The notes under the pieces: model-generated
What the model was told of the DNA's origin: nothing
The model's database searches: none
The model's input: only the letters and a program-made list of their open reading frames with translations
Shown here: piece after piece, positions 1-64,000 of the stretch
How positions within the stretch are numbered: position 1 is the stretch's first letter
Layout: the number at the start of each line of letters is the position of its first letter
Position numbers and translations under genes: made by a program
Assembly (NCBI GenBank): GCA_030145385.1
Contig: JAQYVU010000005.1
Location: forward strand, 1 to 64,000
Direction of reading: 5' to 3'
DNA: 64,000 nucleotides
Source: Desulfococcaceae bacterium
GTDB taxonomy: Bacteria > Desulfobacterota > Desulfobacteria > Desulfobacterales > Desulfosalsimonadaceae

Positions 1-747
1 ATGGCCATCGGCGTTTCCAAGTACAGCAGTTCAGCCATAAACCTGAGATACGCAGACCAGGATGCCCTGAAGCTGGCAAAATTTTTTGAAGCCCAGGCCG
101 GCAAATCATTTTCAGAAGTCCATTTCAAAACCCTGGTCAACGATCAGGTTTCACGCAACAGTATTATCGAAGGGATCACCCAGCACCTTGGGATGGCGGC
201 ACCCAATGACATCATCTTCCTGTTTGTGGCCGGCCACGGCATCAAGCACCGCCAGTCCGGCTCCTACTACTTCATGCCGGCGGACTCGGATTTTGACACC
301 ATCCTTTCCAAAGGACTGCGGATGTCGGATTTTGAAGAATCAATTAAAATTCTGTCAAAAAATGTCAATAAAATAATCGTTGCCATGGACACCTGTCATT
401 CCGGTGCCCTGGAGGTCGGCATGCGCGGTGGTGGTGACAGTGAAGACCTGGCAGCTGCCATGAATGCCGCCAGCGGTTTATATATTCTGTCCGCCTCAAA
501 AGCCGGTGAAGTCTCAATGGAATCCGACAAGTTCAAGCTGGACCCAAAATTTTCCGGTCACGGCGCGTTTACCTATACACTGGTTGAAGCCATGCAGGGA
601 AAGGCGGACTATGACAAAGATGACTATGTTTCATTAAACGAAATGTTTCAATTTGTTTCCCGCCAGGTCCCCCGTTTGACCAGCGGGCAGCAGCATCCCT
701 ATTTTCGCATGCAGGGCACGGATTTGCAGCTTTTAAAACTCAAGTAG
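1..747 (+). CDS. Caspase-family (C14) peptidase, probably 5'-truncated by the window edge
   Basis: This is a caspase/metacaspase-fold cysteine peptidase domain. The reading frame is open from base 1, and the first residues (MAIGVSKY) match the first beta-strand of the fold, which in this family usually follows a signal peptide or another domain. The ATG at base 1 is therefore probably an internal Met and the gene starts outside the window. The catalytic His lies in VAGHG (about residue 79) and the nucleophile Cys in MDTCHSG (about residue 132). The segment after it (SASKAGEVSMES, then GHGAFTYTLVEAM) is typical of bacterial members. The EF-hand-like DYDKDDYVSLNEMF near the C-terminus is also common in the family. 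The next gene, a CsgG-like lipoprotein, follows in the same orientation, so an envelope role is likely. The substrate is unknown. No gasdermin-like partner is seen nearby. Confidence 0.85.
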   Translation: MAIGVSKYSSSAINLRYADQDALKLAKFFEAQAGKSFSEVHFKTLVNDQVSRNSIIEGITQHLGMAAPNDIIFLFVAGHGIKHRQSGSYYFMPADSDFDTILSKGLRMSDFEESIKILSKNVNKIIVAMDTCHSGALEVGMRGGGDSEDLAAAMNAASGLYILSASKAGEVSMESDKFKLDPKFSGHGAFTYTLVEAMQGKADYDKDDYVSLNEMFQFVSRQVPRLTSGQQHPYFRMQGTDLQLLKLK

Positions 748-863
748 TCTTTACAGGCATTTTGAAGTTACCGTTTTTTTTAGGTATCAATTTGAACCGG
801 AATTTTTTTAAACGGTCGAATCAATTCACAACGTTGAAAGGAAGTATCAGGGGATTTACTTTT

Positions 864-1598
864 ATGAAAAACAAAATTCAATTTCAGCTGTTTGTTGTCT
901 TTATCCTTTTCTTTGGCTCATCTTATTTATTGGGGTGCGGCGGTCACCAGAATCCGCCCGGTCCTTACTTATCTCCGGAGTCTCAAATAACGACGATAGA
1001 CTGGACCCGCATCCCTCCCCCGCCTTCCAAAAAAGATCTGGTGGCGGTTGCCGGATTTGAAAACAAGAGCACGTATTCCGCAGACAAACTCTGGGATACG
1101 TCCGCCAAATTCCTATCATCTCATCTGCTGCGCACCGGATATTTCCGCGTGGTGGAATGGGAGGAAATGAAACGCCTGTTTGACTGGGATACCTTAAGCC
1201 AGGCAGATATCATCAAAAGTCCTGAAAAAATGCAGCAGGCCCACCGCATTCTTTTATGCGAACATTTTATTTCAGGAGCGGTCACCCGTTTCAATGTCAA
1301 CACCTATGCCCAGACCAGTGCCATGTCAAAGGCCAAGACCATTGACACCACCGTCCGGGTTGACCTGATCCTGCAAAACGCACAGACCGGCGAATACCTG
1401 GCCTCCGGAAAAGGGGAACATACGATCCGCCAGACGTTTGGCAAAGGCCAGGTCGGCACCTGGGACAGCAGCGCCGGAGACGATGCCCTGGATCTGGCCA
1501 TCGGAAAGGCGCTTTTTGAGATGATTTCAACCTATGGCGGAACCAGTCAGCGCAGCAAGCCGGTAAAACAGGATGGAAGCGGCGTCCGCTTGAACTGA
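864..1598 (+). CDS. CsgG/FlgO-like outer-membrane lipoprotein
   Basis: This 244-residue lipoprotein has a type II signal peptide ending in the lipobox LLGC (Cys25). A CsgG/curli-secretion-like domain follows: VAVAGFENKS, a loop with SSHLLRTGYFRVVEWEEM, then a strand pair ending in VDLILQNAQTGEYLASGKGE. An ATG 102 bp upstream in the same frame would add an unlikely leader and bury the signal peptide, so I start at 864, about 10 bases after a purine-rich GGGG. CsgG relatives form or assist outer-membrane export channels, or serve as periplasmic lipoprotein adaptors. It sits between a caspase-fold peptidase and a GNA1162-like protein, which suggests one envelope complex. The exact role is not known. 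Confidence 0.75.
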   Translation: MKNKIQFQLFVVFILFFGSSYLLGCGGHQNPPGPYLSPESQITTIDWTRIPPPPSKKDLVAVAGFENKSTYSADKLWDTSAKFLSSHLLRTGYFRVVEWEEMKRLFDWDTLSQADIIKSPEKMQQAHRILLCEHFISGAVTRFNVNTYAQTSAMSKAKTIDTTVRVDLILQNAQTGEYLASGKGEHTIRQTFGKGQVGTWDSSAGDDALDLAIGKALFEMISTYGGTSQRSKPVKQDGSGVRLN

Positions 1599-1654
1599 CA
1601 ACAATTTTTTTACCCAATTACATGCATGCAACCTGTCATGCGAGGAATACAAAA

Positions 1655-2374
1655 ATGACCGTGGAAAAGGCATCACCTGCCGGAATTAAAGTTATCATTA
1701 ATAAAATCTTATTTTTTTTATGGTGCACTGCTTTTCTTTTTTTGTGCGGGGCGGATTCTGCTTTGGCAGCTGAAAAACAGGATCAGGAATACTGGGAGGT
1801 CCACCCGGATTACGCCAAATACTGCCCGAACGTGATTGCTGTTTTGCCGATGGATAACCTGACCCTGGAACCCGAGCTGGAAACCTTTCTTTATAACAGC
1901 GTTTATGAGCAGCTCCAGGCGAAGGGCTACCGGCGTATTTCCGTTGACAAGGTCAAAACAGTCATGGAGGACCTGGGCATTCAGACATCCGGCCAGCTGC
2001 AGGGAATCAGCCTGAAACGGTTGAGTGAAGTACTCAATACGGAGGCCGTGTTCATGGGCCAGGTGGATCAATCCGCCTCCATCCACGAAGGGGTCTATGA
2101 TGCGATTGTAGTCTCCTGTTCGTTAAGGCTTATTGACTGCCGGACGGGCATTGTTCTCTGGCGGAGCGAGCAGTGGCGGACGGCTCACCGCCAGTGGCAG
2201 ATCGATCCCTTTAACGCGCTCCTGAACCTTGCCGCCCATGCCGGCGCGTCCCGTTCGGCCCGGATTGCCTGGCTGGTGCAGGAAATGCTCAAAACAGTGC
2301 CGGAAGGAAAAATAGAAATCGAGCTGGACAACCTCCTGGACCAGGCGGTGGAAATTAAAATCAAGGAAAAGTGA
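1655..2374 (+). CDS. GNA1162/DUF799-like secreted envelope protein
   Basis: This 239-residue protein has an N-terminal hydrophobic signal (residues about 12-38, cleavage near SALAA). It then shows the GNA1162/LpoB-type core: VIAVLPMDNLT, a helical part with SGQLQGISLKRLSEVL, EAVFMGQVD, and the strand LIDCRTGIVLWRSEQW. The start at 1655 is chosen because GAGGA lies 8 bases upstream; an in-frame ATG at 1622 has no ribosome site. In Neisseria a GNA1162 (DUF799) gene also neighbours a CsgG-family gene, so the pairing with the preceding gene fits an established neighbourhood. The protein is probably periplasmic or anchored to the outer membrane. The function is unknown. Confidence 0.7.
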   Translation: MTVEKASPAGIKVIINKILFFLWCTAFLFLCGADSALAAEKQDQEYWEVHPDYAKYCPNVIAVLPMDNLTLEPELETFLYNSVYEQLQAKGYRRISVDKVKTVMEDLGIQTSGQLQGISLKRLSEVLNTEAVFMGQVDQSASIHEGVYDAIVVSCSLRLIDCRTGIVLWRSEQWRTAHRQWQIDPFNALLNLAAHAGASRSARIAWLVQEMLKTVPEGKIEIELDNLLDQAVEIKIKEK

Positions 2375-2527
2375 TGAAAACCGTCTTTGCGCTTATGCGC
2401 CCGGCCCTTTGCAAAATTTCCATTCATCAAAAAAACACGAATCAACACGAAGTTTGATTTTTAAATAAATATACCAGCAAAGTATTTTAATAAGGCAAAG
2501 ATTTAATGTGATTTAAAGGAGGCGTAC

Positions 2528-3610
2528 ATGCATCATCGTGTGACAAAAACTAATTCTTTCGGATTTCAGAACAGAACAGGCATTTTTCATTTAAGTTTAT
2601 TTCTAATGATTTTTTTTCTGGCACCGGCATTTCTTGCGGCAGCAGCCGATGCGGCCACCACCATGAAGCACACCAGCCCGGATTATTTTGTTTCCGATCA
2701 GCGCATCCAGCTGGAAGCGCAAGTTGAAGACCCGGCAGGCGTAAAACTGGTGCGGTGCTATTTTAAAGCCGCCGGCGAGGCAAACCTGGTGTTTGTGCCC
2801 ATGAATTCAACCGGCAAAAATGAATATGCCGGGGTGCTTCCCGCACCGTCTGCCTCAACAGACAGAATCGAATACCTGTTTTTGGGAGTGAATACTTCAA
2901 AACAGGTGGTTCGCAGCCAGACCTTTACGATGGCCAAAGATGAAAACCAGAAACCCCCCTCCTGGCAGGAAATCCCCAAACAAGGGGAAATCAAGGTCAG
3001 CATGGAACTGGATAAAGTACCCACACAACTCCGCGGGTTCAGTGATAGTGTCACCATTGATACGGTTGAATCAGGTGCCCGCTTCGGTGTGGTTGCCCTC
3101 TTGTATCACACGGCCGGCAGTTCATCGACAAAAAGCGCTTTGGCGGCGAATTCAGCTACCGGAGCCACATCCGGCGGCACCATCACAGCCGCTCCTGCCG
3201 GATGGTCAACAGCCATGATTGTAGGCGTGGGTGTTGGAGCCGCAGCGGTTGTCGGCGGAGTGGCAGCGGCCAGTGGGGGTAGTAGCGGCGGTGGTGGAAG
3301 TGACGCAGAAGATTTGACAGAAACAACCATTTTAGGCGATTGGGATTTTTCTGGAGACCGACGGGATGGTGTTCGACGAACAGGGAATATCACGTTTAAT
3401 GAAGACGGAACGCATGTATATAGCGTCAAAGACGACGGGCAGTCTGATGCCGATAACGCAAGCGGGACCTGGTCGTTATCCGGAACCAGTTTAACGATTA
3501 CGTTTCAAACAATGTCAACTTGGGTGGGCACGGCCACTGGGAATTCCAAAAAGTTTACTTTAGATACCAGCTCCGGCACCAACCACGGTACGTATAAATT
3601 TACCCGATAA
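2528..3610 (+). CDS. Secreted protein with Gly-rich membrane segment and lipocalin-like C-terminus (paralog A)
   Basis: I do not recognise a named family for the whole protein. It has a signal peptide (residues about 17-43), then an Ig-like N-terminal part with charged strands (IQLEAQVEDPAG, YFKAAGEA, RIEYLFLGVN). A low-complexity Ala/Ser/Gly stretch leads to a Gly-zipper-like hydrophobic helix (GWSTAMIVGVGVGAAAVVGG). The C-terminal ~95 residues look like a small lipocalin-type barrel (TILGDWDFSG, GTWSLSGTSLTITF, KKFTL). AAAGGAGG 5 bases before the ATG is a strong ribosome site. The next gene is a clear paralog only 46 bp on. The Gly-rich helix could insert in a membrane or self-associate. 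Confidence 0.7.
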   Translation: MHHRVTKTNSFGFQNRTGIFHLSLFLMIFFLAPAFLAAAADAATTMKHTSPDYFVSDQRIQLEAQVEDPAGVKLVRCYFKAAGEANLVFVPMNSTGKNEYAGVLPAPSASTDRIEYLFLGVNTSKQVVRSQTFTMAKDENQKPPSWQEIPKQGEIKVSMELDKVPTQLRGFSDSVTIDTVESGARFGVVALLYHTAGSSSTKSALAANSATGATSGGTITAAPAGWSTAMIVGVGVGAAAVVGGVAAASGGSSGGGGSDAEDLTETTILGDWDFSGDRRDGVRRTGNITFNEDGTHVYSVKDDGQSDADNASGTWSLSGTSLTITFQTMSTWVGTATGNSKKFTLDTSSGTNHGTYKFTR

Positions 3611-3656
3611 TCATAATAAAAAAATGCAAATTGATATTTAGCAAGGAGAGACATTT

Positions 3657-4817
3657 ATGGGGAATTTTATTAATAAAACGAATTCTAACAATTTTATAGG
3701 CACAACAGGCATTTTTACTCTATTCGGTTTATTTCTGTTGGTTTCTTTTCTGGCACCGGCTATTTTAACGGCAACAGCCAATGCCGCCACTTCAATGGAA
3801 CACAGTCCGCCTGATTATTTTGTTGCTGATCAGCGCATTCAGCTGGAAGCACAAGTCGAAGACCCGGAAGGCATCAAACTGGTGAGATGTTATTTTAAAG
3901 CAGCCGGTGAAGCGGACCTGGTGTTTGTGCCCATGCTCGCCATTGGCTCATATAAATTTAGCGGCGTGCTCCCCGCGCCGTCAGCCGCCACAAACCAGAT
4001 CGAGTATCTGTTTCTGACGGTAAACAATTCCAAACAGGTGGTCCGCAGCCAGACGTTCACAATCACCAAAGACGCAGAAAAAGAGACCCCTGCCTGGCAG
4101 GAAATCCCCAAACAAGGGGAAATCAAGGTCAGTATGGAGCTGGATAAAATGCCCACCCAGCTCCGGGGGTTCAGTGATAACGTCACTATTGATGCAGTAG
4201 AATCCGGAGCCCGATTCGGCGTGGTGGCCCTGCTCTACCACACCATCCGGGATTCAGACTCCTCCGGTGCCGGTGCGGCGGCGTCCGGGGCCGGGACAAC
4301 GGCATCCGCATCGACTGTAGCATCTGCAACAGCAGCCACCGGGGCCACATCCGCAGGGGTCATTACTGCCGGCGCTGTCGGATGGTCCACCGCAGCCATT
4401 GTGGGTGTCGGCCTTGGCGTCGCGGCAGTTGGCGGCGGAACTGCTGCTGCTGTTAGTGCCTACGATGATAATAATGATGACGATGAAATTAAAACTAATA
4501 GCGGACAGGGTGTGGAGTTAACTGAAAAAACCATTGTCGGATTCTGGAACCTCACTGGAAGTAATAATTCTGAAGGCTCGACAACAGAAGGATCACTTAC
4601 GTATAATGCAAATGAATCCTATTCCTATCAATTTCTGACCACCTATTCCGATAGTTCGACCCATAACGGAAGCGGCACCGGGACCTGGATATTGGCGGAT
4701 GACGACCTGACCCTTAATTTTGATGCCGGTGCAGTCTATAACGGTATCGCCAGCGGTGACTCGGATTCGTTTACAATGGTCAGCAGCAATGGCTGGACAT
4801 TGAATTTCACCCGATAA
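3657..4817 (+). CDS. Secreted protein with Gly-rich membrane segment and lipocalin-like C-terminus (paralog B)
   Basis: This is the second of two tandem paralogs. The N-terminal ~190 residues are very close to the preceding gene (shared SPDYF-like start, IQLEAQVEDP, EIPKQGEIKVSMELDK, LRGFSD, ESGARFGVVALLYHT). The middle has diverged and lengthened (Ala/Thr/Ser-rich, then GWSTAAIVGVGLGVAAVGGG, then an Asp/Asn-rich linker). The C-terminal lipocalin-like barrel keeps the TIVGFWNLTG start and the GTGTWIL turn. The strongest conservation is in the N-terminal part, which suggests that it holds the shared function. AAGGAGAG lies 8 bases upstream of the ATG. A strong terminator follows, so this gene closes the unit that begins with the caspase-like gene. 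Confidence 0.7.
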   Translation: MGNFINKTNSNNFIGTTGIFTLFGLFLLVSFLAPAILTATANAATSMEHSPPDYFVADQRIQLEAQVEDPEGIKLVRCYFKAAGEADLVFVPMLAIGSYKFSGVLPAPSAATNQIEYLFLTVNNSKQVVRSQTFTITKDAEKETPAWQEIPKQGEIKVSMELDKMPTQLRGFSDNVTIDAVESGARFGVVALLYHTIRDSDSSGAGAAASGAGTTASASTVASATAATGATSAGVITAGAVGWSTAAIVGVGLGVAAVGGGTAAAVSAYDDNNDDDEIKTNSGQGVELTEKTIVGFWNLTGSNNSEGSTTEGSLTYNANESYSYQFLTTYSDSSTHNGSGTGTWILADDDLTLNFDAGAVYNGIASGDSDSFTMVSSNGWTLNFTR

Positions 4818-4829
4818 CCAAACCCATTT

Positions 4830-4881
4830 AACGGCCCGGGAATACAGTGCGAACCATTGTTGCCCGGGTCGTTGTTTTTTT
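4830..4881 (+). terminator. Rho-independent terminator after paralog B
   Basis: The stem AACGGCCCGGG (4830-4840) pairs with CCCGGGTCGTT (4863-4873) with one G-U pair. A run of T (4875-4881) follows immediately. It lies 13 bp after the stop codon of the preceding gene. Confidence 0.88.
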
Positions 4882-4994
4882 GGACATTACATATTAAAAT
4901 CTTATTTTCATTTAACATCAGAAATTTTAAACCAGCCTGACACCCCATGCGTTTAATCTTATTTTTATCAAAACCTTTGGCCGTCAAAGGCAAT

Positions 4995-6368
4995 ATGCAC
5001 TTTACGCTATTTATTTTTATCGTGTGTTTCAGTGTTGTTTCAAGCAGCCCGCTCAATGCCAATGAATCGCCGGTAAGACTGTCACTTGAACAGGCAATAG
5101 AAATCGCACTGAAAAACAACAGAACGATCATCAATGCCCAAAACAGTGTTAATTCCGCCAAACTCAACCTGAGCACTGCACATTCCAACTTTGATTTAAA
5201 AATCAGACCCTTTGCCGGCGGCGGAATCACCGATGGCGATCAGAATTTCAACTCAGGTCTCAATTTTTCAAAAAATCTGGAATACGGCATGCAGGTTTCA
5301 TTTTCTCCGTACATGTCCAAAAATGATGAAGATTATGCGACTTCCGTTGGTCTTGCACTTGAAATCCCGCTATTTAAAAATTTTGGCAAACTCGTTAATA
5401 CACAAAACATAAAATCCTCCGAATTTTCAATTCGGTCGTCTGAAAGAGCTCTTGTTCAGACCAAGGAAAACATTGTTCTTGAAACCGTGACATCATTTTA
5501 TAATATTATTGAGCAGAAAAAAAATGTGGAAATGAATCAAATGCTGGCTGAAAGATTTAAAAGACATACAGCCATTGCTCAAATCAAGACCGATGTCGGC
5601 CTTGCGCAGCCGCTTGACGTATACAGAGCCCAGATAAAAGAAAAAGATGCCCAAGTCAGCCTGACCGACTCTCTGGAAAAACTTCAGACAGCCTGCAATA
5701 ATTTAAAATCCGTTCTTTCCATACCCCAAAGCAGGGAAATTGAGTTGCATGATACCCCGGTTGATAGCACCATAACAAAACTGAATATAAATCAAATTGA
5801 AGCGATTGCCTTTGAAAACAGCATTGAAATTAAAAATGCGCTGGACAGCCTGAATGAAAAGAAACGAGCGGCAAAAATTGCCGAGCATTACCTGCTGCCG
5901 GATCTCACCGTCTTCTTTGATTATACAAGATCCGGAAACGACAATGACTTTAACAATGATGTGTTCCGATTAAGTGAAGACTCCTGGCGGGTTTATCTGA
6001 CGAGCAGCTCTGATTTTAAACGTACGTCGGAAAAAAATTCTTACCGGCAAAGCCTTATCACTGTCCGGTCCGGCGAGCTTGAACTGGCAAACCAAAAAGA
6101 TCAGCTGGGCAAAGAAATAAAAAACCAGGTCGACTTTTTAGAAAAGAGCCAGGAAAGAATCGCGATTCTTGAACAACAGATCCAGAAAGCCATGGGAAAG
6201 CTGGAACTTTCAAAGATCAAGTTTAACAATGGGATGGCAGACAATTTTGACATGATTGAAGCAGAGACAGAACTTCATCAGGCAAAGCTCAACCTTCTGT
6301 CGGCTCAAATTGATTATATTATTGCTACTTACCGGTTAAGAAAAATTATCGGGACACTGATTGCATAA
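4995..6368 (+). CDS. TolC-family outer-membrane efflux protein
   Basis: This is an outer-membrane channel of a tripartite exporter. The start at 4995 gives a clean signal peptide (MHFTLFIFIVCFSVVSS...) and has AAAGG just upstream; the in-frame ATG at 4947 has no ribosome site. The mature protein opens with LSLEQAIEIALKNNRTI, typical of OEP repeat 1. It then has two long helical halves (ENIVLETVTSFYNIIEQKK; later QVDFLEKSQERIAILEQQIQKA) around beta-barrel strands. The duplicated OEP pattern ends with FNNGMADNFDMIEAETELHQA. The periplasmic adaptor and the ABC genes follow at once, so they probably form one export system. The substrate is unknown. Confidence 0.88.
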   Translation: MHFTLFIFIVCFSVVSSSPLNANESPVRLSLEQAIEIALKNNRTIINAQNSVNSAKLNLSTAHSNFDLKIRPFAGGGITDGDQNFNSGLNFSKNLEYGMQVSFSPYMSKNDEDYATSVGLALEIPLFKNFGKLVNTQNIKSSEFSIRSSERALVQTKENIVLETVTSFYNIIEQKKNVEMNQMLAERFKRHTAIAQIKTDVGLAQPLDVYRAQIKEKDAQVSLTDSLEKLQTACNNLKSVLSIPQSREIELHDTPVDSTITKLNINQIEAIAFENSIEIKNALDSLNEKKRAAKIAEHYLLPDLTVFFDYTRSGNDNDFNNDVFRLSEDSWRVYLTSSSDFKRTSEKNSYRQSLITVRSGELELANQKDQLGKEIKNQVDFLEKSQERIAILEQQIQKAMGKLELSKIKFNNGMADNFDMIEAETELHQAKLNLLSAQIDYIIATYRLRKIIGTLIA

Positions 6369-6394
6369 AATTGAAAACAGGTTTTTCCAATCAC

Positions 6395-7828
6395 ATGAAA
6401 CTGAAATTAATTTATACCACATTATTTATTCTTGCTTTTTTTGTTATTTTTTCAAAATTCGTCAGAACGGACCCGGGAATCACGCCCGTCAATACCGTAA
6501 TGGCCACCCGGAAAAGTTTTTCCATAGAAGTGAATACCATCGGTACGCTGGATGCCGCCAGGTCCAATATGGTCACCTCGTCATTAAAAAGCGGGGAGGG
6601 AAAAATTATCCATCTCATTGAGGACGGCACCTGGGTCGAAAAAAACGATCTGCTGGTTCAGCTGGACCCGCTCCCGTTTGAAGAAGAAATTCTCCGGTTA
6701 AAAGGGGAAATTAAAAAATTGGAAGCATCTGTTGACGCAAAAAGGCAGTTGTTTGAATGGGAAAAAAGCCAGGTTGAAAAGGAGCTGAACACGGCAGCGT
6801 TTAATGTGCATAAGGCGGAGCTTGAACTGACAAAATATCAAAAAGGAGAAGGTCCGCTTCAGCTTGCCCTGTTCAAGGAAGAGAGTGATAAAATCGCAAA
6901 AGAAACGAACAAATACTGCAACTACTTAAATGACCTGAAAAAACTGAAAGAAAAAGGGTTTGATCAACCCAGCGAAATTGTAAGGTCTGAACAGGAAGTG
7001 TTTCTGCTGAATGAAAAACTGACCGCTGCCGAACAAAAATATCTGAATTATAAAGAACATGTCTATCCATCGCTCATAGAAGAGTATCAGGCGAATGTGG
7101 GGCATGCGGAAATGGTCCGTGATCAGACCCGAAAAGGCAGTGTGCACAAAATCGCCCAGGCTAAATCATCGCTGGATGAAGTTGTCGCGGGCCTGGAAAA
7201 CGTTGAAAAGAGACTGGAACAAGCAGAAAAAAAGCTGCTGGAAACGACTATAACCGCTCCTTCGACCGGCATTGTAATCCTTTACGAGACATTTCGGGAC
7301 GGACAAAACAGAAAACCCCGGGTGGGAGACACCGTTCTCCAGAACCAGCCCATTTTATATCTGCCCGACATTTCTTCGATGATTGTCAAAACAAATATCC
7401 GTGAAGTGGACCTTCACAAAGTCAAAACAGGACAGACGTCTTCAATTACGGTGGACGCGTATCCGAATAAAAAACTTGAAGGTACGGTTTCATTTATCGG
7501 CGCCCTGGCATCGGATAAACGGGGGGGAAACAGCGGCGCCAAGTATTTTCAAATGACCATTGCTGTAACGTCCGGTGATCCGGACCTCCGGCCCGGCATG
7601 ACCGCACGGGTCAATATTTTAACGGCACAGGTGGAAAATGCACTGACCCTGCCGCTGTATGCTGTTTTTGAAGAGAACAAAGGATTTTACTGTTTCCGGA
7701 CAAAAAACCGTACACTTGAAAAAACCTACCTGACAACCGGTCGCCATAACGAAGACTTTATTGAGATCGTGAACGGTATTGAAGAATTCGATTTAATCAG
7801 CACTGTCAAGCCTTCAGAAATGAATTGA
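6395..7828 (+). CDS. HlyD/MacA-type periplasmic adaptor (membrane fusion protein)
   Basis: An N-terminal inner-membrane anchor (MKLKLIYTTLFILAFFVIF) is followed by a lipoyl-like half (KSFSIEVNTIGTLDA, GEGKIIHLIEDGTWVEKND). A long Lys/Glu-rich coiled-coil hairpin spans about residues 95-275. The second lipoyl half (ITAPSTGIVILYETFRDG) and a beta-barrel domain (VDAYPNKKLEGTVSFIG, DLRPGMTARVNIL) come next. I start at the ATG at 6395; an in-frame TTG at 6371 is possible. The gene begins 26 bp after the TolC-like gene and ends 24 bp before the ATPase, so co-transcription is likely. It should bridge the MacB-like transporter and the outer-membrane channel. Confidence 0.87.
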   Translation: MKLKLIYTTLFILAFFVIFSKFVRTDPGITPVNTVMATRKSFSIEVNTIGTLDAARSNMVTSSLKSGEGKIIHLIEDGTWVEKNDLLVQLDPLPFEEEILRLKGEIKKLEASVDAKRQLFEWEKSQVEKELNTAAFNVHKAELELTKYQKGEGPLQLALFKEESDKIAKETNKYCNYLNDLKKLKEKGFDQPSEIVRSEQEVFLLNEKLTAAEQKYLNYKEHVYPSLIEEYQANVGHAEMVRDQTRKGSVHKIAQAKSSLDEVVAGLENVEKRLEQAEKKLLETTITAPSTGIVILYETFRDGQNRKPRVGDTVLQNQPILYLPDISSMIVKTNIREVDLHKVKTGQTSSITVDAYPNKKLEGTVSFIGALASDKRGGNSGAKYFQMTIAVTSGDPDLRPGMTARVNILTAQVENALTLPLYAVFEENKGFYCFRTKNRTLEKTYLTTGRHNEDFIEIVNGIEEFDLISTVKPSEMN

Positions 7829-7852
7829 ACGCCATCGGAACGATAATACAAA

Positions 7853-8524
7853 ATGCCCGGCCCTTTGATTGACATCTCGAATTTATCCAAAACATATACC
7901 ATGGGATCCAAACCGCTTGAAGTCCTGAAGGACTTGACGCTTTTTGTGGATCAGGGTGATTTTGTTGCCATTATGGGGCCTTCGGGGTCAGGCAAATCCA
8001 CGTTTTTGAATATACTGGGATGCCTGGACAGGCTGACATCAGGCACCTATGTTCTCGACGGGGTCGACGTTTCCCATGCATCTGACAACGGGCTCTCTGA
8101 AATACGCTCCAGCATCTTCGGCTTTGTGTTTCAGAGTTTCAACCTGATTCATAATTTAAATGTTTATGATAATGTCAGCATGCCTTTTTTATACGCGAAA
8201 AACAGCAAGGAAGATATCCTCAAAAAAACCTTAACGGCGATTGAAGACGTCGGGCTGTCAGAAAGGATCCACCACAACCCCTATGAACTATCCGGCGGCG
8301 AAAGGCAGCGTGTGGCAATCGCCCGCGCCCTTGTCAATGAACCCAAAATCATTCTGGCCGATGAACCCACAGGAAACCTTGACTCGGTTACCGGGTCCGC
8401 CATTATGGAAATCATCGGAAAACTCAACAGCAGAGGCACTTCCATTATCCTTGTGACACATGACAAAAATATTGCTTCATGGGCCAAAAAATTACTGATT
8501 TTAAAAGATGGTAAATTTATTTAA
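7853..8524 (+). CDS. ABC transporter ATPase, MacB/LolD type
   Basis: This 223-residue ABC ATPase has Walker [10 protein letters not shown]-loop (FVFQSFNLI), signature LSGGERQ, Walker B IILADEP and the switch His in LVTHD. The spacing and the ADEPTGNLD motif are those of the LolD/MacB/FtsE group, which powers mechanotransmission rather than membrane passage of the solute. It overlaps the next gene by 17 bp, showing tight coupling to the permease. In canonical MacB the ATPase and permease are one chain; here they are split. Confidence 0.93.
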
Positions 8525-9758
8525 AATAATCAATTATTTAAAAATTTCATTACTGTCGCTGCATTCCAATAAGCTGAGATCTTTTTTAAGTATTATCGGC
8601 GTGGTCTTCGGGGTGATGGCTGTCATTATTATTATAGCCGTGGGAGAAGGCGCAAAAGCGGAAGCTTTACGGCAAATAGAGAAACTGGGGACAAAAAACA
8701 TTTATATCAAATCTGTTGAACTTGGTGTTGATAAAAAACAGGACCTGCTGAAAAATCCTAATTCGGGACTGGGTGCAAATGATCTGATCCGGATTCAAAA
8801 TGGCTGCAGGCATGTTCATGAAATTACGGCTTTAAAAGAAATTCCGGTTTCGGTCATCGGTGCTTTCAAGGAAATTACGCCCCAGATTATTTCATGTTCA
8901 CCATCTTATTTCAAAATTTTAAATCTCGTGTTAAATTCCGGCCGCTTCATCCGCAGAAATGATATTACCGGCCATCAGCAGGTGTGTGTGATCGGTTATC
9001 ATGTCGCCGCCCAGCTTGGCAGCAACGGTATTCTCGGCAATCGGATCAGAATCGGCAATCACCTGTTCAAAATCATCGGAATCCTCGACCGTTACAATAT
9101 CGAATCTTCAAAGTCATCGGCGGTTTCCGAGAGAAACTATAATGAATTAATCATTATTCCCTTGAAAAGTGAAAAATGGATCATGCCGGAAAACAGCATA
9201 GACAATGGCGTCAATAATTTATCCGAATTGATCATTCAAATAGATGCCACATCCCATGTGATTGAATCATCAGGGATCATCCATAGAATTATGGCGATGA
9301 ATCATGGAGATATTAACGACTACCAGATCGTTACCCCGCTTGAACTGCTCCATCAATCAAAAAAAACAAATGAACTGTTCAGTCTTCTGCTGTTCGGGAT
9401 TGCTTCTGTTTCTCTTCTGGTGGGCGGAATCGGCATCATGAATATCATGCTGGCCACCGTATCGGAGCGCAGGCGGGAAATCGGTATTCGCAGAGCCGTT
9501 GGAGCGAAACAGCAACATATCCTGTTTCAATTTTTAGCAGAAGCCTCTTTACTGACCTTTACCGGCGGGATTATCGGTATTCTTTCCGGACTCATCACCG
9601 TTTTTATCTTGAAACAGGTCGCCCCCTGGGAACTGATCATCACCGTCAAAGCCATCCTTCTGCCGCTGATCATATCCTCTTTAACCGGCATTTTTTTCGG
9701 CAGCTACCCGGCATACAAGGCGGCCCGACTGGATCCCATCCAGGCGTTGATGGGCTGA
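8508..9758 (+). CDS. MacB-like ABC permease (MacB periplasmic core plus FtsX domain)
   Basis: The first TM helix lies at about residues 20-45 ([22 protein letters not shown]). A periplasmic core of about 210 residues follows. The C-terminal FtsX domain has three TM helices ([22 protein letters not shown]; the [14 protein letters not shown] cytoplasmic loop; [33 protein letters not shown]) and ends in the typical [12 protein letters not shown]. It completes the TolC-MacA-MacB-like tripartite exporter. Substrates of related systems include lipoproteins, peptides, siderophores and macrolides; nothing here decides between them. Confidence 0.92.
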
Positions 9759-9762
9759 TGCG

Positions 9763-10443
9763 TTATTTTAATGGAAAATTCTCAAACATCTTGTCCATTC
9801 CAAACCTTGCCAGTTCCTCGGCGGTGAGCCATTTGGCCCCCTGCTTGAAAAAGTCCTTTGCATTGAACAGGTTATCCGTCAATGCCTGCTGGGTTTTATC
9901 GTAACTGTCTGTCCAGATTAATTTCCCTGTTTTCATATCCACCAGGTAAACGGCAAACGCGACAGATGCCGGTTTTTCGACACTGTAAGTTGCGCCCACC
10001 CGGTCTTGGTATCGCCAGACGTTGCCTGCCACCATATAATCTGCATTCAGCGCTTCACCAAGCTTTAGCAGCATGATCCTGGGCGTATCCTTTGCATAGT
10101 CAATCTTTAAAATTTCAAACGCATCAAGTGCCTGTTCCAAAGGGATTACCCGTCCCCGAAAATCTTTGTTCAGGATTACCTGGAGTCTGCGGGTCAATGT
10201 TTTGTCCGCACCCTGCTTGATGCTTTCATCTTCAAAACAAAAGCTTGAATAAGGACAAGTGAATGTTTCCTCAACACTTTCAGGATTTTTCCCTTTAATA
10301 TACGGCATAACGGCAATACTTTTTTCACCCGCATCCTGCGCCCGGACCACATCAGCAGACAGTATAAAACCTGCCCCGATCAAGAAAATACAAAAAAATT
10401 TAAATATTTTTTTAATTTCCACAAAAAATACATCCTGATTCAT
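9763..10443 (-). CDS. CsgG/LpoB-like secreted envelope protein
   Basis: This 226-residue protein has a signal peptide (FCIFLIGAGFILSADVVRAQ) and a core like that of the two CsgG/GNA1162-type proteins near the left edge: KSIAVMPYIKG, RLQVILNKDFRGRVIPLEQALDAF, LGEALNADYMVAGNVWRY and FAVYLVDMKTGKLIWTDSYD. The start at 10443 is preceded by AAGGGGGAGG; two in-frame upstream ATGs (10467, 10458) lie before that site and are less likely. It is convergent with the MacB-like gene, with only 4 bp between the stops. The function is unknown, but the fold suggests a periplasmic accessory of an outer-membrane machine. Confidence 0.65.
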   Translation of the reverse strand: MNQDVFFVEIKKIFKFFCIFLIGAGFILSADVVRAQDAGEKSIAVMPYIKGKNPESVEETFTCPYSSFCFEDESIKQGADKTLTRRLQVILNKDFRGRVIPLEQALDAFEILKIDYAKDTPRIMLLKLGEALNADYMVAGNVWRYQDRVGATYSVEKPASVAFAVYLVDMKTGKLIWTDSYDKTQQALTDNLFNAKDFFKQGAKWLTAEELARFGMDKMFENFPLK

Positions 10444-10546
10444 CGCCTCCCCCTTCATAATACCCATAAGGTTTTATTCATCATCAGAGGATTAAAGTAT
10501 ATGCCGGCCACTGATCCGGAAAAACATCACCGCTTTTTCAAAAACA

Positions 10547-11374
10547 TCATTTGACCCGCCTGATTCGATGTGTTGTTTTTAAACTTTCCCATAATTTCTT
10601 TATAATCACCAAAGCCGCACCATCCGCATCCAGCTCCGGATCGTTTGCAGCCTGTCGGCAGGATACCATCAACTTTTCATTGCCGGTTAAAATCCGGTAA
10701 TTGGTTTTAATATACACCCCCAGAGAAGGATGAAGATGATTCAAATCCATCTCCGTCATTGCCGCCAGCCGGGTCTTGTCTTTGAGCGGCAGTTCCTCAA
10801 TCAGCCGCGTCACGGCCTGTTCAACCGTATCCGGATATTTATCATTGATTGCCGCCTCTTCTGTCCCATAGGGCCGATTAATAAAATCCGGCATTTTATC
10901 TTCAATGATTCCAAGGTATAAAACAGCTTCAAGGATATTTAACGTCGAAGCATAAATCTTGGGATCATGACTGGCCCGGGATCCGGCAACATTTAAAACT
11001 TCAATTCCGTTTGCGCTGATCCAGTGCGTGATATCGACGGTTGCCTGGAATTCCGGCTTTTGGTTTAAATTAATATGCAGGCAGGGTTTGGCGTGTTTTT
11101 CAGCCAGTTTTTGTGTCAGCGCCGAACCGCCTGAAAGCTCCCCGTGGCTGAGGATCAGAGTACCGTCGGAATCAATCACATTCAATTCGGTGCGCCGGCT
11201 GTATTCAGAAGTCGGTGCTTCCTTGACTTGATAATGCTCCGGAACAGGCCCGTCTTCTGCTTTTCTGCCTCTGGGCACCCAGCCGCCGTGCGGGAGGTCA
11301 TTATTGATCGCAAAATCGAGTGCGGCCCTGTCCGCCCCTGTCTGTGCCCCGGATATAATTTTTTTAATCATCAT
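10547..11374 (-). CDS. YpsA-like SLOG protein (putative molybdenum carrier family) with DUF6794-like C-terminus
   Basis: The N-terminal ~150 residues match the circularly permuted YpsA/SLOG family that Pfam calls putative molybdenum carrier: IISGAQTGADRAALDFAI, GGWVPRGRKAEDG, a Glu-rich loop, then GTLILSHGELSGGSALT and KPCLHINL. SLOG domains bind nucleotide-like ligands, and some act in stress or conflict systems. The C-terminal ~110 residues (AVTRLIEELPLKDKTRLAAMTEMDLNHLH..., then YIKTNYRILTGNEKLMVSCRQ and IIKKLWESL) resemble the DUF6794 helical domain, usually found as a separate short protein. The fusion of the two is notable. No clear ribosome site is seen before the ATG. Confidence 0.75.
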   Translation of the reverse strand: MMIKKIISGAQTGADRAALDFAINNDLPHGGWVPRGRKAEDGPVPEHYQVKEAPTSEYSRRTELNVIDSDGTLILSHGELSGGSALTQKLAEKHAKPCLHINLNQKPEFQATVDITHWISANGIEVLNVAGSRASHDPKIYASTLNILEAVLYLGIIEDKMPDFINRPYGTEEAAINDKYPDTVEQAVTRLIEELPLKDKTRLAAMTEMDLNHLHPSLGVYIKTNYRILTGNEKLMVSCRQAANDPELDADGAALVIIKKLWESLKTTHRIRRVK

Positions 11375-11388
11375 TTATTTATACCTAA

Positions 11389-11545
11389 GTTGAGCGATTG
11401 TCGAGGTTGCCCCAAGCTTAAAACGGCTACAAGGAAAATGCGTTGCCGCGATAGTCGTTTATGCGGTTGCGCATTTGACGCAGTAGATGCGGTGAGATCG
11501 GCAATCCCGGAAGGTTTTAAATTCTGAAATTTAAAATAGTTCAAC
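11389..11545. repeat. Imperfect long palindromic element (MITE/REP-like)
   Basis: Nested inverted segments are centred near 11460. The outer pair is GTTGA (11389) with TCAAC (ending 11545). A middle pair is TTAAAAC with GTTTTAA. The inner pair is AAATGCGttgCCGC with GCGGttgCGCATTT around a 13-base loop. No coding signal is seen. It fills the gap between the SLOG gene and the small zinc-ribbon gene and looks like a small non-autonomous repeat. Confidence 0.5.
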
Positions 11546-11590
11546 ATCCTTAAATAAATATAGAAACAATTTTTTCAAAATTTAAAACGC

Positions 11591-11842
11591 TCAATTTTGG
11601 TTATACTTTTTCGACTTCAGTTCCCCGATCGGCTTGTTGCAATTGGGACATTTCCCGGCATGCCTGCTGACCGGACCCTCCCAGCCGCAGCCGAAACATA
11701 TAACAAGCTGGGCATGGGGACCGACTTTCTTTTTTTTAATACCCCTTTTCAACACCTTCCAGAGATTCAACAAACCGATAATCACAACGGCTGCGATTAA
11801 AATATCCAGAACCGTATAACTGCCAAAAATAATCGTCTCCAT
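11591..11842 (-). CDS. Small membrane protein with C-terminal zinc ribbon
   Basis: This 83-residue protein has one N-terminal TM helix (VLDILIAAVVIIGLLNLWKVL), a basic stretch (KRGIKKKK), then a four-Cys zinc-ribbon-like pattern (CFGCGW ... CPNCNKP). AGGAAG lies 6 bases before the ATG. The Cys pairs have the CxxC spacing of rubredoxin-like knuckles. It has no obvious operon partner. The function is unknown; it could be a membrane-tethered nucleic-acid or redox-binding protein. Confidence 0.6.
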   Translation of the reverse strand: METIIFGSYTVLDILIAAVVIIGLLNLWKVLKRGIKKKKVGPHAQLVICFGCGWEGPVSRHAGKCPNCNKPIGELKSKKYNQN

Positions 11843-12094
11843 CGTTTTCTTCCTGATTTTGTGATAAAATTATTGTGTGCTAAAAAAATAATCATATTCC
11901 GAATTTTTAAAATTTGCCAATCCGCTGACAAACCCTAATTTTCAAAGGGAACGGCAAATTATTGCCCAATTTTTTATAAAAGTATATCATAAAAAAAATT
12001 GTAATTACAGACCTATCACCGGTCGGAAATATCGAGCCGATGGCAGGTGACGCATTATTAAAAACCATTCAGCGGCAGAAAACATATAAATATA

Positions 12095-13297
12095 ATGAAT
12101 AACAGCAATAATATTGAAAAACGGCTCAAACGGCATGTACTGGGCAAAACCCGATCTTTTTTTATTTCCACTCTCCCCGGCATTGAACAGCTGTGTTTTG
12201 CCGAACTCTCCCGGCTTGGGGTACCCTTAACGGAAGCTGGAATAAGTAACGGCGGCATCGCGTTTAACGGCCGCGTGCATGACTGTTACCTTGCCAATCT
12301 CAAACTCCGGACGGCAAACCGAATTCTCATGCGGCTGGCCACCTTTACCGCATCCAATTTCCGGCAGCTTGAAAAAAAACTTTCCGATTTTCCCTGGGAA
12401 CTTTATCTTCACAGAGATGCACCCTGCGAGCTGAACGTCACATCCAGGCATTCCCGGCTGATTCATACGGATGCCATTGCACAGCGTTTTAAAAAAAGCC
12501 TGGAGAATCGCTTAAAACCTGCAGCAATTGCTGCTGAAACAAATCACAATCCTCCGGTCAGGATATCCCAGCAGATTTTTGTCCGCGCGGAAAACGACCT
12601 GTTTACCGTGTCCATCGACAGCACCGGCGAACTGCTCCATAAAAGGGGATTAAAAATTCAGGGAGGCAGAGCGCCCGTGCGCGAAACCATTGCTGCAGCA
12701 ATTCTTTGCCTTGCCGGATATCAGCCGGGAGAGCTTTTGATCGACCCCATGTGCGGCAGCGGCACCTTTTCCTTAGAAGCCGCCATGATCACCAACCATA
12801 TTCCGGCCGGATGGTATCGGGAATTTGCATTTATGGATTGGCCGGTTTTTAAGCCGTCACGATGGAAACATATCCGGCGGGAAGCTGAAAAAACAATTAT
12901 GCCAATCTCTGAACCGGTTATTTTTGCGTCAGATATTAATCCGGAAAACACCCGGAATTTAAAACAGGTCGTCTTCGAAAACCATCTTTCAGATACAATA
13001 AACGTGGTTTCCTCGGATTTTTTTGACCTGCAGCCTCAAAACATTGAAGGAATGGGCAAACAGCAGGGACTGATTGTATTAAATCCCCCTTACGGCCGAC
13101 GGCTGGGAAGCAAAGACAGCAGTGAAAATATGTTTGATCAAATAGGCAAAAAACTGAAAAAAGATTTTACGGGCTGGAAAGTCGCACTCCTGGTACCGGA
13201 CAAACGTCTTTTAAAAAAAATCCCTTTTAAAATAGCAACCCATGATTTTTTCCACGGAGGGCTGAAAATCACGCTGGTGACCGGTAGAATCCGCTGA
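12095..13297 (+). CDS. THUMP-domain class I SAM RNA methyltransferase (RlmL N-terminal-half type)
   Basis: The N-terminal part (FFISTLPGIEQLCFAELSRLG, then LKLRTANRILMRLATF and the THUMP segment ending FTVSIDSTGELLHKRG) is followed by a Rossmann methyltransferase with the SAM motif DPMCGSGTF and catalytic NPPYG. This is the architecture of the 23S rRNA m2G methyltransferase RlmL and its single-domain relatives (often misnamed N6-adenine DNA methylase). The length of 400 residues fits the single-module form, without the RlmK half of E. coli RlmKL. The last strands (WKVALLVPDKRL, GGLKITLVTG) complete the fold. Confidence 0.88.
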   Translation: MNNSNNIEKRLKRHVLGKTRSFFISTLPGIEQLCFAELSRLGVPLTEAGISNGGIAFNGRVHDCYLANLKLRTANRILMRLATFTASNFRQLEKKLSDFPWELYLHRDAPCELNVTSRHSRLIHTDAIAQRFKKSLENRLKPAAIAAETNHNPPVRISQQIFVRAENDLFTVSIDSTGELLHKRGLKIQGGRAPVRETIAAAILCLAGYQPGELLIDPMCGSGTFSLEAAMITNHIPAGWYREFAFMDWPVFKPSRWKHIRREAEKTIMPISEPVIFASDINPENTRNLKQVVFENHLSDTINVVSSDFFDLQPQNIEGMGKQQGLIVLNPPYGRRLGSKDSSENMFDQIGKKLKKDFTGWKVALLVPDKRLLKKIPFKIATHDFFHGGLKITLVTGRIR

Positions 13298-13323
13298 TTC
13301 CACAAGACATGGCTCCCCTAACT

Positions 13324-14523
13324 TCACGGAGATACGGAAAAATCAAAAGCCACTTCAGCATCTTCTTCGGCTGAAATGTCCGCAGTTTCCGAATATGATT
13401 CTTCGCCTGAATACGCAACAACAGTATAGGTTATCGGGTCCGCATCGCCCCCGGGTAATCGAACCGTATAATCAGCATCTTCGCTGACAGCCAGGGAAGT
13501 GACTTCGATCTGTTGCCCGTCTGATCCGCAGTCAGCGCTTTGGCGGAAACTTAAATGAACAATTTCTTCACCCGTTTGAACATCTGCGACAATATGGCCG
13601 GTCTGTGCAGAAGCCAGCTGAAAATCCCGGGTATAGGTCGAATTTAAATCCACGGCAAGTTCAACGCATTCAGGCCCGAAAGCCGTTCCGTAGTCAGCTT
13701 CAGCGCCTTTGTACGCCACGATAAAATACGTACCGGGTTCTAAATACATGCTGTAATTGCCATTTTCATCAGTCAGCGTTGATGTGGCGACAATTACCCG
13801 GTCTGCGAAGTTTTCCGCATCCGGAGCTGCTGTCTGGGCACTGACGGCCACACCGGCAAGCGCCCCATTCTCGGCATCTGATACGGTTCCGGCCACAATT
13901 CCGTTGTCAACCGTACCGATCACCTTGATGGTTGGTTTTAAATTGTACTTGCCGCTTTTTCCGGCCTGGACAACTGATTTTACAGCATCAAAATCAAGAA
14001 TCAGATCCGCAGTCTGTCCGCTGATAATTTCAAACGAATGCACCAGTTTGACCCCGGTCTGATAACCGCTCGGAACCGTTAATTCATGAACCGTATCTTC
14101 TTTGTCAATTATGTAATTTGGATACGGATGCATCTGGCCCAAAAGGTTGTCCCCATTGTCCGGTGTGGCCTTGAGCATCAGGCGAATCTGAGTGTAAACA
14201 CCGGCTTCCAGATCTGCCACGCCCAGCTTTTCCATGGCCCCGTTGACCAGGTCCAGCAGATTATAAGTTTGGCGGGGAGTTGCAACCACCTGCCAGCCTT
14301 CCGTTTCTTCTTCCGCTTCTTCACCTTCCGAGGCCTCACCGCGATGGACCCGGACTTCATCAATAGTGACATATACTGCCTGATATTCGTCCGATGATAC
14401 GTCGGTCAGATACAAAGAAAGGCTGCCGGATCCGGATGAACTGCTGCTGCCGCTGTCACATCCGGTCAGAATAAACAATAAAGCGCATACGATCACGGGC
14501 ATCAAAAATTTGAATATTTTCAT
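13324..14523 (-). CDS. DUF4382 lipoprotein with carboxypeptidase-regulatory-like repeats
   Basis: The lipobox LTGC (Cys22) is followed by a Ser/Gly linker. A DUF4382 domain follows (SLSLYLTDVSSDEYQAVYVTIDEV, then LLDLVNGAMEKLGVADLEAG and TQIRLML, and a hydrophobic HSFEIISGQTADLILDFD). The C-terminal ~200 residues hold beta-sandwich units of the carboxypeptidase-regulatory type (GIVAGTVSDAENGALAGVAVSAQ, ENGNYSMYLEPGTYFIVAYKGAE). It is rich in acidic residues, as secreted proteins often are. AGGAGC lies 10 bases upstream. It is likely a surface or periplasmic lipoprotein; substrate unknown. It is convergent with the methyltransferase gene. Confidence 0.8.
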   Translation of the reverse strand: MKIFKFLMPVIVCALLFILTGCDSGSSSSSGSGSLSLYLTDVSSDEYQAVYVTIDEVRVHRGEASEGEEAEEETEGWQVVATPRQTYNLLDLVNGAMEKLGVADLEAGVYTQIRLMLKATPDNGDNLLGQMHPYPNYIIDKEDTVHELTVPSGYQTGVKLVHSFEIISGQTADLILDFDAVKSVVQAGKSGKYNLKPTIKVIGTVDNGIVAGTVSDAENGALAGVAVSAQTAAPDAENFADRVIVATSTLTDENGNYSMYLEPGTYFIVAYKGAEADYGTAFGPECVELAVDLNSTYTRDFQLASAQTGHIVADVQTGEEIVHLSFRQSADCGSDGQQIEVTSLAVSEDADYTVRLPGGDADPITYTVVAYSGEESYSETADISAEEDAEVAFDFSVSP

Positions 14524-14603
14524 GGCAAAAAGCTCCTGAATGATGGTTTACTGTCACCTGTTTATATACTATGATTTTTTCAAAAAAGAAAATAAAAGGC
14601 GCT

Positions 14604-14621
14604 CAGGATATTAAAATCCTG
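14604..14621. other. Small hairpin between the DUF4382 gene and ywbE
   Basis: CAGGAT (14604-14609) and ATCCTG (14616-14621) form a 6-bp perfect stem with a 6-base loop, followed by CTGATTTTTT. On the plus strand it lies about 40 bp before ywbE and could be an attenuator or a weak terminator. No promoter could be assigned with it. Confidence 0.35.
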
Positions 14622-14662
14622 CTGATTTTTTCAACTCTTTAATTTTTATATGGGATATGATT

Positions 14663-14863
14663 ATGAATGGTACAAAACGAGTAGATATTAACCCGGGAAC
14701 GGGTGTACAGGTGGTTCAGAAACAGGACCAGCGATCGGGAAAACTGACCCAGGGAATTGTCAAAGACATTCTTACAAAATCACCTTCCCACCCCCATGGC
14801 ATTAAGGTCCGCCTGGAAAGCGGTATTGTCGGCCGGGTAAAAGAGATTATCCAGATAGATTAG
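14663..14863 (+). CDS. ywbE: YwbE-family protein
   Basis: This 66-residue protein is highly typical of the YwbE (DUF2196) family: an N-terminal MNGTKR, PGTGVQVVQKQDQRSGKLTQG, then GIVKDILTKSPSHPHGIKVRL and GRVKEI. The family is widespread and small-barrel-like, with no firmly known role. I start at 14663 because family members begin MNG and a GGGA lies 7 bases upstream; an ATG two codons earlier (14657) is less likely. It is convergent with the next gene, with 7 bp between the stops. Confidence 0.9.
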   Translation: MNGTKRVDINPGTGVQVVQKQDQRSGKLTQGIVKDILTKSPSHPHGIKVRLESGIVGRVKEIIQID

Positions 14864-14870
14864 AACTCCA

Positions 14871-15674
14871 TCATGTCTGGGCGTCAATATCCCCGGATTC
14901 GATCAAAAGCCCCATACCGGTTGCCAGTTTCATAGTTTTCAGCGGATCCAGCTGCTGGGGCTGGTTTCCGGACAGAAAATCCAGGGTGGTTTCTTCTAAA
15001 ATAATCGAAAGGTTCTTTTTGCATAAAAAGTGAAGAAAGCCCCGAAATGAAGCGATACTTTTCGGAAAAACCTTGATGGGAAAATCGTCAAAAATAATAT
15101 TGTCTATATCACAGACAAAAGGACGCTCGATTGAACTGATAAAAACATAAAGTTTTGTAACTTCCGCGGTACCGTCACTTTCATTGAACGCTGCCAGAGC
15201 AGTAATTTTATCATAGGAGACGTCTGAAACATCTGCTGTGTTGAGATTGATTCCGCCTGATGAGCCGGACATTTTTTCCACAGCCACCGGTTCAAAACGG
15301 TCTTCCGCCCTTTTTGAGAGCATAATCACAACCACCCGGGGTTCGGCGCGCCCGTTATCTTCTTCGGGCGCAACCACGTCAGCAGGCGGCGCGAGTTCCC
15401 CGGAAGGAGCCACTTCGGCAACGGCCGGCGGTTCTTTTTTTTCCGGCGGATCTATCTTACACACAGCGCCCGTGGACATAATCGCTCCGGCATATTTTTT
15501 TGCTGTTGCCAGGTTAATATCTTTTTTAATCACTGCGCCCTGCTTTTTCAGCAGCATACCGATTCTGTCGGCTGAAGTTTTAAACAAAGACGCCATGTGT
15601 GCTTTTACTTCATTTTCTGATTTTCCGTCTGCCAGTTCACCTGTAAGTACCACCCGGTATTTATTTTCGGTCAT
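14871..15674 (-). CDS. Uncharacterised protein with N-terminal small alpha/beta repeat-type domain
   Basis: I do not recognise a named family. The N-terminal ~70 residues (YRVVLTGELADGKSENEVKAHMASLFKTSADRIGMLL, then GAVIKKDINLATAKKYAGAIMSTGAVCKI) form a compact domain seen at the start of various deltaproteobacterial and gammaproteobacterial hypothetical proteins. A Pro/Ala/Glu-rich linker (about 70-115) leads to a C-terminal domain of about 140 residues with an alternating strand pattern (TKLYVFISSIERPFVCDIDNIIFDDFP, SIASFRGFLHFLCKKN). The start at 15674 has AGAGAGAG a few bases upstream; an in-frame ATG at 15755 is unlikely. The protein has no signal or TM segment and is probably cytoplasmic. 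Confidence 0.65.
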   Translation of the reverse strand: MTENKYRVVLTGELADGKSENEVKAHMASLFKTSADRIGMLLKKQGAVIKKDINLATAKKYAGAIMSTGAVCKIDPPEKKEPPAVAEVAPSGELAPPADVVAPEEDNGRAEPRVVVIMLSKRAEDRFEPVAVEKMSGSSGGINLNTADVSDVSYDKITALAAFNESDGTAEVTKLYVFISSIERPFVCDIDNIIFDDFPIKVFPKSIASFRGFLHFLCKKNLSIILEETTLDFLSGNQPQQLDPLKTMKLATGMGLLIESGDIDAQT

Positions 15675-15806
15675 TTTTCTCTCTCTTATGTCATTTAGTT
15701 TGAGATAAAAGCAGGAACGAACGGTATCCGCCGATACAGCATACAGCTTTCCCAATCATTTTTTATATCTAAGCATAACTCATTGTATTGATGGATGTTT
15801 TATTAG

Positions 15807-17339
15807 TCAAGATTTAAAATACGTTCTTCGAAACGCGTCTAAAATATAAAGAGTAACCGGCACAACCACCATCCAGGAACAGATTCTAAAGTAAACAGAC
15901 AGTTCCCGTGCAAAATGAGAGGTGACAAACGGCTGCTGAAAAATCAAAACAATAAACATTAAAAAACCCGATAACGCCGCCGGAATCAGGCCATAACGGT
16001 ACGCTGGCTGATGAATGGAGTTTGAGTGGCTGATAAAATCCAGCTTGCTGTACATTAGAAGGGATATTATTATAACGGACAGGCTGAGAACAAAGATATT
16101 GTCAAAAAAAGTAAACGCCATCAAGGCGGCACATGCCCCTGCCGGAGAGGGCATGCCTTCAAAATCCTGTTTTTTACTTTTATCTTCATGCGCCTGCAGG
16201 CGGACGGTGAATCTTGCCAGGCGCAAATGAACATAAATAAAATAAAAAAGGGCGATGGTTATCCCCAGATACGAATTCCCGCCTTTAATCGCTGAAAATC
16301 TCAGAAAAATAATAACGGCCGTGGCCAGCCCGAATGTGGACAGATCGGTTGAGGAATCCAGACATGCCCCGAAATCGGAATGGGATTTCAACTTGCGTGC
16401 CAGGGGACCGTCAAATGCGTCGCATGCCGCCGCAGCAAGCACCCAGAACAAACAGACAAACGGGCGGTAGTGTACTTCAATTTCCGGCATGGCAAAAAAA
16501 ACAGCCGTCACGCCGCACAGGTAATTGCCAATGGTAAAAAGGTTGGGAATCATCACAATATACCAGGCGCGGTCAGATTCCTTGAACTGGGATTTGGTAT
16601 AGTCATTCACGTAAGAAAATGACTTGAAATACGGAAACACGGAAATGATGGTGGAAAATGCCAGCAAAATGATTCCCCATAAAATAAAATTGGCCGCCAG
16701 CAGCGATTTTGCCATTGGCTCGATCAGGACAGTTTCCGGAAGCACCGCCGATCTTAACAGAATAATATACAAAACCGTAAACTGAACCCCTGTTTTTATT
16801 TTCCCGAGCCAACGAGCGCTGGCATCCTCGCCCTTGCGGCGTAATCGCATACGCTGGAGCATGCTGATGATTTCTCTGGCAAAAACAATGACAAGCGCCC
16901 ACCAGCGAAATTCCCCGAACATATATGCGGTTACCGCAAGGCAAAAAGTCACCCACTTATCCGCCGCCGGATCAAGGGACTTGCCGTCTTCGGTGATCGC
17001 GTCCCATTTTCTGGCAAACCTGCCGTCCAGGGAATCCAAAAGACAAACCAGGGCAAAACTTAAGTGAAACGTAAAAGCGGCAAAAACATTATGCAGCATG
17101 TTAAAATAAAAAACGCAGAAAATCCAACCCCCTAAGGGAAATCGCAGATAACACATAAAGTTCGGCATGTTGATCGTAAATTCCCCGAACAGGGGATGTT
17201 TGTCTGTTCCTGATTTTTGGCGTTTCGGCCCAAGAACGATTCGGTCAAGGATAAAAATGATCCCAAGGATCAAAACTGCATTCAAGACACCGGTCAGGGA
17301 GAAAGAGTCTACAAACATCTGAATCATATGCTTTTCCAT
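15807..17339 (-). CDS. Fusion of two CDP-alcohol phosphatidyltransferase domains (PgsA-like and PssA-like)
   Basis: This 510-residue membrane protein contains two complete CDP-alcohol phosphatidyltransferase domains. The first (about 50-235) opens with INMPNFMCYLRFPLGG, as in PgsA, and holds all the catalytic-motif residues (D102, D105, G106, A109, R110, G119, D123, D127). The second (about 258-500) opens with IPNLFTIGNYLCGVTAVFFA, as in phosphatidylserine synthase, and again holds the full motif (D307, D310, G311, A314, R315, G324, D328, D332). Both domains carry six-helix-like hydrophobic patterns. In most bacteria these two are separate genes using CDP-diacylglycerol for phosphatidylglycerophosphate and for phosphatidylserine. 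An ATG at 17327 has better ribosome-site spacing. There are no operon partners. Confidence 0.85.
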   Translation of the reverse strand: MEKHMIQMFVDSFSLTGVLNAVLILGIIFILDRIVLGPKRQKSGTDKHPLFGEFTINMPNFMCYLRFPLGGWIFCVFYFNMLHNVFAAFTFHLSFALVCLLDSLDGRFARKWDAITEDGKSLDPAADKWVTFCLAVTAYMFGEFRWWALVIVFAREIISMLQRMRLRRKGEDASARWLGKIKTGVQFTVLYIILLRSAVLPETVLIEPMAKSLLAANFILWGIILLAFSTIISVFPYFKSFSYVNDYTKSQFKESDRAWYIVMIPNLFTIGNYLCGVTAVFFAMPEIEVHYRPFVCLFWVLAAAACDAFDGPLARKLKSHSDFGACLDSSTDLSTFGLATAVIIFLRFSAIKGGNSYLGITIALFYFIYVHLRLARFTVRLQAHEDKSKKQDFEGMPSPAGACAALMAFTFFDNIFVLSLSVIIISLLMYSKLDFISHSNSIHQPAYRYGLIPAALSGFLMFIVLIFQQPFVTSHFARELSVYFRICSWMVVVPVTLYILDAFRRTYFKS

Positions 17340-17752
17340 TTCCTTTGATTATAGAAGGATGAGTTTACCTGCAACATTGCTATATCATGGAATCAGCATT
17401 GTCACAACTATCTAGTTTCCATCGTAAATCTGAAACCCTTTTAATAACCTATCCTGCCATAATTTCAGGCATCATAAACCTGTCGTTTCAGGACAGGGAA
17501 ATCCTCAGGCTAAATATTATGAACCAATAATCAAGCAATTTCTTTACAAACCCGATTTATATTGATACGGTGCGATTCCTGAAATAATGTCTTCCGAATC
17601 GTCCTGAGTTCCATGTTTTTATTTTTCTCACATCATTCAAGACAGTTAAAACACTTGCCGCTTTTAATAAATCCGCGCGCAAAACACCGGAAGATGGTTT
17701 CAGGCATTGCAGATTGTTAAAAAAAATTTTACAGGAGTTTTTACATATATTT
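17340..17752. other. Intergenic region between the CDP-alcohol transferase fusion and prfC
   Basis: This divergent gap of about 410 bp holds no convincing gene. A sigma70-like promoter candidate on the plus strand is listed separately. The remainder is AT-rich and unremarkable. Confidence 0.6.
17562..17590 (+). promoter_or_regulatory. Candidate sigma70 promoter for prfC
   Basis: TTGATA (17562-17567) and TAATGT (17585-17590) are separated by 17 bp. This would give a leader of about 155 nt before prfC. It rests on sequence match only. Confidence 0.35.
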
Positions 17753-19339
17753 ATGGACCGTTATCACGAAAAAGAGATTAACCGCAGACGCACTTTCGGC
17801 ATTATCAGCCATCCCGATGCCGGGAAAACCACTTTAACTGAAAAAATTCTGCTGTTCGGCGGGGCCATCCAGCAGGCCGGTTCCGTCAAGGCAAGAAAAG
17901 CCGCACGCCATGCCACCAGCGACTGGATGTCTATTGAAAAGGAACGCGGGATTTCCGTGACCTCATCGGTCATGAAATTCAATTACCGGGATTTTGAAAT
18001 CAACCTGTTAGACACACCCGGGCATCAGGATTTTTCCGAAGATACCTACCGGGTGCTGACGGCTGTGGACAGTGCCCTGATGGTCATTGACAGCGCCAAG
18101 GGAGTGGAACCCCAGACGGAAAAACTCATGGAAGTCTGCCGGATGCGCAACACCCCGATTATCACATTCATCAACAAGCTGGATCGGGAGGGGTTAACTC
18201 CCCTTGAAATCCTTGATGATATCGAGGACAAGCTCCAGATTGAATGCACCCCGCTGTCCTGGCCCATCGGCATGGGGAAACGATTTAAAGGGGTTTATAA
18301 TCTGTTTCATAAGCAGCTGCATATATTTGAACCCGGCCAGGAAAAGCTTGGCCAGTCAGGCGTTGTCATTGACGACCTGTCCGACCCAACGTTAGACGGG
18401 CTTTTAGGAAGCCAGGCCGATGAATTGCGTGATGACATTGAACTGCTTGAAGGGGCGGCCAACCCGTTTGAACTGGAACATTTTCTAAACGGCGGCCAGA
18501 CACCGGTATTTTTCGGCAGTGCGATTAATAATTTCGGCGTCCGGGAAATGCTGGATGCGTTTGTGGAAATGGCCCCTCATCCGTCCCCCCGGGCCGCCGT
18601 ATCCCGTGATGTTTCGCCATATGAACGCCCGTTTTCAGGGTTTGCTTTTAAGATCCAGGCCAATATGGACCCGGCTCACCGGGACCGGATCGCGTTTGTG
18701 CGGATCTGCTCCGGTAAATTCAGCCGGGGAATGAAGGTGTTTCACCACCGAATCGGAAAAGAGGTCACTTTTGCCAACGCCACCATATTCATGGCACAGG
18801 ATCGCGAAAACGTGGAAGAAGCCTTTCCCGGCGATATTATCGGCATTCACAACCATGGCACCATTAAAATCGGGGACACTTTTTCAGAAAAAGAGCCTTT
18901 AAAATTTTCCGGCATCCCGAATTTTGCGCCGGAACATTTCCAGCGCGTGATATTAAAAAACCCTCTCAAAGCCAAACAGCTCCAGAAAGGACTGATTCAG
19001 CTGTCCGAAGAAGGGGCGGTCCAGTTTTTCAAACCGATCTCAGGAAATTATTATATTCTGGGCGCGGTGGGCATTTTGCAGTTTGACGTAACCATGGCCC
19101 GCCTGAAAGCAGAGTATGGAGTGGATGCCATTTATGAACATGTGGATTTTAATGTGGCCCGATGGATTGCCTGTGATGACAAGAAAAAAATGGCGGAATT
19201 TGAAAGAAAATATAAGAACAATCTGGCCCATGACGCGGAAGGGTGTCTGTCTTTTCTGACCACCAGTGAATGGCAGCTCAACTACTGTATTGAGCAGTGG
19301 CCGGAAGTGACCTTCTTCAAAACCCGCGAAATCAACTAA
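17753..19339 (+). CDS. prfC: Peptide chain release factor 3
   Basis: This GTPase recycles RF1/RF2 from the ribosome after peptide release. The G1 motif SHPDAGKTT is near residue 19, the switch region contains [15 protein letters not shown]3 is DTPGHQD and G4 is NKLD. The C-terminal domains follow with [24 protein letters not shown], typical of RF3 domain II. The length of 528 residues is normal. I start at ATG 17753 because RF3 proteins begin shortly before RRTF; AGGAG lies 15 bases upstream, rather far. An in-frame TTG at 17714 would add 13 residues. Confidence 0.95.
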
Positions 19340-19481
19340 AAGTCAACACATCAATACATCTTGCGCCCAATTGACTGCGTTGCGGTCTGATTCAAAATGC
19401 TCACGTACATTCGTACGTTCCGCTTTTTCACCAGTCCGCGCCTTGTTCTTGAACACAATCTGCATCGGTGAGTTGACTTTT
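19338..19481. repeat. Long imperfect palindromic repeat element with 10-bp terminal inverted repeats
   Basis: AAAAGTCAAC (19338-19347) is exactly repeated in inverse at 19472-19481 (GTTGACTTTT). The centre carries ACGTACattcGTACGT. The two arms between show partial complementarity (for example TGCG...CGCG segments). The element begins inside the prfC stop codon and ends 14 bp before the Dus gene. It looks like a repeated chromosomal element; the arm sequence with CACGTAC-type centre resembles dispersed elements I have seen in proteobacterial intergenic regions, but I cannot check that. Confidence 0.55.
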
Positions 19482-19495
19482 GGATATATAAAAAA

Positions 19496-20488
19496 ATGAC
19501 CCAATCATTATCAAACTCTAACTCCCCTGTTCTCTATATGGGGCCCATCCGGGGCGGGACCGATCACATATACCGGAATACCTTTGCCGCCCATTTTGAC
19601 GGGTATGACCTGGCGGTTGCCCCGTTTATCAACTGCATCGGCACCAACAAGATCACCCAAAAATATGTCCGGAGCCTGCTGCCGGAAAACAACACCGCTA
19701 TGCCGGTCATCCCCCAGATTTTAAGCAAGTCTGCCGAAGGTTTTTTTCGCCTGGCAAATTATCTGACAGATATGGGCTATGATACCATCAATTGGAATCT
19801 TGGCTGCCCGTACCCCCAGGTCGCCAGAAAACAGCGCGGGTCCGGCCTGCTGCCGCACACGGATAAAATCAGACAATTTTTAGACGAGGCCATCCCGAAA
19901 CTTTGCGGAAAACTGACCATCAAAACCCGCCTGGGCCGTGAACACAAAGATGAACTCTTTAAACTGATACCGGTTTTCAATGAATACCCCATTGATGAAG
20001 TCATTATCCACGCAAGAACCGGAAAACAGATGTATGAAGGGGTGCCGGACATCGACGCATTTGAAACCGCTTTATCCATGTGCGAGCATCCGGTGGTCTA
20101 CAACGGGGATATCCGGACGGCTGATGATTTCCACCGGCTATCCGGTCGATTTCAATCAGTTAACCGATGGATGATCGGCCGCTGGGCCATGGTGGATCCC
20201 TTTCTGCCCATGATTATCAAAACAGGCACAGACACCACCAAGCCGGAAGAAAAAGTTAAAAAAATGAAAGCCTTTCATGATGACCTCTATGATCAGTACT
20301 CCCGGGTCCTGTTCGGACCGTCCCATACCATTGACCGGATGAAGGGTTTGATGATGAGTTTTACACTGGCATTTAAGGAAAATAAAAAAACCTTAAAAAA
20401 AGTCAAAAAAGCCCGCACTCCGGAACAATACGAGGCTGCTGTGAATCATTTTTTTGATAATGAAGCCGAGTGGAAATATTTATGTTAA
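19496..20488 (+). CDS. tRNA-dihydrouridine synthase family protein
   Basis: This flavin-dependent enzyme is expected to reduce uridine in tRNA D-loops. It shows the Dus TIM-barrel signatures: MGPIRGGTDHIYRNTF at the FMN-binding N-terminus, NLGCPYPQVARKQRGSGLL with the catalytic Cys, KLTIKTRLG, IIHARTGKQMYEG and VVYNGDIR. At 330 residues it is of normal length, with a helical C-terminal domain (FHDDLYDQYSRVLFG...). The exact tRNA position cannot be told from sequence. Its upstream boundary is the palindromic element, and no strong ribosome site is seen. It is the last housekeeping gene before the toxin-antitoxin region. Confidence 0.9.
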   Translation: MTQSLSNSNSPVLYMGPIRGGTDHIYRNTFAAHFDGYDLAVAPFINCIGTNKITQKYVRSLLPENNTAMPVIPQILSKSAEGFFRLANYLTDMGYDTINWNLGCPYPQVARKQRGSGLLPHTDKIRQFLDEAIPKLCGKLTIKTRLGREHKDELFKLIPVFNEYPIDEVIIHARTGKQMYEGVPDIDAFETALSMCEHPVVYNGDIRTADDFHRLSGRFQSVNRWMIGRWAMVDPFLPMIIKTGTDTTKPEEKVKKMKAFHDDLYDQYSRVLFGPSHTIDRMKGLMMSFTLAFKENKKTLKKVKKARTPEQYEAAVNHFFDNEAEWKYLC

Positions 20489-20627
20489 ATTGATGAATAA
20501 TGGATTCCAGTGGAAGTGAAATTTCGCAGCCCCTTGATTAAGCATCTCTACAGAAAAAATATCATTCTCTCAAAACCACAATATTGTACCAACTACGATA
20601 ATTGAGAAACAAGCACCGTTACGTATA

Positions 20628-20674
20628 TTATCGATAGTGCGCACCTCTGAAAATTTAAGGAATACTGTCGTTTT
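20628..20674 (+). repeat. TA-flanking repeat, copy 1
   Basis: This is a 47-bp unit beginning TTATCGATAGT and ending GGAATACTGTCGTTTT. It matches copy 2 at 36 of 47 positions with no gap. The near-palindrome CGATAGT...ACTGTCG encloses the unit. It lies about 100 bp beyond the 3' end of the first toxin-antitoxin module. Confidence 0.6.
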
Positions 20675-20777
20675 CATTTTCCATCTTAAAATTCATGGAC
20701 AAATAAAAACCGGCATCATTTCAATTCCGTCTTGTTGGGTGGGAGAAGAGAATTCCAATTTTTAAAGATTAGCAAAG

Positions 20778-21092
20778 CTATGGGCGCTGTGATGCAATCG
20801 TAGGATCAAGAGGTTTAAAATTAATTTCTATTTTAAAGCCCGCGACTTTAGCATATTCTTCAATTGTGGATAACTTTGGCGAGCTTTTAGAATTTACATT
20901 TTCGAGCCTGGAAATATTGCTTTTTTTAGTGTTTAAGCGATCTGCGATCTCTTCTTGAGTCAGTCCGGCTTCCTTACGGATTCTGATTAATTGTTTTCTC
21001 AACTCATAAGCAGGAGTCAGCAACTCATACTCTTTTTTTACTTCCGGACGCTGTAACGCTTTTTTTTTAAATTCTTTGAATGATGGTCTCAT
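20778..21092 (-). CDS. higA: HigA-like XRE-family antitoxin (module 1)
   Basis: This 104-residue protein has a helix-turn-helix of XRE type (LRKQLIRIRKEAGLTQEEIADRLNTKKSNISRLENV) preceded by an extended N-terminal helix region (FKEFKKKALQRPEVKKEYELL). It has the pattern of antitoxins partnered with Gp49-like HigB toxins. Its ATG overlaps the toxin stop by 4 bp, so it is translated after the toxin. It should neutralise the toxin and bind the operator palindrome upstream of the pair. Confidence 0.85.
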   Translation of the reverse strand: MRPSFKEFKKKALQRPEVKKEYELLTPAYELRKQLIRIRKEAGLTQEEIADRLNTKKSNISRLENVNSKSSPKLSTIEEYAKVAGFKIEINFKPLDPTIASQRP

Positions 21093-21412
21093 GATTTTAC
21101 CTCTTTTAATCTTTGCCGGGCGGTCTTAATTTCTTTTTTTGGAATTTTTTGTGATTTTTTCACAAATGAATGTAAGATAATCACTTCTTTCCCTTTAACC
21201 GTACAGAAAAATGACCGGCCAATTCCTTCCTTTCCCTTTGCCCTTATTTCAAATAATCCGTCTTTTAGCGCCTTGGTATATGGAATTCCAAGTGCAGGGC
21301 CAAACTCTTCTATCATTTCTGCAATATGTAAGAAGTTTGCCAATATACCAGGCGGAAATGACATTGTTTCGGACTCTACCTTGTTATTGAAAAATGTGAT
21401 TTGCCATTTCAT
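21089..21412 (-). CDS. higB: HigB/Gp49-like RelE-superfamily toxin (module 1)
   Basis: This 107-residue toxin belongs to the phage-derived Gp49-like/HigB group. Signs are ILANFLHIAEMIEEFGPALGIPYTKAL, GLFEIRAKGKEGIGRSFFCTVKGKEVIILHSFVKKSQKIPKKEI, with the basic residues expected for ribosome-dependent mRNA cleavage. The toxin-first order is normal for HigBA. The family pattern (about 15 residues before the first helix) supports the ATG at 21412. The best promoter puts the transcript start at about that ATG, so the mRNA may be leaderless. Confidence 0.87.
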   Translation of the reverse strand: MKWQITFFNNKVESETMSFPPGILANFLHIAEMIEEFGPALGIPYTKALKDGLFEIRAKGKEGIGRSFFCTVKGKEVIILHSFVKKSQKIPKKEIKTARQRLKEVKS

Positions 21413-21419
21413 GCTTGAA

Positions 21420-21447
21420 ATGTTATCATTTTTGATAACTTTGTCAA
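21420..21447 (-). promoter_or_regulatory. Promoter and nested operator of TA module 1
   Basis: On the minus strand, TTGACA (-35, 21447-21442) and TAACAT (-10, 21425-21420) are 16 bp apart. A perfect 18-bp palindrome, GTTATCAAAAATGATAAC (7-4-7, 21422-21439), spans most of the spacer and part of the -10. This is the classic layout for antitoxin autorepression. The -10 ends 7 bp from the toxin ATG, leaving almost no leader. Confidence 0.7.
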
Positions 21448-21481
21448 CAATAAAATACCACCGTATCTTGTATGCCTGAAA

Positions 21482-21549
21482 TGTCGAGAATGTTGTTCGT
21501 TCTTATCGACAGTCTCCACCCTCAAAAAATTCTGGAATACTGTCGTTTT
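21482..21549 (+). repeat. TA-flanking repeat, copy 2
   Basis: The core 47-bp unit is 21503-21549 (TTATCGACAGT ... GGAATACTGTCGTTTT). Two nested inverted pairs are visible: TGTCGA (21482) with TCGACA (21506), and CGACAGT (21507) with ACTGTCG (21539). It lies between the divergent promoters of the two toxin-antitoxin modules. Confidence 0.6.
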
Positions 21550-21585
21550 GAACCAATCTAAAGAATAACTTTGAATAATCTTTCA

Positions 21586-21613
21586 TTGACAAATGTAGCC
21601 ATCAGGCTACAAT
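21586..21613 (+). promoter_or_regulatory. Promoter and nested operator of TA module 2
   Basis: TTGACA (21586-21591) and TACAAT (21608-21613) are separated by 16 bp. The perfect palindrome TGTAGCCATCAGGCTACA (7-4-7, 21594-21611) fills the spacer and part of the -10. The toxin ATG at 21620 is 7 bp from the -10, which again predicts a leaderless mRNA. The architecture equals that of module 1 although the palindrome sequence differs. Confidence 0.75.
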
Positions 21614-21619
21614 ACGTCT

Positions 21620-21910
21620 ATGATTGAAATACGCAAAACTGAAATTTTTTCCAAATGGATAGATGGGTTAAGAGATATTCGTGCTCGTGCCCGCATCCTT
21701 GTTCGAATTGAACGGTTGGCAGCTGGAAATCCTGGGGACGTTAAAGCAGTGGGAGAAGGCGTTTCAGAATTGCGAATTGATTATGGACCCGGATATAGGG
21801 TTTATTACAAAAAGCAAAGGCAAAAAGTGATCATATTGTTGGCTGGCGGTGATAAACATACCCAGGCCAAAAATATTAAAACTGCCCTTCGGCTTGCACA
21901 AAATTTATAG
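21620..21910 (+). CDS. RelE/ParE-family toxin, addiction-module killer type (module 2)
   Basis: This 96-residue toxin opens with IEIRKTEIFSKWIDGLRDIRARARILVRIERL, typical of the HigB-like putative addiction module killer family. It continues with GDVKAVGEGVSELRIDYGPGYRVYYKKQ and ends with VIILLAGGDKHTQAKNIKTALRLAQNL. The basic patch and the GYRVYY strand are hallmark features of RelE-fold mRNA interferases. The antitoxin follows after a 9-bp gap. The organisation differs from module 1 in family and in orientation. Confidence 0.9.
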   Translation: MIEIRKTEIFSKWIDGLRDIRARARILVRIERLAAGNPGDVKAVGEGVSELRIDYGPGYRVYYKKQRQKVIILLAGGDKHTQAKNIKTALRLAQNL

Positions 21911-21919
21911 GAGTTGAAC

Positions 21920-22246
21920 ATGGCTAAAACAATTACAACCCGTTACGATGTCGCAGAACATCTTCGCACACCTGAAGAAATGGCAGCCTATCTTGAAGCT
22001 TGCATTGAAGAAGCACAAGGCGATGCTTCCTTTATTGCGAAAGCTCTTGGCGATATTGCCAGAGCAAAAGGTATGTCACAAGTTGCTCGCGATGCCGGTT
22101 TATCGCGGGAAAGTCTTTACAAGGCATTATCTGGAGAGCGGAGCCCCAATTTTGATACTATACTTAAAGTAATAAGTGCACTCGGAATAAAATTACACGC
22201 TGAAGCAATTCATGCAAGCAATTCGGCGGCCCAACATGTCGCTTGA
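21920..22246 (+). CDS. Addiction-module antidote protein, HigA-like (module 2)
   Basis: This antitoxin of about 108 residues has a helical N-terminal part (YDVAEHLRTPEEMAAYLEACIEEAQGD) and a C-terminal HTH (KALGDIARAKGMSQVARDAGLSRESLYKALSGERSPNFDTILKVISALG), as in the putative addiction module antidote family. TAGGAG lies 6 bases before the ATG at 21920, so I prefer it over the TTG at 21914. The last codons (...AAQHVA) run into a stretch that resembles the start of an integron attC site, a common ending for integron-borne antitoxins. Confidence 0.88.
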   Translation: MAKTITTRYDVAEHLRTPEEMAAYLEACIEEAQGDASFIAKALGDIARAKGMSQVARDAGLSRESLYKALSGERSPNFDTILKVISALGIKLHAEAIHASNSAAQHVA

Positions 22247-22320
22247 GCAGATCGGGATTACACTCGGTTTTTCATAGGGATGAAGCTTGCCGCCGGCTCA
22301 ACTTTTCACTCGCTGTTCGA
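22229..22320 (+). other. Degenerate attC-like site at the 3' end of the module 2 antitoxin
   Basis: GCCCAAC (22229-22235) fits the integron R'' core RYYYAAC. It overlaps the end of the antitoxin gene, as attC sites often do. TTGAGC (22243-22248) and GCTCAA (22296-22301) could be L-type arms. The expected closing GTTRRRY is only approximated by GTTCGAA (22314-22320). It may be an eroded cassette end. No integrase gene is in the window. Confidence 0.3.
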
Positions 22321-22415
22321 AAAAGAACTGTTCACTCACAAGCTCTAATCTGCCAATGCACATTTTCAATAGCCAGCCGAAGATTTTTCAAAAAAACGGC
22401 AAAAAAATCCCGATC
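22250..22415. repeat. 166-bp segment bounded by 10-bp perfect inverted repeats
   Basis: GATCGGGATT (22250-22259) and AATCCCGATC (22406-22415) are exact inverse copies. The segment between has no convincing gene. It covers the attC-like stretch and ends about 15 bp before repeat copy 3. Together these sites fill the gene-free gap of about 380 bp between the antitoxin and the next gene. Confidence 0.5.
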
Positions 22416-22429
22416 AACATATAGTGGTC

Positions 22430-22503
22430 TGTCGAGATGAAGAATGCTGATCGGCCTTATCGACATGCTGCACCTTTGAAAAAAATTACAATACTGACGC
22501 CAC
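22430..22503 (+). repeat. TA-flanking repeat, copy 3
   Basis: The core unit is 22457-22503 and shares TTATCGAC, the central CACC and AATACTG with copies 1 and 2 at identical spacing, but is more diverged (the closing TCGTTTT is lost). TGTCGA (22430) pairs with TCGACA (22460). It lies downstream of TA module 2. Confidence 0.5.
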
Positions 22504-22623
22504 AGCCAAAAGTGTTCAGTTAATGATTAATTTTAAGAGGCAAGCATAAATATTATTAGTATAAAACATGCCCTTACAATTTTCATAAAATAATATAAAC
22601 TGTCTAATTTAATAACGCCCTGG

Positions 22624-23115
22624 TTATTTGACGGTATAATCCTTCCCTTCCAGGCAAGCACTATAGGCCTTGTTATATGCCGCACGGTTTTTTTCATATT
22701 CGGCTGCCTGATGGTTTGCCCAGTTATCTTGTTTCTGCCCTTCCTTAACTTCCTGATCATGGCGTTTCACTCCGCCGACCAGTCCGCCGGAAGCGGCGCC
22801 AATAGCAGCACCTTTTCCTGCATCACCGGCAATGGCTCCGACTGCGACACCAAGCAAAGCACCTCGGGCAGCCCCTTTGACAACCCCGCCTTCCGGTGAT
22901 TCCTGTGCTGGCGGCGGTGCGGATGCCTTCGGTTGTTCCATTGGATCAAATTCGGATTGTTTTTTTGCCCATTCGTAACAGGCATACTTGTCTTTTTCCA
23001 ACTGGTCTTTGCTCTGGCCTTTATTCGGATAAATTACTAGATCATCTGCCAGTGCGGCCCCTGCAATTAACCCAAAAAATGCTACCAGGATCAGTATTGC
23101 TTTTAAAATTTTCAT
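22624..23115 (-). CDS. Secreted glycine-zipper protein
   Basis: This 163-residue protein has a signal peptide (MKILKAILILVAFFGLIAGAALA) and a Tyr-rich N-terminus (LVIYPNKGQSKDQLEKDKYACYEWAKKQSEFDP). A glycine-zipper segment of the YMGG type follows (GAARGALLGVAVGAIAGDAGKGAAIGAASGGLVGG), and the C-terminus is charged (HDQEVKEGQKQDNW..., EKNRAAYNKAYSACLEGKDYTV). Related proteins sit in the periplasm or outer membrane. AAAGGGG lies about 8 bases upstream. It is the most distal gene of the long minus-strand envelope cluster. Confidence 0.78.
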   Translation of the reverse strand: MKILKAILILVAFFGLIAGAALADDLVIYPNKGQSKDQLEKDKYACYEWAKKQSEFDPMEQPKASAPPPAQESPEGGVVKGAARGALLGVAVGAIAGDAGKGAAIGAASGGLVGGVKRHDQEVKEGQKQDNWANHQAAEYEKNRAAYNKAYSACLEGKDYTVK

Positions 23116-23169
23116 TCATATACCCCTTTCAAATTTATTTTTGTTTTCCGGAACCTAAATTGCATATTT

Positions 23170-24216
23170 CTATTTTGAGAACGTATAGCCAATATGAATG
23201 CCGCCATCAGGACTGTTGTCGAAATAAAGCATATTTTCGATCAGGCCGAATTCAAAAACTCCCGGTCCTATCTTTGCTTTAAACCCGAGAATTACCTCTA
23301 CAACGGGATCGTTAAGTTTTGAATAATCGGCGACTGCGGATGCAGCTACCAGTTGTGCGATAACAGAAAATGTTTCAGAGCAGGAATATTCCAATGCAGA
23401 AAACATTGAAAAACGTTCCCTGTTTAGCTTTAATTCATCTAAACCATCAGTACCGTAAAAAGTAGCCCCAAGTCCGTGATGGCCATAGAATCTATTGCTG
23501 TTCCACGTTGTGGAAGCCTGAAAAGAGAAATCAACGCTATTAGAATTAAACGACTCATCCATAGTTGAAGTCGGCAGTTTGCATAACGCCCGGACAGCAA
23601 TATTCGGATAACCTGACTTGACAAGATAGGTGCCCCCGACAATTATATTCCCAAGAAAGATACCTTTTAAATCATCGCTGAAGTCGTCCAGGCCCCCGGC
23701 TTTTGTCACATAAAATCCGTTAACCTGGTTTCGGGGTAATGCTTTCCTGTTTTGATCACCAATGCCGAACGCATCGTGAAAGTGCTCGACAAAACCATCT
23801 CCGATGCCACCGGTTTGAAGAACTACAGGAACGGATATTTCAGCACATATCTGCTCGGATGCCTTATACGATATCCGATAATTCAATGAATAAGACTCCA
23901 TATCCGCCAGATAATTACCATGCTCCAGTGGAAAGTCTGCCGGAGGATTTTCCCATTCATATGGAGGCTCAGATGCCATATGATATGCCCAGATGTTCAG
24001 CCATCGTAAACTTGCGTTTACCTGAAACCGCCCTTCTTTATGATCATTGGGGGCTACAAACTGCGGTGTTTCCCGAAACATTTCACTAAGACCAATGGGC
24101 GGCATATTAAACGGCCCCATTTCCGAAGCTGCAACACTGCGGGAAATTACAACTGCTGCCAGAAGAATCAGCAAAATAATTACTTGAAACTTATTTATAT
24201 TGCAGCATGTGTCCAT
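23170..24216 (-). CDS. DUF3187-family outer-membrane protein
   Basis: This 348-residue protein has a signal helix (FQVIILLILLAAVVISRSVAA) followed by alternating amphipathic strands with DUF3187 features: MPPIGLSEMFRETPQFVAPN, GRFQVNASLRWLNIWA, SYSLNYRISYKASEQICAEISVPV, GGIGDGFVEHFHDAFGI near the first third, and a last strand ending in ISIGYTFSK-like aromatic-rich residues (HIGYTFSK). It is predicted to be an outer-membrane barrel. The Cys pair at the extreme N-terminus is unusual. It shares orientation and spacing with its neighbours. The function is not known. Confidence 0.75.
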   Translation of the reverse strand: MDTCCNINKFQVIILLILLAAVVISRSVAASEMGPFNMPPIGLSEMFRETPQFVAPNDHKEGRFQVNASLRWLNIWAYHMASEPPYEWENPPADFPLEHGNYLADMESYSLNYRISYKASEQICAEISVPVVLQTGGIGDGFVEHFHDAFGIGDQNRKALPRNQVNGFYVTKAGGLDDFSDDLKGIFLGNIIVGGTYLVKSGYPNIAVRALCKLPTSTMDESFNSNSVDFSFQASTTWNSNRFYGHHGLGATFYGTDGLDELKLNRERFSMFSALEYSCSETFSVIAQLVAASAVADYSKLNDPVVEVILGFKAKIGPGVFEFGLIENMLYFDNSPDGGIHIGYTFSK

Positions 24217-24272
24217 TTTTCACTATTCTTTCTATCCTGGATCTTGTCTGTCTGAAAATTGGTGATTGCGAA

Positions 24273-25040
24273 TCAGCATGGTAATGAATATCCTGCATCT
24301 GAATCTGCATCTCTCATCATTCCATTGAGTGTATTTTCAACCTCGCATCTCTTATATTCAAGTTCCTTATCCGTCGTCACTTCAGGAATTTGTATTGGTT
24401 CTCTGTATATAATGGTTACACGACTAAATGGTAATGGCACCATGGTCTTGTCCCATGTTTTCTTAAACGTTATTGCCGGATATGCTGATACAATAATCGG
24501 AAGCAGGGGGACACCGGTTTCTCTGGCCAGCACAAGCATTCCTTTTTTGGCAACACATGCCGGACCTTTAGGGCCGTCTAATACGGTTGCCGCCTTTCGA
24601 TTGCCTGGTCGGGTTAAATATTTTTTCATTCCATACAACGCTGCTGCACCGCCACGGGACGAGGAACCCCGGATTGGAATGATGCCGATCTTTCTGGCGA
24701 ATTCGGCCAGCAGCGCTCCGTCACTTGATTTGCTGAACATAATCATCGGTCGGGCCTTTCTGAAAAACCAGACCAGAAAAATGGCTCCCCGATGCCAGGT
24801 CGCGCCGACTACCTTGTCATCACCGGCGATATATAGATCATGAATGTCTTTTCCGACAATCTTCACCCTGCATGTGGAAAACCAAATGTTTAAAACAATG
24901 GCTGCAGCACTGGTAATGAATCGGGTCTTAAAATCTATCTCATTTTCATCAAAGGCATAACGGCTATATTGACCAATTCGCTTAACGCTCTGACTAATGG
25001 TTCCCGAAAAATTCAGTCCTGAAAAAAAATTACTAAACAA
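24273..25040 (-). CDS. DUF374-type lysophospholipid acyltransferase-like protein
   Basis: This 255-residue protein is of the DUF374 branch of the LPLAT superfamily: ATWHRGAIFLVWFF (His83), MIMFSKSSDGALLAEFARKIGI (Asp107), IRGSSSRGGAAAL, and VLDGPKGPACVAKKGMLVLARETGVPLLPI. It should transfer an acyl chain to a glycolipid or phospholipid, perhaps a lipid A-like acceptor. The start is TTG at 25040, five bases after AAAGGGG; an ATG five bases earlier lies in another frame. It fits the envelope-lipid theme of the cluster. Confidence 0.85.
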   Translation of the reverse strand: MFSNFFSGLNFSGTISQSVKRIGQYSRYAFDENEIDFKTRFITSAAAIVLNIWFSTCRVKIVGKDIHDLYIAGDDKVVGATWHRGAIFLVWFFRKARPMIMFSKSSDGALLAEFARKIGIIPIRGSSSRGGAAALYGMKKYLTRPGNRKAATVLDGPKGPACVAKKGMLVLARETGVPLLPIIVSAYPAITFKKTWDKTMVPLPFSRVTIIYREPIQIPEVTTDKELEYKRCEVENTLNGMMRDADSDAGYSLPC

Positions 25041-25115
25041 AACATCCCCTTTATTTTTTGTTATTGAATGATTTTTCTGTGATGGAGTCGTTTTAAGTGT
25101 TTTTCAGATTTGTCA

Positions 25116-25173
25116 TTGCAAGGGAGTGAAGCTTTAAACCATTTTATGGTTATCTTCTCTTCACTCCCTGCAA
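25116..25173. other. Large hairpin inside the envelope cluster
   Basis: TTGCAAGGGAGTGAAG (25116-25131) and CTTCACTCCCTGCAA (25159-25173) pair over 15 bp with one bulged A. The loop holds a second small stem (AACCAttttaTGGTT). There is no T run after it on either strand, so it is not a standard terminator. It lies between the DUF3313 gene and the acyltransferase gene and may cap or stabilise the upstream mRNA. Confidence 0.6.
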
Positions 25174-25237
25174 TACAATCATAAAATCTTTTTTGTTCAG
25201 CCGACAACTATCCTTGAATCATTACATTTTTACCTTT

Positions 25238-25945
25238 TTATCTGCCGGCCTTCTTTGCTAACTGATCAAATCGAAATGCTATCCGCTGTGACCAATAGTC
25301 ACAGGCATCTTTCGCATTCCCCCAATCACTAAAATCAAAACCACCTGTATATCTGCCACCCGCACGAGCATCGACACCGGCAGCTATTCTTTTGCCGCTG
25401 AGAGAGTCCACAATTTCCATTTCAGCGCTTGCATCACCGACAAATGAATGTGCCCCAGTTGCAGCCAGACCTATCGTATCAATTGCAATGCCGATGGGCA
25501 TTATCGAAGAGATCGTATTCATTGTCACATTCTTATCTTTGATGTCAGTCAATGCGAGCCGAATCCTTGCTGTGCCAGGGCCAGGTGTGGAGACAATCTC
25601 AAGATGTTTACCTAAATCTCTGTTTAACGCTGCATAAAAATAGTCCGCCATCTTCTGACGATCAGCAGCAGATACGTTTGCCATTTCACTGTCTTTTGAA
25701 ACAACAATTTCAACCGGTGCGATAATCATTTTGGTATAAGAATTAAAATCAGTGGATTCATCAATATAGACTTTCAACGCCTCATCGGCTTTCCCGGGCT
25801 TTAACTGGGAATAGTTTTTTAAAAAACCCGAGTCAGAAACGTTACGTTTTTGCATGGTAGCAGCACAACCGTTGAGGGATAGAAGAAATCCCATAACAAC
25901 ACACACGATAACCAAACTATTGATTCCTGTTGATTTCTTATTCAT
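25238..25945 (-). CDS. DUF3313-like lipoprotein
   Basis: Lipobox LNGC (Cys27), then SGFLKNYSQLKPG, typical of the start of DUF3313 proteins. Strands follow with YTKMIIAPVEIVVSKDSE, LNRDLGKHLEIVSTPGPGTARIRLALTDI, and the C-terminal FVGDASAEMEIVDSLSGKRIAAGVDARAGGRYTGG. The closing helix WSQRIAFRFDQLAKK is also family-like. The protein is 235 residues, normal for the family. It should reside on the periplasmic face of the outer membrane. The function is unknown. Confidence 0.78.
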   Translation of the reverse strand: MNKKSTGINSLVIVCVVMGFLLSLNGCAATMQKRNVSDSGFLKNYSQLKPGKADEALKVYIDESTDFNSYTKMIIAPVEIVVSKDSEMANVSAADRQKMADYFYAALNRDLGKHLEIVSTPGPGTARIRLALTDIKDKNVTMNTISSIMPIGIAIDTIGLAATGAHSFVGDASAEMEIVDSLSGKRIAAGVDARAGGRYTGGFDFSDWGNAKDACDYWSQRIAFRFDQLAKKAGR

Positions 25946-26021
25946 TTCTCTTTCCTTTCATAAATAGTTAATAAATGTTTAAACCTCTGCCTTTACATGA
26001 TCCGTAAAATAAATTGCTTAT

Positions 26022-26639
26022 TTACCTCCCCATTTTTGTTTTTTCTTTTATGATTTGGAGACTTAATGTTTCTAAAGCCATACTTTGAGCCTTCACCAGG
26101 GCGTCATATCCATTTCCAGTAACCGGCTGGTTGATGACTGATTTTTTGACAACAACATTTTTAGAATCTGAATTTGCCTCCTTTATTGTCCATGTCACAT
26201 TCAGCAGAACAGAACCGCCCAGTGTTCCGTCAAACTGATGCACATCAAATCCAATCTGCCAGGTTGGTGAGAATGTCCCTGACCACGGGTAAACAAGAAC
26301 CTGACGCGATCCGGTCAGCAAAATAATATTTTCAGCCAGTACATTTATAAATTCCTGATTCAGGGATCCGCCCCAGCGGTGAAATTCGGCAAGGTCGACT
26401 TTATTGGCAGCTGTTCTGGTAACAATCTGGGGCCGGTCAATTAATTTGGGAAACCGTGCAGGACCTATTCCTATAAGGGCGTTTTCCTGATATTTCTGTG
26501 AGCTGATCAGGTCTTGTGTCTGCATCGCTGTCAGGGTATAAAATGTCACCGGCGGAGCAGCACTCTTACATCCGGAAAACATCAGGGCCATCGTAAACAG
26601 AGTAATTAAAACGATTGTATATCCAATATGCTTTCTCAT
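26022..26639 (-). CDS. pqiC: PqiC-like ABC-type transport auxiliary lipoprotein
   Basis: Lipobox FSGC (Cys24), then VTFYTLTAM, IGIGPARFPKLIDRPQIVTR, LAEFHRWGGSLNQEFINVLAENI and TVVSYPW-like strand pattern (VLVYPWSGTF). These are hallmarks of the PqiC/DUF330 family, lipoproteins that form an outer-membrane dock for MCE tubes. Its ATG overlaps the stop of the MCE gene by 4 bp (ATGA), and AAAGGAG lies 8 bases upstream. This is the third component of the intermembrane lipid transport system encoded here. Confidence 0.88.
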   Translation of the reverse strand: MRKHIGYTIVLITLFTMALMFSGCKSAAPPVTFYTLTAMQTQDLISSQKYQENALIGIGPARFPKLIDRPQIVTRTAANKVDLAEFHRWGGSLNQEFINVLAENIILLTGSRQVLVYPWSGTFSPTWQIGFDVHQFDGTLGGSVLLNVTWTIKEANSDSKNVVVKKSVINQPVTGNGYDALVKAQSMALETLSLQIIKEKTKMGR

Positions 26640-28258
26640 TTATTGTCTCCTTTCCCGTAGATCAATGCTTCCGGATGTCTTTCCAGGTAATCTGATAGCA
26701 TCCTCAATGATCTTGCTGCTTCGGACAATTCTCCCAAAGCCTGAATTGCGTTGTGATTCAATGGTGATTCATTGCCAAATGTTTTTTCAAGTTCTGCCAT
26801 TGTGTGCGTGGCTTGTTTCAGTGTGGCACTTATTTCCGGGGCAATTTGTGAATTAACTGTTTTTAGCAGTTCTTCACTGGCTTTAACGGTCGAATCCAGA
26901 TTTTTGACCATAGACCTAATATCCTGCCCGATCTGTTCAAATGGGATGGTTTCGATTTTTTCAAGCATCTTGTTGAAAACAGCCATCAGCTCTTCTAAAG
27001 ATGCCGGTATTGTGGGCACGATTGGATACTTTAAATCCCAGTCAACGGTTTTTGGTGCAACATTTTCACGAAAATCAAGATCAACATAGAGCTGCCCGGT
27101 TATAATGCTGCCTGTTCTTAACTGTGCCCGTAAACCCCTTGCCACAAGCGAATCAATGAGTTTCATATATTCTTGATCATTTTGTATTACTCCTTTTTCC
27201 ACCAACCGTTCAGGTTCTGTTTCGACCAGTACGGAAATGAGAATATCTTCATTGTTAACCTGACCAATCTTTAAAGAGACATCCTCCACCTTTCCAACTT
27301 GTAACCCCCGAAACTCAACCGGAGCACCTTTTGTCAGTCCGCGAACCGAACCTGAAAATTCGAGCTGCCAATACCGCTTCACGGAATACGCCTGCGCCAT
27401 GGCATCGTCGCGAGAATCAAAAAGAATGAACATTTCATTGTCTTCAGCCGGATCATTCTGCTTAAGGTCCACCGGGTTATCAAAAGCAATGCCGCCGGAC
27501 AGTATACTCACCAGGGACTGAGAATCGATCTTTAAGCCATTGGCATCCATTGACAAATCAATGCCCCCGGCATTCCAGAACCGGGTATTTTTATGAATAT
27601 ATGCAGCATGAGGAGCATCAATAAAAATACGGATGTCAACGTGTCGGCCTTCTTTGTCCAGTTCATAGCTCTCGACCTGCCCGACCTGTATCTGGCGGAA
27701 ATATATTGGAGATCCAGCACCGAGCGATCCAAGTCGTTCCGCCTTGAGCACATAATGACGACCTGGAAGATCCGTGGTAACTATCGGGGGGGATTCAAGC
27801 CCGATAAATGAGTTTAAGGGCTTCCCCTCCTTTACCGGATCAATGGCTATATAGGCGCCGCCGAAAAGCGTTCCAAGCCCGGAAATCTCACCCGCGCTGA
27901 CCCTGGCACGAACCACCCAGAAACGGGTTTTATCGGTTAAATAGGCTTTTGAATTTTTCCCCAGCTCCGCAGTGACTGTAACTGTGGAAAGGTCATCCTC
28001 AAGGACTATGGATACAACCTCTCCGACTTCCACGTCCTTGTATTTGATTTTTGTCTTGCCCGCTTCAAGTCCGTCCGCGCTCTTAAATGAGATGGTAATT
28101 GTCGGGCCTTTTTCCGATAACGCCTTATACACAAGCCATCCACCGATCAGAAGAGCGACAATCGGCACAACCCAGACAATGGAAAATGATTTTTTTTCAC
28201 GGATTAATGATTCAGGTGGATTTGTGTTTGTCGTAACTTCAGTTGGTTGTTCATTCAT
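26636..28258 (-). CDS. pqiB: PqiB-like MCE-domain protein
   Basis: This 540-residue protein has an N-terminal anchor (FSIVWVVPIVALLIGGWLVYKAL). Three MCE (MlaD) domains follow, starting near residues 51 (ITISFKSADGLEAGKTKIKYKDVEVGEV), 165 (HYVLKAERLGSLGAGSPIYFRQIQVGQV) and 295 (LEFSGSVRGLTKGAPVEFRGLQVGKV). A C-terminal coiled coil (SMVKNLDSTVKASEELLKTVNSQI) completes it. PqiB forms a periplasm-spanning tube for lipid movement between membranes. GGAGG precedes the ATG. It overlaps the upstream pqiA half by 8 bp. Confidence 0.93.
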   Translation of the reverse strand: MNEQPTEVTTNTNPPESLIREKKSFSIVWVVPIVALLIGGWLVYKALSEKGPTITISFKSADGLEAGKTKIKYKDVEVGEVVSIVLEDDLSTVTVTAELGKNSKAYLTDKTRFWVVRARVSAGEISGLGTLFGGAYIAIDPVKEGKPLNSFIGLESPPIVTTDLPGRHYVLKAERLGSLGAGSPIYFRQIQVGQVESYELDKEGRHVDIRIFIDAPHAAYIHKNTRFWNAGGIDLSMDANGLKIDSQSLVSILSGGIAFDNPVDLKQNDPAEDNEMFILFDSRDDAMAQAYSVKRYWQLEFSGSVRGLTKGAPVEFRGLQVGKVEDVSLKIGQVNNEDILISVLVETEPERLVEKGVIQNDQEYMKLIDSLVARGLRAQLRTGSIITGQLYVDLDFRENVAPKTVDWDLKYPIVPTIPASLEELMAVFNKMLEKIETIPFEQIGQDIRSMVKNLDSTVKASEELLKTVNSQIAPEISATLKQATHTMAELEKTFGNESPLNHNAIQALGELSEAARSLRMLSDYLERHPEALIYGKGDNK

Positions 28259-28892
28259 GTTGGTCCTCCATCGAATCCCATATCAGTCTTGGATCAAAAC
28301 TCATGGCGGCTAAAATGGTCAGAACAACCACTGCCGCAAAATATGCTGCTGCAGGCCCGGCTTCAAAATCAGCCAGTCCCCCCAGTTTAATCAGTGCCGC
28401 CATGATGGTGATGACGAATATATCCACCATGGACCAGCGACCAATGGCTTCGATAATCCGGTAAAGCCGGGTTCGCTCAAGCGGGCGCCATCGTATTTTC
28501 AACTGCACTGAAACCAGTAAAAAAAACAGGATCAAAATTTTAAGTACCGGCACGAATATGCTGGCGACAAAAATAACCAAAGCGATGTACCATGACCCGG
28601 ATTGAATAAAATAGATTACCCCGCTCATGATCGTATCTCCCTCAGAACTGCCCAACGCACTGGTAATTGAAATGGGAAGAAGATTAGCCGGGATATAAAA
28701 AATTAACGCGGCAATGACCAGTGCCCATGTCCGCTGAATACTGCCCGGGATTCTCTGATGAATTTCAGCCCCGCAACGGGGACAATCGATTATTTTCCTG
28801 TCTCCGGATTCAGAGATGCGGCACAACAGGTGGCAGCGACGACAGGCTGCCATTGATGAATTTTTTGCAGTTTTTAATTCAGTCACGATCAT
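28251..28892 (-). CDS. pqiA: PqiA-like protein, second half (separate gene)
   Basis: A zinc-ribbon-like start (CRRCHLLCR, then CPRCGAEIHQR) is followed by four TM helices (WALVIAALIFYIPANLLPI, YFIQSGSWYIALVIFVASIFVPVLKI, FFLLVSVQLK, and IGRWSMVDIFVITIMAALIKLG). These equal the second repeat of PqiA. The ATG at 28892 shares ATGA with the preceding stop, and GGAG lies just upstream. E. coli PqiA has both repeats in one chain; here the two are independent, overlapping genes. Confidence 0.88.
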   Translation of the reverse strand: MIVTELKTAKNSSMAACRRCHLLCRISESGDRKIIDCPRCGAEIHQRIPGSIQRTWALVIAALIFYIPANLLPISITSALGSSEGDTIMSGVIYFIQSGSWYIALVIFVASIFVPVLKILILFFLLVSVQLKIRWRPLERTRLYRIIEAIGRWSMVDIFVITIMAALIKLGGLADFEAGPAAAYFAAVVVLTILAAMSFDPRLIWDSMEDQHE

Positions 28893-29509
28893 GAATCTCC
28901 TGCTTTCTCCCATATCTCATGGGTATCAAAACTTGCCGTGCCAGCGGCCATGACAAAAATTAGTACAAAAAATGCGTACAATGAATGACCGGGGATCACT
29001 GTCATCATTTTTAAAAGCTTGACCACGGACACCAGAATACCCAGCATAAAAACCTCCATCATGCCCCAGGGTTTGATTGTTTCTAAAAAATTTAACAGGG
29101 AAATCATTTTCCACGGCCGCCGATTCAGTTTCATAGGCAGCAGGATATAAAGCTTTATAAGCAACTCTAAAAAGGGAAACAGAATGGCCGTACAAAGAAC
29201 AAGTAATGCAATTTCCCAGTAACCCCCAGAATAAAGAACTTTGACACCGCCAAAGAGATTTGTTGCCTGATAAAGGCCTTCCAGTTTTATTTCAAGCAGG
29301 GGATATGCATTGGCAATAATGAAAAGCAGAAGACCCGCCAACGTCAACGCCAGGCTCCGGTCCAGGCTGTCTTTTTTATGGCTGAACAAAACAGCCCCGC
29401 ATCGCCGGCATATGGCGGAATCCCCTTCCGGAACCCTACCGATACGATGAAGTACGTCACATTCATGACAGGCAATTAATAACTCGTTATGCATTTTTAC
29501 ATTTTCCAT
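28889..29509 (-). CDS. PqiA-like protein, first half (separate gene)
   Basis: Zinc-ribbon-like Cys pairs (CHECDVLHRIG, CRRCGAVLF) precede four TM helices (ALTLAGLLLFIIANAYPLLEI, YSGGYWEIALLVLCTAILFPFLELLI, PWGMMEVFMLGILVSVVKL and SLYAFFVLIFVMAAGTASFD). This is the first PqiA repeat. I start at ATG 29509, with GGGGA 4-5 bases upstream, rather than an ATG at 29575 that would overlap the previous gene. It may heterodimerise with the second half to form the inner-membrane part of the Pqi system. Confidence 0.85.
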   Translation of the reverse strand: MENVKMHNELLIACHECDVLHRIGRVPEGDSAICRRCGAVLFSHKKDSLDRSLALTLAGLLLFIIANAYPLLEIKLEGLYQATNLFGGVKVLYSGGYWEIALLVLCTAILFPFLELLIKLYILLPMKLNRRPWKMISLLNFLETIKPWGMMEVFMLGILVSVVKLLKMMTVIPGHSLYAFFVLIFVMAAGTASFDTHEIWEKAGDS

Positions 29510-29537
29510 ATATCCCCGTATTACCTTATTTGGGGAG

Positions 29538-30878
29538 TTAAAACGGTTGTCCGATAAACAGCTGCAAAATGGCATCTTCTTCAGATGCAGCTAAATCAGC
29601 CCTGATAATAAGGTTGTTGACCATTGTCCTTACACCTGCGCCCAGGCTCCATTTCATGTCTTTATGAAGCCCGCTCAGACTCCAGGTTGGTGCAACCCGC
29701 CCTATCTCTGAAAATCCGACCAGTTGAAACCAGTCCACATCCAGCCGGCCTTTTAAAGTAATACTTTTCAAAGGATTCCAGTTCAGCGTATGGCGGTACT
29801 CTATTCCATAGTAGATCGCTGACCGGTCGTTAAACCGGGTGGACGGGTATCCCCGCAGCCGCCACAATCCGCCCAGAGTGGCGCCTTTATAAGTTGGCGG
29901 ACGATGAAACACTTCTTCGCCATTTTCTGTATGGGAGCTGTTCCAGGTCAGGCAGTCCGTTGTCCAGAAAGACAACGCAAGGACTCTCTGGCGCGAGGTT
30001 TCCGAACTTCCGAGATCAAAATATTTATTTGCCTCCCCGCCCATAACGGTCCATGGCCGTGAACTGCCAAATCCCCCCCAATCCCTGGAAAGATATATTT
30101 GATGATAGCTGCCGCTTGTAGGATTGACGGAAAAATCTGTATTTTCGAAGGTTAATGCAACATCAAATCCGGCTGTTTTCTGTTCTATCTTCTCATCCGC
30201 CTTCAAATTCTGATCTCGATAAAATGGGGTAAATTCGATATAGGTTCTTCCGCTATCCAATGGATTCCAGGATGTTCCCCCGGGTTTTGCGGATACAAGA
30301 AGACCGTTGTCCAATTTTACGTTGGAAATAATATGCTTTTTGCCATTTCCGATGGGCAGCAAATATTTCATATTAAATTCAAACCAGAAATCATCGCCAT
30401 CAGCTTTGATATAATTGTCTTTATCAGAATCATTGCTTCCCGCATCATCATCAGGAAAATCAGGATTATCCATGGTGTATGTCTGAACATCACTAAAACT
30501 GCCGTCGGATATCTGAGGGTTTAAAATCAACCGTTTCATAAACGGGACATGAAAGTCCCTAACCATCAGAAACGCCAGATAATTGCCGCCCGTGCCAAAC
30601 ATCCCGGAACCCACCGTCAACATATGATCCTGCACATAACCTTCGGCGATTGCCGCCACACCTAAGCCGCTGCCAATGGTGTCGTTGAAATAAGGAAAGG
30701 GAACAACTAAAAGCCTTTTTTTTGAATCGCTGGTTTCTGCTTCCTGCGATGTCTGTTCCGCGTGGACAGGTTCAATCACATGCAGCATCAGTAACAAAGC
30801 CATGAGAATAGGTATAATTCGGAAAATTTTGGCGATTTTATAATATTCGTTCTGACTAATTATTATTTTCCTTTTCAA
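29538..30878 (-). CDS. Omp85/BamA-type beta-barrel protein without POTRA domains
   Basis: A signal peptide (IIPILMALLLMLHVIEPVHA) is followed by LLVVPFPYFNDTIGSGLGVAAIAEG, typical of the surface-antigen (Omp85) barrel domain. Later parts include VTFENTDFS-like strands, GGLWRLRGYPSTRFNDRSAIYYGIEYRHTL (the conserved RGY loop) and a C-terminal Phe. At 446 residues there is no room for the POTRA repeats of BamA, so it belongs to the POTRA-less group. The start is TTG, with AAAGGAAAGGA well placed. It stands next to the Pqi genes. Confidence 0.8.
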   Translation of the reverse strand: MKRKIIISQNEYYKIAKIFRIIPILMALLLMLHVIEPVHAEQTSQEAETSDSKKRLLVVPFPYFNDTIGSGLGVAAIAEGYVQDHMLTVGSGMFGTGGNYLAFLMVRDFHVPFMKRLILNPQISDGSFSDVQTYTMDNPDFPDDDAGSNDSDKDNYIKADGDDFWFEFNMKYLLPIGNGKKHIISNVKLDNGLLVSAKPGGTSWNPLDSGRTYIEFTPFYRDQNLKADEKIEQKTAGFDVALTFENTDFSVNPTSGSYHQIYLSRDWGGFGSSRPWTVMGGEANKYFDLGSSETSRQRVLALSFWTTDCLTWNSSHTENGEEVFHRPPTYKGATLGGLWRLRGYPSTRFNDRSAIYYGIEYRHTLNWNPLKSITLKGRLDVDWFQLVGFSEIGRVAPTWSLSGLHKDMKWSLGAGVRTMVNNLIIRADLAASEEDAILQLFIGQPF

Positions 30879-30898
30879 TGGATTTTCCTTTCCTTTAA

Positions 30899-31960
30899 TT
30901 AATTCGTCGGAACCGTAACAATAGGAGCGCCTTGCCGTTCGCCTCTTTCCGTGAGTGAGAACAAAAGCATTAAAAAATAAAATGACCGTTTGGACAGATC
31001 CTCTCTGTCATCAATCCAGAACCAGCGGTCCCGATAATTTACAGAAACATGGGCATCATCCGGTTCTGACATATCGTTTTGAACATGAATCAAAGGCGGA
31101 AACCGGGATTCGAATTCCGGATCCAAATGCCGGGTAGCTGACACACGGCCCTCGGCAACGTCAGAATCCGGCACATCAACATAGGAAGCGTATTCAACCA
31201 TCACCTGCAGCATTGACCGGCTGAGAATCGCAATTTCCGTATCATTTTTTGGAAAACTTCCGTAAACAACTTGAAAAACCTGAAAATCCTGTGACAGGCC
31301 CAGAATCTTCTTGACCCTGGAAATATCTTCTGCAATGGCCGGGTCACTAGACGGCCGGAAAAACATGGCCACAGCAGATCTGTCATTTTTCGATACCACC
31401 CGCATACCCATCCCTCCCTTGCCCTGGAGGCTTCTCATCAGGGCCAGCAGTTCGTAAAATTCCGGGTCGCCGTTATGGGCCATCATTTTCATGCCAGTGC
31501 CATTTCTGACGCCATTGATGGTCTGAACACATATCCGGAGAACATAATCTGCCGGATATCCGGCCTGAAGCAGAAACAGGATGCCGGGTATGGGAATCGG
31601 AGAAATCATACTGCGCGTGAATTGTTCTCCCATGAGCGGAGAGTAAGTCACCGTCGGTCGATCCGTAAACTTTCCACCACCGCCAAGCGTCTGTCCATTT
31701 GTGCCATCCGTCCACGAAAGCCCGAACTGAAGCTGGCCTTCCACGGCATACTGGTTAATGACGGATGTTACATCCATGTAAACCGGGGCATCCACATAAC
31801 GGGTTTTCAAAAGGTTTAAAAGGGTCTGACGTTTCCAGGATTCTGAAATAGAGGTCACATAATCAAACCGATCCCGGGCCACTGTCTGCGGACCGATGCC
31901 GGTACAGCCGGAAATAAAAAAGATATATATAATGAAGGTTAATCCTATGGCCTTGCGCAT
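30899..31960 (-). CDS. Uncharacterised lipoprotein (unknown family)
   Basis: Lipobox ISGC (Cys19). The mature part has a conserved-looking helix (SWKRQTLLNLLKTRYVDAPVYMDVTSVINQYAVEGQ), a Gly-rich stretch (TLGGGGKFTDRPTVTYSPL), a Pro-rich turn (MISPIPIPGILFLLQAGYPADYVL) and an alternating C-terminal part ending SFYFLMLLFSLTERG. I do not recognise a named family. AAAGGAG lies 8 bases before the ATG. It stands 20 bp before the Omp85-type gene, so the two are probably co-expressed. Confidence 0.7.
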   Translation of the reverse strand: MRKAIGLTFIIYIFFISGCTGIGPQTVARDRFDYVTSISESWKRQTLLNLLKTRYVDAPVYMDVTSVINQYAVEGQLQFGLSWTDGTNGQTLGGGGKFTDRPTVTYSPLMGEQFTRSMISPIPIPGILFLLQAGYPADYVLRICVQTINGVRNGTGMKMMAHNGDPEFYELLALMRSLQGKGGMGMRVVSKNDRSAVAMFFRPSSDPAIAEDISRVKKILGLSQDFQVFQVVYGSFPKNDTEIAILSRSMLQVMVEYASYVDVPDSDVAEGRVSATRHLDPEFESRFPPLIHVQNDMSEPDDAHVSVNYRDRWFWIDDREDLSKRSFYFLMLLFSLTERGERQGAPIVTVPTN

Positions 31961-32007
31961 ATAAAAGACTCCTTTGTTATTTCTTCTTTTAATGCCTCTT
32001 TTTCCGG

Positions 32008-32439
32008 CTATTCATTCATGCAAAGTGTTTCAAACCCTTTTTGACCGACTTGCAGCAAATCAGCAGGTGCATCCAGCCAATGCGCCCATTCATCCAGATT
32101 ATAAAATACGTTAACATCAATCAGAGAAGGATCCATCATTGTCGTATAAATTCGCATCATGCCGAACATAAGTGAATTGCATGCATATATCGCCGATTTT
32201 ACTAAGGGCCCCTTGTACATCATTTGTCGACGCTGGGAGATGTTCCATATCTCATCTGAGGTCAGCGTTATATGGCGTAAATGGCTCAAATCCGTGAACC
32301 GATTAAACCCATTGGGATACGCGGCTTCCATCATTTCTACTTTTTCCAGGATTGTCTGAAGACTCTCAAACGTCAGATCGCCTTCAATTTCCAGCATAGC
32401 GATTCCGGATTGTTCAATGTTATCCTTCAATTTGATCAT
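32008..32439 (-). CDS. STAS/SpoIIAA-like protein
   Basis: This 143-residue protein opens with IAMLEIEGDLTFESLQTILEKVEMMEAAYPNGFNRFTDLSHLRHITLTSDEIWNIS-type features, consistent with a small alpha/beta SpoIIAA-like fold, and has no signal peptide. The C-terminal half (IYACNSLMFGMMRIYTTMMDP, VNVFYNLDEWAHWLD) also fits. Proteins of this kind occur beside MCE/lipid and channel genes. It is the second gene after the pLGIC unit. Its role is not known. Confidence 0.6.
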   Translation of the reverse strand: MIKLKDNIEQSGIAMLEIEGDLTFESLQTILEKVEMMEAAYPNGFNRFTDLSHLRHITLTSDEIWNISQRRQMMYKGPLVKSAIYACNSLMFGMMRIYTTMMDPSLIDVNVFYNLDEWAHWLDAPADLLQVGQKGFETLCMNE

Positions 32440-32461
32440 TTTATTGCTCTATCCGGATATG

Positions 32462-32734
32462 CTATTTTCTTCCGATCTTTTCATCCAGGTTCTCAACAGA
32501 CAAAAGCGTGAGATGCAGATCATACAATGCATTCAAAACACCGGATAGCGAAGCCTGATCAGGCAGATACCCCACCAGCACTGCCACTGGCTGTCCGTCT
32601 TTTTTGAATGCATTGGTAATTGAAATATCTCCCAGCCTTTGCCCCAGATTCTCATCAACATGACCTTCAATTCGGATACGGTATTTAGCCGGCGTTTCAA
32701 GCTTAAACCCTTTCCAGGTAAATGATTCGTTCAT
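32462..32734 (-). CDS. Small uncharacterised cytoplasmic protein
   Basis: This 90-residue protein has no signal or TM segment. It opens with FTWKGFKLETPAKYRIRIEGHVDENLGQRLGDISI, has a middle PVAVLVGYLPDQASLSGVLNALYDLHLTLLSVE, and ends in basic residues. I do not recognise the family. AAGGAA lies 8 bases upstream of the ATG. It sits 22 bp before the STAS-like gene and is probably transcribed with it. Confidence 0.6.
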   Translation of the reverse strand: MNESFTWKGFKLETPAKYRIRIEGHVDENLGQRLGDISITNAFKKDGQPVAVLVGYLPDQASLSGVLNALYDLHLTLLSVENLDEKIGRK

Positions 32735-32788
32735 TGCTATGTTCCTTGCCGCCGAATATTAATAAAACAGATCAGAAAACACATTTAA

Positions 32789-33358
32789 CTATGGTTTGCT
32801 CACAGAAATCGCCATGGCTTGCGTATACCGTGCATGCACCGAATCACCGACGTTGAGTGAGTCAAACGCCTGCACTGATTCGTCAACACGGGTCGACACC
32901 TCTTTCCCATCCGCTTTTTTCAAGGTTACGATGCGTTTGTCTCTGTTAATGGCAGTGACTATAGCCGACACATCCACTGTTTCTGCCAGAATACCTGCCG
33001 GCTTATCTCCCTTAGGTGATCGGGCCAGAACAGTTTCGGCATTTGCTGCTGGCAAAGTCCCGGGTTTTCCAAGATACACGGCAACGGACTCATAAAATTT
33101 AACATTCAGATGATCTCCGATTTCAATTTGGTCAAAGTTCCTTGCCTCCGGACCGACTGCAAGCGTTACTGTATTTCCGTTTGTTCCGAGCAGCGTCAGC
33201 GTCCGGGTCGCCTTGTCAATGGCCAGCACCTTGGCATCAATCGTCTCCACATCTCCTATTGCAACGCCTTCAGCTGCATAAACAGCCGAACTAAAGTTCA
33301 TCAAAAACACTGCCGCCATGATCATTGTGAAAAACACAAAATTAAATTTCGGCTTCAT
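32789..33358 (-). CDS. Secreted small protein with two repeated beta units
   Basis: A signal peptide (VFFTMIMAAVFLMNFSSAVYA) is followed by two copies of an approximately 60-residue beta-rich unit. The first contains AKVLAIDKATRTLTLLGTNGNTVTLAVG, the second SAIVTAINRDKRIVTLKKADGKEVSTRVD; each ends with F(D)-(Q/S)-(I/L)-(E/N)-(I/V)GD. Such repeats appear in OB-like or DUF-type metal-stress proteins. I start at 33358, where AGGAGG lies 6 bases upstream; an ATG at 33391 is unlikely. It follows the channel gene by 68 bp. Confidence 0.7.
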   Translation of the reverse strand: MKPKFNFVFFTMIMAAVFLMNFSSAVYAAEGVAIGDVETIDAKVLAIDKATRTLTLLGTNGNTVTLAVGPEARNFDQIEIGDHLNVKFYESVAVYLGKPGTLPAANAETVLARSPKGDKPAGILAETVDVSAIVTAINRDKRIVTLKKADGKEVSTRVDESVQAFDSLNVGDSVHARYTQAMAISVSKP

Positions 33359-33426
33359 GATTTGCCTCCTGTTTCTTGTTGAATTGACCAATATATAAAA
33401 AATTTACTTGTTGAGCAGATTCTATT

Positions 33427-34749
33427 TCATCTGATAAACCATCCCAGAAGCGTTACATATGCGGTTGGAAATACTATCCGCGCACAAATATCAATTTTTT
33501 GAGCTATCCCGGATTTTTTACGCCCATCAAAAAAAGATGAGAGCACGACGGCAATTAACGCCATAAAAACAAGCAATGTACTGCCGACAGTAAAAAAATC
33601 CATGCGAGTCATATACGGAAGCCTGGGCAGCAGGTTCGAAAGCACAAACCTCAGCGTGACAAGGGTTAAGATAGCACTGGTCGCAACGCCGAGACGGACG
33701 CCCACATGTATCCGTTCAATAAAAAAAGCCGCCCACGACATCACCACCACAACGATCAGCGGTAAAACAACCTGCCAGATGTAGTAACTCACATAACGCT
33801 TTGCCTCAAAACGAAAGGCAAACCCCGGTACATTGATCTCCTCTATCGGTGAGTAGGAAAGGGGTAATGCTTCATAATTGAATACTTTCCAGTCAGGTAA
33901 AGAAAGATCTTTAGCGATGGACCCGCCGACCACATTTCGGGTTGTATCAGGTTCAAAGATGAGGTCTTTTTCCGAATATCCTGTGGCAACAAAATGAAGT
34001 GTAAACAAATGTTTATCCATGGGAAATTCAGTCAGCCGCAAAATCTGCGATAGTTTTCCCGTGTATCTCTGCAGGTACATAACCATTCCATCTGGATAAA
34101 CCTGTACCACCTCAGGCAGTGATTTTGATACCAGTCCCTGCCGGTTCGCGATCAAAACTCTTGGGTTCCAGACTTCTTCCAGACGAATCTGGCGGACACC
34201 GCCGTCCGGATTTGCAAGGCGCTGATCTTTCCAGCGAAGCTTCACAAAAACATTGGCGGTAAAGTTCTGGGACGCATCATCAATCTCGTCTATATCGAGA
34301 ACAAAAACAGAAAAATAAACCGTTGTTGCCCCCCGCCATTCATCCGGACGCTTGGCTGTCAGTTCGGCTTTTTCAGAAGCCTCTTCCGCAACCTTTTCCG
34401 CAGCTTTTTCCACTGCCTTTTCCACTGCTTTTTCCGCTGCTTTTTCCGCAGTTTCTTCAACTGCTTTTACCGTTGCCTTTTCAATAGTTTTTTCTACCGC
34501 CTTTCCAACGGCTTCTTCAGTCATTTGGTCAATGGATTTTTCAACCGCGACATCCTGCGATTGTCCCGAATCCGTATCCATGAATATATCAGCCTCTATT
34601 TCATTCGGGCTTTCAGCGCCAAAATCCAGCCAGCTTTCTGCATGCGTAATGGATCCTGAAATACCGAAGACCATTAAAATAATGACCATTTGAATGGTGA
34701 TCCTTTGCAACCTGATAAATCTTTGCTGCTGATCTGATTTTAAAATCAT
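33427..34749 (-). CDS. Pentameric ligand-gated ion channel with added N-terminal coiled coil
   Basis: After an N-terminal hydrophobic signal (residues about 20-40 counted from the upstream in-frame ATG), about 65 residues of Ala/Glu/Lys/Val repeats form a predicted helix with a steady EKA/VEK rhythm. The ligand-binding domain of the Cys-loop type follows (VYFSVFVLDIDEIDDASQNF; VFVKLRWKDQRL; EVWNPRVLIAN; ILRLTEFPMDKHLFTLHF). Four TM helices come next, with the M2-like AFFIERIHVGVRLGVATSAILTLVTLRFV. This is the GLIC/ELIC class. I start at 34749, six bases after GAGG; the ATG at 34761 is less likely. It is the first gene behind operator-promoter copy A. Confidence 0.9.
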   Translation of the reverse strand: MILKSDQQQRFIRLQRITIQMVIILMVFGISGSITHAESWLDFGAESPNEIEADIFMDTDSGQSQDVAVEKSIDQMTEEAVGKAVEKTIEKATVKAVEETAEKAAEKAVEKAVEKAAEKVAEEASEKAELTAKRPDEWRGATTVYFSVFVLDIDEIDDASQNFTANVFVKLRWKDQRLANPDGGVRQIRLEEVWNPRVLIANRQGLVSKSLPEVVQVYPDGMVMYLQRYTGKLSQILRLTEFPMDKHLFTLHFVATGYSEKDLIFEPDTTRNVVGGSIAKDLSLPDWKVFNYEALPLSYSPIEEINVPGFAFRFEAKRYVSYYIWQVVLPLIVVVVMSWAAFFIERIHVGVRLGVATSAILTLVTLRFVLSNLLPRLPYMTRMDFFTVGSTLLVFMALIAVVLSSFFDGRKKSGIAQKIDICARIVFPTAYVTLLGWFIR

Positions 34750-34840
34750 TTTGCGCCTCATGATGCAGTACTTGATGTTGGACGGTTTGCTTTTTCATTT
34801 AGTTATTTTTAAATTATTATGTTTTTACCTGAACCAAAAC

Positions 34841-34910
34841 CCCCGAAAAGAGGCAAATTTAGCATTTTTGAACAATTTGAATGCCCCATGACGGGTTAAA
34901 AAAGGGGTAT
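34841..34910 (-). promoter_or_regulatory. Composite operator-promoter, copy A (pLGIC/Pqi unit)
   Basis: On the plus strand: CCCCGAAAAG (34841-34850), 30 AT-rich bases, then a 30-bp box (34881-34910) that begins ATGCCCCATGACGGG and ends AGGGGTAT. On the minus strand, towards the gene, the box holds CCCC, CCC and GGGG cores, and a TGCTAAATT-like extended -10 lies about 17 bases on. The box would span about -62 to -33. The CTTTTCGGGG end is 92 bp from the start codon of the channel gene. It matches copy B at 28 of 30 box bases, with identical spacing. Confidence 0.7.
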
Positions 34911-34929
34911 ATGAAAAAACCAGAATTAA

Positions 34930-35095
34930 GGGAATGATGTTCCAGGTGTCAGAGATCAGGAAATAGTAATCAGTGTTCAGGTGTGAGGGGTCAGATTACA
35001 GGTGTTAGGAAATAAAATAACTAAAATCGAACAGGAAGCAGTTTTTAAATGGCAGGAATTTGATTTTATAACCTGACTCCTGAAACCTTAAATGG
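34930..35095. repeat. Field of TCAGGTGTCAG-type intergenic repeats
   Basis: Several degenerate copies of a short motif lie here (CCAGGTGTCAG, GTTCAGGTGTGAGG, TACAGGTGTTAGG, then CCTGACTCCTGAAACC in inverse). They follow operator-promoter copy A and precede the end of the potassium-channel gene. The same family recurs at seven other places in the window. Confidence 0.5.
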
Positions 35096-35117
35096 CGAAG
35101 ATTTGACAAGCCGATGT

Positions 35118-35567
35118 CTACTGTTCACCCTTTTCCATTCTTGTATTCCATTCCCGTTGCAATATACTGTTGAGAACCGTATAAAGAAAACCGGTTGACA
35201 GGCCAAACATCAACACGCCGTTAACCGCCTCCAGGGCTCCGAGCAGCCTTCTTTTTTCACTCATAACCAGATCCCCGTAACCAAGCGTTGAGAAATTGAC
35301 GACTGAATGATAAAAAGCCGTGATAAAATTTCGGAACTCGCCCAGCACAAAAAACAAACCGGCCCAGAGGGTCATCTGAAATATATTCCCTGCCAGCATG
35401 ATCAGCATGACGGTGATAAGAAGGAAGGAGATCCTGGTAAATCCGGTTTTGATGATATGTTTTCGTTCCAGACGGATCAGTACGTTCAGCAATAAGCTCA
35501 ATACAAAGCACTGAACAGCAAGACACACGGACATTGTCAGACAGCCAATGATCAGATTTCCATGCAT
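35118..35567 (-). CDS. Two-pore-type potassium channel family protein
   Basis: This protein of about 149 residues has four hydrophobic segments; the pore loop carries the K+ filter TLGYGD (NFSTLGYGDLVM) between two TM helices, with helices at the start (LIIGCLTMSVCLAVQCFVLSLLLNVLI and ISFLLITVMLIMLAGNIFQM). This is the Ion_trans_2 class. I start at ATG 35567; AAGG lies 8 bases upstream and an in-frame TTG at 35615 is an alternative. A run of eight G (plus strand) lies directly before the ATG. It is the last gene of the second minus-strand envelope cluster. Confidence 0.83.
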   Translation of the reverse strand: MHGNLIIGCLTMSVCLAVQCFVLSLLLNVLIRLERKHIIKTGFTRISFLLITVMLIMLAGNIFQMTLWAGLFFVLGEFRNFITAFYHSVVNFSTLGYGDLVMSEKRRLLGALEAVNGVLMFGLSTGFLYTVLNSILQREWNTRMEKGEQ

Positions 35568-35575
35568 GGGGGGGG
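35568..35575. repeat. G8 homopolymer before the potassium-channel start
   Basis: Eight G (plus strand; C on the coding strand) lie between the ribosome site AAGG and the ATG at 35567. Slippage here would change ribosome-site spacing. With a TTG start upstream it would also shift the frame. Confidence 0.5.
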
Positions 35576-35639
35576 CCTTATCTAAAATTGTTGATCTGTG
35601 AATATATGGCCTCAAATGTCGAGGGAATAATATATCCAG

Positions 35640-35745
35640 ATAACGGGTTCAGCAAAGTATTCAGGACCAGTGCCGGTGTCCAGTAACCAGAGACGAGGGG
35701 GATCTTATAATCCTGACACCTGAACACTGGCACCGAAATCCTTCT
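35640..35745. repeat. TCAGG-type repeats between K+ channel and barrel gene
   Basis: Copies on the plus strand include ATTCAGGACCAGTGCCGGTG and the inverse CCTGACACCTGAACACTGGC. They fill the gap between two co-oriented genes. Confidence 0.45.
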
Positions 35746-35749
35746 TCAG

Positions 35750-36568
35750 CTAAAACTCCCAACCGATCCCGAAGAGTGGACCCTTGACATCGACTTTGAT
35801 TTGGATATCATTCTTCTTGAGGTTAATGTGGACATAACGGTAGCCGGCAAATACTTTGGAGTTAACATCCCACATCGTAAACCGATAGCCGGCCGCGCCT
35901 AAGAATTCATAAGTTTCTTTCACATGGTCTACGTCCCAGCCGCCATAGTTGCCTCCGACACGGAGAGTCCAATTTTTTGTTATATCCCAAAGGGTATTTG
36001 CACCAATAATTGGGGTGTTGAACTTAATTGTCGTTTTATAATCAAGGCCCAGGTCTAAAGCACCGGGTTCAACGTTCATCTCGAGGTCATCATAGAAATA
36101 AAGCCCCCCTACATAAGGCTGCAAAATGACTGTTGGCGCGCCTGAATTTTCCCCAAGATTAAATGGCCCTATATCGTAGGACGCGCCGTACGAAATAAGC
36201 CAAAGCCTTTCAGAAACGGTAACTTTGCGCTTTTCATCAAGCAGCCCTGTGAAATGTTTATCGCCTTCTCCATCAAAATACATTGATGATGCAAAAACAC
36301 CAAAGGGTCCCTTGTGTGCTTGAAGTTCAAACATGGCGGCCATTTGTAAGCCATCAATGATCGTATCAAACGACTCCGGTAAATGCGCAACTTCTTCGTC
36401 GTTAATTATAATGTCAGCAGGTGCTTCCGGCAGCCAACCGTAGACATTGACATTAAAACGCCAGGGCTCTTCTTCTGCATACAAAGGCGATACACCGACA
36501 ACACAAGGCAACAGTAAAAAGATAAACAGAATCATGAGTGTTTTTGTAAAAAAATGAGTTGTTTTCAT
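35750..36568 (-). CDS. Outer-membrane beta-barrel protein of unknown family
   Basis: A signal peptide (MILFIFLLLPCVVGVSPLYA) is followed by amphipathic strands (WRFNVNVYGWLPEAPADI, GPFGVFASSMYFDG, KVTVSERLWLISYGASYDIGPFNLG, VILQPYVGGLYFYDD, WTLRVGGNYGGWDVDH, VFAGYRYVHINLKKND) and a final GPLFGIGWEF with C-terminal Phe. The pattern fits an outer-membrane barrel of about 10-12 strands. GGGAGAAT lies before the ATG. It is the fourth gene of the second cluster. No name can be assigned. Confidence 0.75.
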   Translation of the reverse strand: MKTTHFFTKTLMILFIFLLLPCVVGVSPLYAEEEPWRFNVNVYGWLPEAPADIIINDEEVAHLPESFDTIIDGLQMAAMFELQAHKGPFGVFASSMYFDGEGDKHFTGLLDEKRKVTVSERLWLISYGASYDIGPFNLGENSGAPTVILQPYVGGLYFYDDLEMNVEPGALDLGLDYKTTIKFNTPIIGANTLWDITKNWTLRVGGNYGGWDVDHVKETYEFLGAAGYRFTMWDVNSKVFAGYRYVHINLKKNDIQIKVDVKGPLFGIGWEF

Positions 36569-36590
36569 ATTTATTCTCCCGCTTAAAAAT

Positions 36591-36708
36591 CAGGTTTCAG
36601 GTGCCGGGTGCAAGGAGTTAGATGTGCAACGGTGTCCGAAGTCAGGCAATAAAGGCTGAGGAGCAAAGCCTTACAACCTGACACCTGACCACTGGCACCT
36701 GAAACCTG
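36591..36708. repeat. Inverted repeat of TCAGG family between barrel and DUF1254 genes
   Basis: CAGGTTTCAGGTGCC (36591-36605) and GGCACCTGAAACCTG (36694-36708) are exact 15-base inverse copies. Further repeats lie between them. It fills most of the gap between two co-oriented genes, and could form a large hairpin in the mRNA. Confidence 0.7.
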
Positions 36709-36715
36709 CTTTTAG

Positions 36716-38188
36716 CTATTTCACCATCAACGGTTTGGGCATCTTGTATGAGCCATCGATGATCGCCATTTTCGGGCCATAAAAACGCGCCGCGAAGCGG
36801 AAACTGCCTTTCGGGGCCGGCAGCCAGTTTTTCAACTGGTTCGGATCACTGGGCTTGTCTTTCTGCAGATAGATCACCAGTTTGCCGTCGGCAACATAGA
36901 ACTGCTTCTGGTCGATCATGAAGCTGTTGATAGTGTAGCGATCAATGGGATTGTGAACAAAATAGCCGTCCTTGTTATAAATCGGGATGGACCAGAACTG
37001 GGTACACGGCGGCAGATCATTCATGTCGAATGTCATGGTGTACTTGTTTTTGCCATTGAGCGGCTTGCCGTCGTTGTCGGTAAACAAGAACGCTCCTGAG
37101 TGGGAAATGTTTTTGTCGGGACCTGCCCAACCGGCATCCCCCATGACGGAACGGTTTAACCAGTCCGTATCATATCCGCCTGCATTCGGAACCAACATCC
37201 AGCCGTTCAAGTTGATCAGGTTGTTTTTCAGCGCGTCTCTCACTTTTTTGAACCCGGCTTTGAACCCGGCAGTCACGGCATCCTGAGTACTCTTATCCAG
37301 CTCGGTCCATTTAAAATTCTTTCCGGATCCGATATTAAGGGTTGCAAGCTGAGCCAGCATGTCAGCCTCTTTTTTGGAGTCTTTCATCAAGGTCATGCTG
37401 GGGTCGTTCAGAACCATATTAAGGATGGAGAAAAAGTCCTCTGCTGTCTGCTTGTCCACCTGGCCCTTGGAGATTTTGGGCATGCGCGAGTAAATCTTGT
37501 ATTCGCCGGTAATCACCTTGTTCTCGGACTGGGAAACGCCCTTGTTGCCGTTAGCGGCCCACTGGCTCAAAGGCGTAATGCTGACCTTGTCCTGATAAGC
37601 GTTGATCTGTTTGATGTCCTTATCGGAACCTGTCAGCACAGCAATCCGCACATTTGCATACGCTGTTTTACTCGTCGCATGAATGACTTCAGTGGTGGCG
37701 AACTCGCCGGGTATTTTGCCTCTGAAGTCTTCAGGAACGATGATGTAGGAACGCGCATCGGTGCCATTAAACTGATTGCCCGCCATCAGGTAGAAGATGC
37801 CGTACTGATCCATTATCTGCAGACTGAAATAGCGGTCTGTGATCGAAGGCATCTCGATGACCACCGGCTCTTTCTGCATATCGAGGAATCCGGTGGCGTA
37901 GAGCGTTGTGGCATTCGGCGTGACGACCGGAAAATCAGGCGTAATTTTTTCCCTGACGGTGTAAAGACGATTCACGCCAGCATAGGACAAGTTGTCTTTA
38001 CTGCTATCCTGGGTATAGATATAGCGCTGCCCGGAAAAGATGACCTGCTGCAGCCCATACAAATATGCGGTTTCAGCGATCTGTTGCGCCTGGGCATCGT
38101 CTACTTTTGCTGAGGCTGTGGAAGCAATGCAAAGCATTACCGCAACCGCTATGGCCAAAAAACTCTTGTTAAATTGATACGTTTTCAT
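36716..38188 (-). CDS. DUF1254/DUF1214 secreted protein (long form)
   Basis: A signal peptide (AIAVAVMLCIASTASA) leads to a DUF1254 domain (AETAYLYGLQQVI, VTPNATTLYATGFLDMQKEPVVIEMP, RYFSLQIMDQYGIFYLMAG). The C-terminal DUF1214 part includes YTMTFDMNDLPPCTQFWSIPIYNKDGYFVHNPIDRYTI and the closing RFAARFYGPKMAIIDGSYKMP. The protein is 490 residues, normal for the DUF1254-DUF1214 pair. AAAGGAG lies 7 bases before the ATG. The periplasmic role of these proteins is not established; they tend to lie near porins and transport genes. A shorter paralog is next to it. Confidence 0.85.
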   Translation of the reverse strand: MKTYQFNKSFLAIAVAVMLCIASTASAKVDDAQAQQIAETAYLYGLQQVIFSGQRYIYTQDSSKDNLSYAGVNRLYTVREKITPDFPVVTPNATTLYATGFLDMQKEPVVIEMPSITDRYFSLQIMDQYGIFYLMAGNQFNGTDARSYIIVPEDFRGKIPGEFATTEVIHATSKTAYANVRIAVLTGSDKDIKQINAYQDKVSITPLSQWAANGNKGVSQSENKVITGEYKIYSRMPKISKGQVDKQTAEDFFSILNMVLNDPSMTLMKDSKKEADMLAQLATLNIGSGKNFKWTELDKSTQDAVTAGFKAGFKKVRDALKNNLINLNGWMLVPNAGGYDTDWLNRSVMGDAGWAGPDKNISHSGAFLFTDNDGKPLNGKNKYTMTFDMNDLPPCTQFWSIPIYNKDGYFVHNPIDRYTINSFMIDQKQFYVADGKLVIYLQKDKPSDPNQLKNWLPAPKGSFRFAARFYGPKMAIIDGSYKMPKPLMVK

Positions 38189-38253
38189 GTCATTCTCCTT
38201 TTATATTAATAACAACAGGTAGCTGACAGTTTGAGCAGCCTCTTTCATATTTT

Positions 38254-39315
38254 TTATTTCACCGGCTGTGGTTTTGGAAATGTCCAGCTGCCGTCAATAA
38301 TTTCCTTGCGGGGCTGATAGAGGCGGTAAAGATAGTTCCAGCCGTCCATTATGGGCAGAAAGTTAGATTGTTTGGGATCGCCGCCGAAATGGATGGTTAT
38401 GCTGCCATCCTTGTTTTTCTTGGCGGTAACGTTGTTAACCGTATAACTATTGTATTTGTTCTTCTGAAAATACCCTTCCTTGTTGTAAAGACTGATAGAC
38501 CAGAAGCCGTCCACGGGCACGTCTTCCACATTAAGCTTGTAAGCTGTCTTGCCGTCGTTCATTGAGGGAAACACGCCGGCATACATGGCATCTTTTTGCG
38601 GGTTGCCGCCCCATCCGGTGGCACTGGCAAGAAGAAACTTTATCGGATTAACTTCATCCTTACTGCCGAACGCTCCATTGTAGTTTTCCATGGTATCGGA
38701 GATTACTTTCAAAGCATCGCGTACCTTATCTTGGGACGACTCATCCCAGTTGGGAATTTCAAACTTGCCAACGGACTTCTGCTCCACCGTGGTCTGTTTC
38801 TGGATGGCGTTTACCTTACGGATATCCGCCGGATCCTCAGAGTCAACCAGCGTCCGAACAATCACAAACACATAACGGGTGCCGATCTTGTCCTGGGTCA
38901 GGGTGTATTTGCCCGGCTTATAGACAACCATTGGCGTATATTGATCTTCATTCACCACCTGCATGGATTGAAACCGTTTACCGGTATCCGGCTTGGTAAT
39001 GGTAACAGGTGTGGTCAGATCAAAAACCCCCAGGGAATATATGGTATCCCGGTTCATGCGGACTACTTTTTGCTGATCAATGGGTGTTGGTTTGGGAATA
39101 TGTAAAAATTTTCCAAAACCGCCCATTTTTACGTAACTGGCGAACATCTTGTCGGACTCGGCACGGACAAAGTTCTTCCAGGTAACCGGGATGGTTTTTC
39201 CCGCTACCGAAACTACGGTTTGCTCAACATGTGCCTTCCCTGCCCAGGCAGGGGTCAAAAGGCTGGTGAGCATAAATCCGACAAGAGCCAGTGTGATCAA
39301 ATGCTTTACTTTCAT
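38254..39315 (-). CDS. DUF1254/DUF1214 secreted protein (short form)
   Basis: This 353-residue paralog of the adjacent gene has a signal peptide (LITLALVGFMLTSLLTPAWA), a shorter DUF1254 part (VTWKNFVRAESDKMFASYVK, VVRMNRDTIYSLGVFDLTTPVTI, VNEDQYTPMVVYKPGKYTL) and DUF1214 (YKLNVEDVPVDGFWSISLYNKEGYFQKNKYNSYTVN, FLPIMDGWNYLYRLYQPRKEIIDGSW). AAGGAGGAAT sits before the ATG at 39315; the ATG at 39369 is not supported. The pair looks like an old duplication followed by loss in one copy. Confidence 0.85.
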   Translation of the reverse strand: MKVKHLITLALVGFMLTSLLTPAWAGKAHVEQTVVSVAGKTIPVTWKNFVRAESDKMFASYVKMGGFGKFLHIPKPTPIDQQKVVRMNRDTIYSLGVFDLTTPVTITKPDTGKRFQSMQVVNEDQYTPMVVYKPGKYTLTQDKIGTRYVFVIVRTLVDSEDPADIRKVNAIQKQTTVEQKSVGKFEIPNWDESSQDKVRDALKVISDTMENYNGAFGSKDEVNPIKFLLASATGWGGNPQKDAMYAGVFPSMNDGKTAYKLNVEDVPVDGFWSISLYNKEGYFQKNKYNSYTVNNVTAKKNKDGSITIHFGGDPKQSNFLPIMDGWNYLYRLYQPRKEIIDGSWTFPKPQPVK

Positions 39316-39374
39316 GGTATTCCTCCTTTTTGATGATGTTGTTTTTAAAATTTTGTTTTGGTCGTTCAAGTTTT

Positions 39375-39412
39375 TCCTGAAACCTGAACACTGACGCCTG
39401 AAACCTTTCCAC
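39375..39412. repeat. TCAGG-type repeats upstream of short DUF1254 gene
   Basis: CCTGAAACCTGAACACTGACGCCTGAAACC lies between the two genes as three inverse copies of the motif CCTGAAACC or CTGAACACTGA. It has no gene. Confidence 0.5.
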
Positions 39413-40234
39413 TTATTTCGGAAGCAGAAATGTCACGTTAAACTGCAGGGTCTTGTTGGATGCCCCTTCCGGCTTATGAACATTATAGTATCCTGCTATT
39501 GATGCATTGACCGGCTGTTTGCCGATATGAAACACCCTCCCAAACGAACCTCCCAATGGCACGGTCCATACATCACCGCCATCAGCTTCCCAATTGGCTG
39601 AAATGGTCGGAGCGGTTTTCACATACCAGCCGTCCTTCATGTTGTAGGTAATAAAATACTGAAAGTTCATCATATTTACATCCGGCGCTTCTCCCAGCCC
39701 GCCCATGGACCAGATATTGAAAAGAAGCCCGCCGATCACCCAATGACCCGGCATCGCCAAAGCAACAAAACCGGGCCCGCCGGACCATTTATTGGATGTC
39801 AGGTCATTTGCACCGGTCGGCATGGCAAGCACCGGTCCCACACCCCATATGAATTTTGCCGGTTTTGCCGGTGTCAGAAATCCCTGGTAGGTTATGTCTC
39901 CGACCCCATAGATATCATCGCCTCCCGGAAGACTGTTTTCATGGTAACTAAGCGCCGGAATAATGGCCCGATGGATCCAGTTCCAGTTTTCATTGATATT
40001 GACCGGGTAGACAGGTTTGATGTTTAACACATTGGAAATGTCATCATTGGGTCCGATATCGAAATTGACATTGTTCTCAAACGGTATGCTGACAAGACTT
40101 GACACCGGATTCTGGGATGCTTTGGCAAGTGCGCCTACATCTTTCTTGGCCTGGGCACATACAGACTGGAGCGGACTTATGCACCAGAGCATAAATAAGA
40201 GCAAAGCAATCAATTTTGTTTTTTTTGTTTTCAT
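39413..40234 (-). CDS. Outer-membrane protein of the transporter/'neuromedin U'-labelled family
   Basis: A signal peptide (KLIALLLFMLWCISPLQSVCA) leads to a barrel-type pattern: LASLVSIPFENNVNFDIGPNDDI-like start, NIKPVYPVNINENWNWIHRAIIPALSYHE, VGDITYQGFLTPAKPAKFIWGVGPVL, then FQYFITYNMKDGWYVKTAPTISANWEA and a final YYNVHKPEGASNKTLQFNVTFLLPK. Databases often call such proteins neuromedin U, a misnomer. AGGAGG lies 5 bases before the ATG. It is the first gene behind operator-promoter copy B, so it heads the second envelope cluster. Confidence 0.78.
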   Translation of the reverse strand: MKTKKTKLIALLLFMLWCISPLQSVCAQAKKDVGALAKASQNPVSSLVSIPFENNVNFDIGPNDDISNVLNIKPVYPVNINENWNWIHRAIIPALSYHENSLPGGDDIYGVGDITYQGFLTPAKPAKFIWGVGPVLAMPTGANDLTSNKWSGGPGFVALAMPGHWVIGGLLFNIWSMGGLGEAPDVNMMNFQYFITYNMKDGWYVKTAPTISANWEADGGDVWTVPLGGSFGRVFHIGKQPVNASIAGYYNVHKPEGASNKTLQFNVTFLLPK

Positions 40235-40326
40235 TTCTTCCTCCTAAAAAAACGGGTTTTGATGGATTTCAGTGACTTTTTTCTGATTTTAGATTGAATA
40301 TAGCCTTGCCGGACGGCACAAAACAG

Positions 40327-40396
40327 CCCCGAAAAGTAGTAAAATGATCAAAATTTGATTAAATTGATGCCCCATGACGGGGTAAAAACGGGGTAT
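40327..40396 (-). promoter_or_regulatory. Composite operator-promoter, copy B (second envelope unit)
   Basis: On the plus strand: CCCCGAAAAG (40327-40336), 30 bases, then a 30-bp box (40367-40396) that begins ATGCCCCATGACGGG and ends CGGGGTAT. On the minus strand the box holds TACCCCGT twice at an 11-bp period, then an inverted ATGGGGCA. A TGATCATTT segment sits where copy A has TGCTAAATT. The CTTTTCGGGG end lies 93 bp from the start codon of the barrel gene. The regular spacing of CCCC cores on one helix face suggests several protein subunits. Confidence 0.7.
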
Positions 40397-40417
40397 AAAA
40401 AAAAGGAAACAGCAGGG

Positions 40418-40620
40418 TTCAGTGTTCAGTGTGCAGGAGTTCAGTGAGCAATGGGCAGTATTAGGGGTGCAGTAGAAAATTGGGGAGAAGAGACAGAAAC
40501 ATTATAAAAACAGTTAGATGGTGGAAGGCTGAAGACTGATGGGGTAAAAAAAAGTGATCAGTTATTCATTTGTCAGGAGAAAAGGATAAACATCGAACGC
40601 TCAACATCCAACATCGAATT
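40418..40620. repeat. TCAGTGTTCAGTG-type repeat field upstream of hipB
   Basis: Degenerate repeats (GGGTTCAGTGTTCAGTGTG, GAGTTCAGTGAGC, then GGCTGAAGACTGATGGGG) fill the stretch between operator-promoter copy B and the hipBA promoter. No coding signal is seen. Confidence 0.45.
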
Positions 40621-40625
40621 AAAAA

Positions 40626-40657
40626 TTGACTTTAAACATAAAAAGATATATATATCT
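40626..40657 (+). promoter_or_regulatory. Candidate hipBA promoter and palindrome
   Basis: TTGACT (40626-40631) and TATATA (40649-40654) are 17 bp apart. The 14-bp palindrome AGATATATATATCT (40644-40657) overlaps the -10. AAAGGA lies about 5 bases before the hipB ATG. The palindrome is a plausible HipB operator. Confidence 0.5.
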
Positions 40658-40673
40658 ATCATAAAGGAATAAT

Positions 40674-41048
40674 ATGATAGATAAAACAATTAAAATTAAG
40701 AAAAATAAAAGGACCGCATCAATTCCTCCATGCGTACAGGAATCCCTTAAAGAACTGGGAGATTTAATTGCCTGCGCCCGGAAAGAGAAACGATGGACCC
40801 AGGAAGAGTTGGCCCGGCGCATCGGAATCAATCGAATGACGGTGGTGCGTATTGAAAAAGGCGCTCCGGAAGTAGCTGTTAGCTGGTATTTTACCGCAAC
40901 CTGGCTTCTTGGACTGTCAATTCTAACCTGGCAGTCTATGGGCGATGGTAAAAGCGACACCGTGGTCGGTGATCTATTAAAAAAACTCAAGAAAAATCTT
41001 CCCAAAACAATACGACATCAAAGGAAAACAATAGACAATGACTTCTGA
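40674..41048 (+). CDS. hipB: HipB-like XRE-family antitoxin
   Basis: This 124-residue protein has a Lys-rich N-terminus, then an XRE helix-turn-helix (LGDLIACARKEKRWTQEELARRIGINRMTVVRIEKG) and a hydrophobic helix (WYFTATWLLGLSILTW). The C-terminal tail is basic (KKLKKNLPKTIRHQRK). Its 3' end overlaps hipA by 11 bp, which couples the two. HipB proteins bind operator DNA and inhibit HipA. The order hipB then hipA is standard. Confidence 0.85.
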   Translation: MIDKTIKIKKNKRTASIPPCVQESLKELGDLIACARKEKRWTQEELARRIGINRMTVVRIEKGAPEVAVSWYFTATWLLGLSILTWQSMGDGKSDTVVGDLLKKLKKNLPKTIRHQRKTIDNDF

Positions 41049-42246
41049 GGCATATATCTGGATATGGCTGCCTGGTGAACATGAGCCGGTAATCTGTGGC
41101 AAGCTTCAATCCGAGATGAATATATGCAACTTTGTTTATGGCCGCAGTTATTTGGAAAGGCAGAATGCCATCGCACTTGATCCTCGTGAACTGCCGTTAC
41201 AAGACAGGGTTTTCTCTCCATCTTTTGGTGAAACGCACAGCGTTATCAGAGATGCGGCCCCTGATGCATGGGGACGCAGGGTTTTAACATATAAATCAGA
41301 AGGTCAGGCCCTTTCAGAACTTGATTACCTTCTTGCTGCAGGAAGGGACAGGATTGGCGCACTGGATGTCAGAACGGAATCATCAGGATACACAGTCACT
41401 CAACCCGACCAATCCGCATCAATAGAAGACCTGATGAATGCTTCAGAAATGGTTGAAATAGGTGAGCCTTTGCCGGAATCTCTGGGGAACGCGCTTCTCC
41501 ATGGCTCCAGCGTCGGCGGAGCCAGGCCTAAATCATTACTCACTGATGCAGACCAAAAATGGATCGCCAAATTCTCATCCACCACTGATCATTATCCGGT
41601 AATAAAAAGCGAGTATGCCGCCATGTGGTTAGCCGGGAAATGCGGCATTCAAATCCCGGATATTAAAATTGAAAAAATCCTGGGGAAAGATGTCCTGCTG
41701 GTGAAACGGTTTGACAGAGAAGGTATAAATAATCGATGGCACCGCCGTTTCATGATTAGCGGCCTGACAGCACTGCAGCTTCACGAGACAGAAGCGCCCC
41801 TGGCGTCCTATACTGAGCTGGCATCTTTTATACGCCGATCCGGCGAACATTACCCGGCCGATACGAAGCAGCTTTTCAGGAGAATGATCTTTAATATCCT
41901 CATCGGCAACACCGATGATCACGCCCGCAATCATGCTTTTTTCTGGGACGGGAATCATTATACCCTGACGCCGGCCTATGATATATGCCCCATGCTACGC
42001 GCCGGTCAGACAGCAAATCAGGCAATGGTCGTCGGTGAGAATGGAAGGGAAAGCACCATCCGCAACGCCTTAAGTCTTTCACACCTTTTTAGTATAACAG
42101 TACCGGAAGCACAAACAGTCCAGGAAGAAATCGTTCAGATCATTCAGGAAAGGTGGGATGAAGCCGCGGACTTTGCCGGTATGACAAAAAAGGAATCAGC
42201 CCTCCTTAAACGGTCAACAATCCTCTCTCCAGCCTGCTTTTATTGA
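41038..42246 (+). CDS. hipA: HipA-family serine/threonine kinase toxin
   Basis: The 402-residue kinase fold shows the Gly-rich loop GSSVGGARPK (156-165), an ATP-binding region with VLLVKRFDR (219-227), the catalytic NTDDHARNH (291-299) and Mg-binding Asp315 in LTPAYDICP. HipA toxins phosphorylate glutamyl-tRNA synthetase or related targets and slow growth. This gene belongs to a divergent branch with a long N-terminal domain (ICGKLQSEMNICNFVYGRSYLE...). It is adjacent to, but convergent with, the regulator gene 42256-45651. Confidence 0.88.
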   Translation: MTSEAYIWIWLPGEHEPVICGKLQSEMNICNFVYGRSYLERQNAIALDPRELPLQDRVFSPSFGETHSVIRDAAPDAWGRRVLTYKSEGQALSELDYLLAAGRDRIGALDVRTESSGYTVTQPDQSASIEDLMNASEMVEIGEPLPESLGNALLHGSSVGGARPKSLLTDADQKWIAKFSSTTDHYPVIKSEYAAMWLAGKCGIQIPDIKIEKILGKDVLLVKRFDREGINNRWHRRFMISGLTALQLHETEAPLASYTELASFIRRSGEHYPADTKQLFRRMIFNILIGNTDDHARNHAFFWDGNHYTLTPAYDICPMLRAGQTANQAMVVGENGRESTIRNALSLSHLFSITVPEAQTVQEEIVQIIQERWDEAADFAGMTKKESALLKRSTILSPACFY

Positions 42247-42255
42247 TTCTAAGCT

Positions 42256-45200
42256 CTACCGATAAGTCAGAATCCCGAGATTTCTGGCGTTTTCAACTGC
42301 TTCACGCCGGTTTGCGGCGTTGAGTTTCTGGTAAACGTTTTGCAGGTGTTTTTTGACGGTTTCAGGAGAAATAAACAATTTTTCTGCGATCTCCTTGTTT
42401 TGAAGCCGCTTAGATAAAAGCTCCAAAATATCAATTTCTCGATTTGTCAGCGGTTCCACCAGCGGCTGGTCATCTGTTAATGCTCGCTGCAGTGGTTTTT
42501 CCTGATCTTCAAGAGCAGTCGCCGTATTGCCCTGGTTTTCCGTGCTGAAAATTGCAAACAATTCATTGATAAAGCGAACTTCGACTTGCTTCTGGGCAAG
42601 GTTTTCAAGCAGGGTGACAATTTGCGGGCCGGTTTCGATAAACGGTTGTATAAATCCTGCCGGAGATGCCAGGGTCACTGCCTGTTCAATTAAATCAAGG
42701 GCGTTATTCTCCGCTTTTTGTTTTTGGGAAATTAAGGCCAGCAAAATAAGAATCTCAATCTGGTGACAGACATTATGATGTGACTGGTTCAGCTTTAAAT
42801 ATTGCTCAAGTTTTTCCCCTGCCGCCAGCAGGTTTGATGAAGAACCTTCAAATAACAGTGCCCTGCAATAGGTTACTGCGGGAATTTCATTCCACCAGGC
42901 CATTACCTCCGCATCCGGGAGTGAGTTGTTTTTTAACCAGTGACGGACAGTTTTTGAATTTTCCTGCATAATGGCCAATCGCGTTTGGCATGCGTCGGCA
43001 AGCAAATGATACCCCGGACCTTTGAATGATGCGACAAACTCATAAAGAAAACGCATTTCAGCATTTGCATTTTCCGATTGACCTTTTAACTGCCAGGCAA
43101 ATGAAAGCCCGGCGATCGCATCAATAGCAGCCCGTGTATGCAAAATATACCTGTCTTTTTTCACCTGCTGAAAACAATCGATGGATTCATCGATTTCATT
43201 GCGATAAAAATGAATCAGGCCTTTTAAATAAATGCCCCATATACCGGCATATGAATAATCGTTGCCAATGGCGACATCCATTAACTGATTATTGACCTGC
43301 ACGGCATCATCAAGTTCTCCTGAAATAATATACATATATACCAAAGACACGAGAATACGTGTCTTTCTTAATGAATGTATCGATTGATTATCATTAAGCA
43401 GGTCATTGAGTCTCCGGACCGCTTTTTCTTGCTGCCCCTGCATCTGGGAGGCCAGCCCGAACACCAGTTCCGCTTGTCCCCGGATTTCATGATGGGATTC
43501 CGGAATTTTATTTAAGGCACTTTGCAGGTGTTGAAAGCTGGGTTCACCGTTGCCTGAAAAATAATTACAATAGCCGCGAAAAAAATCGACCTCCCCGATC
43601 AGTGCATCATCTTCCGGACCCATCGATATTAAAGATTCAACCGTATCCATTAGCGGCAGAATTTCGAAAAATTTAAATTGATGATAAAGAACCCAGGCTT
43701 GGGCCATCAACAGTTGAGGGCGTTGTCGGACAACCGGATCGGGAAGCAATGCCAGCCAGTTCCTAAGGACAAACCATTTGTCTGCATCATGAAGCGATTG
43801 CCGGTTTTTTTCTATATAAACGGCTGCATCGTCAGTATCTCCGGACTTAACAGCATGATCAATCGCTTCTTCTATCTGGTTATTTTCAAAAAACCATTGG
43901 CTTGCCCGGGAATGAAGTTTGGCAATGTCAATTTCTGTATAGTAACGCTTTAACTGGTTTTGGAGCAAATGCTGAAACAGATGATGATACCGGAACCAGT
44001 AATTCTCTGTATCCAGATAAATAATGAAAATATTTTCTTTTTTTAAAAAATCAATAAAACGCCATCCGTCAAATTCGGGATTGACCGGCGGATCTTCTTT
44101 GACTACCAGCGCGTCACACAAGGGTGCAGAAAATTTGCCAAGAATGGATGAAGCCAGCAGATATTCCCTGATTTCCGGAGTTTGACTGATCAAAACCTCA
44201 TTAAACAGATATTCAGTGATATATTGAATGCCGCCGGTCAGTTCCGGCAAAAGACTTTCATATTCTCCTCTCTGACGGATACTGAGCACAGCCAGCCGTA
44301 AACCGGTAATCCACCCTTCTGTTTTATCCGCCCATTGTCCGGCAATTAAGGAGTCAATCGGCTTGCCAAGCTCCTGTTCAAGAAATCGAGATGTTTCCGC
44401 TATGCTAAAGCGCAAATCACGGACACGAATTTCATTCATTTGATTATTTGCGCGAAGTTTTGACAGGGGCAAAAAGGGATCACGACGGCCACAGACAACA
44501 AGGTGCAAAGTGAGAGCCGGATGACGGATCAGGCTGGCAATTAATTCATAAACCGAGGGGTCATGAATTAAATGAATGTCATCTAAAACCAGTATATATT
44601 TATCTTTTATGGCATGCAGTTCGTTTAAAAGGCTTTGGGTCAGGACATCCAGCGACGGCAAATCCGGTGCATTGCATAGACGGAAGGTTTCAGAAACCGC
44701 CGCAGGAAATATGGTTCGGACAGCCTCCAAAAAATGGATAAGAAAAACCTGTAAATCATTATCTTTTTCATCAATTGAAAACCAGGCTGAAGGCCTGTCG
44801 AAAGATTCCAAACAGCTGCCGATCAGGACACTTTTCCCATAACCGGCCGGCGCGGAAACCAATGTCAGCGGAAGATCACAATGCTGCTCAAGCTGATTTA
44901 TCAGAACGGTCCGGGCAATATACCCCGCAGGTAAAATCGGTCGCACCAGTTTTGTTTTCATCACCGTAACAGGAGACAGGTTTTTTCCTAAGTCAGTGGC
45001 CGGTTCTCCATAAAAAATAATACTTTTTGCTTTCTCAAACAGATCAGCTTCATTTTCGACGCCCAGTTTTTCCATCACTGAAAAACTCATTTCATCAAAG
45101 GCTTCTAAATTGACGCCCAGGGTATCCATGATCTGCTGGGAGGGTTTTTCGCCAGCGATTAATTGCAGATATGTCTTCTCCTTTTTAGATAATGGCTCCG

Positions 45201-45651
45201 CTCCTGCGTTTTCTGAGGTTTTCCCGGTTGCTTTGTGATATTGAGAAACCAGGACACCCGTGATCTCATCAGACAGATACATATCACCGGCAATAACCTT
45301 CTTCACTCCATTGAGCAGTTCTTCAGGGACGCTCTCTTTTAATATATATCCCACGGCACCGGCCCGTAGCATGTTTTCGACAAATCGTTTGCCGGAATGG
45401 ATTGAAAGCGCTACCACCTTTGTACTTGGAAATTCCTCAAGGATTTGACGGGTGGTTTCAATGCCGTTTAAATTCGGCATGGTAATATCCATGACAACCA
45501 CTTCCGGTTGTTTTTCACGCACCAGCTCAATCGCCACCTGTCCGTCTCCGGCTTCTCCCACAACTTTCAGCATTTTTTCCTGTTCCAGCAGCAGCTTAAG
45601 TCCTTTGCGAAAAACCGGGTGATCGTCGACCAAAAGAATTTTGCTTTTCAT
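42256..45651 (-). CDS. Response regulator fused to MalT-like STAND/TPR transcription factor
   Basis: Residue numbers count from an in-frame TTG at 45657; the preferred ATG (45651, AAGG upstream) is residue 3. A NarL-type receiver has the acidic pair D11/D12, phospho-acceptor D57 (VVVMDITMP) and K107 (YILKES). Residues about 155-215 look like a decayed LuxR helix-turn-helix. A MalT-like STAND ATPase follows (Walker A APAGYGKS at 269-276; YILVLDDIH; FSIAETSRFL). The middle is a TPR-type helical repeat domain. The C-terminus is a LuxR DNA-binding domain (LTNREIDILELLSKRLQNKEIAEKL). This merges two-component input with STAND ligand-driven oligomerisation. It lies 105 bp after the giant kinase gene. 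Confidence 0.9.
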   Translation of the reverse strand: MKSKILLVDDHPVFRKGLKLLLEQEKMLKVVGEAGDGQVAIELVREKQPEVVVMDITMPNLNGIETTRQILEEFPSTKVVALSIHSGKRFVENMLRAGAVGYILKESVPEELLNGVKKVIAGDMYLSDEITGVLVSQYHKATGKTSENAGAEPLSKKEKTYLQLIAGEKPSQQIMDTLGVNLEAFDEMSFSVMEKLGVENEADLFEKAKSIIFYGEPATDLGKNLSPVTVMKTKLVRPILPAGYIARTVLINQLEQHCDLPLTLVSAPAGYGKSVLIGSCLESFDRPSAWFSIDEKDNDLQVFLIHFLEAVRTIFPAAVSETFRLCNAPDLPSLDVLTQSLLNELHAIKDKYILVLDDIHLIHDPSVYELIASLIRHPALTLHLVVCGRRDPFLPLSKLRANNQMNEIRVRDLRFSIAETSRFLEQELGKPIDSLIAGQWADKTEGWITGLRLAVLSIRQRGEYESLLPELTGGIQYITEYLFNEVLISQTPEIREYLLASSILGKFSAPLCDALVVKEDPPVNPEFDGWRFIDFLKKENIFIIYLDTENYWFRYHHLFQHLLQNQLKRYYTEIDIAKLHSRASQWFFENNQIEEAIDHAVKSGDTDDAAVYIEKNRQSLHDADKWFVLRNWLALLPDPVVRQRPQLLMAQAWVLYHQFKFFEILPLMDTVESLISMGPEDDALIGEVDFFRGYCNYFSGNGEPSFQHLQSALNKIPESHHEIRGQAELVFGLASQMQGQQEKAVRRLNDLLNDNQSIHSLRKTRILVSLVYMYIISGELDDAVQVNNQLMDVAIGNDYSYAGIWGIYLKGLIHFYRNEIDESIDCFQQVKKDRYILHTRAAIDAIAGLSFAWQLKGQSENANAEMRFLYEFVASFKGPGYHLLADACQTRLAIMQENSKTVRHWLKNNSLPDAEVMAWWNEIPAVTYCRALLFEGSSSNLLAAGEKLEQYLKLNQSHHNVCHQIEILILLALISQKQKAENNALDLIEQAVTLASPAGFIQPFIETGPQIVTLLENLAQKQVEVRFINELFAIFSTENQGNTATALEDQEKPLQRALTDDQPLVEPLTNREIDILELLSKRLQNKEIAEKLFISPETVKKHLQNVYQKLNAANRREAVENARNLGILTYR

Positions 45652-45669
45652 AAACAAAGCCTTATTTAG

Positions 45670-45745
45670 GTTTTAAAGGCTGAACATCGAACATCAAATC
45701 AGGTGTCAGTGTTCAGGGTTCGGGTTTCAAGGGAGAAAGGATGAA
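45670..45745. repeat. TCAGGTGTCAGTGTTCAGG repeat between kinase and regulator genes
   Basis: ATCAGGTGTCAGTGTTCAGG is followed by GTTCGGGTTTCAAGG in the 105-bp gap. It belongs to the same family as the other intergenic repeats. No promoter is evident. Confidence 0.5.
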
Positions 45746-45756
45746 CAGCCTTTATC

Positions 45757-48700
45757 TTACCGTCTCGGCACCATCAGAACAGCTGTCGTTCCCTTCCCCG
45801 GTTCAGACGAAATTTCAAAAGAACCACCCAGGTCATTCATGCGTTCTTCGATGCTGAACAAACCAAAGCTATTTTCCTTATATGATTGTTCGACGGCCTC
45901 GGCTATATCATATCCAATCCCGTCATCTGTCACCATTACTTTCAGGTCTTTTTCAGTAAATTCAAACACCACCTTCAACTGGCTGGCCTTTGCATGTTTA
46001 ACCACATTGGTTAAGAGTTCGCGTATGTTCCGGAATAACAAGGCTCTTAAGTCATCATCCAGGCGTTTCTTTTCCCCTTTAACAATCAGCTCGGTTTTAA
46101 TACCATGCCGTTTTTCAATTTCTTCTTCCAGCCAGTCGGCAATGGCGTCGGTCAAACCGATTTCATTCATCAGCGGGGAACTGAGCTCAAACACCAGGTG
46201 CCGGGTATCCTGGATCGACGCCTTTAGCGTTTCAGATATTTCATTTAGAATTTCAAGACTATCCAAATCTTTGATCTTTTTTTGCACAACCGAAATCTGC
46301 ATCCGGGATAAAGCAAGCGACTGTCCCACAGAATCATGAAGGTCGGCAGCGATCCGGCGACGTTCTCTTTCTTCTGCCACTGTGAGCTGAGACACCAGTG
46401 CTTTAAGTCTTTGCTGATAATTATAAAGCTTTTGTTCTGACTGTTTTTGTTCCGTGATATCCAGGCCAAAGGATATTGTGCCCACAGAAGCGCCATCTTC
46501 CATAATTTCACTGTTTACCCATGAAATAAATCGTTCGTCTCCTTTTTTTGTAAGAATCGGGTTGTCAAAACGCTTTGGCAAACCGCCGGCAAGCAGCCGG
46601 TTGAATTCCGCATGCACTTGCGGGTATTTTTCAATGGGTGTGAATAATTCAAACCAATTTTCTCCTTCAATTTCGGAAAGTTTGTAACCGGAAATTTTTT
46701 CAGCCGCGGGATTAAAATGGGTCACCTGTCCCTTTTTATCCAGACCGATAATCATCACATTGGCTGTCTGAATCAAGTGATCGGTAAAGGAATGCATTTG
46801 TCTGATTTTTTCCTGGTCCAGCATTCGTTTGGTGATGTCCTGAGTAGTACCGAGCATCCTCACAGGTTCACCCTTATCATTACACTCAACTTTGCCAACG
46901 GCATAAATGTGTCGGATAGAACCATCGGGGCGAATAATACGATATTGATAAGGATCCCCCCCCTTGTTTTTTAACCACTCGCTGGCATGATTATTGTGAT
47001 AATCGCGATCCTCAGGATGGATCATTTCCATTAGACTGTCATAAGTCAGTGTTGTATCGGGTTCAACGCCATAAATCCGATACAGCTCGTCAGACCAGGT
47101 AATCTTGTCAGCCATTATGTCCCATGACCAATCCCCGACATGTGCCAATTTCTGAGCATTGACTAAATTTTCTTTGCTTTCCGAAAGCTCGAAAGTCCGC
47201 GCCTTGACCTTCCGGTTCAGCGTTAAGTTCCAGCCGGCAAATAATAATAATACAAACAGAACACTGCCGGAAACAATAAGACCCCACTTGAAAATATCAG
47301 CACGTCGGATGCCGTGTTCAATCCTGACCGTCTGCCACCTATTTATGATGGCTGCCTTTTCATCGGCGGTAATAGCTTCAAGCGCCTTGTCAAGGATATT
47401 TCGCAACTCAGGCCAGTCGCTCCTTATCCCCATGGCAAGGGGGTGGTCAGGTAGGCCACTCGGACAGGCCGCTTTGAGGTTCTTTAACCCAAATTTGTTA
47501 ATCAAAAAAGGAATGGAGATCATATCACCCAGGAAAGCATCCACCGTTCCCTTGGAGACAGCCCTCAGCGCCTCCTCAACAGTGTCGACAACCAAAAGGT
47601 CTATTTTTGGATTATTTTCAGAAAGATGAGCATGAATGACATAATTCCTTATTACCGCTACTTTTTTGCCGAATAGATTTTCAAGCGAGGAAAAAAATGG
47701 CGCGTCATTCCGAGTAAAAATAAACATGGACGAATTCATATAGGGTTCTGTAAACAGCATGACCTTTTCCCGTTCGGGAGTCGGCCTTATTGACGGCAAA
47801 AGACCGGGCCCTGTGCGGTTTTTAAACCCTTCCAATTCGTCAGCCCACTTATAAAGTTTGTTCTCATGTTGGAATTTGATCCCGGTAATCTCCGAGATTC
47901 TTTTGAGATAATCCAAGATAATTCCAACCACCTTGCCATCTTCCAGATAACAGTATGGCGCGTGATCTGAGAAAGTAACACGAATAGTGTGATGTTGAGC
48001 CAGCCAGGCCTGTTCTTCGGGGGTAAGCTCAATAATTTTTCTTTGTCTTGGAGGGCTCAAACCATACCATTTTTCCCGTAAAGTGTTTTTTCCACTTTCG
48101 CCAATATAAGATAACGCTTTATTAACGATTGATACGAGCTCGGGCCAATCATTTCGTATGGAGTAGACAAGATCAATCCTGTTTTCGTTGAAAACATGGA
48201 CCATTTTGATACTCTCTTTGTATATTTTGCTTAGTTGCGAGTATTTGGTTGTACCTATCACAGCAGCATCGGCCTTTCCTTCAACAACAAACTTAAAGGC
48301 CTCATCTTGAGATTCCACGTCAACAATCTGAACGCCCTTTAATTTTCCTATAAGTTTGTGGACCCAAAGATTTCCTTTTTCAACGGTGAGCTTTTTTCCT
48401 GTCAGATCAGATAGTTTTTTGATTGAGTCACCCTGGACATGCGAAACCGCAAGTCCATAATATTGACTGATGTATGATTCTGTGAAACTGAAGAATTCCG
48501 CCCTTTCATTAATGGCAGCGGACTGCGCCAGGCCGTCAATCTCTTTCTTCTTTGCCTCCTCCACAAGTTCGTGCCAACGACCATGAACCAATGATATATT
48601 AGCACCGGTGATCTCGTTGATTCTATCAATTAAATCCGGATCAAATCCTTCAATGCTCCCGTCTGATTTCACAAAAACAGCTGGCTCCCACTGGCTGTCA

Positions 48701-51096
48701 ATTCCTAAACGTATCGTTGGATGCAATGATAGCCAGGCAATTTCATCACCTGTTAACTCTAAGCTTCTTGCCCTTACCGGAATTGACACCCAGCGTGACA
48801 CAATGGCCTCAATCTCTTCTTTGGAAAAACTCGCCATTCCTTTATCAATAATAGCAGAAAATTCAGGCCAGTCAGAACGGGTGGCCATGACCGAATTCAG
48901 CGGTTCATGATAAAAAACATATTGCAGAGCTAAATTTGGAAGTTGATATTTGTTGATAAGATATAAGCTTAAGGTCGCACCGAGAAAAAATTCAGCCTGC
49001 CCGTTTTCAAGAAGTCGCAAGCCTTCTTCCGTGTCTTTTACTTTCAGTATCGTTGCATTTTTTCCTTGTTGCGCCATAATTTGCTCAGAAAAAAAGACTT
49101 TATCGATAATTGCCACCTTTTTACCGTCAAAATCAGAGGGATGATTGAAAAAAATATCCTTGCGTGCGAAAACAGCAGGATAGCTGGGAATATAACTTCC
49201 GGTTTTCAATAACCCCAACTTGTCCGCATACCCGGGATGAAGGCTTAAGATGCCGTCGATCTCTTTCCCCAGCATCTTCTCTATCACTTGAGGAATGGGG
49301 TCGATTTGAAGGCGGATCCCTGTGCCAAGGCGGCTGTTCAGTTCTTCCAAAATATCGACCATGATGCCGCGATAACTGCCATCCGGACTAACAATGACCT
49401 CTGGCTCAAAAACATCGGTATAACCGAGTGTGATGTCCGGATGCGCCTTGAGCCAGGCTTTTTCAGCATCAGTTAAGGTGATTCTTTTCGCTGAAGATCT
49501 GAAAAATTGTTTGTCTTGATCCAATACCCAGCGTTGTTCAATTTCTAACAACTCCTTGTCTGTTATGGCCTCAAACCCCTTCTCGACAAGAGAATGCAGT
49601 TGCGTATCATCTTTCAGCACACCGGCATAGAGTTTCTGTCTGAGATGAATAGATTCTGTTGAATTGAACAGCCCTGATAATCCGAGGCGATTAATCATGG
49701 CTGTTCCACTTAAATATTCAACGAGACACCCATCTATATCACCACTCAACGTAGCCCGGAGCATTTTCTCCATGCCCTCAAAAGTGATCACATCCACCGT
49801 CGGATGTTTTATTCGCAGATGTTCCTCATAATAGGAGTCTTTGATCGCACCGATTTCCTTTTTTATATAACGACCATCCTTATACGGCGCTTCTTTCCTG
49901 GTAGAATAAAAAATGTGTGAACCTGTCTCGTAAAAAGGCTGGGAATAATCGATCCAGGCTGCACGGGAATCGCTATAAAAGAGTCCGGAATGAATTTTTG
50001 CAGTACCTTTTTTCAGATTGCTTAAAGAATTGCTCCAATTGCTGGTAAGAAATGCTATTTTTTTACCGGTTTTTTCTGCCCACAGGTTCCATATGTCCAC
50101 AAAAAGACCGGCGGGCTGACCTTCAGCATTTACAAAAGAGTAAGGGGCAAAATCATTGTACATGGAAATAAATAAGGTATCATCGGTTTTTACAGTTGAT
50201 ATCGTCAGCCATTTCCGTTCCAACCCTGCGCGTTCTTCCGGAGTGATCAGGGCCATTCCTTGTTTAAGCGCGTTGACAAGATCCTTGTCTCCTTCCCGGG
50301 CAGCTATCCAGAAGTTGTTCGGATATATGGCGGTTTCCGGGATGTAAGAAAACTTGTCAACCAGACCTTTCTCTTTCAATCGATATAATGACGCGTGCAG
50401 TTCATCGATAAAAACATAGATCTCCCCTTTTTCCGCAGCATCCACCATCTGGGGAAACTCAACGTAAGAAACCATAGAGGCTTGGGGCAGGTTTTCCCGA
50501 ATATAGCCCACATAATACCCCCCCTGGACAACACCCACCCTGTACCCGGTTAAATCGTCGGGTTCATGAATATTAATTATATTTTTATGATAAAAAATAG
50601 TCCCTTGCGTCGCCGCAACATTCGCAGCGAAATCCAGATAGGTGTCCCGTTCCTCAGTATAGTTTAACGACGCATGGATATCCGCCTGATCATCACGCAT
50701 TGTCTGAAGCGTTTCACCCCATACAGCGCTTTTAAATTCAATGGGAATCCCAGTTTTTTTTGACCATAACCGTAGAAGATCAATAGAAAAACCCTGTGCT
50801 TCTCCCTTTTCATCCTCAAAGGTATAAGGCGCCATTACCACCGCATAGACAATGCGGATGGGCTTGGTTCGGTTTTGTATAAATTCAGCGGTCCGGGACT
50901 TTGATTCCTCAACAAATAGAGAGGATTCTAAATTCTTAGAAATGATTTTTGGATTAATTATTATAGGATCAGAAAAGATGATATGATCAGAAGGATTAGT
51001 ACTTTCTTTTGCCGACAAAGACATTGGCAGGAAACAGCAGATAAGAAATAATAAAAAAAATATTTTTAAACCAAAGCGCACCATTTTTTCATTCAT
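45757..51096 (-). CDS. Giant sensor histidine kinase with five periplasmic SBP_bac_3 domains
   Basis: 1779 residues. Signal/anchor 9-29. Five SBP_bac_3 domains follow at about 79-298, 305-525, 551-771, 793-1011 and 1036-1255 (each opens with a segment like ITLGYTDVFEPEVIVSPDG and ends before W(L/V/Q)-type helices). A TM helix (about 1270-1290) follows, then two PAS domains (about 1318-1425 with a PAS-3 look, and 1435-1550). The kinase is HisKA_3 type with the phospho-His in ADLHDSVGQSLA (H1587), and HATPase_c with N-box Asn near RELLTNVVKHA (1697), DDGIGYD and GLFSIEERM. It is a NarX/DegS-class kinase. The operon partner is the NarL-MalT regulator. Five ligand domains on one chain are unusual. 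Confidence 0.92.
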   Translation of the reverse strand: MNEKMVRFGLKIFFLLFLICCFLPMSLSAKESTNPSDHIIFSDPIIINPKIISKNLESSLFVEESKSRTAEFIQNRTKPIRIVYAVVMAPYTFEDEKGEAQGFSIDLLRLWSKKTGIPIEFKSAVWGETLQTMRDDQADIHASLNYTEERDTYLDFAANVAATQGTIFYHKNIINIHEPDDLTGYRVGVVQGGYYVGYIRENLPQASMVSYVEFPQMVDAAEKGEIYVFIDELHASLYRLKEKGLVDKFSYIPETAIYPNNFWIAAREGDKDLVNALKQGMALITPEERAGLERKWLTISTVKTDDTLFISMYNDFAPYSFVNAEGQPAGLFVDIWNLWAEKTGKKIAFLTSNWSNSLSNLKKGTAKIHSGLFYSDSRAAWIDYSQPFYETGSHIFYSTRKEAPYKDGRYIKKEIGAIKDSYYEEHLRIKHPTVDVITFEGMEKMLRATLSGDIDGCLVEYLSGTAMINRLGLSGLFNSTESIHLRQKLYAGVLKDDTQLHSLVEKGFEAITDKELLEIEQRWVLDQDKQFFRSSAKRITLTDAEKAWLKAHPDITLGYTDVFEPEVIVSPDGSYRGIMVDILEELNSRLGTGIRLQIDPIPQVIEKMLGKEIDGILSLHPGYADKLGLLKTGSYIPSYPAVFARKDIFFNHPSDFDGKKVAIIDKVFFSEQIMAQQGKNATILKVKDTEEGLRLLENGQAEFFLGATLSLYLINKYQLPNLALQYVFYHEPLNSVMATRSDWPEFSAIIDKGMASFSKEEIEAIVSRWVSIPVRARSLELTGDEIAWLSLHPTIRLGIDSQWEPAVFVKSDGSIEGFDPDLIDRINEITGANISLVHGRWHELVEEAKKKEIDGLAQSAAINERAEFFSFTESYISQYYGLAVSHVQGDSIKKLSDLTGKKLTVEKGNLWVHKLIGKLKGVQIVDVESQDEAFKFVVEGKADAAVIGTTKYSQLSKIYKESIKMVHVFNENRIDLVYSIRNDWPELVSIVNKALSYIGESGKNTLREKWYGLSPPRQRKIIELTPEEQAWLAQHHTIRVTFSDHAPYCYLEDGKVVGIILDYLKRISEITGIKFQHENKLYKWADELEGFKNRTGPGLLPSIRPTPEREKVMLFTEPYMNSSMFIFTRNDAPFFSSLENLFGKKVAVIRNYVIHAHLSENNPKIDLLVVDTVEEALRAVSKGTVDAFLGDMISIPFLINKFGLKNLKAACPSGLPDHPLAMGIRSDWPELRNILDKALEAITADEKAAIINRWQTVRIEHGIRRADIFKWGLIVSGSVLFVLLLFAGWNLTLNRKVKARTFELSESKENLVNAQKLAHVGDWSWDIMADKITWSDELYRIYGVEPDTTLTYDSLMEMIHPEDRDYHNNHASEWLKNKGGDPYQYRIIRPDGSIRHIYAVGKVECNDKGEPVRMLGTTQDITKRMLDQEKIRQMHSFTDHLIQTANVMIIGLDKKGQVTHFNPAAEKISGYKLSEIEGENWFELFTPIEKYPQVHAEFNRLLAGGLPKRFDNPILTKKGDERFISWVNSEIMEDGASVGTISFGLDITEQKQSEQKLYNYQQRLKALVSQLTVAEERERRRIAADLHDSVGQSLALSRMQISVVQKKIKDLDSLEILNEISETLKASIQDTRHLVFELSSPLMNEIGLTDAIADWLEEEIEKRHGIKTELIVKGEKKRLDDDLRALLFRNIRELLTNVVKHAKASQLKVVFEFTEKDLKVMVTDDGIGYDIAEAVEQSYKENSFGLFSIEERMNDLGGSFEISSEPGKGTTAVLMVPRR

Positions 51097-51856
51097 CCTA
51101 AAACAGCGTCAATAGGTTAAAAGCCTTGAAAAACAAAGCTTTCGATCAATTTGCCTGATCTGCCACCCCTGATTTAATGGATGGGCAAGTGTTCGGACGA
51201 TTTTTTTGGTCGAATTTATTTATAGGGTTAAATAAATAAACAATAAAGTCAACCCCTTTAGGGTTTTATCAGGAAGATGGGATTTGATTTAACAGCAAAA
51301 ATGGACATCGTTTTTTCTTGTTATGAGATATTACAGAGATTCGGTATTGATTGAAGTTATGATAAAAAGATACTTTTTTTACTAAAGAGGGGTGCAGCAA
51401 TGCAAGTTGCAAAAAAACAGATAAATCAGAGTTGAAATCAGTATCCTTGATCTCAAAAGTTATGCAGCAGACTTTGTGAGCGGTTGAGGAGCGCCCATTA
51501 AAAATTTGTAGGACATGCCAAATAATTCAGTCCGTTCAACGATATTGGCGAAACGTAAGCGGTTCTGAAGTAAGCAAGAATTAAAAGCATATTTCGAAAA
51601 TGAAAAATAAAACCCGGATTTACTTTCATACTATCCTAATTTCATAATTAGTCACTTATTGTTCAATACCGTTAAAAAAGGAATAGTGCCTGAAATGTGG
51701 CATAGTGCTCAACATCAAAAGGCAATCCCTCACTGAAGAATTCAATAGCAATGCGGCACTCCAGAAAAAATCAGGCAGGCACAAGATAGCGTTTCCCCCT
51801 ATCTCAATTTTCTGCTGCTCTCCAAATATCAGGGGGAATTCAGGTAATAACATTTC
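51097..51856. other. Gene-free region between the kinase gene and argJ
   Basis: This 760-bp region contains no convincing gene: frames are short and lack ribosome sites. It has small stems (GGGTT at about 51226 with AACCC at about 51254, then CTTTAGGG) and an AT-rich tract that probably holds the kinase operon promoter. Its base composition does not suggest protein coding. Confidence 0.6.
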
Positions 51857-51890
51857 AAAAGGGCTGCCGTATGTTGACAGCAGCCCTTTT
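51857..51890 (-). terminator. Terminator of argJ
   Basis: AAAAGGGCTGC (51857-51867) pairs perfectly with GCAGCCCTTTT (51880-51890) around a 12-base loop. On the minus strand the stem ends in TTTT. It lies 11 bp after the argJ stop codon and can also stop transcription from the other side. Confidence 0.85.
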
Positions 51891-51900
51891 TCAATTGATC

Positions 51901-53073
51901 TTATGACCGGTAATCCGCATTGATTTTGACATAATCAATGGAAAAATCACAGGTCCAGCAGGATGACGAGCCATTGCCAAGGTGAACGTCAATTACCACT
52001 TCAAATTCGTCCAGCTTCATGACTTTTGTGGCTTCTTCTTCTGCATCCGCACCGCACCAGAGGCCGTTTTTAATGAGCATGATGTCATTAAAACTGATAT
52101 CAATGGCATCCGGATTCAGGGACACGCCGGAACGCCCCAGGGCTGCGATGATTCTTCCCCAATTGGCATCTTCCCCGAAAAACGCGGTTTTGACCAGGGG
52201 GGAATGAGCCACGGTATCCGCCATTTTTTCCGCGTCTTCATCAGACGCCGCGCCATTGATTTTAATTTCAACGAGCTTGGTGACCCCTTCGCCGTCTTTG
52301 ACCACCATCTTTGCCAGTTCGATCAGCATTTCTTCCAGGGCAGTTTTAAACGCCTTTTTGACCGCCGCGTCATTTAATGACGCCCCGGACTTTCCATTGG
52401 CCAGGATCAACACCGTATCATTGGTACTGGTATCCCCGTCAATGGTGATCCGGTTAAATGACAGGTTCACCGCATCTGTCAGCAATTCGTGCAAGGTTGA
52501 CGAATCAGCCTCAACGTCCGTGCAGACATAGCTCAGCATAGTGGCCATGTCCGGACGGATCATGCCCGCTCCTTTTGCAACACCGGTGATGGCAAAAGAC
52601 TTTCCCGCCACTTCAACAACGCGTGAAATTTTTTTGGGTATTGTGTCCGTGGTCATAATGGATTCCGCAAAATCGACAAATCCGTCCGAAGATAACGCAT
52701 CAAAGAGCTGCGGAATATTGGATTCAATTTTTTCAATCGGCAAAAACTGACCGATCACACCGGTGGATGAAACCAGCACCATTTCTTCGGCCACCCCGAG
52801 TTTATCCGCCGCAGCCTTTGCCATCCGGACAGCATCCTTGATCCCCTGCTCACCGGTGCAGCAGTTGGCATTCCCGCTGTTGGCTATCACCGCGCAGCAA
52901 ACTCCGGATTGGATTCTTTCCATGTCCAACAGAACCGGCGCTGCCTTTATCTGATTTTTTGTAAATACCCCGGCCACTGCCGCCGGAACGTCTGACACGA
53001 TCAATCCCAGATCCTTTGCATTCTTTTTTTTGATTTTCGCATGTATTCCGGATGCCTTAAATCCCTGGCACAT
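51901..53073 (-). CDS. argJ: Glutamate N-acetyltransferase / amino-acid acetyltransferase
   Basis: ArgJ makes N-acetylglutamate and recycles the acetyl group in arginine synthesis. The 390-residue protein shows GFKASGIHAKIKK at the start, ANSGNANCCTGEQG, STGVIGQFLP (oxyanion loop) and KGAGMIRPDMATML with the autocleaving nucleophile Thr178. FNRITIDGDTSTNDT is the beta-subunit signature. The start lacks the ~10-residue VTAPKGF-type leader of many homologs but has a good ribosome site (GAGG, 7 bases). No arg neighbours are in the window. An intrinsic terminator follows. Confidence 0.95.
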   Translation of the reverse strand: MCQGFKASGIHAKIKKKNAKDLGLIVSDVPAAVAGVFTKNQIKAAPVLLDMERIQSGVCCAVIANSGNANCCTGEQGIKDAVRMAKAAADKLGVAEEMVLVSSTGVIGQFLPIEKIESNIPQLFDALSSDGFVDFAESIMTTDTIPKKISRVVEVAGKSFAITGVAKGAGMIRPDMATMLSYVCTDVEADSSTLHELLTDAVNLSFNRITIDGDTSTNDTVLILANGKSGASLNDAAVKKAFKTALEEMLIELAKMVVKDGEGVTKLVEIKINGAASDEDAEKMADTVAHSPLVKTAFFGEDANWGRIIAALGRSGVSLNPDAIDISFNDIMLIKNGLWCGADAEEEATKVMKLDEFEVVIDVHLGNGSSSCWTCDFSIDYVKINADYRS

Positions 53074-53352
53074 ATGATTACCTCATCTTGTATTATTTTA
53101 TCTTAATTCAAATGATAACATATAAATTTAACAATGAATACTCAGGTATTCAGGTAGAAGGCGGAAGACTGAAGATAAAAAAACAATTGAATATCAGTAA
53201 AAATATTCAAATGGAAAGCACGAACGCTTGAGTTTCCTTCTTATACCTTATAACTACATTTAAACATTAATTGAATTGATACACTTTTTTTGTCAATATT
53301 ATATTTAAATAATGATGAGGTAATACTTCGATACACGGTGAATCAAAAAAAA

Positions 53353-54093
53353 ATGAGAAATTTAAAACTAACCATTGAATATGACGGCACAGCCTACCAC
53401 GGATGGCAGGTCCAGGCCCGTGACATCACCATACAGGAAGCCATTGAAACTGCACTGTCCACAATGACCCGGGAAAAGATCCGTCTGGCCGGATCCGGCA
53501 GAACCGATGCCGGGGTTCATGCACTGGGACAGGTGGCCAATTTCAAAACCGATTCAAGGATTCCGGCAGACGCTTTTTTTGCCGGCTTAAACAGTCTGCT
53601 GCCGGATGATATTGTCATTACTGCCTGCAAAGCAGTTGATGACGATTTTCATGCCCGGTTTTCAGTAAAAAACAAAACCTACCAATACCGGATTTACAAC
53701 CATCCCGGCCCAAAAGCCATCGGCCGCCAATACACATGGCACATCAGAAAAAAGCTGGATATGACCGCAATGCAGCAGGCGGTTTCATATATCATCGGCA
53801 CCCATGATTTTAAATCCTTTGAAGGCACCGGAAGCCCCCGGGCCCATACCGTCCGGACAGTGATGAACGCGCAAGTTACTGAAGAAAATAACGGGTATCT
53901 TGTTTTTGAAATCACGGCCAACGGATTTTTGCGGTATATGGTCAGAAACCTGGTGGGCACTTTGACGGATGTGGGTCTGCTGAAAACCTCGCCGGAGGAA
54001 TTCAAACACATCCTTGAAGCAAAAAACCGGGACCTGGCCGGTGCCACGGCCCCACCCCAGGGATTGTTTCTGGTGGAAGTCAATTATGATTGA
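53353..54093 (+). CDS. truA: tRNA pseudouridine(38-40) synthase
   Basis: TruA converts U38-40 of tRNA anticodon arms. The protein shows LKLTIEYDGTAYHGWQVQ, SGRTDAGVHALGQVANF with catalytic Asp52, and the closing FLRYMVRNLVGTL and ATAPPQGLFL. The start is placed at 53353 because TruA proteins begin close to LKLTIEYDG; upstream in-frame codons to 53290 are less likely. No clear ribosome site is seen. The gene is convergent with the thioesterase gene, with 4 bp between the stops. Confidence 0.95.
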   Translation: MRNLKLTIEYDGTAYHGWQVQARDITIQEAIETALSTMTREKIRLAGSGRTDAGVHALGQVANFKTDSRIPADAFFAGLNSLLPDDIVITACKAVDDDFHARFSVKNKTYQYRIYNHPGPKAIGRQYTWHIRKKLDMTAMQQAVSYIIGTHDFKSFEGTGSPRAHTVRTVMNAQVTEENNGYLVFEITANGFLRYMVRNLVGTLTDVGLLKTSPEEFKHILEAKNRDLAGATAPPQGLFLVEVNYD

Positions 54094-54097
54094 TGAG

Positions 54098-54568
54098 CTA
54101 CCCCACAATATAAGTGCCGGTGCCCACAGCCAATTGCCGTCCTTTTTCATTTTCCAGCTCCATCCGGGATACAGCGACCTTTTTCCCGTGACGAATGACA
54201 TAGGCAAAGGCGGTAAATTCTTCGCCTTTGCCGGGCAGCAGGTAATCAATGCGAAGGTCAATGGTCCCCACATTTTTAAGGCGGTCCCGAACATTGTCCT
54301 TGCTTAAATCGTCGAGCTTTTCAATGGACTGGGCCATGGCGACCAGCCCCCCGGCAACATCCAGGAGAGTGGCCACCACACCGCCATGGAGAATATTCTG
54401 GACCGTATTTCCGATCAGCTCCTGCCGCATGGCAGTATGAACCTCCACAACTTCCGGCGTCATTTTTATGACATTCAATCCCACAAGAGTGTTAAAGGGA
54501 ATCACATTGTTAAAATATTCCCGGATAAAATCCAGGACACTCTCTTTTGATAAAATCGGATCGCTCAT
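54098..54568 (-). CDS. Hotdog-fold thioesterase (PaaI/YigI type)
   Basis: This 156-residue hotdog protein opens with FNTLVGLNVIKMTPEVVEVHTAMRQELIGNTVQNILHGGVVATLLDVAGGLVA, where HGG(V) with the following Asp is the catalytic helix motif of PaaI-like thioesterases. GTIDLRIDYLLPGKGEEFTAFAYVIRHGKKVAVSRMEL follows. The insert after the main helix (IEKLDDLSKDNVRDRLKNVG) is typical of the YigI subgroup. It should hydrolyse an acyl-CoA. Substrate unknown. Confidence 0.88.
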   Translation of the reverse strand: MSDPILSKESVLDFIREYFNNVIPFNTLVGLNVIKMTPEVVEVHTAMRQELIGNTVQNILHGGVVATLLDVAGGLVAMAQSIEKLDDLSKDNVRDRLKNVGTIDLRIDYLLPGKGEEFTAFAYVIRHGKKVAVSRMELENEKGRQLAVGTGTYIVG

Positions 54569-54705
54569 TGATTCGGCCTGTTATTTTTTCCCATAATCAT
54601 AGTCAGTAAACGATGTTGATTATGCGCATGATTAAAGGTTTTTAAAAAAACATACATATCTCTTTAAAATGACCCGAAGTATCAGATTTACAGAATTAAA
54701 AGGCC

Positions 54706-56547
54706 TTACGTAGCCTGAGCGCCCTTTAAACGCTGAATCTGCCGGTTATAGAACGCGATCACGTCCCGGCGGCTAAGCATTCCCATCAGAATTCCCAGGT
54801 CATCTTCCTGAACCACGGGAAGACTGTCGATATTTTTAATGGTAAATTTCTGGAGCACGGTATTTAAATCTTCGGTCAGGGTGGTGGTGACCACTTCGCT
54901 TTTGGCGATATCCTTCATGACTACCAGGTGTTCAATCTCAGGGGCAAACAGGACCCCCCGGATATCCGTACTGGAAAAGATACCGATCATTCTTTTTTCC
55001 GCATCCATGACCGGGAAATAGTGCTGCTTGGTGCGGGAAAAAAAATTTTTAAACTCCATAAACGGCATGTTCTGGGGAATACTTTCCACCTTCTTCACCA
55101 GGTGAATTAAATCCTGGACCTTGAGCATCTGCAGAATATCCACCATAAATTCCCCGGCATGGGCGGGAGACGCCACCCGGTTCTTGACCTGTTTTTTGTA
55201 TATAGTCCAGGGGCTCGCCACGACATAGGCTATGGAACACACGAACAAACTGGGCAGCAAGAGCTGATAAGAGTCGGTCATCTCACTGACAAAGATAATC
55301 GTTGAAATGGGGGTGTTGGAAACCGCCGTAAAAAAACCAGCCATTCCCACCACAATAAACGCCTCCGGATGGGTGACAATACCGGGCATAATATTATGAA
55401 ATATTTTTCCCACAACACCGCCCATGGCGCCGCCAATAACCACTGACGGGCCGAACACACCGCCACTTCCCCCGGAGCCGATGGAAAAAGAGGTGGTCAG
55501 GATCTTTCCGATCGCCATTAAAAACAATGCGGAAATTGTCAGGCTCGCGGGATCGGAAAGGACCTGCTGAACATACCCGTAACCAAATGCAAGCGTCCGG
55601 AATAAAAAGAAACCGATGATGCCGGTACAAAGCCCGCCGATAGCCGGCTTGATATGATTGGGAATTTTAAGAGATTTAAAAAGGGCTGTAATTCCATAAA
55701 AGGATTTAACATAGAAAAATCCGGTAAATGCCAGCACAAATGCCAGCACAATATACGGTCCCAGTTCCAGGGGATTCTCAAACACAATATCTGCAGGCAC
55801 CTCAAACAGAGACCCCCACCCGAAGACCAGGCAAAATATACAATATGCAACCACAGATGATATTCCGGCAGGAATAATGACCTCTGATTCAAACTCCGGG
55901 TCACGGTATAATACTTCCGAGGCAAACAGCGCCCCGGCCAGGGGGGCCCTGAAGATACTGCCGACACCGGCACCGATACCGGCTGCCAGCATAATTCGTC
56001 GCTCACGGTCGGACATGTTCAGCTTGGTGGCCAGAAACGACCCGAATCCGGCTCCGATCTGGGCAATGGGCCCTTCACGCCCCCCGGAACCACCGGTGGT
56101 CAGTGTTATCGCAGAAGCAATGGTTTTAATAATCGGGACCCGCGCCCGAATAAAACCGCCTTTGCGGTGGTATGCGTCAATTGCCGCATCCGTCCCGTGA
56201 CCTTCCGCTTCCGGGGCAAACTGATATACCAGAAATCCGCTGACCAGGCCGCCCAGTGAAGGCAAAAACAGCAGCACCCATCGATTAAACATTGTACTGG
56301 TGGGGTGAAAAAGATGCTGCTCCCCGGCCGGCGGTGGCGGCCGGTAACCGGCCATCATATCCATGAAAAAATGACTGCCAAGCCCGCACAGGTAATGAAA
56401 CGCAATGGATCCTAAACCGGCAATGACCCCGATCAGAACAAACAGGACACTCCATTTGCCGGCCTGGGCGATATTAAAAGACCGGATCATCTCCGCATAT
56501 GTTCCGGATAATTTCCGCAAACGGTCAATTAAGGGCATGCCTGACAC
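54706..56547 (-). CDS. ClC-family chloride channel/transporter with CBS pair
   Basis: The 613-residue protein has the ClC membrane domain (about 30-445) and two CBS domains (about 475-600). The gating glutamate is E158 in GSGGREGP, and GSGGVFGP is the later filter loop. The first filter motif is GHGTD instead of GSGIP, so the Ser of ClC-ec1 is His here (H118), as in a known subgroup. The internal proton Glu of ClC-ec1 appears to be Val (ASEVLYRD), which may point to channel rather than antiporter action. Start is GTG at 56547; an ATG at 56538 is an alternative. Confidence 0.9.
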   Translation of the reverse strand: MSGMPLIDRLRKLSGTYAEMIRSFNIAQAGKWSVLFVLIGVIAGLGSIAFHYLCGLGSHFFMDMMAGYRPPPPAGEQHLFHPTSTMFNRWVLLFLPSLGGLVSGFLVYQFAPEAEGHGTDAAIDAYHRKGGFIRARVPIIKTIASAITLTTGGSGGREGPIAQIGAGFGSFLATKLNMSDRERRIMLAAGIGAGVGSIFRAPLAGALFASEVLYRDPEFESEVIIPAGISSVVAYCIFCLVFGWGSLFEVPADIVFENPLELGPYIVLAFVLAFTGFFYVKSFYGITALFKSLKIPNHIKPAIGGLCTGIIGFFLFRTLAFGYGYVQQVLSDPASLTISALFLMAIGKILTTSFSIGSGGSGGVFGPSVVIGGAMGGVVGKIFHNIMPGIVTHPEAFIVVGMAGFFTAVSNTPISTIIFVSEMTDSYQLLLPSLFVCSIAYVVASPWTIYKKQVKNRVASPAHAGEFMVDILQMLKVQDLIHLVKKVESIPQNMPFMEFKNFFSRTKQHYFPVMDAEKRMIGIFSSTDIRGVLFAPEIEHLVVMKDIAKSEVVTTTLTEDLNTVLQKFTIKNIDSLPVVQEDDLGILMGMLSRRDVIAFYNRQIQRLKGAQAT

Positions 56548-56591
56548 ATCACTTTCAATGGATCGGATTTGAAGGTTTTATAATGTTCAAC

Positions 56592-56629
56592 TTTGCAAAA
56601 GCAGGGGTGAAGATCCCTGCTTTTGCAAA
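56592..56629 (-). terminator. Strong hairpin after the aminotransferase gene
   Basis: TTTGCAAAAGCAGGG (56592-56606) and CCCTGCTTTTGCAAA (56615-56629) form a 15-bp perfect stem with an 8-base loop. It lies about 60 bp beyond the aminotransferase stop on the minus strand. The T run is weak, so it may end transcription or protect the mRNA end. Confidence 0.7.
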
Positions 56630-56687
56630 AAGATTAACTGGAATTTATAATTGAGCTCAAGATCGTCTGAGCCGATGTATAAAAAGA

Positions 56688-57995
56688 TCAGCTCAAATCG
56701 GCAATGCCCTGCAGAACCGTATCAAACAAAACCTGAACATCCGATTCTTCAAGGCATGAAAAGGCTACCCGCAGATCCGTATCGCCCAAAGCTATCAGCC
56801 CGACGCCGTATTTGTCCAGCAGATGCACCCGCAATGTTTCCGCCTTGACCGTTTTGAGCTTGATGCACATAAAATAACCGGAATTAAACGGATACACATC
56901 CCAGGCGTCCTTATATCTAGTGTCTGCCAGAACCGCTTTGACTTTTTTGGCACGCGCTTCAAGAATCTTGTATTTCTCTTCTTTTTCAGCATCAAACACG
57001 TCACTTTTCATTGACTCAAGAACAATGGACTGACTCAAATGACTGGCATTGGATATATTGCCCCGGACCCCGCCGGCGGTTTTTCTGGCCAGCGCGTCGT
57101 AAACCTTTTCAGCATCCGTATCAATCGTGCACCCGTAAGAGATAAAGCCCACCCGAAGACCCCAGACATAATTTTCTTTTGTCGCACCGTCAAGTTTAAC
57201 GGCCAGGAGGCGGGGATGAATTCCTGAAAGCCTGGCAAAAATCGATTCCTTTAACACATTGTCCTCAAAAAACAGGCCAAAGTAGGCATCATCGGCCACG
57301 GCGATCACGTTGGTCCCTGATTCCGCCACTTCCGTCAGAATCTGAACAATACGGTCTGCTTCATCAACCGTGAGAGTATAGCCGGTGGGATTTTGCGGAA
57401 AATTCAGCAAAACAATAATTTTATCATTTTTTGCCGCTTCTTCTTTGACCTTTGCTTCAAATGCATCGGTATTATATCCGCCGGATTCCGTAAAAATCTT
57501 AAAATGGGTTATGGTCGCCTGCTTCCGGACGTTTAAAATCATGTTATAGTTGCCCCAGAACATGTCCGGCAGGATCACCACATCGCCGGGATCTACCCAG
57601 ACATCGGCGAACACGCTGATACCATGTGTAATTCCGTTAGTGACCACCGGAAGACTAATCTCTTTTCCGGCCAAAGAAGGATTTTTTTCATAAATGGCAT
57701 CTTTCCAGATCGCCCTTAAACCCGGGATACCGAATGACGGTGCGTAAGTCAGCGACTGTTCGGCGGCCAGACCGGAGATATTTGCCATCACGGAAGGCAA
57801 TGCCATGGTTGCACTGCCTTCTTTTGCAATGCCGATGGTGGCATTAATTCGATGGGCTTTTTCCTTGGCTTCGGCGCTCTGGGATAAAATCCCCTTGGGG
57901 AAAAACAATTTTTTCCCGATCTCAGACATCATTTCCATCAGATGGGAGTTACCATTTTGAATCACTTCATTGAGTTCTTTTGCTAACGGGTTCAT
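56688..57995 (-). CDS. Class I/II fold PLP-dependent aminotransferase
   Basis: The 435-residue enzyme shows VVTNGITHGISVFADVWVDPGDVVILPDMFWGNY (PLP phosphate pocket), LLNFPQNPTGYTLT, AVADDAYFGLFFEDN and the Schiff-base Lys within KLDGATKENYVWGLRVGF. The C-terminal Arg of LRVAFS-type (DLRVAFSCLE) binds the substrate carboxylate. This is the aspartate/aromatic aminotransferase fold, of a subgroup I cannot name. AAGGAAG precedes the ATG. It is not in an obvious pathway cluster. Confidence 0.88.
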   Translation of the reverse strand: MNPLAKELNEVIQNGNSHLMEMMSEIGKKLFFPKGILSQSAEAKEKAHRINATIGIAKEGSATMALPSVMANISGLAAEQSLTYAPSFGIPGLRAIWKDAIYEKNPSLAGKEISLPVVTNGITHGISVFADVWVDPGDVVILPDMFWGNYNMILNVRKQATITHFKIFTESGGYNTDAFEAKVKEEAAKNDKIIVLLNFPQNPTGYTLTVDEADRIVQILTEVAESGTNVIAVADDAYFGLFFEDNVLKESIFARLSGIHPRLLAVKLDGATKENYVWGLRVGFISYGCTIDTDAEKVYDALARKTAGGVRGNISNASHLSQSIVLESMKSDVFDAEKEEKYKILEARAKKVKAVLADTRYKDAWDVYPFNSGYFMCIKLKTVKAETLRVHLLDKYGVGLIALGDTDLRVAFSCLEESDVQVLFDTVLQGIADLS

Positions 57996-58364
57996 TTTAA
58001 CTTCCTTTTTTATTTATTTATTTTTTTATAATATATTATAATCTGATTGGAACTGAGGTGAAAAGATATATTTTCAGTAATTTTATTGCGATCATCTGCC
58101 CGACCTTATAAAAACAGGCAAGCACCTAATAAGATATCAGAATTACTTACCGTTTTTTCAAAAAAGATGTCAAGATTAAACCCGATGGATTTTGTCACTG
58201 GAAAAAAACCTTACCGAGAATCCCTGAATTCCGGAAAACAAATAAGCAAAACTTTTAATGGCGTAAAAATTAAATTGTAAATACATTATATTCATAATAT
58301 GAAAGCAACGAGTCTGTATCTGAACCTCACATGAAAATTAATAAAAACCTTTTCAACGACTGCC
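57996..58364. other. Divergent intergenic region before the LPS cluster
   Basis: This 370-bp gap is very AT-rich. It contains the 14-bp palindrome TATAATATATTATA (58027-58040), near the aminotransferase start, and a second AT-rich patch at about 58280-58300 that may hold the promoter of the O-antigen ligase gene. A possible 64-residue plus-strand frame (58086-58280) lacks a ribosome site. Confidence 0.55.
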
Positions 58365-59648
58365 ATGATGTCAAAATATTTACGAATAATCGTATTTTTG
58401 TCTGTTTTCCTTTTGCCGATTCTATGCAATCTTGTTGAACATTCGGCCAGCACCATTTTAGCCGTCCTTATTCTGATCGAAATTTACGCATGGAAAACCA
58501 GAAAAAAAAGCTCCGGATTCACCCCCAGCGAAAAAAATATCATGTGGTCATTTGCTCTATATTTTTTCGTATGTGTTTTGTTTTTTCTGGCAAACGGTTT
58601 ATTCCGGGAAAGCGCTTCTTTTCACTGGAATCTGGATCATGAACTGCGATTTCTTGCATTTGTGCCGGTTTATTCTTTATTCCACCGGACCGGATTAAAA
58701 GCCTGGACAATTTGGTATGGTTCGGCAATCGCGGCAATTCTTTGCGGATTTTTTTCAATCTATTATATATTCGACGCTCATTCAGCGGCCAACGCTTTAA
58801 ACGTTCATGACTCTCTTACACTTGCGGAAGCCATGAGAGTTTCATGCGCGTATACCCCTATCACCTTTGGCCAGCTCTCGCTTGCATTCGGTTTTATGAG
58901 TTTTGCCGGAATCCGGTATTTTCACAAAACGCACCCGGCCCTGACCATTTTACCAGTTACTGCGCTTGGCAGCGGTATTCTGGCAGGTTTTCTTTCCGGC
59001 ACCCGCGGTGCGATTATTGCCATTCCGTTTCTCGTGTTAATCTTTTTCCTCCAGCTAGGCTCGTTCAGGTTTCCATGGCGTAATCGCATTGCCCTTGTCC
59101 TGGCCATCACCTTTTTATCCGCCGGTCTGTATATCATGCCCGGTTCTTCAATGGACCAGCGTTTCCGCACCGGTTTTACCCAGGCAAAAGCTTTTTTTAA
59201 TGGTGAAGGAACCGGACTCTATGTAGTAAGACTTGCCATGTGGACCGAAGCCTGGAAAATGTTTAAAGAACATCCGGTCTGCGGCACAGGAAAAGACGGA
59301 TACAATCACATCATAGAAATTAAAGCGGCAAAAAATGAAGTTCCAAAAACAATTGAGAAATTCTATTCACCCCACAATAACTACCTGACCAATATGGCTG
59401 CTTACGGCGTTAGCGGACTGTTTATTCTGCTTGCAATATTTCTGTCACCGTTTCTCATATTCATACCCGCCCTCAAAACATCCGGTCCGCAAAAAGACAT
59501 GGCCTATACCGGTATCATGCTGATTGTATCGTTCATGCTTTTTGCCGTAACGGAAACAATTTTTTACCGCAATATTAATATCAGCATTTATATCATATTA
59601 ACGGCTGCCATATTACATTTAACCGCATCATATCAGCAGGAATCTTAG
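58365..59648 (+). CDS. O-antigen ligase-like membrane protein (WaaL/Wzy_C family)
   Basis: This 427-residue membrane protein has about ten TM segments. A large periplasmic loop lies at about 255-350, with GSSMDQRFRTGFTQAKAFFNGEGTGLYVVRLAMWTEAWKMFKEHPVCGTGKDGY and the conserved YSPHNNYL. FLSGTRGAIIAIPFLVL with an Arg in GTRGA is the Wzy_C hallmark. It joins O-antigen to lipid A-core or polymerises glycans. It leads the surface-glycan cluster and ends 10 bp before the next gene. An ATG at 58368 is an alternative start. Confidence 0.85.
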   Translation: MMSKYLRIIVFLSVFLLPILCNLVEHSASTILAVLILIEIYAWKTRKKSSGFTPSEKNIMWSFALYFFVCVLFFLANGLFRESASFHWNLDHELRFLAFVPVYSLFHRTGLKAWTIWYGSAIAAILCGFFSIYYIFDAHSAANALNVHDSLTLAEAMRVSCAYTPITFGQLSLAFGFMSFAGIRYFHKTHPALTILPVTALGSGILAGFLSGTRGAIIAIPFLVLIFFLQLGSFRFPWRNRIALVLAITFLSAGLYIMPGSSMDQRFRTGFTQAKAFFNGEGTGLYVVRLAMWTEAWKMFKEHPVCGTGKDGYNHIIEIKAAKNEVPKTIEKFYSPHNNYLTNMAAYGVSGLFILLAIFLSPFLIFIPALKTSGPQKDMAYTGIMLIVSFMLFAVTETIFYRNINISIYIILTAAILHLTASYQQES

Positions 59649-59658
59649 ACAGGTAAAA

Positions 59659-60753
59659 ATGAATTACAAAGTTTTGTGCATCACCGATCGCAGCGATCTG
59701 CCGGAAACGGAATTATTTATCGGATTAAAAAATTCAGGGGTGGATATCAGCGTTATCTGCAACCCTACCGGAAAATATTATGACAGGTTAGCCCGGTCCG
59801 GCATTATTACATACGATCTGATTTTAAATACCCGATTCAGTTTATCGGGCATTCGATATTTAAAACAGCATCTTCAAAAACATGCGTATGATATTCTGTA
59901 TTGTTTTAACAATAAAGCCGCCTCAAATGTAATGATCGCAACAAGGGGCATGAACTTTAAAATTGCCACCTATCGCGGAACCATTGGAAATATCAGTTTT
60001 GTCTCCCCGGCTTCTTTGACCACGCACCTGCATCCCCGGGTAAACCGGATTGTATGCGTTTCAAACGCGGTCCGTGACCATATCGTTCAAATGAATTTTT
60101 TATGGAAAAAGGTACCGCCAAAACAGGTTGTTGCCATTTATAAAGGGCATGATATTTCCTGGTACCGGCAGCCCCCGGCAGACCTGTCTGAATTTAAACT
60201 GCCTCAAAATGCTTTTGTCGTCACATTTGCCGGTCGAAACAGACCACACAAAGGCATCGATTACCTGATTGATTCCGCCCGCTACCTGCCTTCGGATGCA
60301 CCGGTTTATTTCCTGCTTCTGGGCAAACTTGAAAATGATAAAAAACTGCGTACCAAAATTGAGAACAGCCCGTTTAAAAAAAATATCATCCTGGCCGGAT
60401 TCAGAAACAACGCACCGGCCATTTTTGCGGCCAGTGATGCGTTTATCATGCCCTCCACTAAGCGGGAAGGCCTCTCCCGGGCAGTCATTGAAGCCATGTC
60501 ATCCGAAACGGTTCCCATTGTATCCAATGTCGGCGGGCTGCCCGAGCTGGTGGTTGACAGTGAATGCGGATTCGTGGTCCCTCCCGAAAATGCCGAAGCC
60601 ATTGCCGATGCCATCATGAAACTGTTCAACGATCCGGATAAAAAACACCGGATGGCAAAAGCAGCCCGGGATCGGATTAAAAATAACTTTAACATTGCAA
60701 CGACCGTGTCAAACACGAAAAAAATGTTTGAAGATTTGATCTTAAACGGTTGA
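59659..60753 (+). CDS. Glycosyltransferase family 4 protein
   Basis: This 364-residue GT-B enzyme has an N-terminal Rossmann half and the C-terminal NAFVVTFAGRNRPHKGIDYLIDSARYLP, LLLGKLENDKKL, FAASDAFIMPSTKREGLSRAVIEAMSSETVPIVSNVGGLPELVVD (the E-x7-E catalytic motif region) and CGFVVPPENAEAIADAI. It should add a sugar in LPS core or O-antigen. AGG lies shortly before the ATG; the preceding ligase ends 10 bp upstream. Confidence 0.9.
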   Translation: MNYKVLCITDRSDLPETELFIGLKNSGVDISVICNPTGKYYDRLARSGIITYDLILNTRFSLSGIRYLKQHLQKHAYDILYCFNNKAASNVMIATRGMNFKIATYRGTIGNISFVSPASLTTHLHPRVNRIVCVSNAVRDHIVQMNFLWKKVPPKQVVAIYKGHDISWYRQPPADLSEFKLPQNAFVVTFAGRNRPHKGIDYLIDSARYLPSDAPVYFLLLGKLENDKKLRTKIENSPFKKNIILAGFRNNAPAIFAASDAFIMPSTKREGLSRAVIEAMSSETVPIVSNVGGLPELVVDSECGFVVPPENAEAIADAIMKLFNDPDKKHRMAKAARDRIKNNFNIATTVSNTKKMFEDLILNG

Positions 60754-60764
60754 AAAAAGGGAAA

Positions 60765-60800
60765 ATCAGGTGTCAGGAGCAGCAGGCCTGAAACCTGAAC
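60765..60800. repeat. TCAGG hairpin between convergent genes
   Basis: TCAGGTGTCAGG (60766-60777) and CCTGAAACCTGA (60787-60798) pair at 11 of 12 positions with a 9-base loop. It lies 12 bp past the glycosyltransferase stop and about 100 bp before the stop of the opposing gene. It belongs to the TCAGG repeat family and may act as a terminator. Confidence 0.6.
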
Positions 60801-60897
60801 ACTGAAACCTTTAAATACTACTTTGCATAACACGCCTTGTACTTAACAGACTGTTAAAACATTCCAAAAGAACTCACAGCCAAGATTTCGCCCCCCA

Positions 60898-61935
60898 TCA
60901 AAACCGGAAATATCCCAATTGTTTTCGTATCTTTAAGCTGCGAATCAGGTTAAACGGTTTTGGCTTGAGGTGATCACGCCCCTTAGCAACAAACCTGTCT
61001 GCTGCCTCCAGAACGCGAATACTTGAACGGCCATCCTGATACGGATGAATACGGTCGGAATATTTTTTAATCTCACTTACCAGGCTGTCGGGCCGGGTCA
61101 ATGCATAAGCAATGCTTTCTTCCAGCTTTTCCGGTTCAGTGATATTTAAAAGATGCGGGCCGGGCGCGCGGTTTCTGAAAGAAACCACCGGTTTGTTCTG
61201 CAGCAAAAACTCCGAAATTACAGATGAAGTATCGGATACCATTACATCAGCGGCTTTTAAAAGCGGGATAATATCGTCAGTTTCTAAAAATACCAGGTTT
61301 TCACTCTGGATGGATTTATACTTTTGAACCACTTCCGGCGCCATCTTGGGGTGAAAATTGACCAGCCATTTCCACTTTCCGGTTTCAGCGATTTGCTTTA
61401 CGATTTCAAATAACTCCGGCGCCCCGCTTAAACGGGGCGTAAACGTTGATGTCAACAGTATAACATTGCGGCTTTTTTTCAGCGTTGCATTCGTATAACG
61501 TTCAAACAAAGGATCCATTTTAGGCCATCCGGTTTCGGTGACCTCAAAAAAACCATGCGTTTTTGCCAGTTCCTGAAACGGCAACGTTGTATCCGGTCCC
61601 TGGGTGCAGTAGAGATCAAAAAAATTCCGGATTCTGAAATGCCCTCTTTCATCACTGCGCTTCCTGGCATGAAACCCGTGAAACAATTCAACTTTTATTC
61701 CCGGGAAAAAATCCGGCACCACATTGCCCGGCACAAACACGGCGCATGGGTTATAGTTCCGGACTTCGGCCACAGAGTGTAGAATATTTTCGTTGGGACG
61801 AAGGTACGGCATCATTTTCCGGGGATTATCAAAAAACCACGCCACCTCGTCACCACGGCTGACAATCACATCCTGAAGCGGCCGGACAATGGCAAAGCCA
61901 TATAACTGGCTGATATAAAACAGATACCTTCTCAA
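60898..61935 (-). CDS. CDP-glycerol glycerophosphotransferase-family protein
   Basis: This 345-residue GT-B protein resembles the TagB/TagF/SpsB group: VFVPGNVVPDFFPGIKVELFHGFHARKRSDERGHF, VTETGWPKMDPLF, LLTSTFTPRLSGAPELFEIVKQI, WLVNFHPKMAPEVVQKYKS, ADVMVSDTSSVISEFLLQNKPVVSFRNRAPG and HPYQDGRSSIRVL. The His residues of HGFH and HPK are expected to be catalytic. It could add glycerol phosphate or a related phosphopolyol to an LPS core. Start is TTG at 61935, overlapping the preceding stop by 4 bp (TTGA); GGAGG lies 4 bases upstream. Confidence 0.85.
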   Translation of the reverse strand: MRRYLFYISQLYGFAIVRPLQDVIVSRGDEVAWFFDNPRKMMPYLRPNENILHSVAEVRNYNPCAVFVPGNVVPDFFPGIKVELFHGFHARKRSDERGHFRIRNFFDLYCTQGPDTTLPFQELAKTHGFFEVTETGWPKMDPLFERYTNATLKKSRNVILLTSTFTPRLSGAPELFEIVKQIAETGKWKWLVNFHPKMAPEVVQKYKSIQSENLVFLETDDIIPLLKAADVMVSDTSSVISEFLLQNKPVVSFRNRAPGPHLLNITEPEKLEESIAYALTRPDSLVSEIKKYSDRIHPYQDGRSSIRVLEAADRFVAKGRDHLKPKPFNLIRSLKIRKQLGYFRF

Positions 61936-62759
61936 TTATCCTCCGATACTTCAGCATTCTGCCTCAATAATGCCTGATGTCTCAATGTCCATAATCCGGC
62001 ATATTTATTAAAACTTCCCTGACAGTACATGACTGCAACAAGAAACCCCACCCTGCCGTCTAAAAATCCCAGACGTATGAAATAAATCTGGATAAACGTC
62101 CACAGTGCCCTTAAGGCGGCACCGGTCAGACCCAACCCCGATTTTCCCGAGGCATAGCGTTTTTGCGCGCCCAGCCACGCATAATGACGGTTCTTCTCCA
62201 TATAATGCCCGAAATCCCGATGGGTAAAATGCAGCAGCCGCCCTTTCAGCTTTCTTATTTTGCCTTTGGGCAACAGAATCTTTTCATGGACCATGTCATT
62301 TGAAAACCGGGCACCATCCCGCCTGAACAATCGAAGCGGAGCACGCGCGCTTCTGCCATAATTCAGCGTCCGGCCAAAAATCGTAACCGCCCATGGCAGC
62401 TTGAACCCGATCTCTTTGGGCGAACCGGAAAGCATGCCATGGATTTCACCGGAAAGTTCCGTTGATAAGGCTTCATCCGCGTCAATGGACAACACCCACT
62501 CATTGACAGCCTTTTCCAGGGCCCGCTGTTTTTGAGGACCATATCCGGGCCAGTCCTTTGTAACATATACCCGGTCTGTATATTGCCTGGAAATTTCAAC
62601 GGTTCGATCACTGCTGCCGCTGTCAAATATGATAATTTCATCCGCAATGGGAGACACGGATTCCAGGCAGGGGGTAATCCGGTCTTCTTCGTTCATAGCA
62701 ACAATAATAACCGACAGGGAATATGATTTACCCGACCCGTTTTTCACTTCATTCTCCAT
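61932..62759 (-). CDS. Glycosyltransferase family 2 protein (WaaE/LPS-core type)
   Basis: The 275-residue GT-A enzyme has SLSVIIVAMNEEDRITPCLESVSPIADEIIIFDSGSSDRTVEI, then DWPGYGPQKQRALEKAVNEWVLSIDADEALS (the DxD region), FGRTLNYGRSARAPLRLFRRDGARFSNDMVHEKILLP and the C-terminal HYMEKNRHYAWLGAQKRY with a hydrophobic tail helix. This is the LPS-core beta-1,4-glucosyltransferase (WaaE/KdtX) type. It is co-transcribed with the phosphotransferase gene through the TTGA overlap. No strong ribosome site is seen. Confidence 0.88.
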   Translation of the reverse strand: MENEVKNGSGKSYSLSVIIVAMNEEDRITPCLESVSPIADEIIIFDSGSSDRTVEISRQYTDRVYVTKDWPGYGPQKQRALEKAVNEWVLSIDADEALSTELSGEIHGMLSGSPKEIGFKLPWAVTIFGRTLNYGRSARAPLRLFRRDGARFSNDMVHEKILLPKGKIRKLKGRLLHFTHRDFGHYMEKNRHYAWLGAQKRYASGKSGLGLTGAALRALWTFIQIYFIRLGFLDGRVGFLVAVMYCQGSFNKYAGLWTLRHQALLRQNAEVSEDN

Positions 62760-63078
62760 TATATTTTAGTCATGAATTAATTTCGCAAAAAAATATATAA
62801 AGAGGTCATTTTAGAGTCAATCAAAATAACATTTTCAACAATATTAGCAAGTAAGAATCTTCCTGAATCCGATTATTTGTTGTCATAAACCGCGCAAAGC
62901 ACCTTCTGAGTACAGCAAAAAAAATTCAAGCTTAACATATTGTTTTTAAAATTAAATAGACTTATTTGAAAAACATTTTTCTTATCAAGATGGAAAATGC
63001 GGAATGAATATGATAATAGCGTCAACAATATTATCAAAAAAGCAAAACTGAACACGAGTTAATTGAAAGAGGCGGCAA
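62760..63078. other. Divergent intergenic region in the glycan cluster
   Basis: This 320-bp gap between a minus-strand glycosyltransferase and the plus-strand sulfotransferase is very AT-rich and has no gene or clear palindrome. It should hold divergent promoters. Confidence 0.55.
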
Positions 63079-63771
63079 ATGATAATTTCACATAAATACA
63101 AGTTTATATTTATAAAAACCAACAAAACGGCAGGCACCAGTGTTGAAATCGCCCTGTCAAAATTCTGCGGGGAAAAGGACATTATCACACCAAACGAAGC
63201 GGAGGATGAAAACATCCGGCGCAGTTTTGGAAACCGGGGCCCCCAGCATTATCTTGCCCCGCTGAAAGACTACCGATTAATTGATATTTATCGTTATATC
63301 GCGCGGCAACGGAAAAAAGACCTTTTTTACCACCATATTTCCGCAAAAGAGATCAAGCAACAAATCAGTGATGACATATGGAATAATTACTATAAATTCT
63401 GCTTTGAAAGAAATCCCTGGGACCGAGTTATTTCCTTTTACTACTGGCGTCTCAAAAAAAACCCCAAACAGACCATCTCAGAGTTTATTAATTCTGGCAT
63501 ACCGGAAGTGCTCCATGATTTTGGCTATGGAAGATATACCATTGATGACAAAATTGTCGTAGACAGAGTCTGCCTGTATGAAAATTTGAGCCAGGAACTG
63601 GAGTATATCAGCAATAAATTAAACCTCCCTGAAATTCCCGTACTTCCAAAAGCCAAATCAGCTGTTCGAAAAGACAAACGGCATTATCGTGAAATATTGG
63701 GCCCGGCTGACAAAAATAACATTGAAAAACTGTTTCACAAAGAGATTAACCTCTTCAACTATAAATACTAA
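63079..63771 (+). CDS. Sulfotransferase-family protein
   Basis: This 230-residue PAPS-dependent sulfotransferase-like protein has the 5'-phosphosulfate loop KTNKTAGTSVE (13-23) and the 3'-phosphate-binding ERNPWDRVISFYYW. The middle FYHHISAKEIKQQISDDIWNNYYKF precedes it. The C-terminal KDKRHYREILGPADKNNIEKLFHKEINLFNY is typical of Sulfotransfer_2-type proteins that act on surface glycans. GAGG lies 7 bases before the ATG. It may sulfate the LPS or exopolysaccharide made by this cluster. Confidence 0.85.
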   Translation: MIISHKYKFIFIKTNKTAGTSVEIALSKFCGEKDIITPNEAEDENIRRSFGNRGPQHYLAPLKDYRLIDIYRYIARQRKKDLFYHHISAKEIKQQISDDIWNNYYKFCFERNPWDRVISFYYWRLKKNPKQTISEFINSGIPEVLHDFGYGRYTIDDKIVVDRVCLYENLSQELEYISNKLNLPEIPVLPKAKSAVRKDKRHYREILGPADKNNIEKLFHKEINLFNYKY

Positions 63772-63795
63772 CAGATGCCACTTACCAAATGCGGG

Positions 63796-64000
63796 CTATT
63801 TATATTCAACATACTCCTTTTCTTCCACCAGGTCGGAACCGAATTTCAGGTTAATCTCTTTTTTCACGGCTGCCCGGTCATCATTGATAAAGTAGACACT
63901 GCGGGCCAGTTCGATAAATTCATCGTCAAAGGCCTTGCGGACTTCCTTTAACCGGATCCGGTCTTCAATGTCCCATAGTTTGAGGTTAATTACTTCCAGC
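63796..64000 (-). CDS. DUF6165-like protein, 5' part beyond the window edge
   Basis: The minus strand is open from the window edge to a stop at 63796-63798. The 67 residues read LEVINLKLWDIEDRIR..., then KAFDDEFIELARSVYFINDDRAAVKKEINLKFGSDLVEEKEYVEY. I recognise this as the C-terminal part of the DUF6165 family, small proteins often found in LPS biosynthesis loci. The start codon lies to the right of the window. The stop is convergent with the sulfotransferase gene, with about 24 bp between. Confidence 0.8.
   Translation of the reverse strand, partial: LEVINLKLWDIEDRIRLKEVRKAFDDEFIELARSVYFINDDRAAVKKEINLKFGSDLVEEKEYVEYK

Follow-up and report, generated by a model that had tools for sequence, protein, structure and literature searches.

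A sensor kinase paired with a response regulator that has a MalT-type STAND module as its output

In STAND ATPases, among them Apaf-1, the NLR immune receptors and MalT, opening is normally brought about by ligand binding to the sensor. In Escherichia coli MalT, the 20 residues preceding the NBD form the N-loop, which keeps the NOD closed and is also required for oligomerisation (PMC10427625). The N-loop governs autoinhibition, nucleotide exchange and oligomerisation, and its mutants fall on both sides: S5L, S8A, R9S and T16A activate the protein and K6A and R19A abolish its activity (PMC10427625). In the locus described here, which lies in a 64,000-nucleotide stretch of DNA from a Desulfococcaceae bacterium (the window), a phosphorylation switch is attached to the loop that holds the STAND module shut.

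The regulator of this locus shares with E. coli MalT the NOD, the TPR, the C-terminal LuxR HTH, the N-loop residues and the Walker motifs (Z 41.8 and 29.3 to 8bob and 1hz4, respectively), but it carries a receiver and a decayed HTH ahead of the N-loop and its cognate kinase adjoins it. Like NarL/LiaR-type response regulators, it has a receiver and a remnant of an internal GerE domain, whereas its output HTH is of the MalT type and stands behind STAND and TPR regions, the NarL-type HTH being decayed. AfsR and PH0952 also join a STAND module with a TPR sensor to an extra N-terminal domain, which in these proteins is the DNA-binding output (PMC10936776, PMC6468293); the window protein instead uses its N-terminal domain as an input for phosphorylation and places the output at the C-terminus. 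The kinase has the tandem SBP_bac_3 domains, one TM segment, the PAS and the kinase domains of BvgS and EvgS, but it is a HisKA_3 rather than a HisKA hybrid enzyme, it lacks the REC and HPt relay and it has five SBPs instead of two (PMC4352136). The parent classes are thus known, and the new element is a two-component response regulator with a MalT-type STAND as its output. No earlier description of a REC-MalT/STAND fusion was found in the open-access literature searched (subscription papers were outside the search), and the regulator-kinase pair, which is real and conserved, is seemingly undescribed in that literature.

Anatomy of the kinase and the regulator

The two genes and the parts of the regulator are as follows.

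45757..51096, minus strand: sensor kinase, 1779 aa (ORF and domain profile search)
42256..45651, minus strand: regulator, 1131 aa, REC - decayed GerE - STAND - TPR - GerE (ORF, profiles, AF2)
45286..45651, minus strand: receiver domain, residues 1 to about 122-131 (D9/D10/D55/S83/K105)
45013..45189, minus strand: decayed internal NarL-type HTH, residues ~155-213 (weak GerE match, AF2)
44911..44964, minus strand: STAND N-loop, residues 230-247 (alignment with MalT)
43852..44964, minus strand: STAND NOD, NBD-HD-WHD and the start of the arm (model match to MalT 8bob)
42517..43851, minus strand: MalT-type TPR region, residues ~601-1045 (profile; model Z 29.3 to 1hz4)
42280..42456, minus strand: C-terminal MalT-type GerE HTH, residues 1066-1124 (profile, HTH tree, AF2)

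The original prediction of a kinase with five SBP_bac_3 domains, two PAS domains and a HisKA_3 domain was borne out by the profile search, in the open reading frame given above. The order is a signal peptide, five SBP_bac_3 stretches (residues ~80-1258, E 4e-91), TM (~1269-1293), PAS_3, PAS, HisKA_3 (1.6e-14) and HATPase_c (1.2e-11), and the protein has one N-terminal hydrophobic segment and a single internal one at about 1266-1293. The H-box (DLHD, 1585-1588), N-box and G-box motifs are all found, and no match to REC or HPt was obtained for the window kinase in the domain profile search. With an H-box His and an ATPase in the kinase and an acceptor Asp in the cognate receiver, the pair has the parts of a two-component system. 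In the SBP_bac_3 family, an Arg anchors the carboxylate of the bound amino acid. The presumed anchoring Arg is kept in four of the five window SBPs in the SBP alignment; SBP3 lacks Arg at this position, as do the corresponding domains of other kinases, and SBP3 may therefore bind a different ligand or serve a structural purpose. Every multi-SBP partner kinase examined has the membrane-proximal SBP5 type.

The regulator gene is co-directional with the kinase gene and begins 105 bp after its stop; the ATG at 45651 is a better start than the listed TTG at 45657 and results in a protein of 1131 aa. The predicted succession of receiver, decayed HTH, STAND, TPR and LuxR domains was recovered by profiles (Response_reg 2.8e-28, TPR_MalT 2e-32, C-terminal GerE 1.2e-23, with AAA_16/MalT NOD also matched), by motifs and by the AF2 model. 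The receiver is of the NarL type (E 3.7e-31 to 1a04; Z 21-26 between its AF2 model and NarL-family structures), and the acceptor Asp, on which the prediction had beforehand been made to depend, is present as D55; D9, D10, S83, K105, Walker A (269) and the Walker B-like LVLDD (354) are intact as well. The AF2 STAND module matches MalT 8bob over 410 residues at 2.6 A (Z 41.8). The protein thus has the NOD with Walker A/B, the TPR sensor and the C-terminal LuxR HTH of a MalT-like STAND/LAL regulator, and it is the sole full MalT-type STAND in the genome; against the MalT equivalog NCBIfam NF003420 it scores 381.8 bits, below the cut-off of 537. Nor does it have the recognisable NarL-type HTH that serves as the output of the NarL family, its output HTH being of the MalT type.

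In the N-loop, T233, K234, R237 and R247 align with MalT S5, K6, R9 and R19. T233, K234 and R247 do not vary across the aligned fusions, and R237 is the residue aligned with MalT R9. Low pLDDT (under 50) marks two linkers in the AF2 model of the regulator, 138-151 and 215-228.

A family of fusions and its reduced members

The combination of this kinase with this regulator was predicted to be unusual. The architecture is real, but the pairing also occurs outside this genome, since about 15 REC-STAND fusions were found besides that of the window, spread over many Desulfobacterales families, gammaproteobacterial MAGs and one Desulfuromonadales MAG. Ten of the 389 genomes of the order, the window genome included, contain one. 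Named additions are L056 (an unclassified MAG), L057, L059 and L070 (gammaproteobacterial MAGs), L058 (Desulfobacteraceae, frameshifted) and L143, found via the genome of L085, a Desulfuromonadales MAG; none was found outside the order in the phylum sample at the cut-off used. A one-off fusion or an assembly artefact was ruled out by the same architecture in nine other fusions among the 389 genomes and in the named MAGs. The family is conserved and countable, with probable targets (Pqi/MCE lipid transport and ion channels) and an uncharacterised partner protein.

That homologous kinases neighbour such regulators holds in the relatives: a same-strand HisKA_3 kinase adjoins every fusion with enough upstream contig, except L047, where there is no kinase in the 1.7 kb upstream, and L070, where none was seen. 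The inputs of the partner kinases vary. SBPs number five in the window, three in L048 (with one or two more in the adjoining frame), three together with NMT1 in L050, two in L051, three in L052, four in L053 and at least part of one in L058, while kinases without SBPs have PAS only (L057, L059) or REC or REC-PAS (L049, L054), so that the count spans zero to five and the window's five are one point of that range. In L048 (3589-7977), the multi-SBP kinase is broken by a stop or a frameshift inside the first SBP and the regulator is intact. The partner kinase domains, those of 13 fusion partners and of L143, L085 and L104, group in a single clade with SH-aLRT 99, and the fusion receivers together with L058, L085 and L104 form one clade as well (bootstrap/SH-aLRT 95/94). 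Congruent single clades are the pattern expected of co-evolving partners, and by co-occurrence and by these sequence trees the kinase and the regulator are a conserved cognate pair.

Several relatives are reduced. The TPR is lost in L046, L053 and L054, which are REC-STAND-HTH forms of about 620 aa; L143 (1276-2751, minus strand) is a 492-aa protein with REC, a truncated STAND and the HTH, lacking the C-terminal part of STAND and the TPR; and in L104, from Moritella dasanensis, a 274-aa protein of REC and MalT-type HTH lies beside a two-SBP kinase, STAND and TPR having apparently all been lost. All five retain REC and the MalT-type HTH, along with the cognate kinase. L104 was also considered as an ancestral NarL-type state and rejected, because its HTH is of the MalT type, is 63% identical to the C-terminal HTH of the window protein and groups with those of the fusions; judged from its sequence, L104 looks like a reduced fusion. 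The relatives are a natural deletion series, and it thus becomes testable which parts of STAND remain necessary when a different input is in charge. The short regulator of L143 offers a possible minimal setting for testing whether REC controls a STAND ATPase core.

We propose that the SBP array would bind periplasmic ligands and set the activity of the kinase via the TM helix and the PAS domains, and that the kinase would phosphorylate D55 of the regulator. The phosphorylated receiver would then pair or reorient and act on the tethered N-loop (T233/K234/R237/R247), as suggested by the flexible linkers that tether the receiver to this loop and by the conservation of the loop's residues. This action would favour ADP-to-ATP exchange and opening of the NOD, and the opened regulator would oligomerise and present its C-terminal HTH to a tandem/inverted TACCCC/ATGGGG operator. 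A second, cytoplasmic input may come from the TPR region. By analogy with MalT, then, phosphorylation probably gates the STAND module through the N-loop.

The original prediction went further and made the regulator a coincidence detector that depends on phosphorylation and a cytoplasmic ligand together. The window protein, which keeps all parts of both switches, may be one, but the property is not a family rule: relatives have lost the TPR, part of STAND or apparently all of STAND, so a strict need for two inputs is not general. It is also possible that REC is the sole switch, with STAND and TPR a passive scaffold on its way out and phosphorylation alone joining the C-terminal HTHs. The natural reduction series with the same HK/REC pair (L046, L053, L054, L143, L104) speaks for this, and since these forms retain their working parts although TPR or STAND is gone, control through STAND may be of secondary importance; we nevertheless consider the scaffold explanation unlikely for the window protein, in which Walker A, LVLDD, the N-loop and the whole TPR are intact, as they are in other full-length fusions.

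Operator, companion protein and putative targets

The original prediction placed the pair beside clusters that share an operator, and a copy indeed heads each of the two downstream clusters. That each cluster yields one transcript is an assumption from strand and spacing.

34881..34909, minus strand: operator copy 1, TACCCCTTTTTTAACCCGTCATGGGGCAT, upstream of the pLGIC-Pqi cluster
40367..40395, minus strand: operator copy 2, TACCCCGTTTTTACCCCGTCATGGGGCAT, upstream of the beta-barrel/DUF1254 cluster
25238..34761, minus strand: putative target operon 1 (pLGIC, small companion, Omp85, PqiA-PqiA-PqiB-PqiC, DUF3313)
32462..32734, minus strand: small companion protein, 90 aa, in operon 1 (a follower of MalT-type genes elsewhere)
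35118..40234, minus strand: putative target operon 2 (barrel-like protein, two DUF1254/DUF1214, OMP-like, Ion_trans_2 channel)

The operator has the pattern TACCCCK-N5-AMCCCGTCATGGGGCAT with a spacer of 4-5 bp, and its left arm resembles the NarL heptamers (TACYYMT). The 17-bp core is perfect at just two sites in the 5.24-Mb genome, both heading these adjacent operons; there is no other site with one mismatch or fewer in the genome, and there is one with two mismatches (C179:52458), which looks coding; contig C179 also carries two of the paralogues of the barrel-like protein. None was found upstream of the kinase gene. As an order-wide motif the operator was not supported, one-mismatch matches occurring in 31 of the 389 genomes, only modestly above the reversed-pattern control, and the relevant promoters of the relatives gave no matches.

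The companion belongs to a family of 75-90 aa proteins (L054 2207-2596, L056 5806-6036, L057, L059, L060 and others) found in MAGs of Desulfobacterota, Gammaproteobacteria, Chloroflexota, Bacteroidota and Acidobacteriota; the family is unnamed, and the two members scanned gave no Pfam match. It follows 27 of the 65 MalT or REC-MalT genes with at least 500 bp downstream (a count that includes some duplicate loci) and was not found in 46 NarL-RR control loci. The only clear copy in the genome is that of operon 1 (E 7e-28), so that the genome's sole full MalT-type STAND and its sole clear companion are 10 kb apart. The AF2 model of the companion is beta-alpha-beta-beta-alpha-beta, ferredoxin-like (pLDDT 82.8), and its best Z of about 8 to known structures is a general fold resemblance alone. 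Synteny extends to the operons: near MalT or REC-MalT genes, L054 and L060 both have PqiA-PqiA-PqiB, L060 also has the channel, and L056 and L012 have the barrel, while none of the genes at 25-40 kb of the window occurs in the 46 NarL-RR control loci, whose total length is similar.

Since operator, companion, synteny and proximity all point to it, the regulator probably controls the two downstream operons, with functions in envelope lipid transport and channels as judged from sequence, and it may also act at other sites. Alternatively, the pair is real but the neighbouring operons are under another regulator, operator and synteny being incidental. This would agree with the lack of conservation of the operator in other genomes and with the position of HipAB between the regulator and operon 2, yet it would leave the count of two operators in 5.2 Mb, the companion protein and the synteny of Pqi and barrel genes near the relatives, with its RR-locus control, to chance, and we regard it as distinctly unlikely. 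The full reading, a cognate two-component system that drives a MalT-type STAND transcription factor and has the two neighbouring operons as its targets, has in our judgement about an even chance of being correct.

The HipB/HipA-like pair (40674-42246, plus strand, thus opposite to the regulator and operon 2 that flank it) may be an insertion, because in L056 the barrel gene directly follows the regulator and companion genes. The pLGIC homologue that heads the operon with Omp85 and PqiAABC (33427-34761, minus strand; Neur_chan_LBD 8e-20) has 12-bp tandem repeats (34355-34522) in the 5' part of its gene. The 143-aa protein encoded right after the companion gene (32008-32439, minus strand) has a STAS/SpoIIAA-type likeness by eye. 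A 35-nt intergenic element, CCTGACACCTGAACACTGGCACC..., is repeated at 35712-35746, 36677-36711 and 39376-39410, before successive genes of operon 2, and the barrel-like protein (39413-40234) has three paralogues elsewhere in the genome, on contigs C179 (28805-29524 and 60887-61609) and C83 (111270-112073).

Origin of the fusion and the internal HTH

The STAND domains tell a different story from the single HK and REC clades. A single fusion event cannot be read from the STAND tree, as monophyly of the fusion STANDs is rejected (p-AU 2.7e-39), which implies either repeated loss of REC or movement of the HK-REC front end between MalT bodies; the HK-REC looks like the unit that was kept. It could be argued that STAND and TPR are the main switch, as in MalT, and that REC phosphorylation merely represses or tunes it, given that the STAND parts are complete and that most STAND-domain relatives are plain MalTs without REC. 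Against this, REC and HK are the best-conserved parts and form single clades, while the STAND bodies are not monophyletic, and we hold such a main switch to be highly unlikely. A bolder account is of a response-regulator family in which the phosphorylated receiver would open STAND via the N-loop, so that a two-component system would set off the assembly of STAND; the family would have arisen as a fusion of a whole NarL regulator and a MalT, been pruned stepwise per lineage, and work with the ferredoxin-fold-like companion. Taken as a whole, this account is tentative and we place it somewhat below an even chance.

Residues ~155-212 of the window protein match GerE at 21.3 bits (E 2e-4), just under the cut-off of 23.5, and AF2 models four helices there (156-166, 171-178, 182-196 and 201-213), in line with the predicted decay of this HTH. 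The charge of its recognition-helix stretch is -3 versus +4 in L056, which argues that the window internal HTH, judged by sequence and model, has probably lost DNA binding but keeps its fold. A regulator with two DNA-binding heads, to which the four modelled helices and the clear GerE of the L056 counterpart might point, is scarcely credible given the sub-cut-off Pfam score, the recognition-helix charge and the complete disappearance of the internal HTH from most fusions in the alignment. In the HTH tree, a branch with a support of 98 separates the internal domains of the window (on a very long branch) and of L056, which group with NarL-type regulators, from the C-terminal HTHs of the fusions, which group with MalTs. 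This tree and the intact GerE that L056 keeps between REC and STAND (E 4.9e-15) indicate that the family descends from a gene in which a NarL regulator and a MalT, each complete, had been fused.
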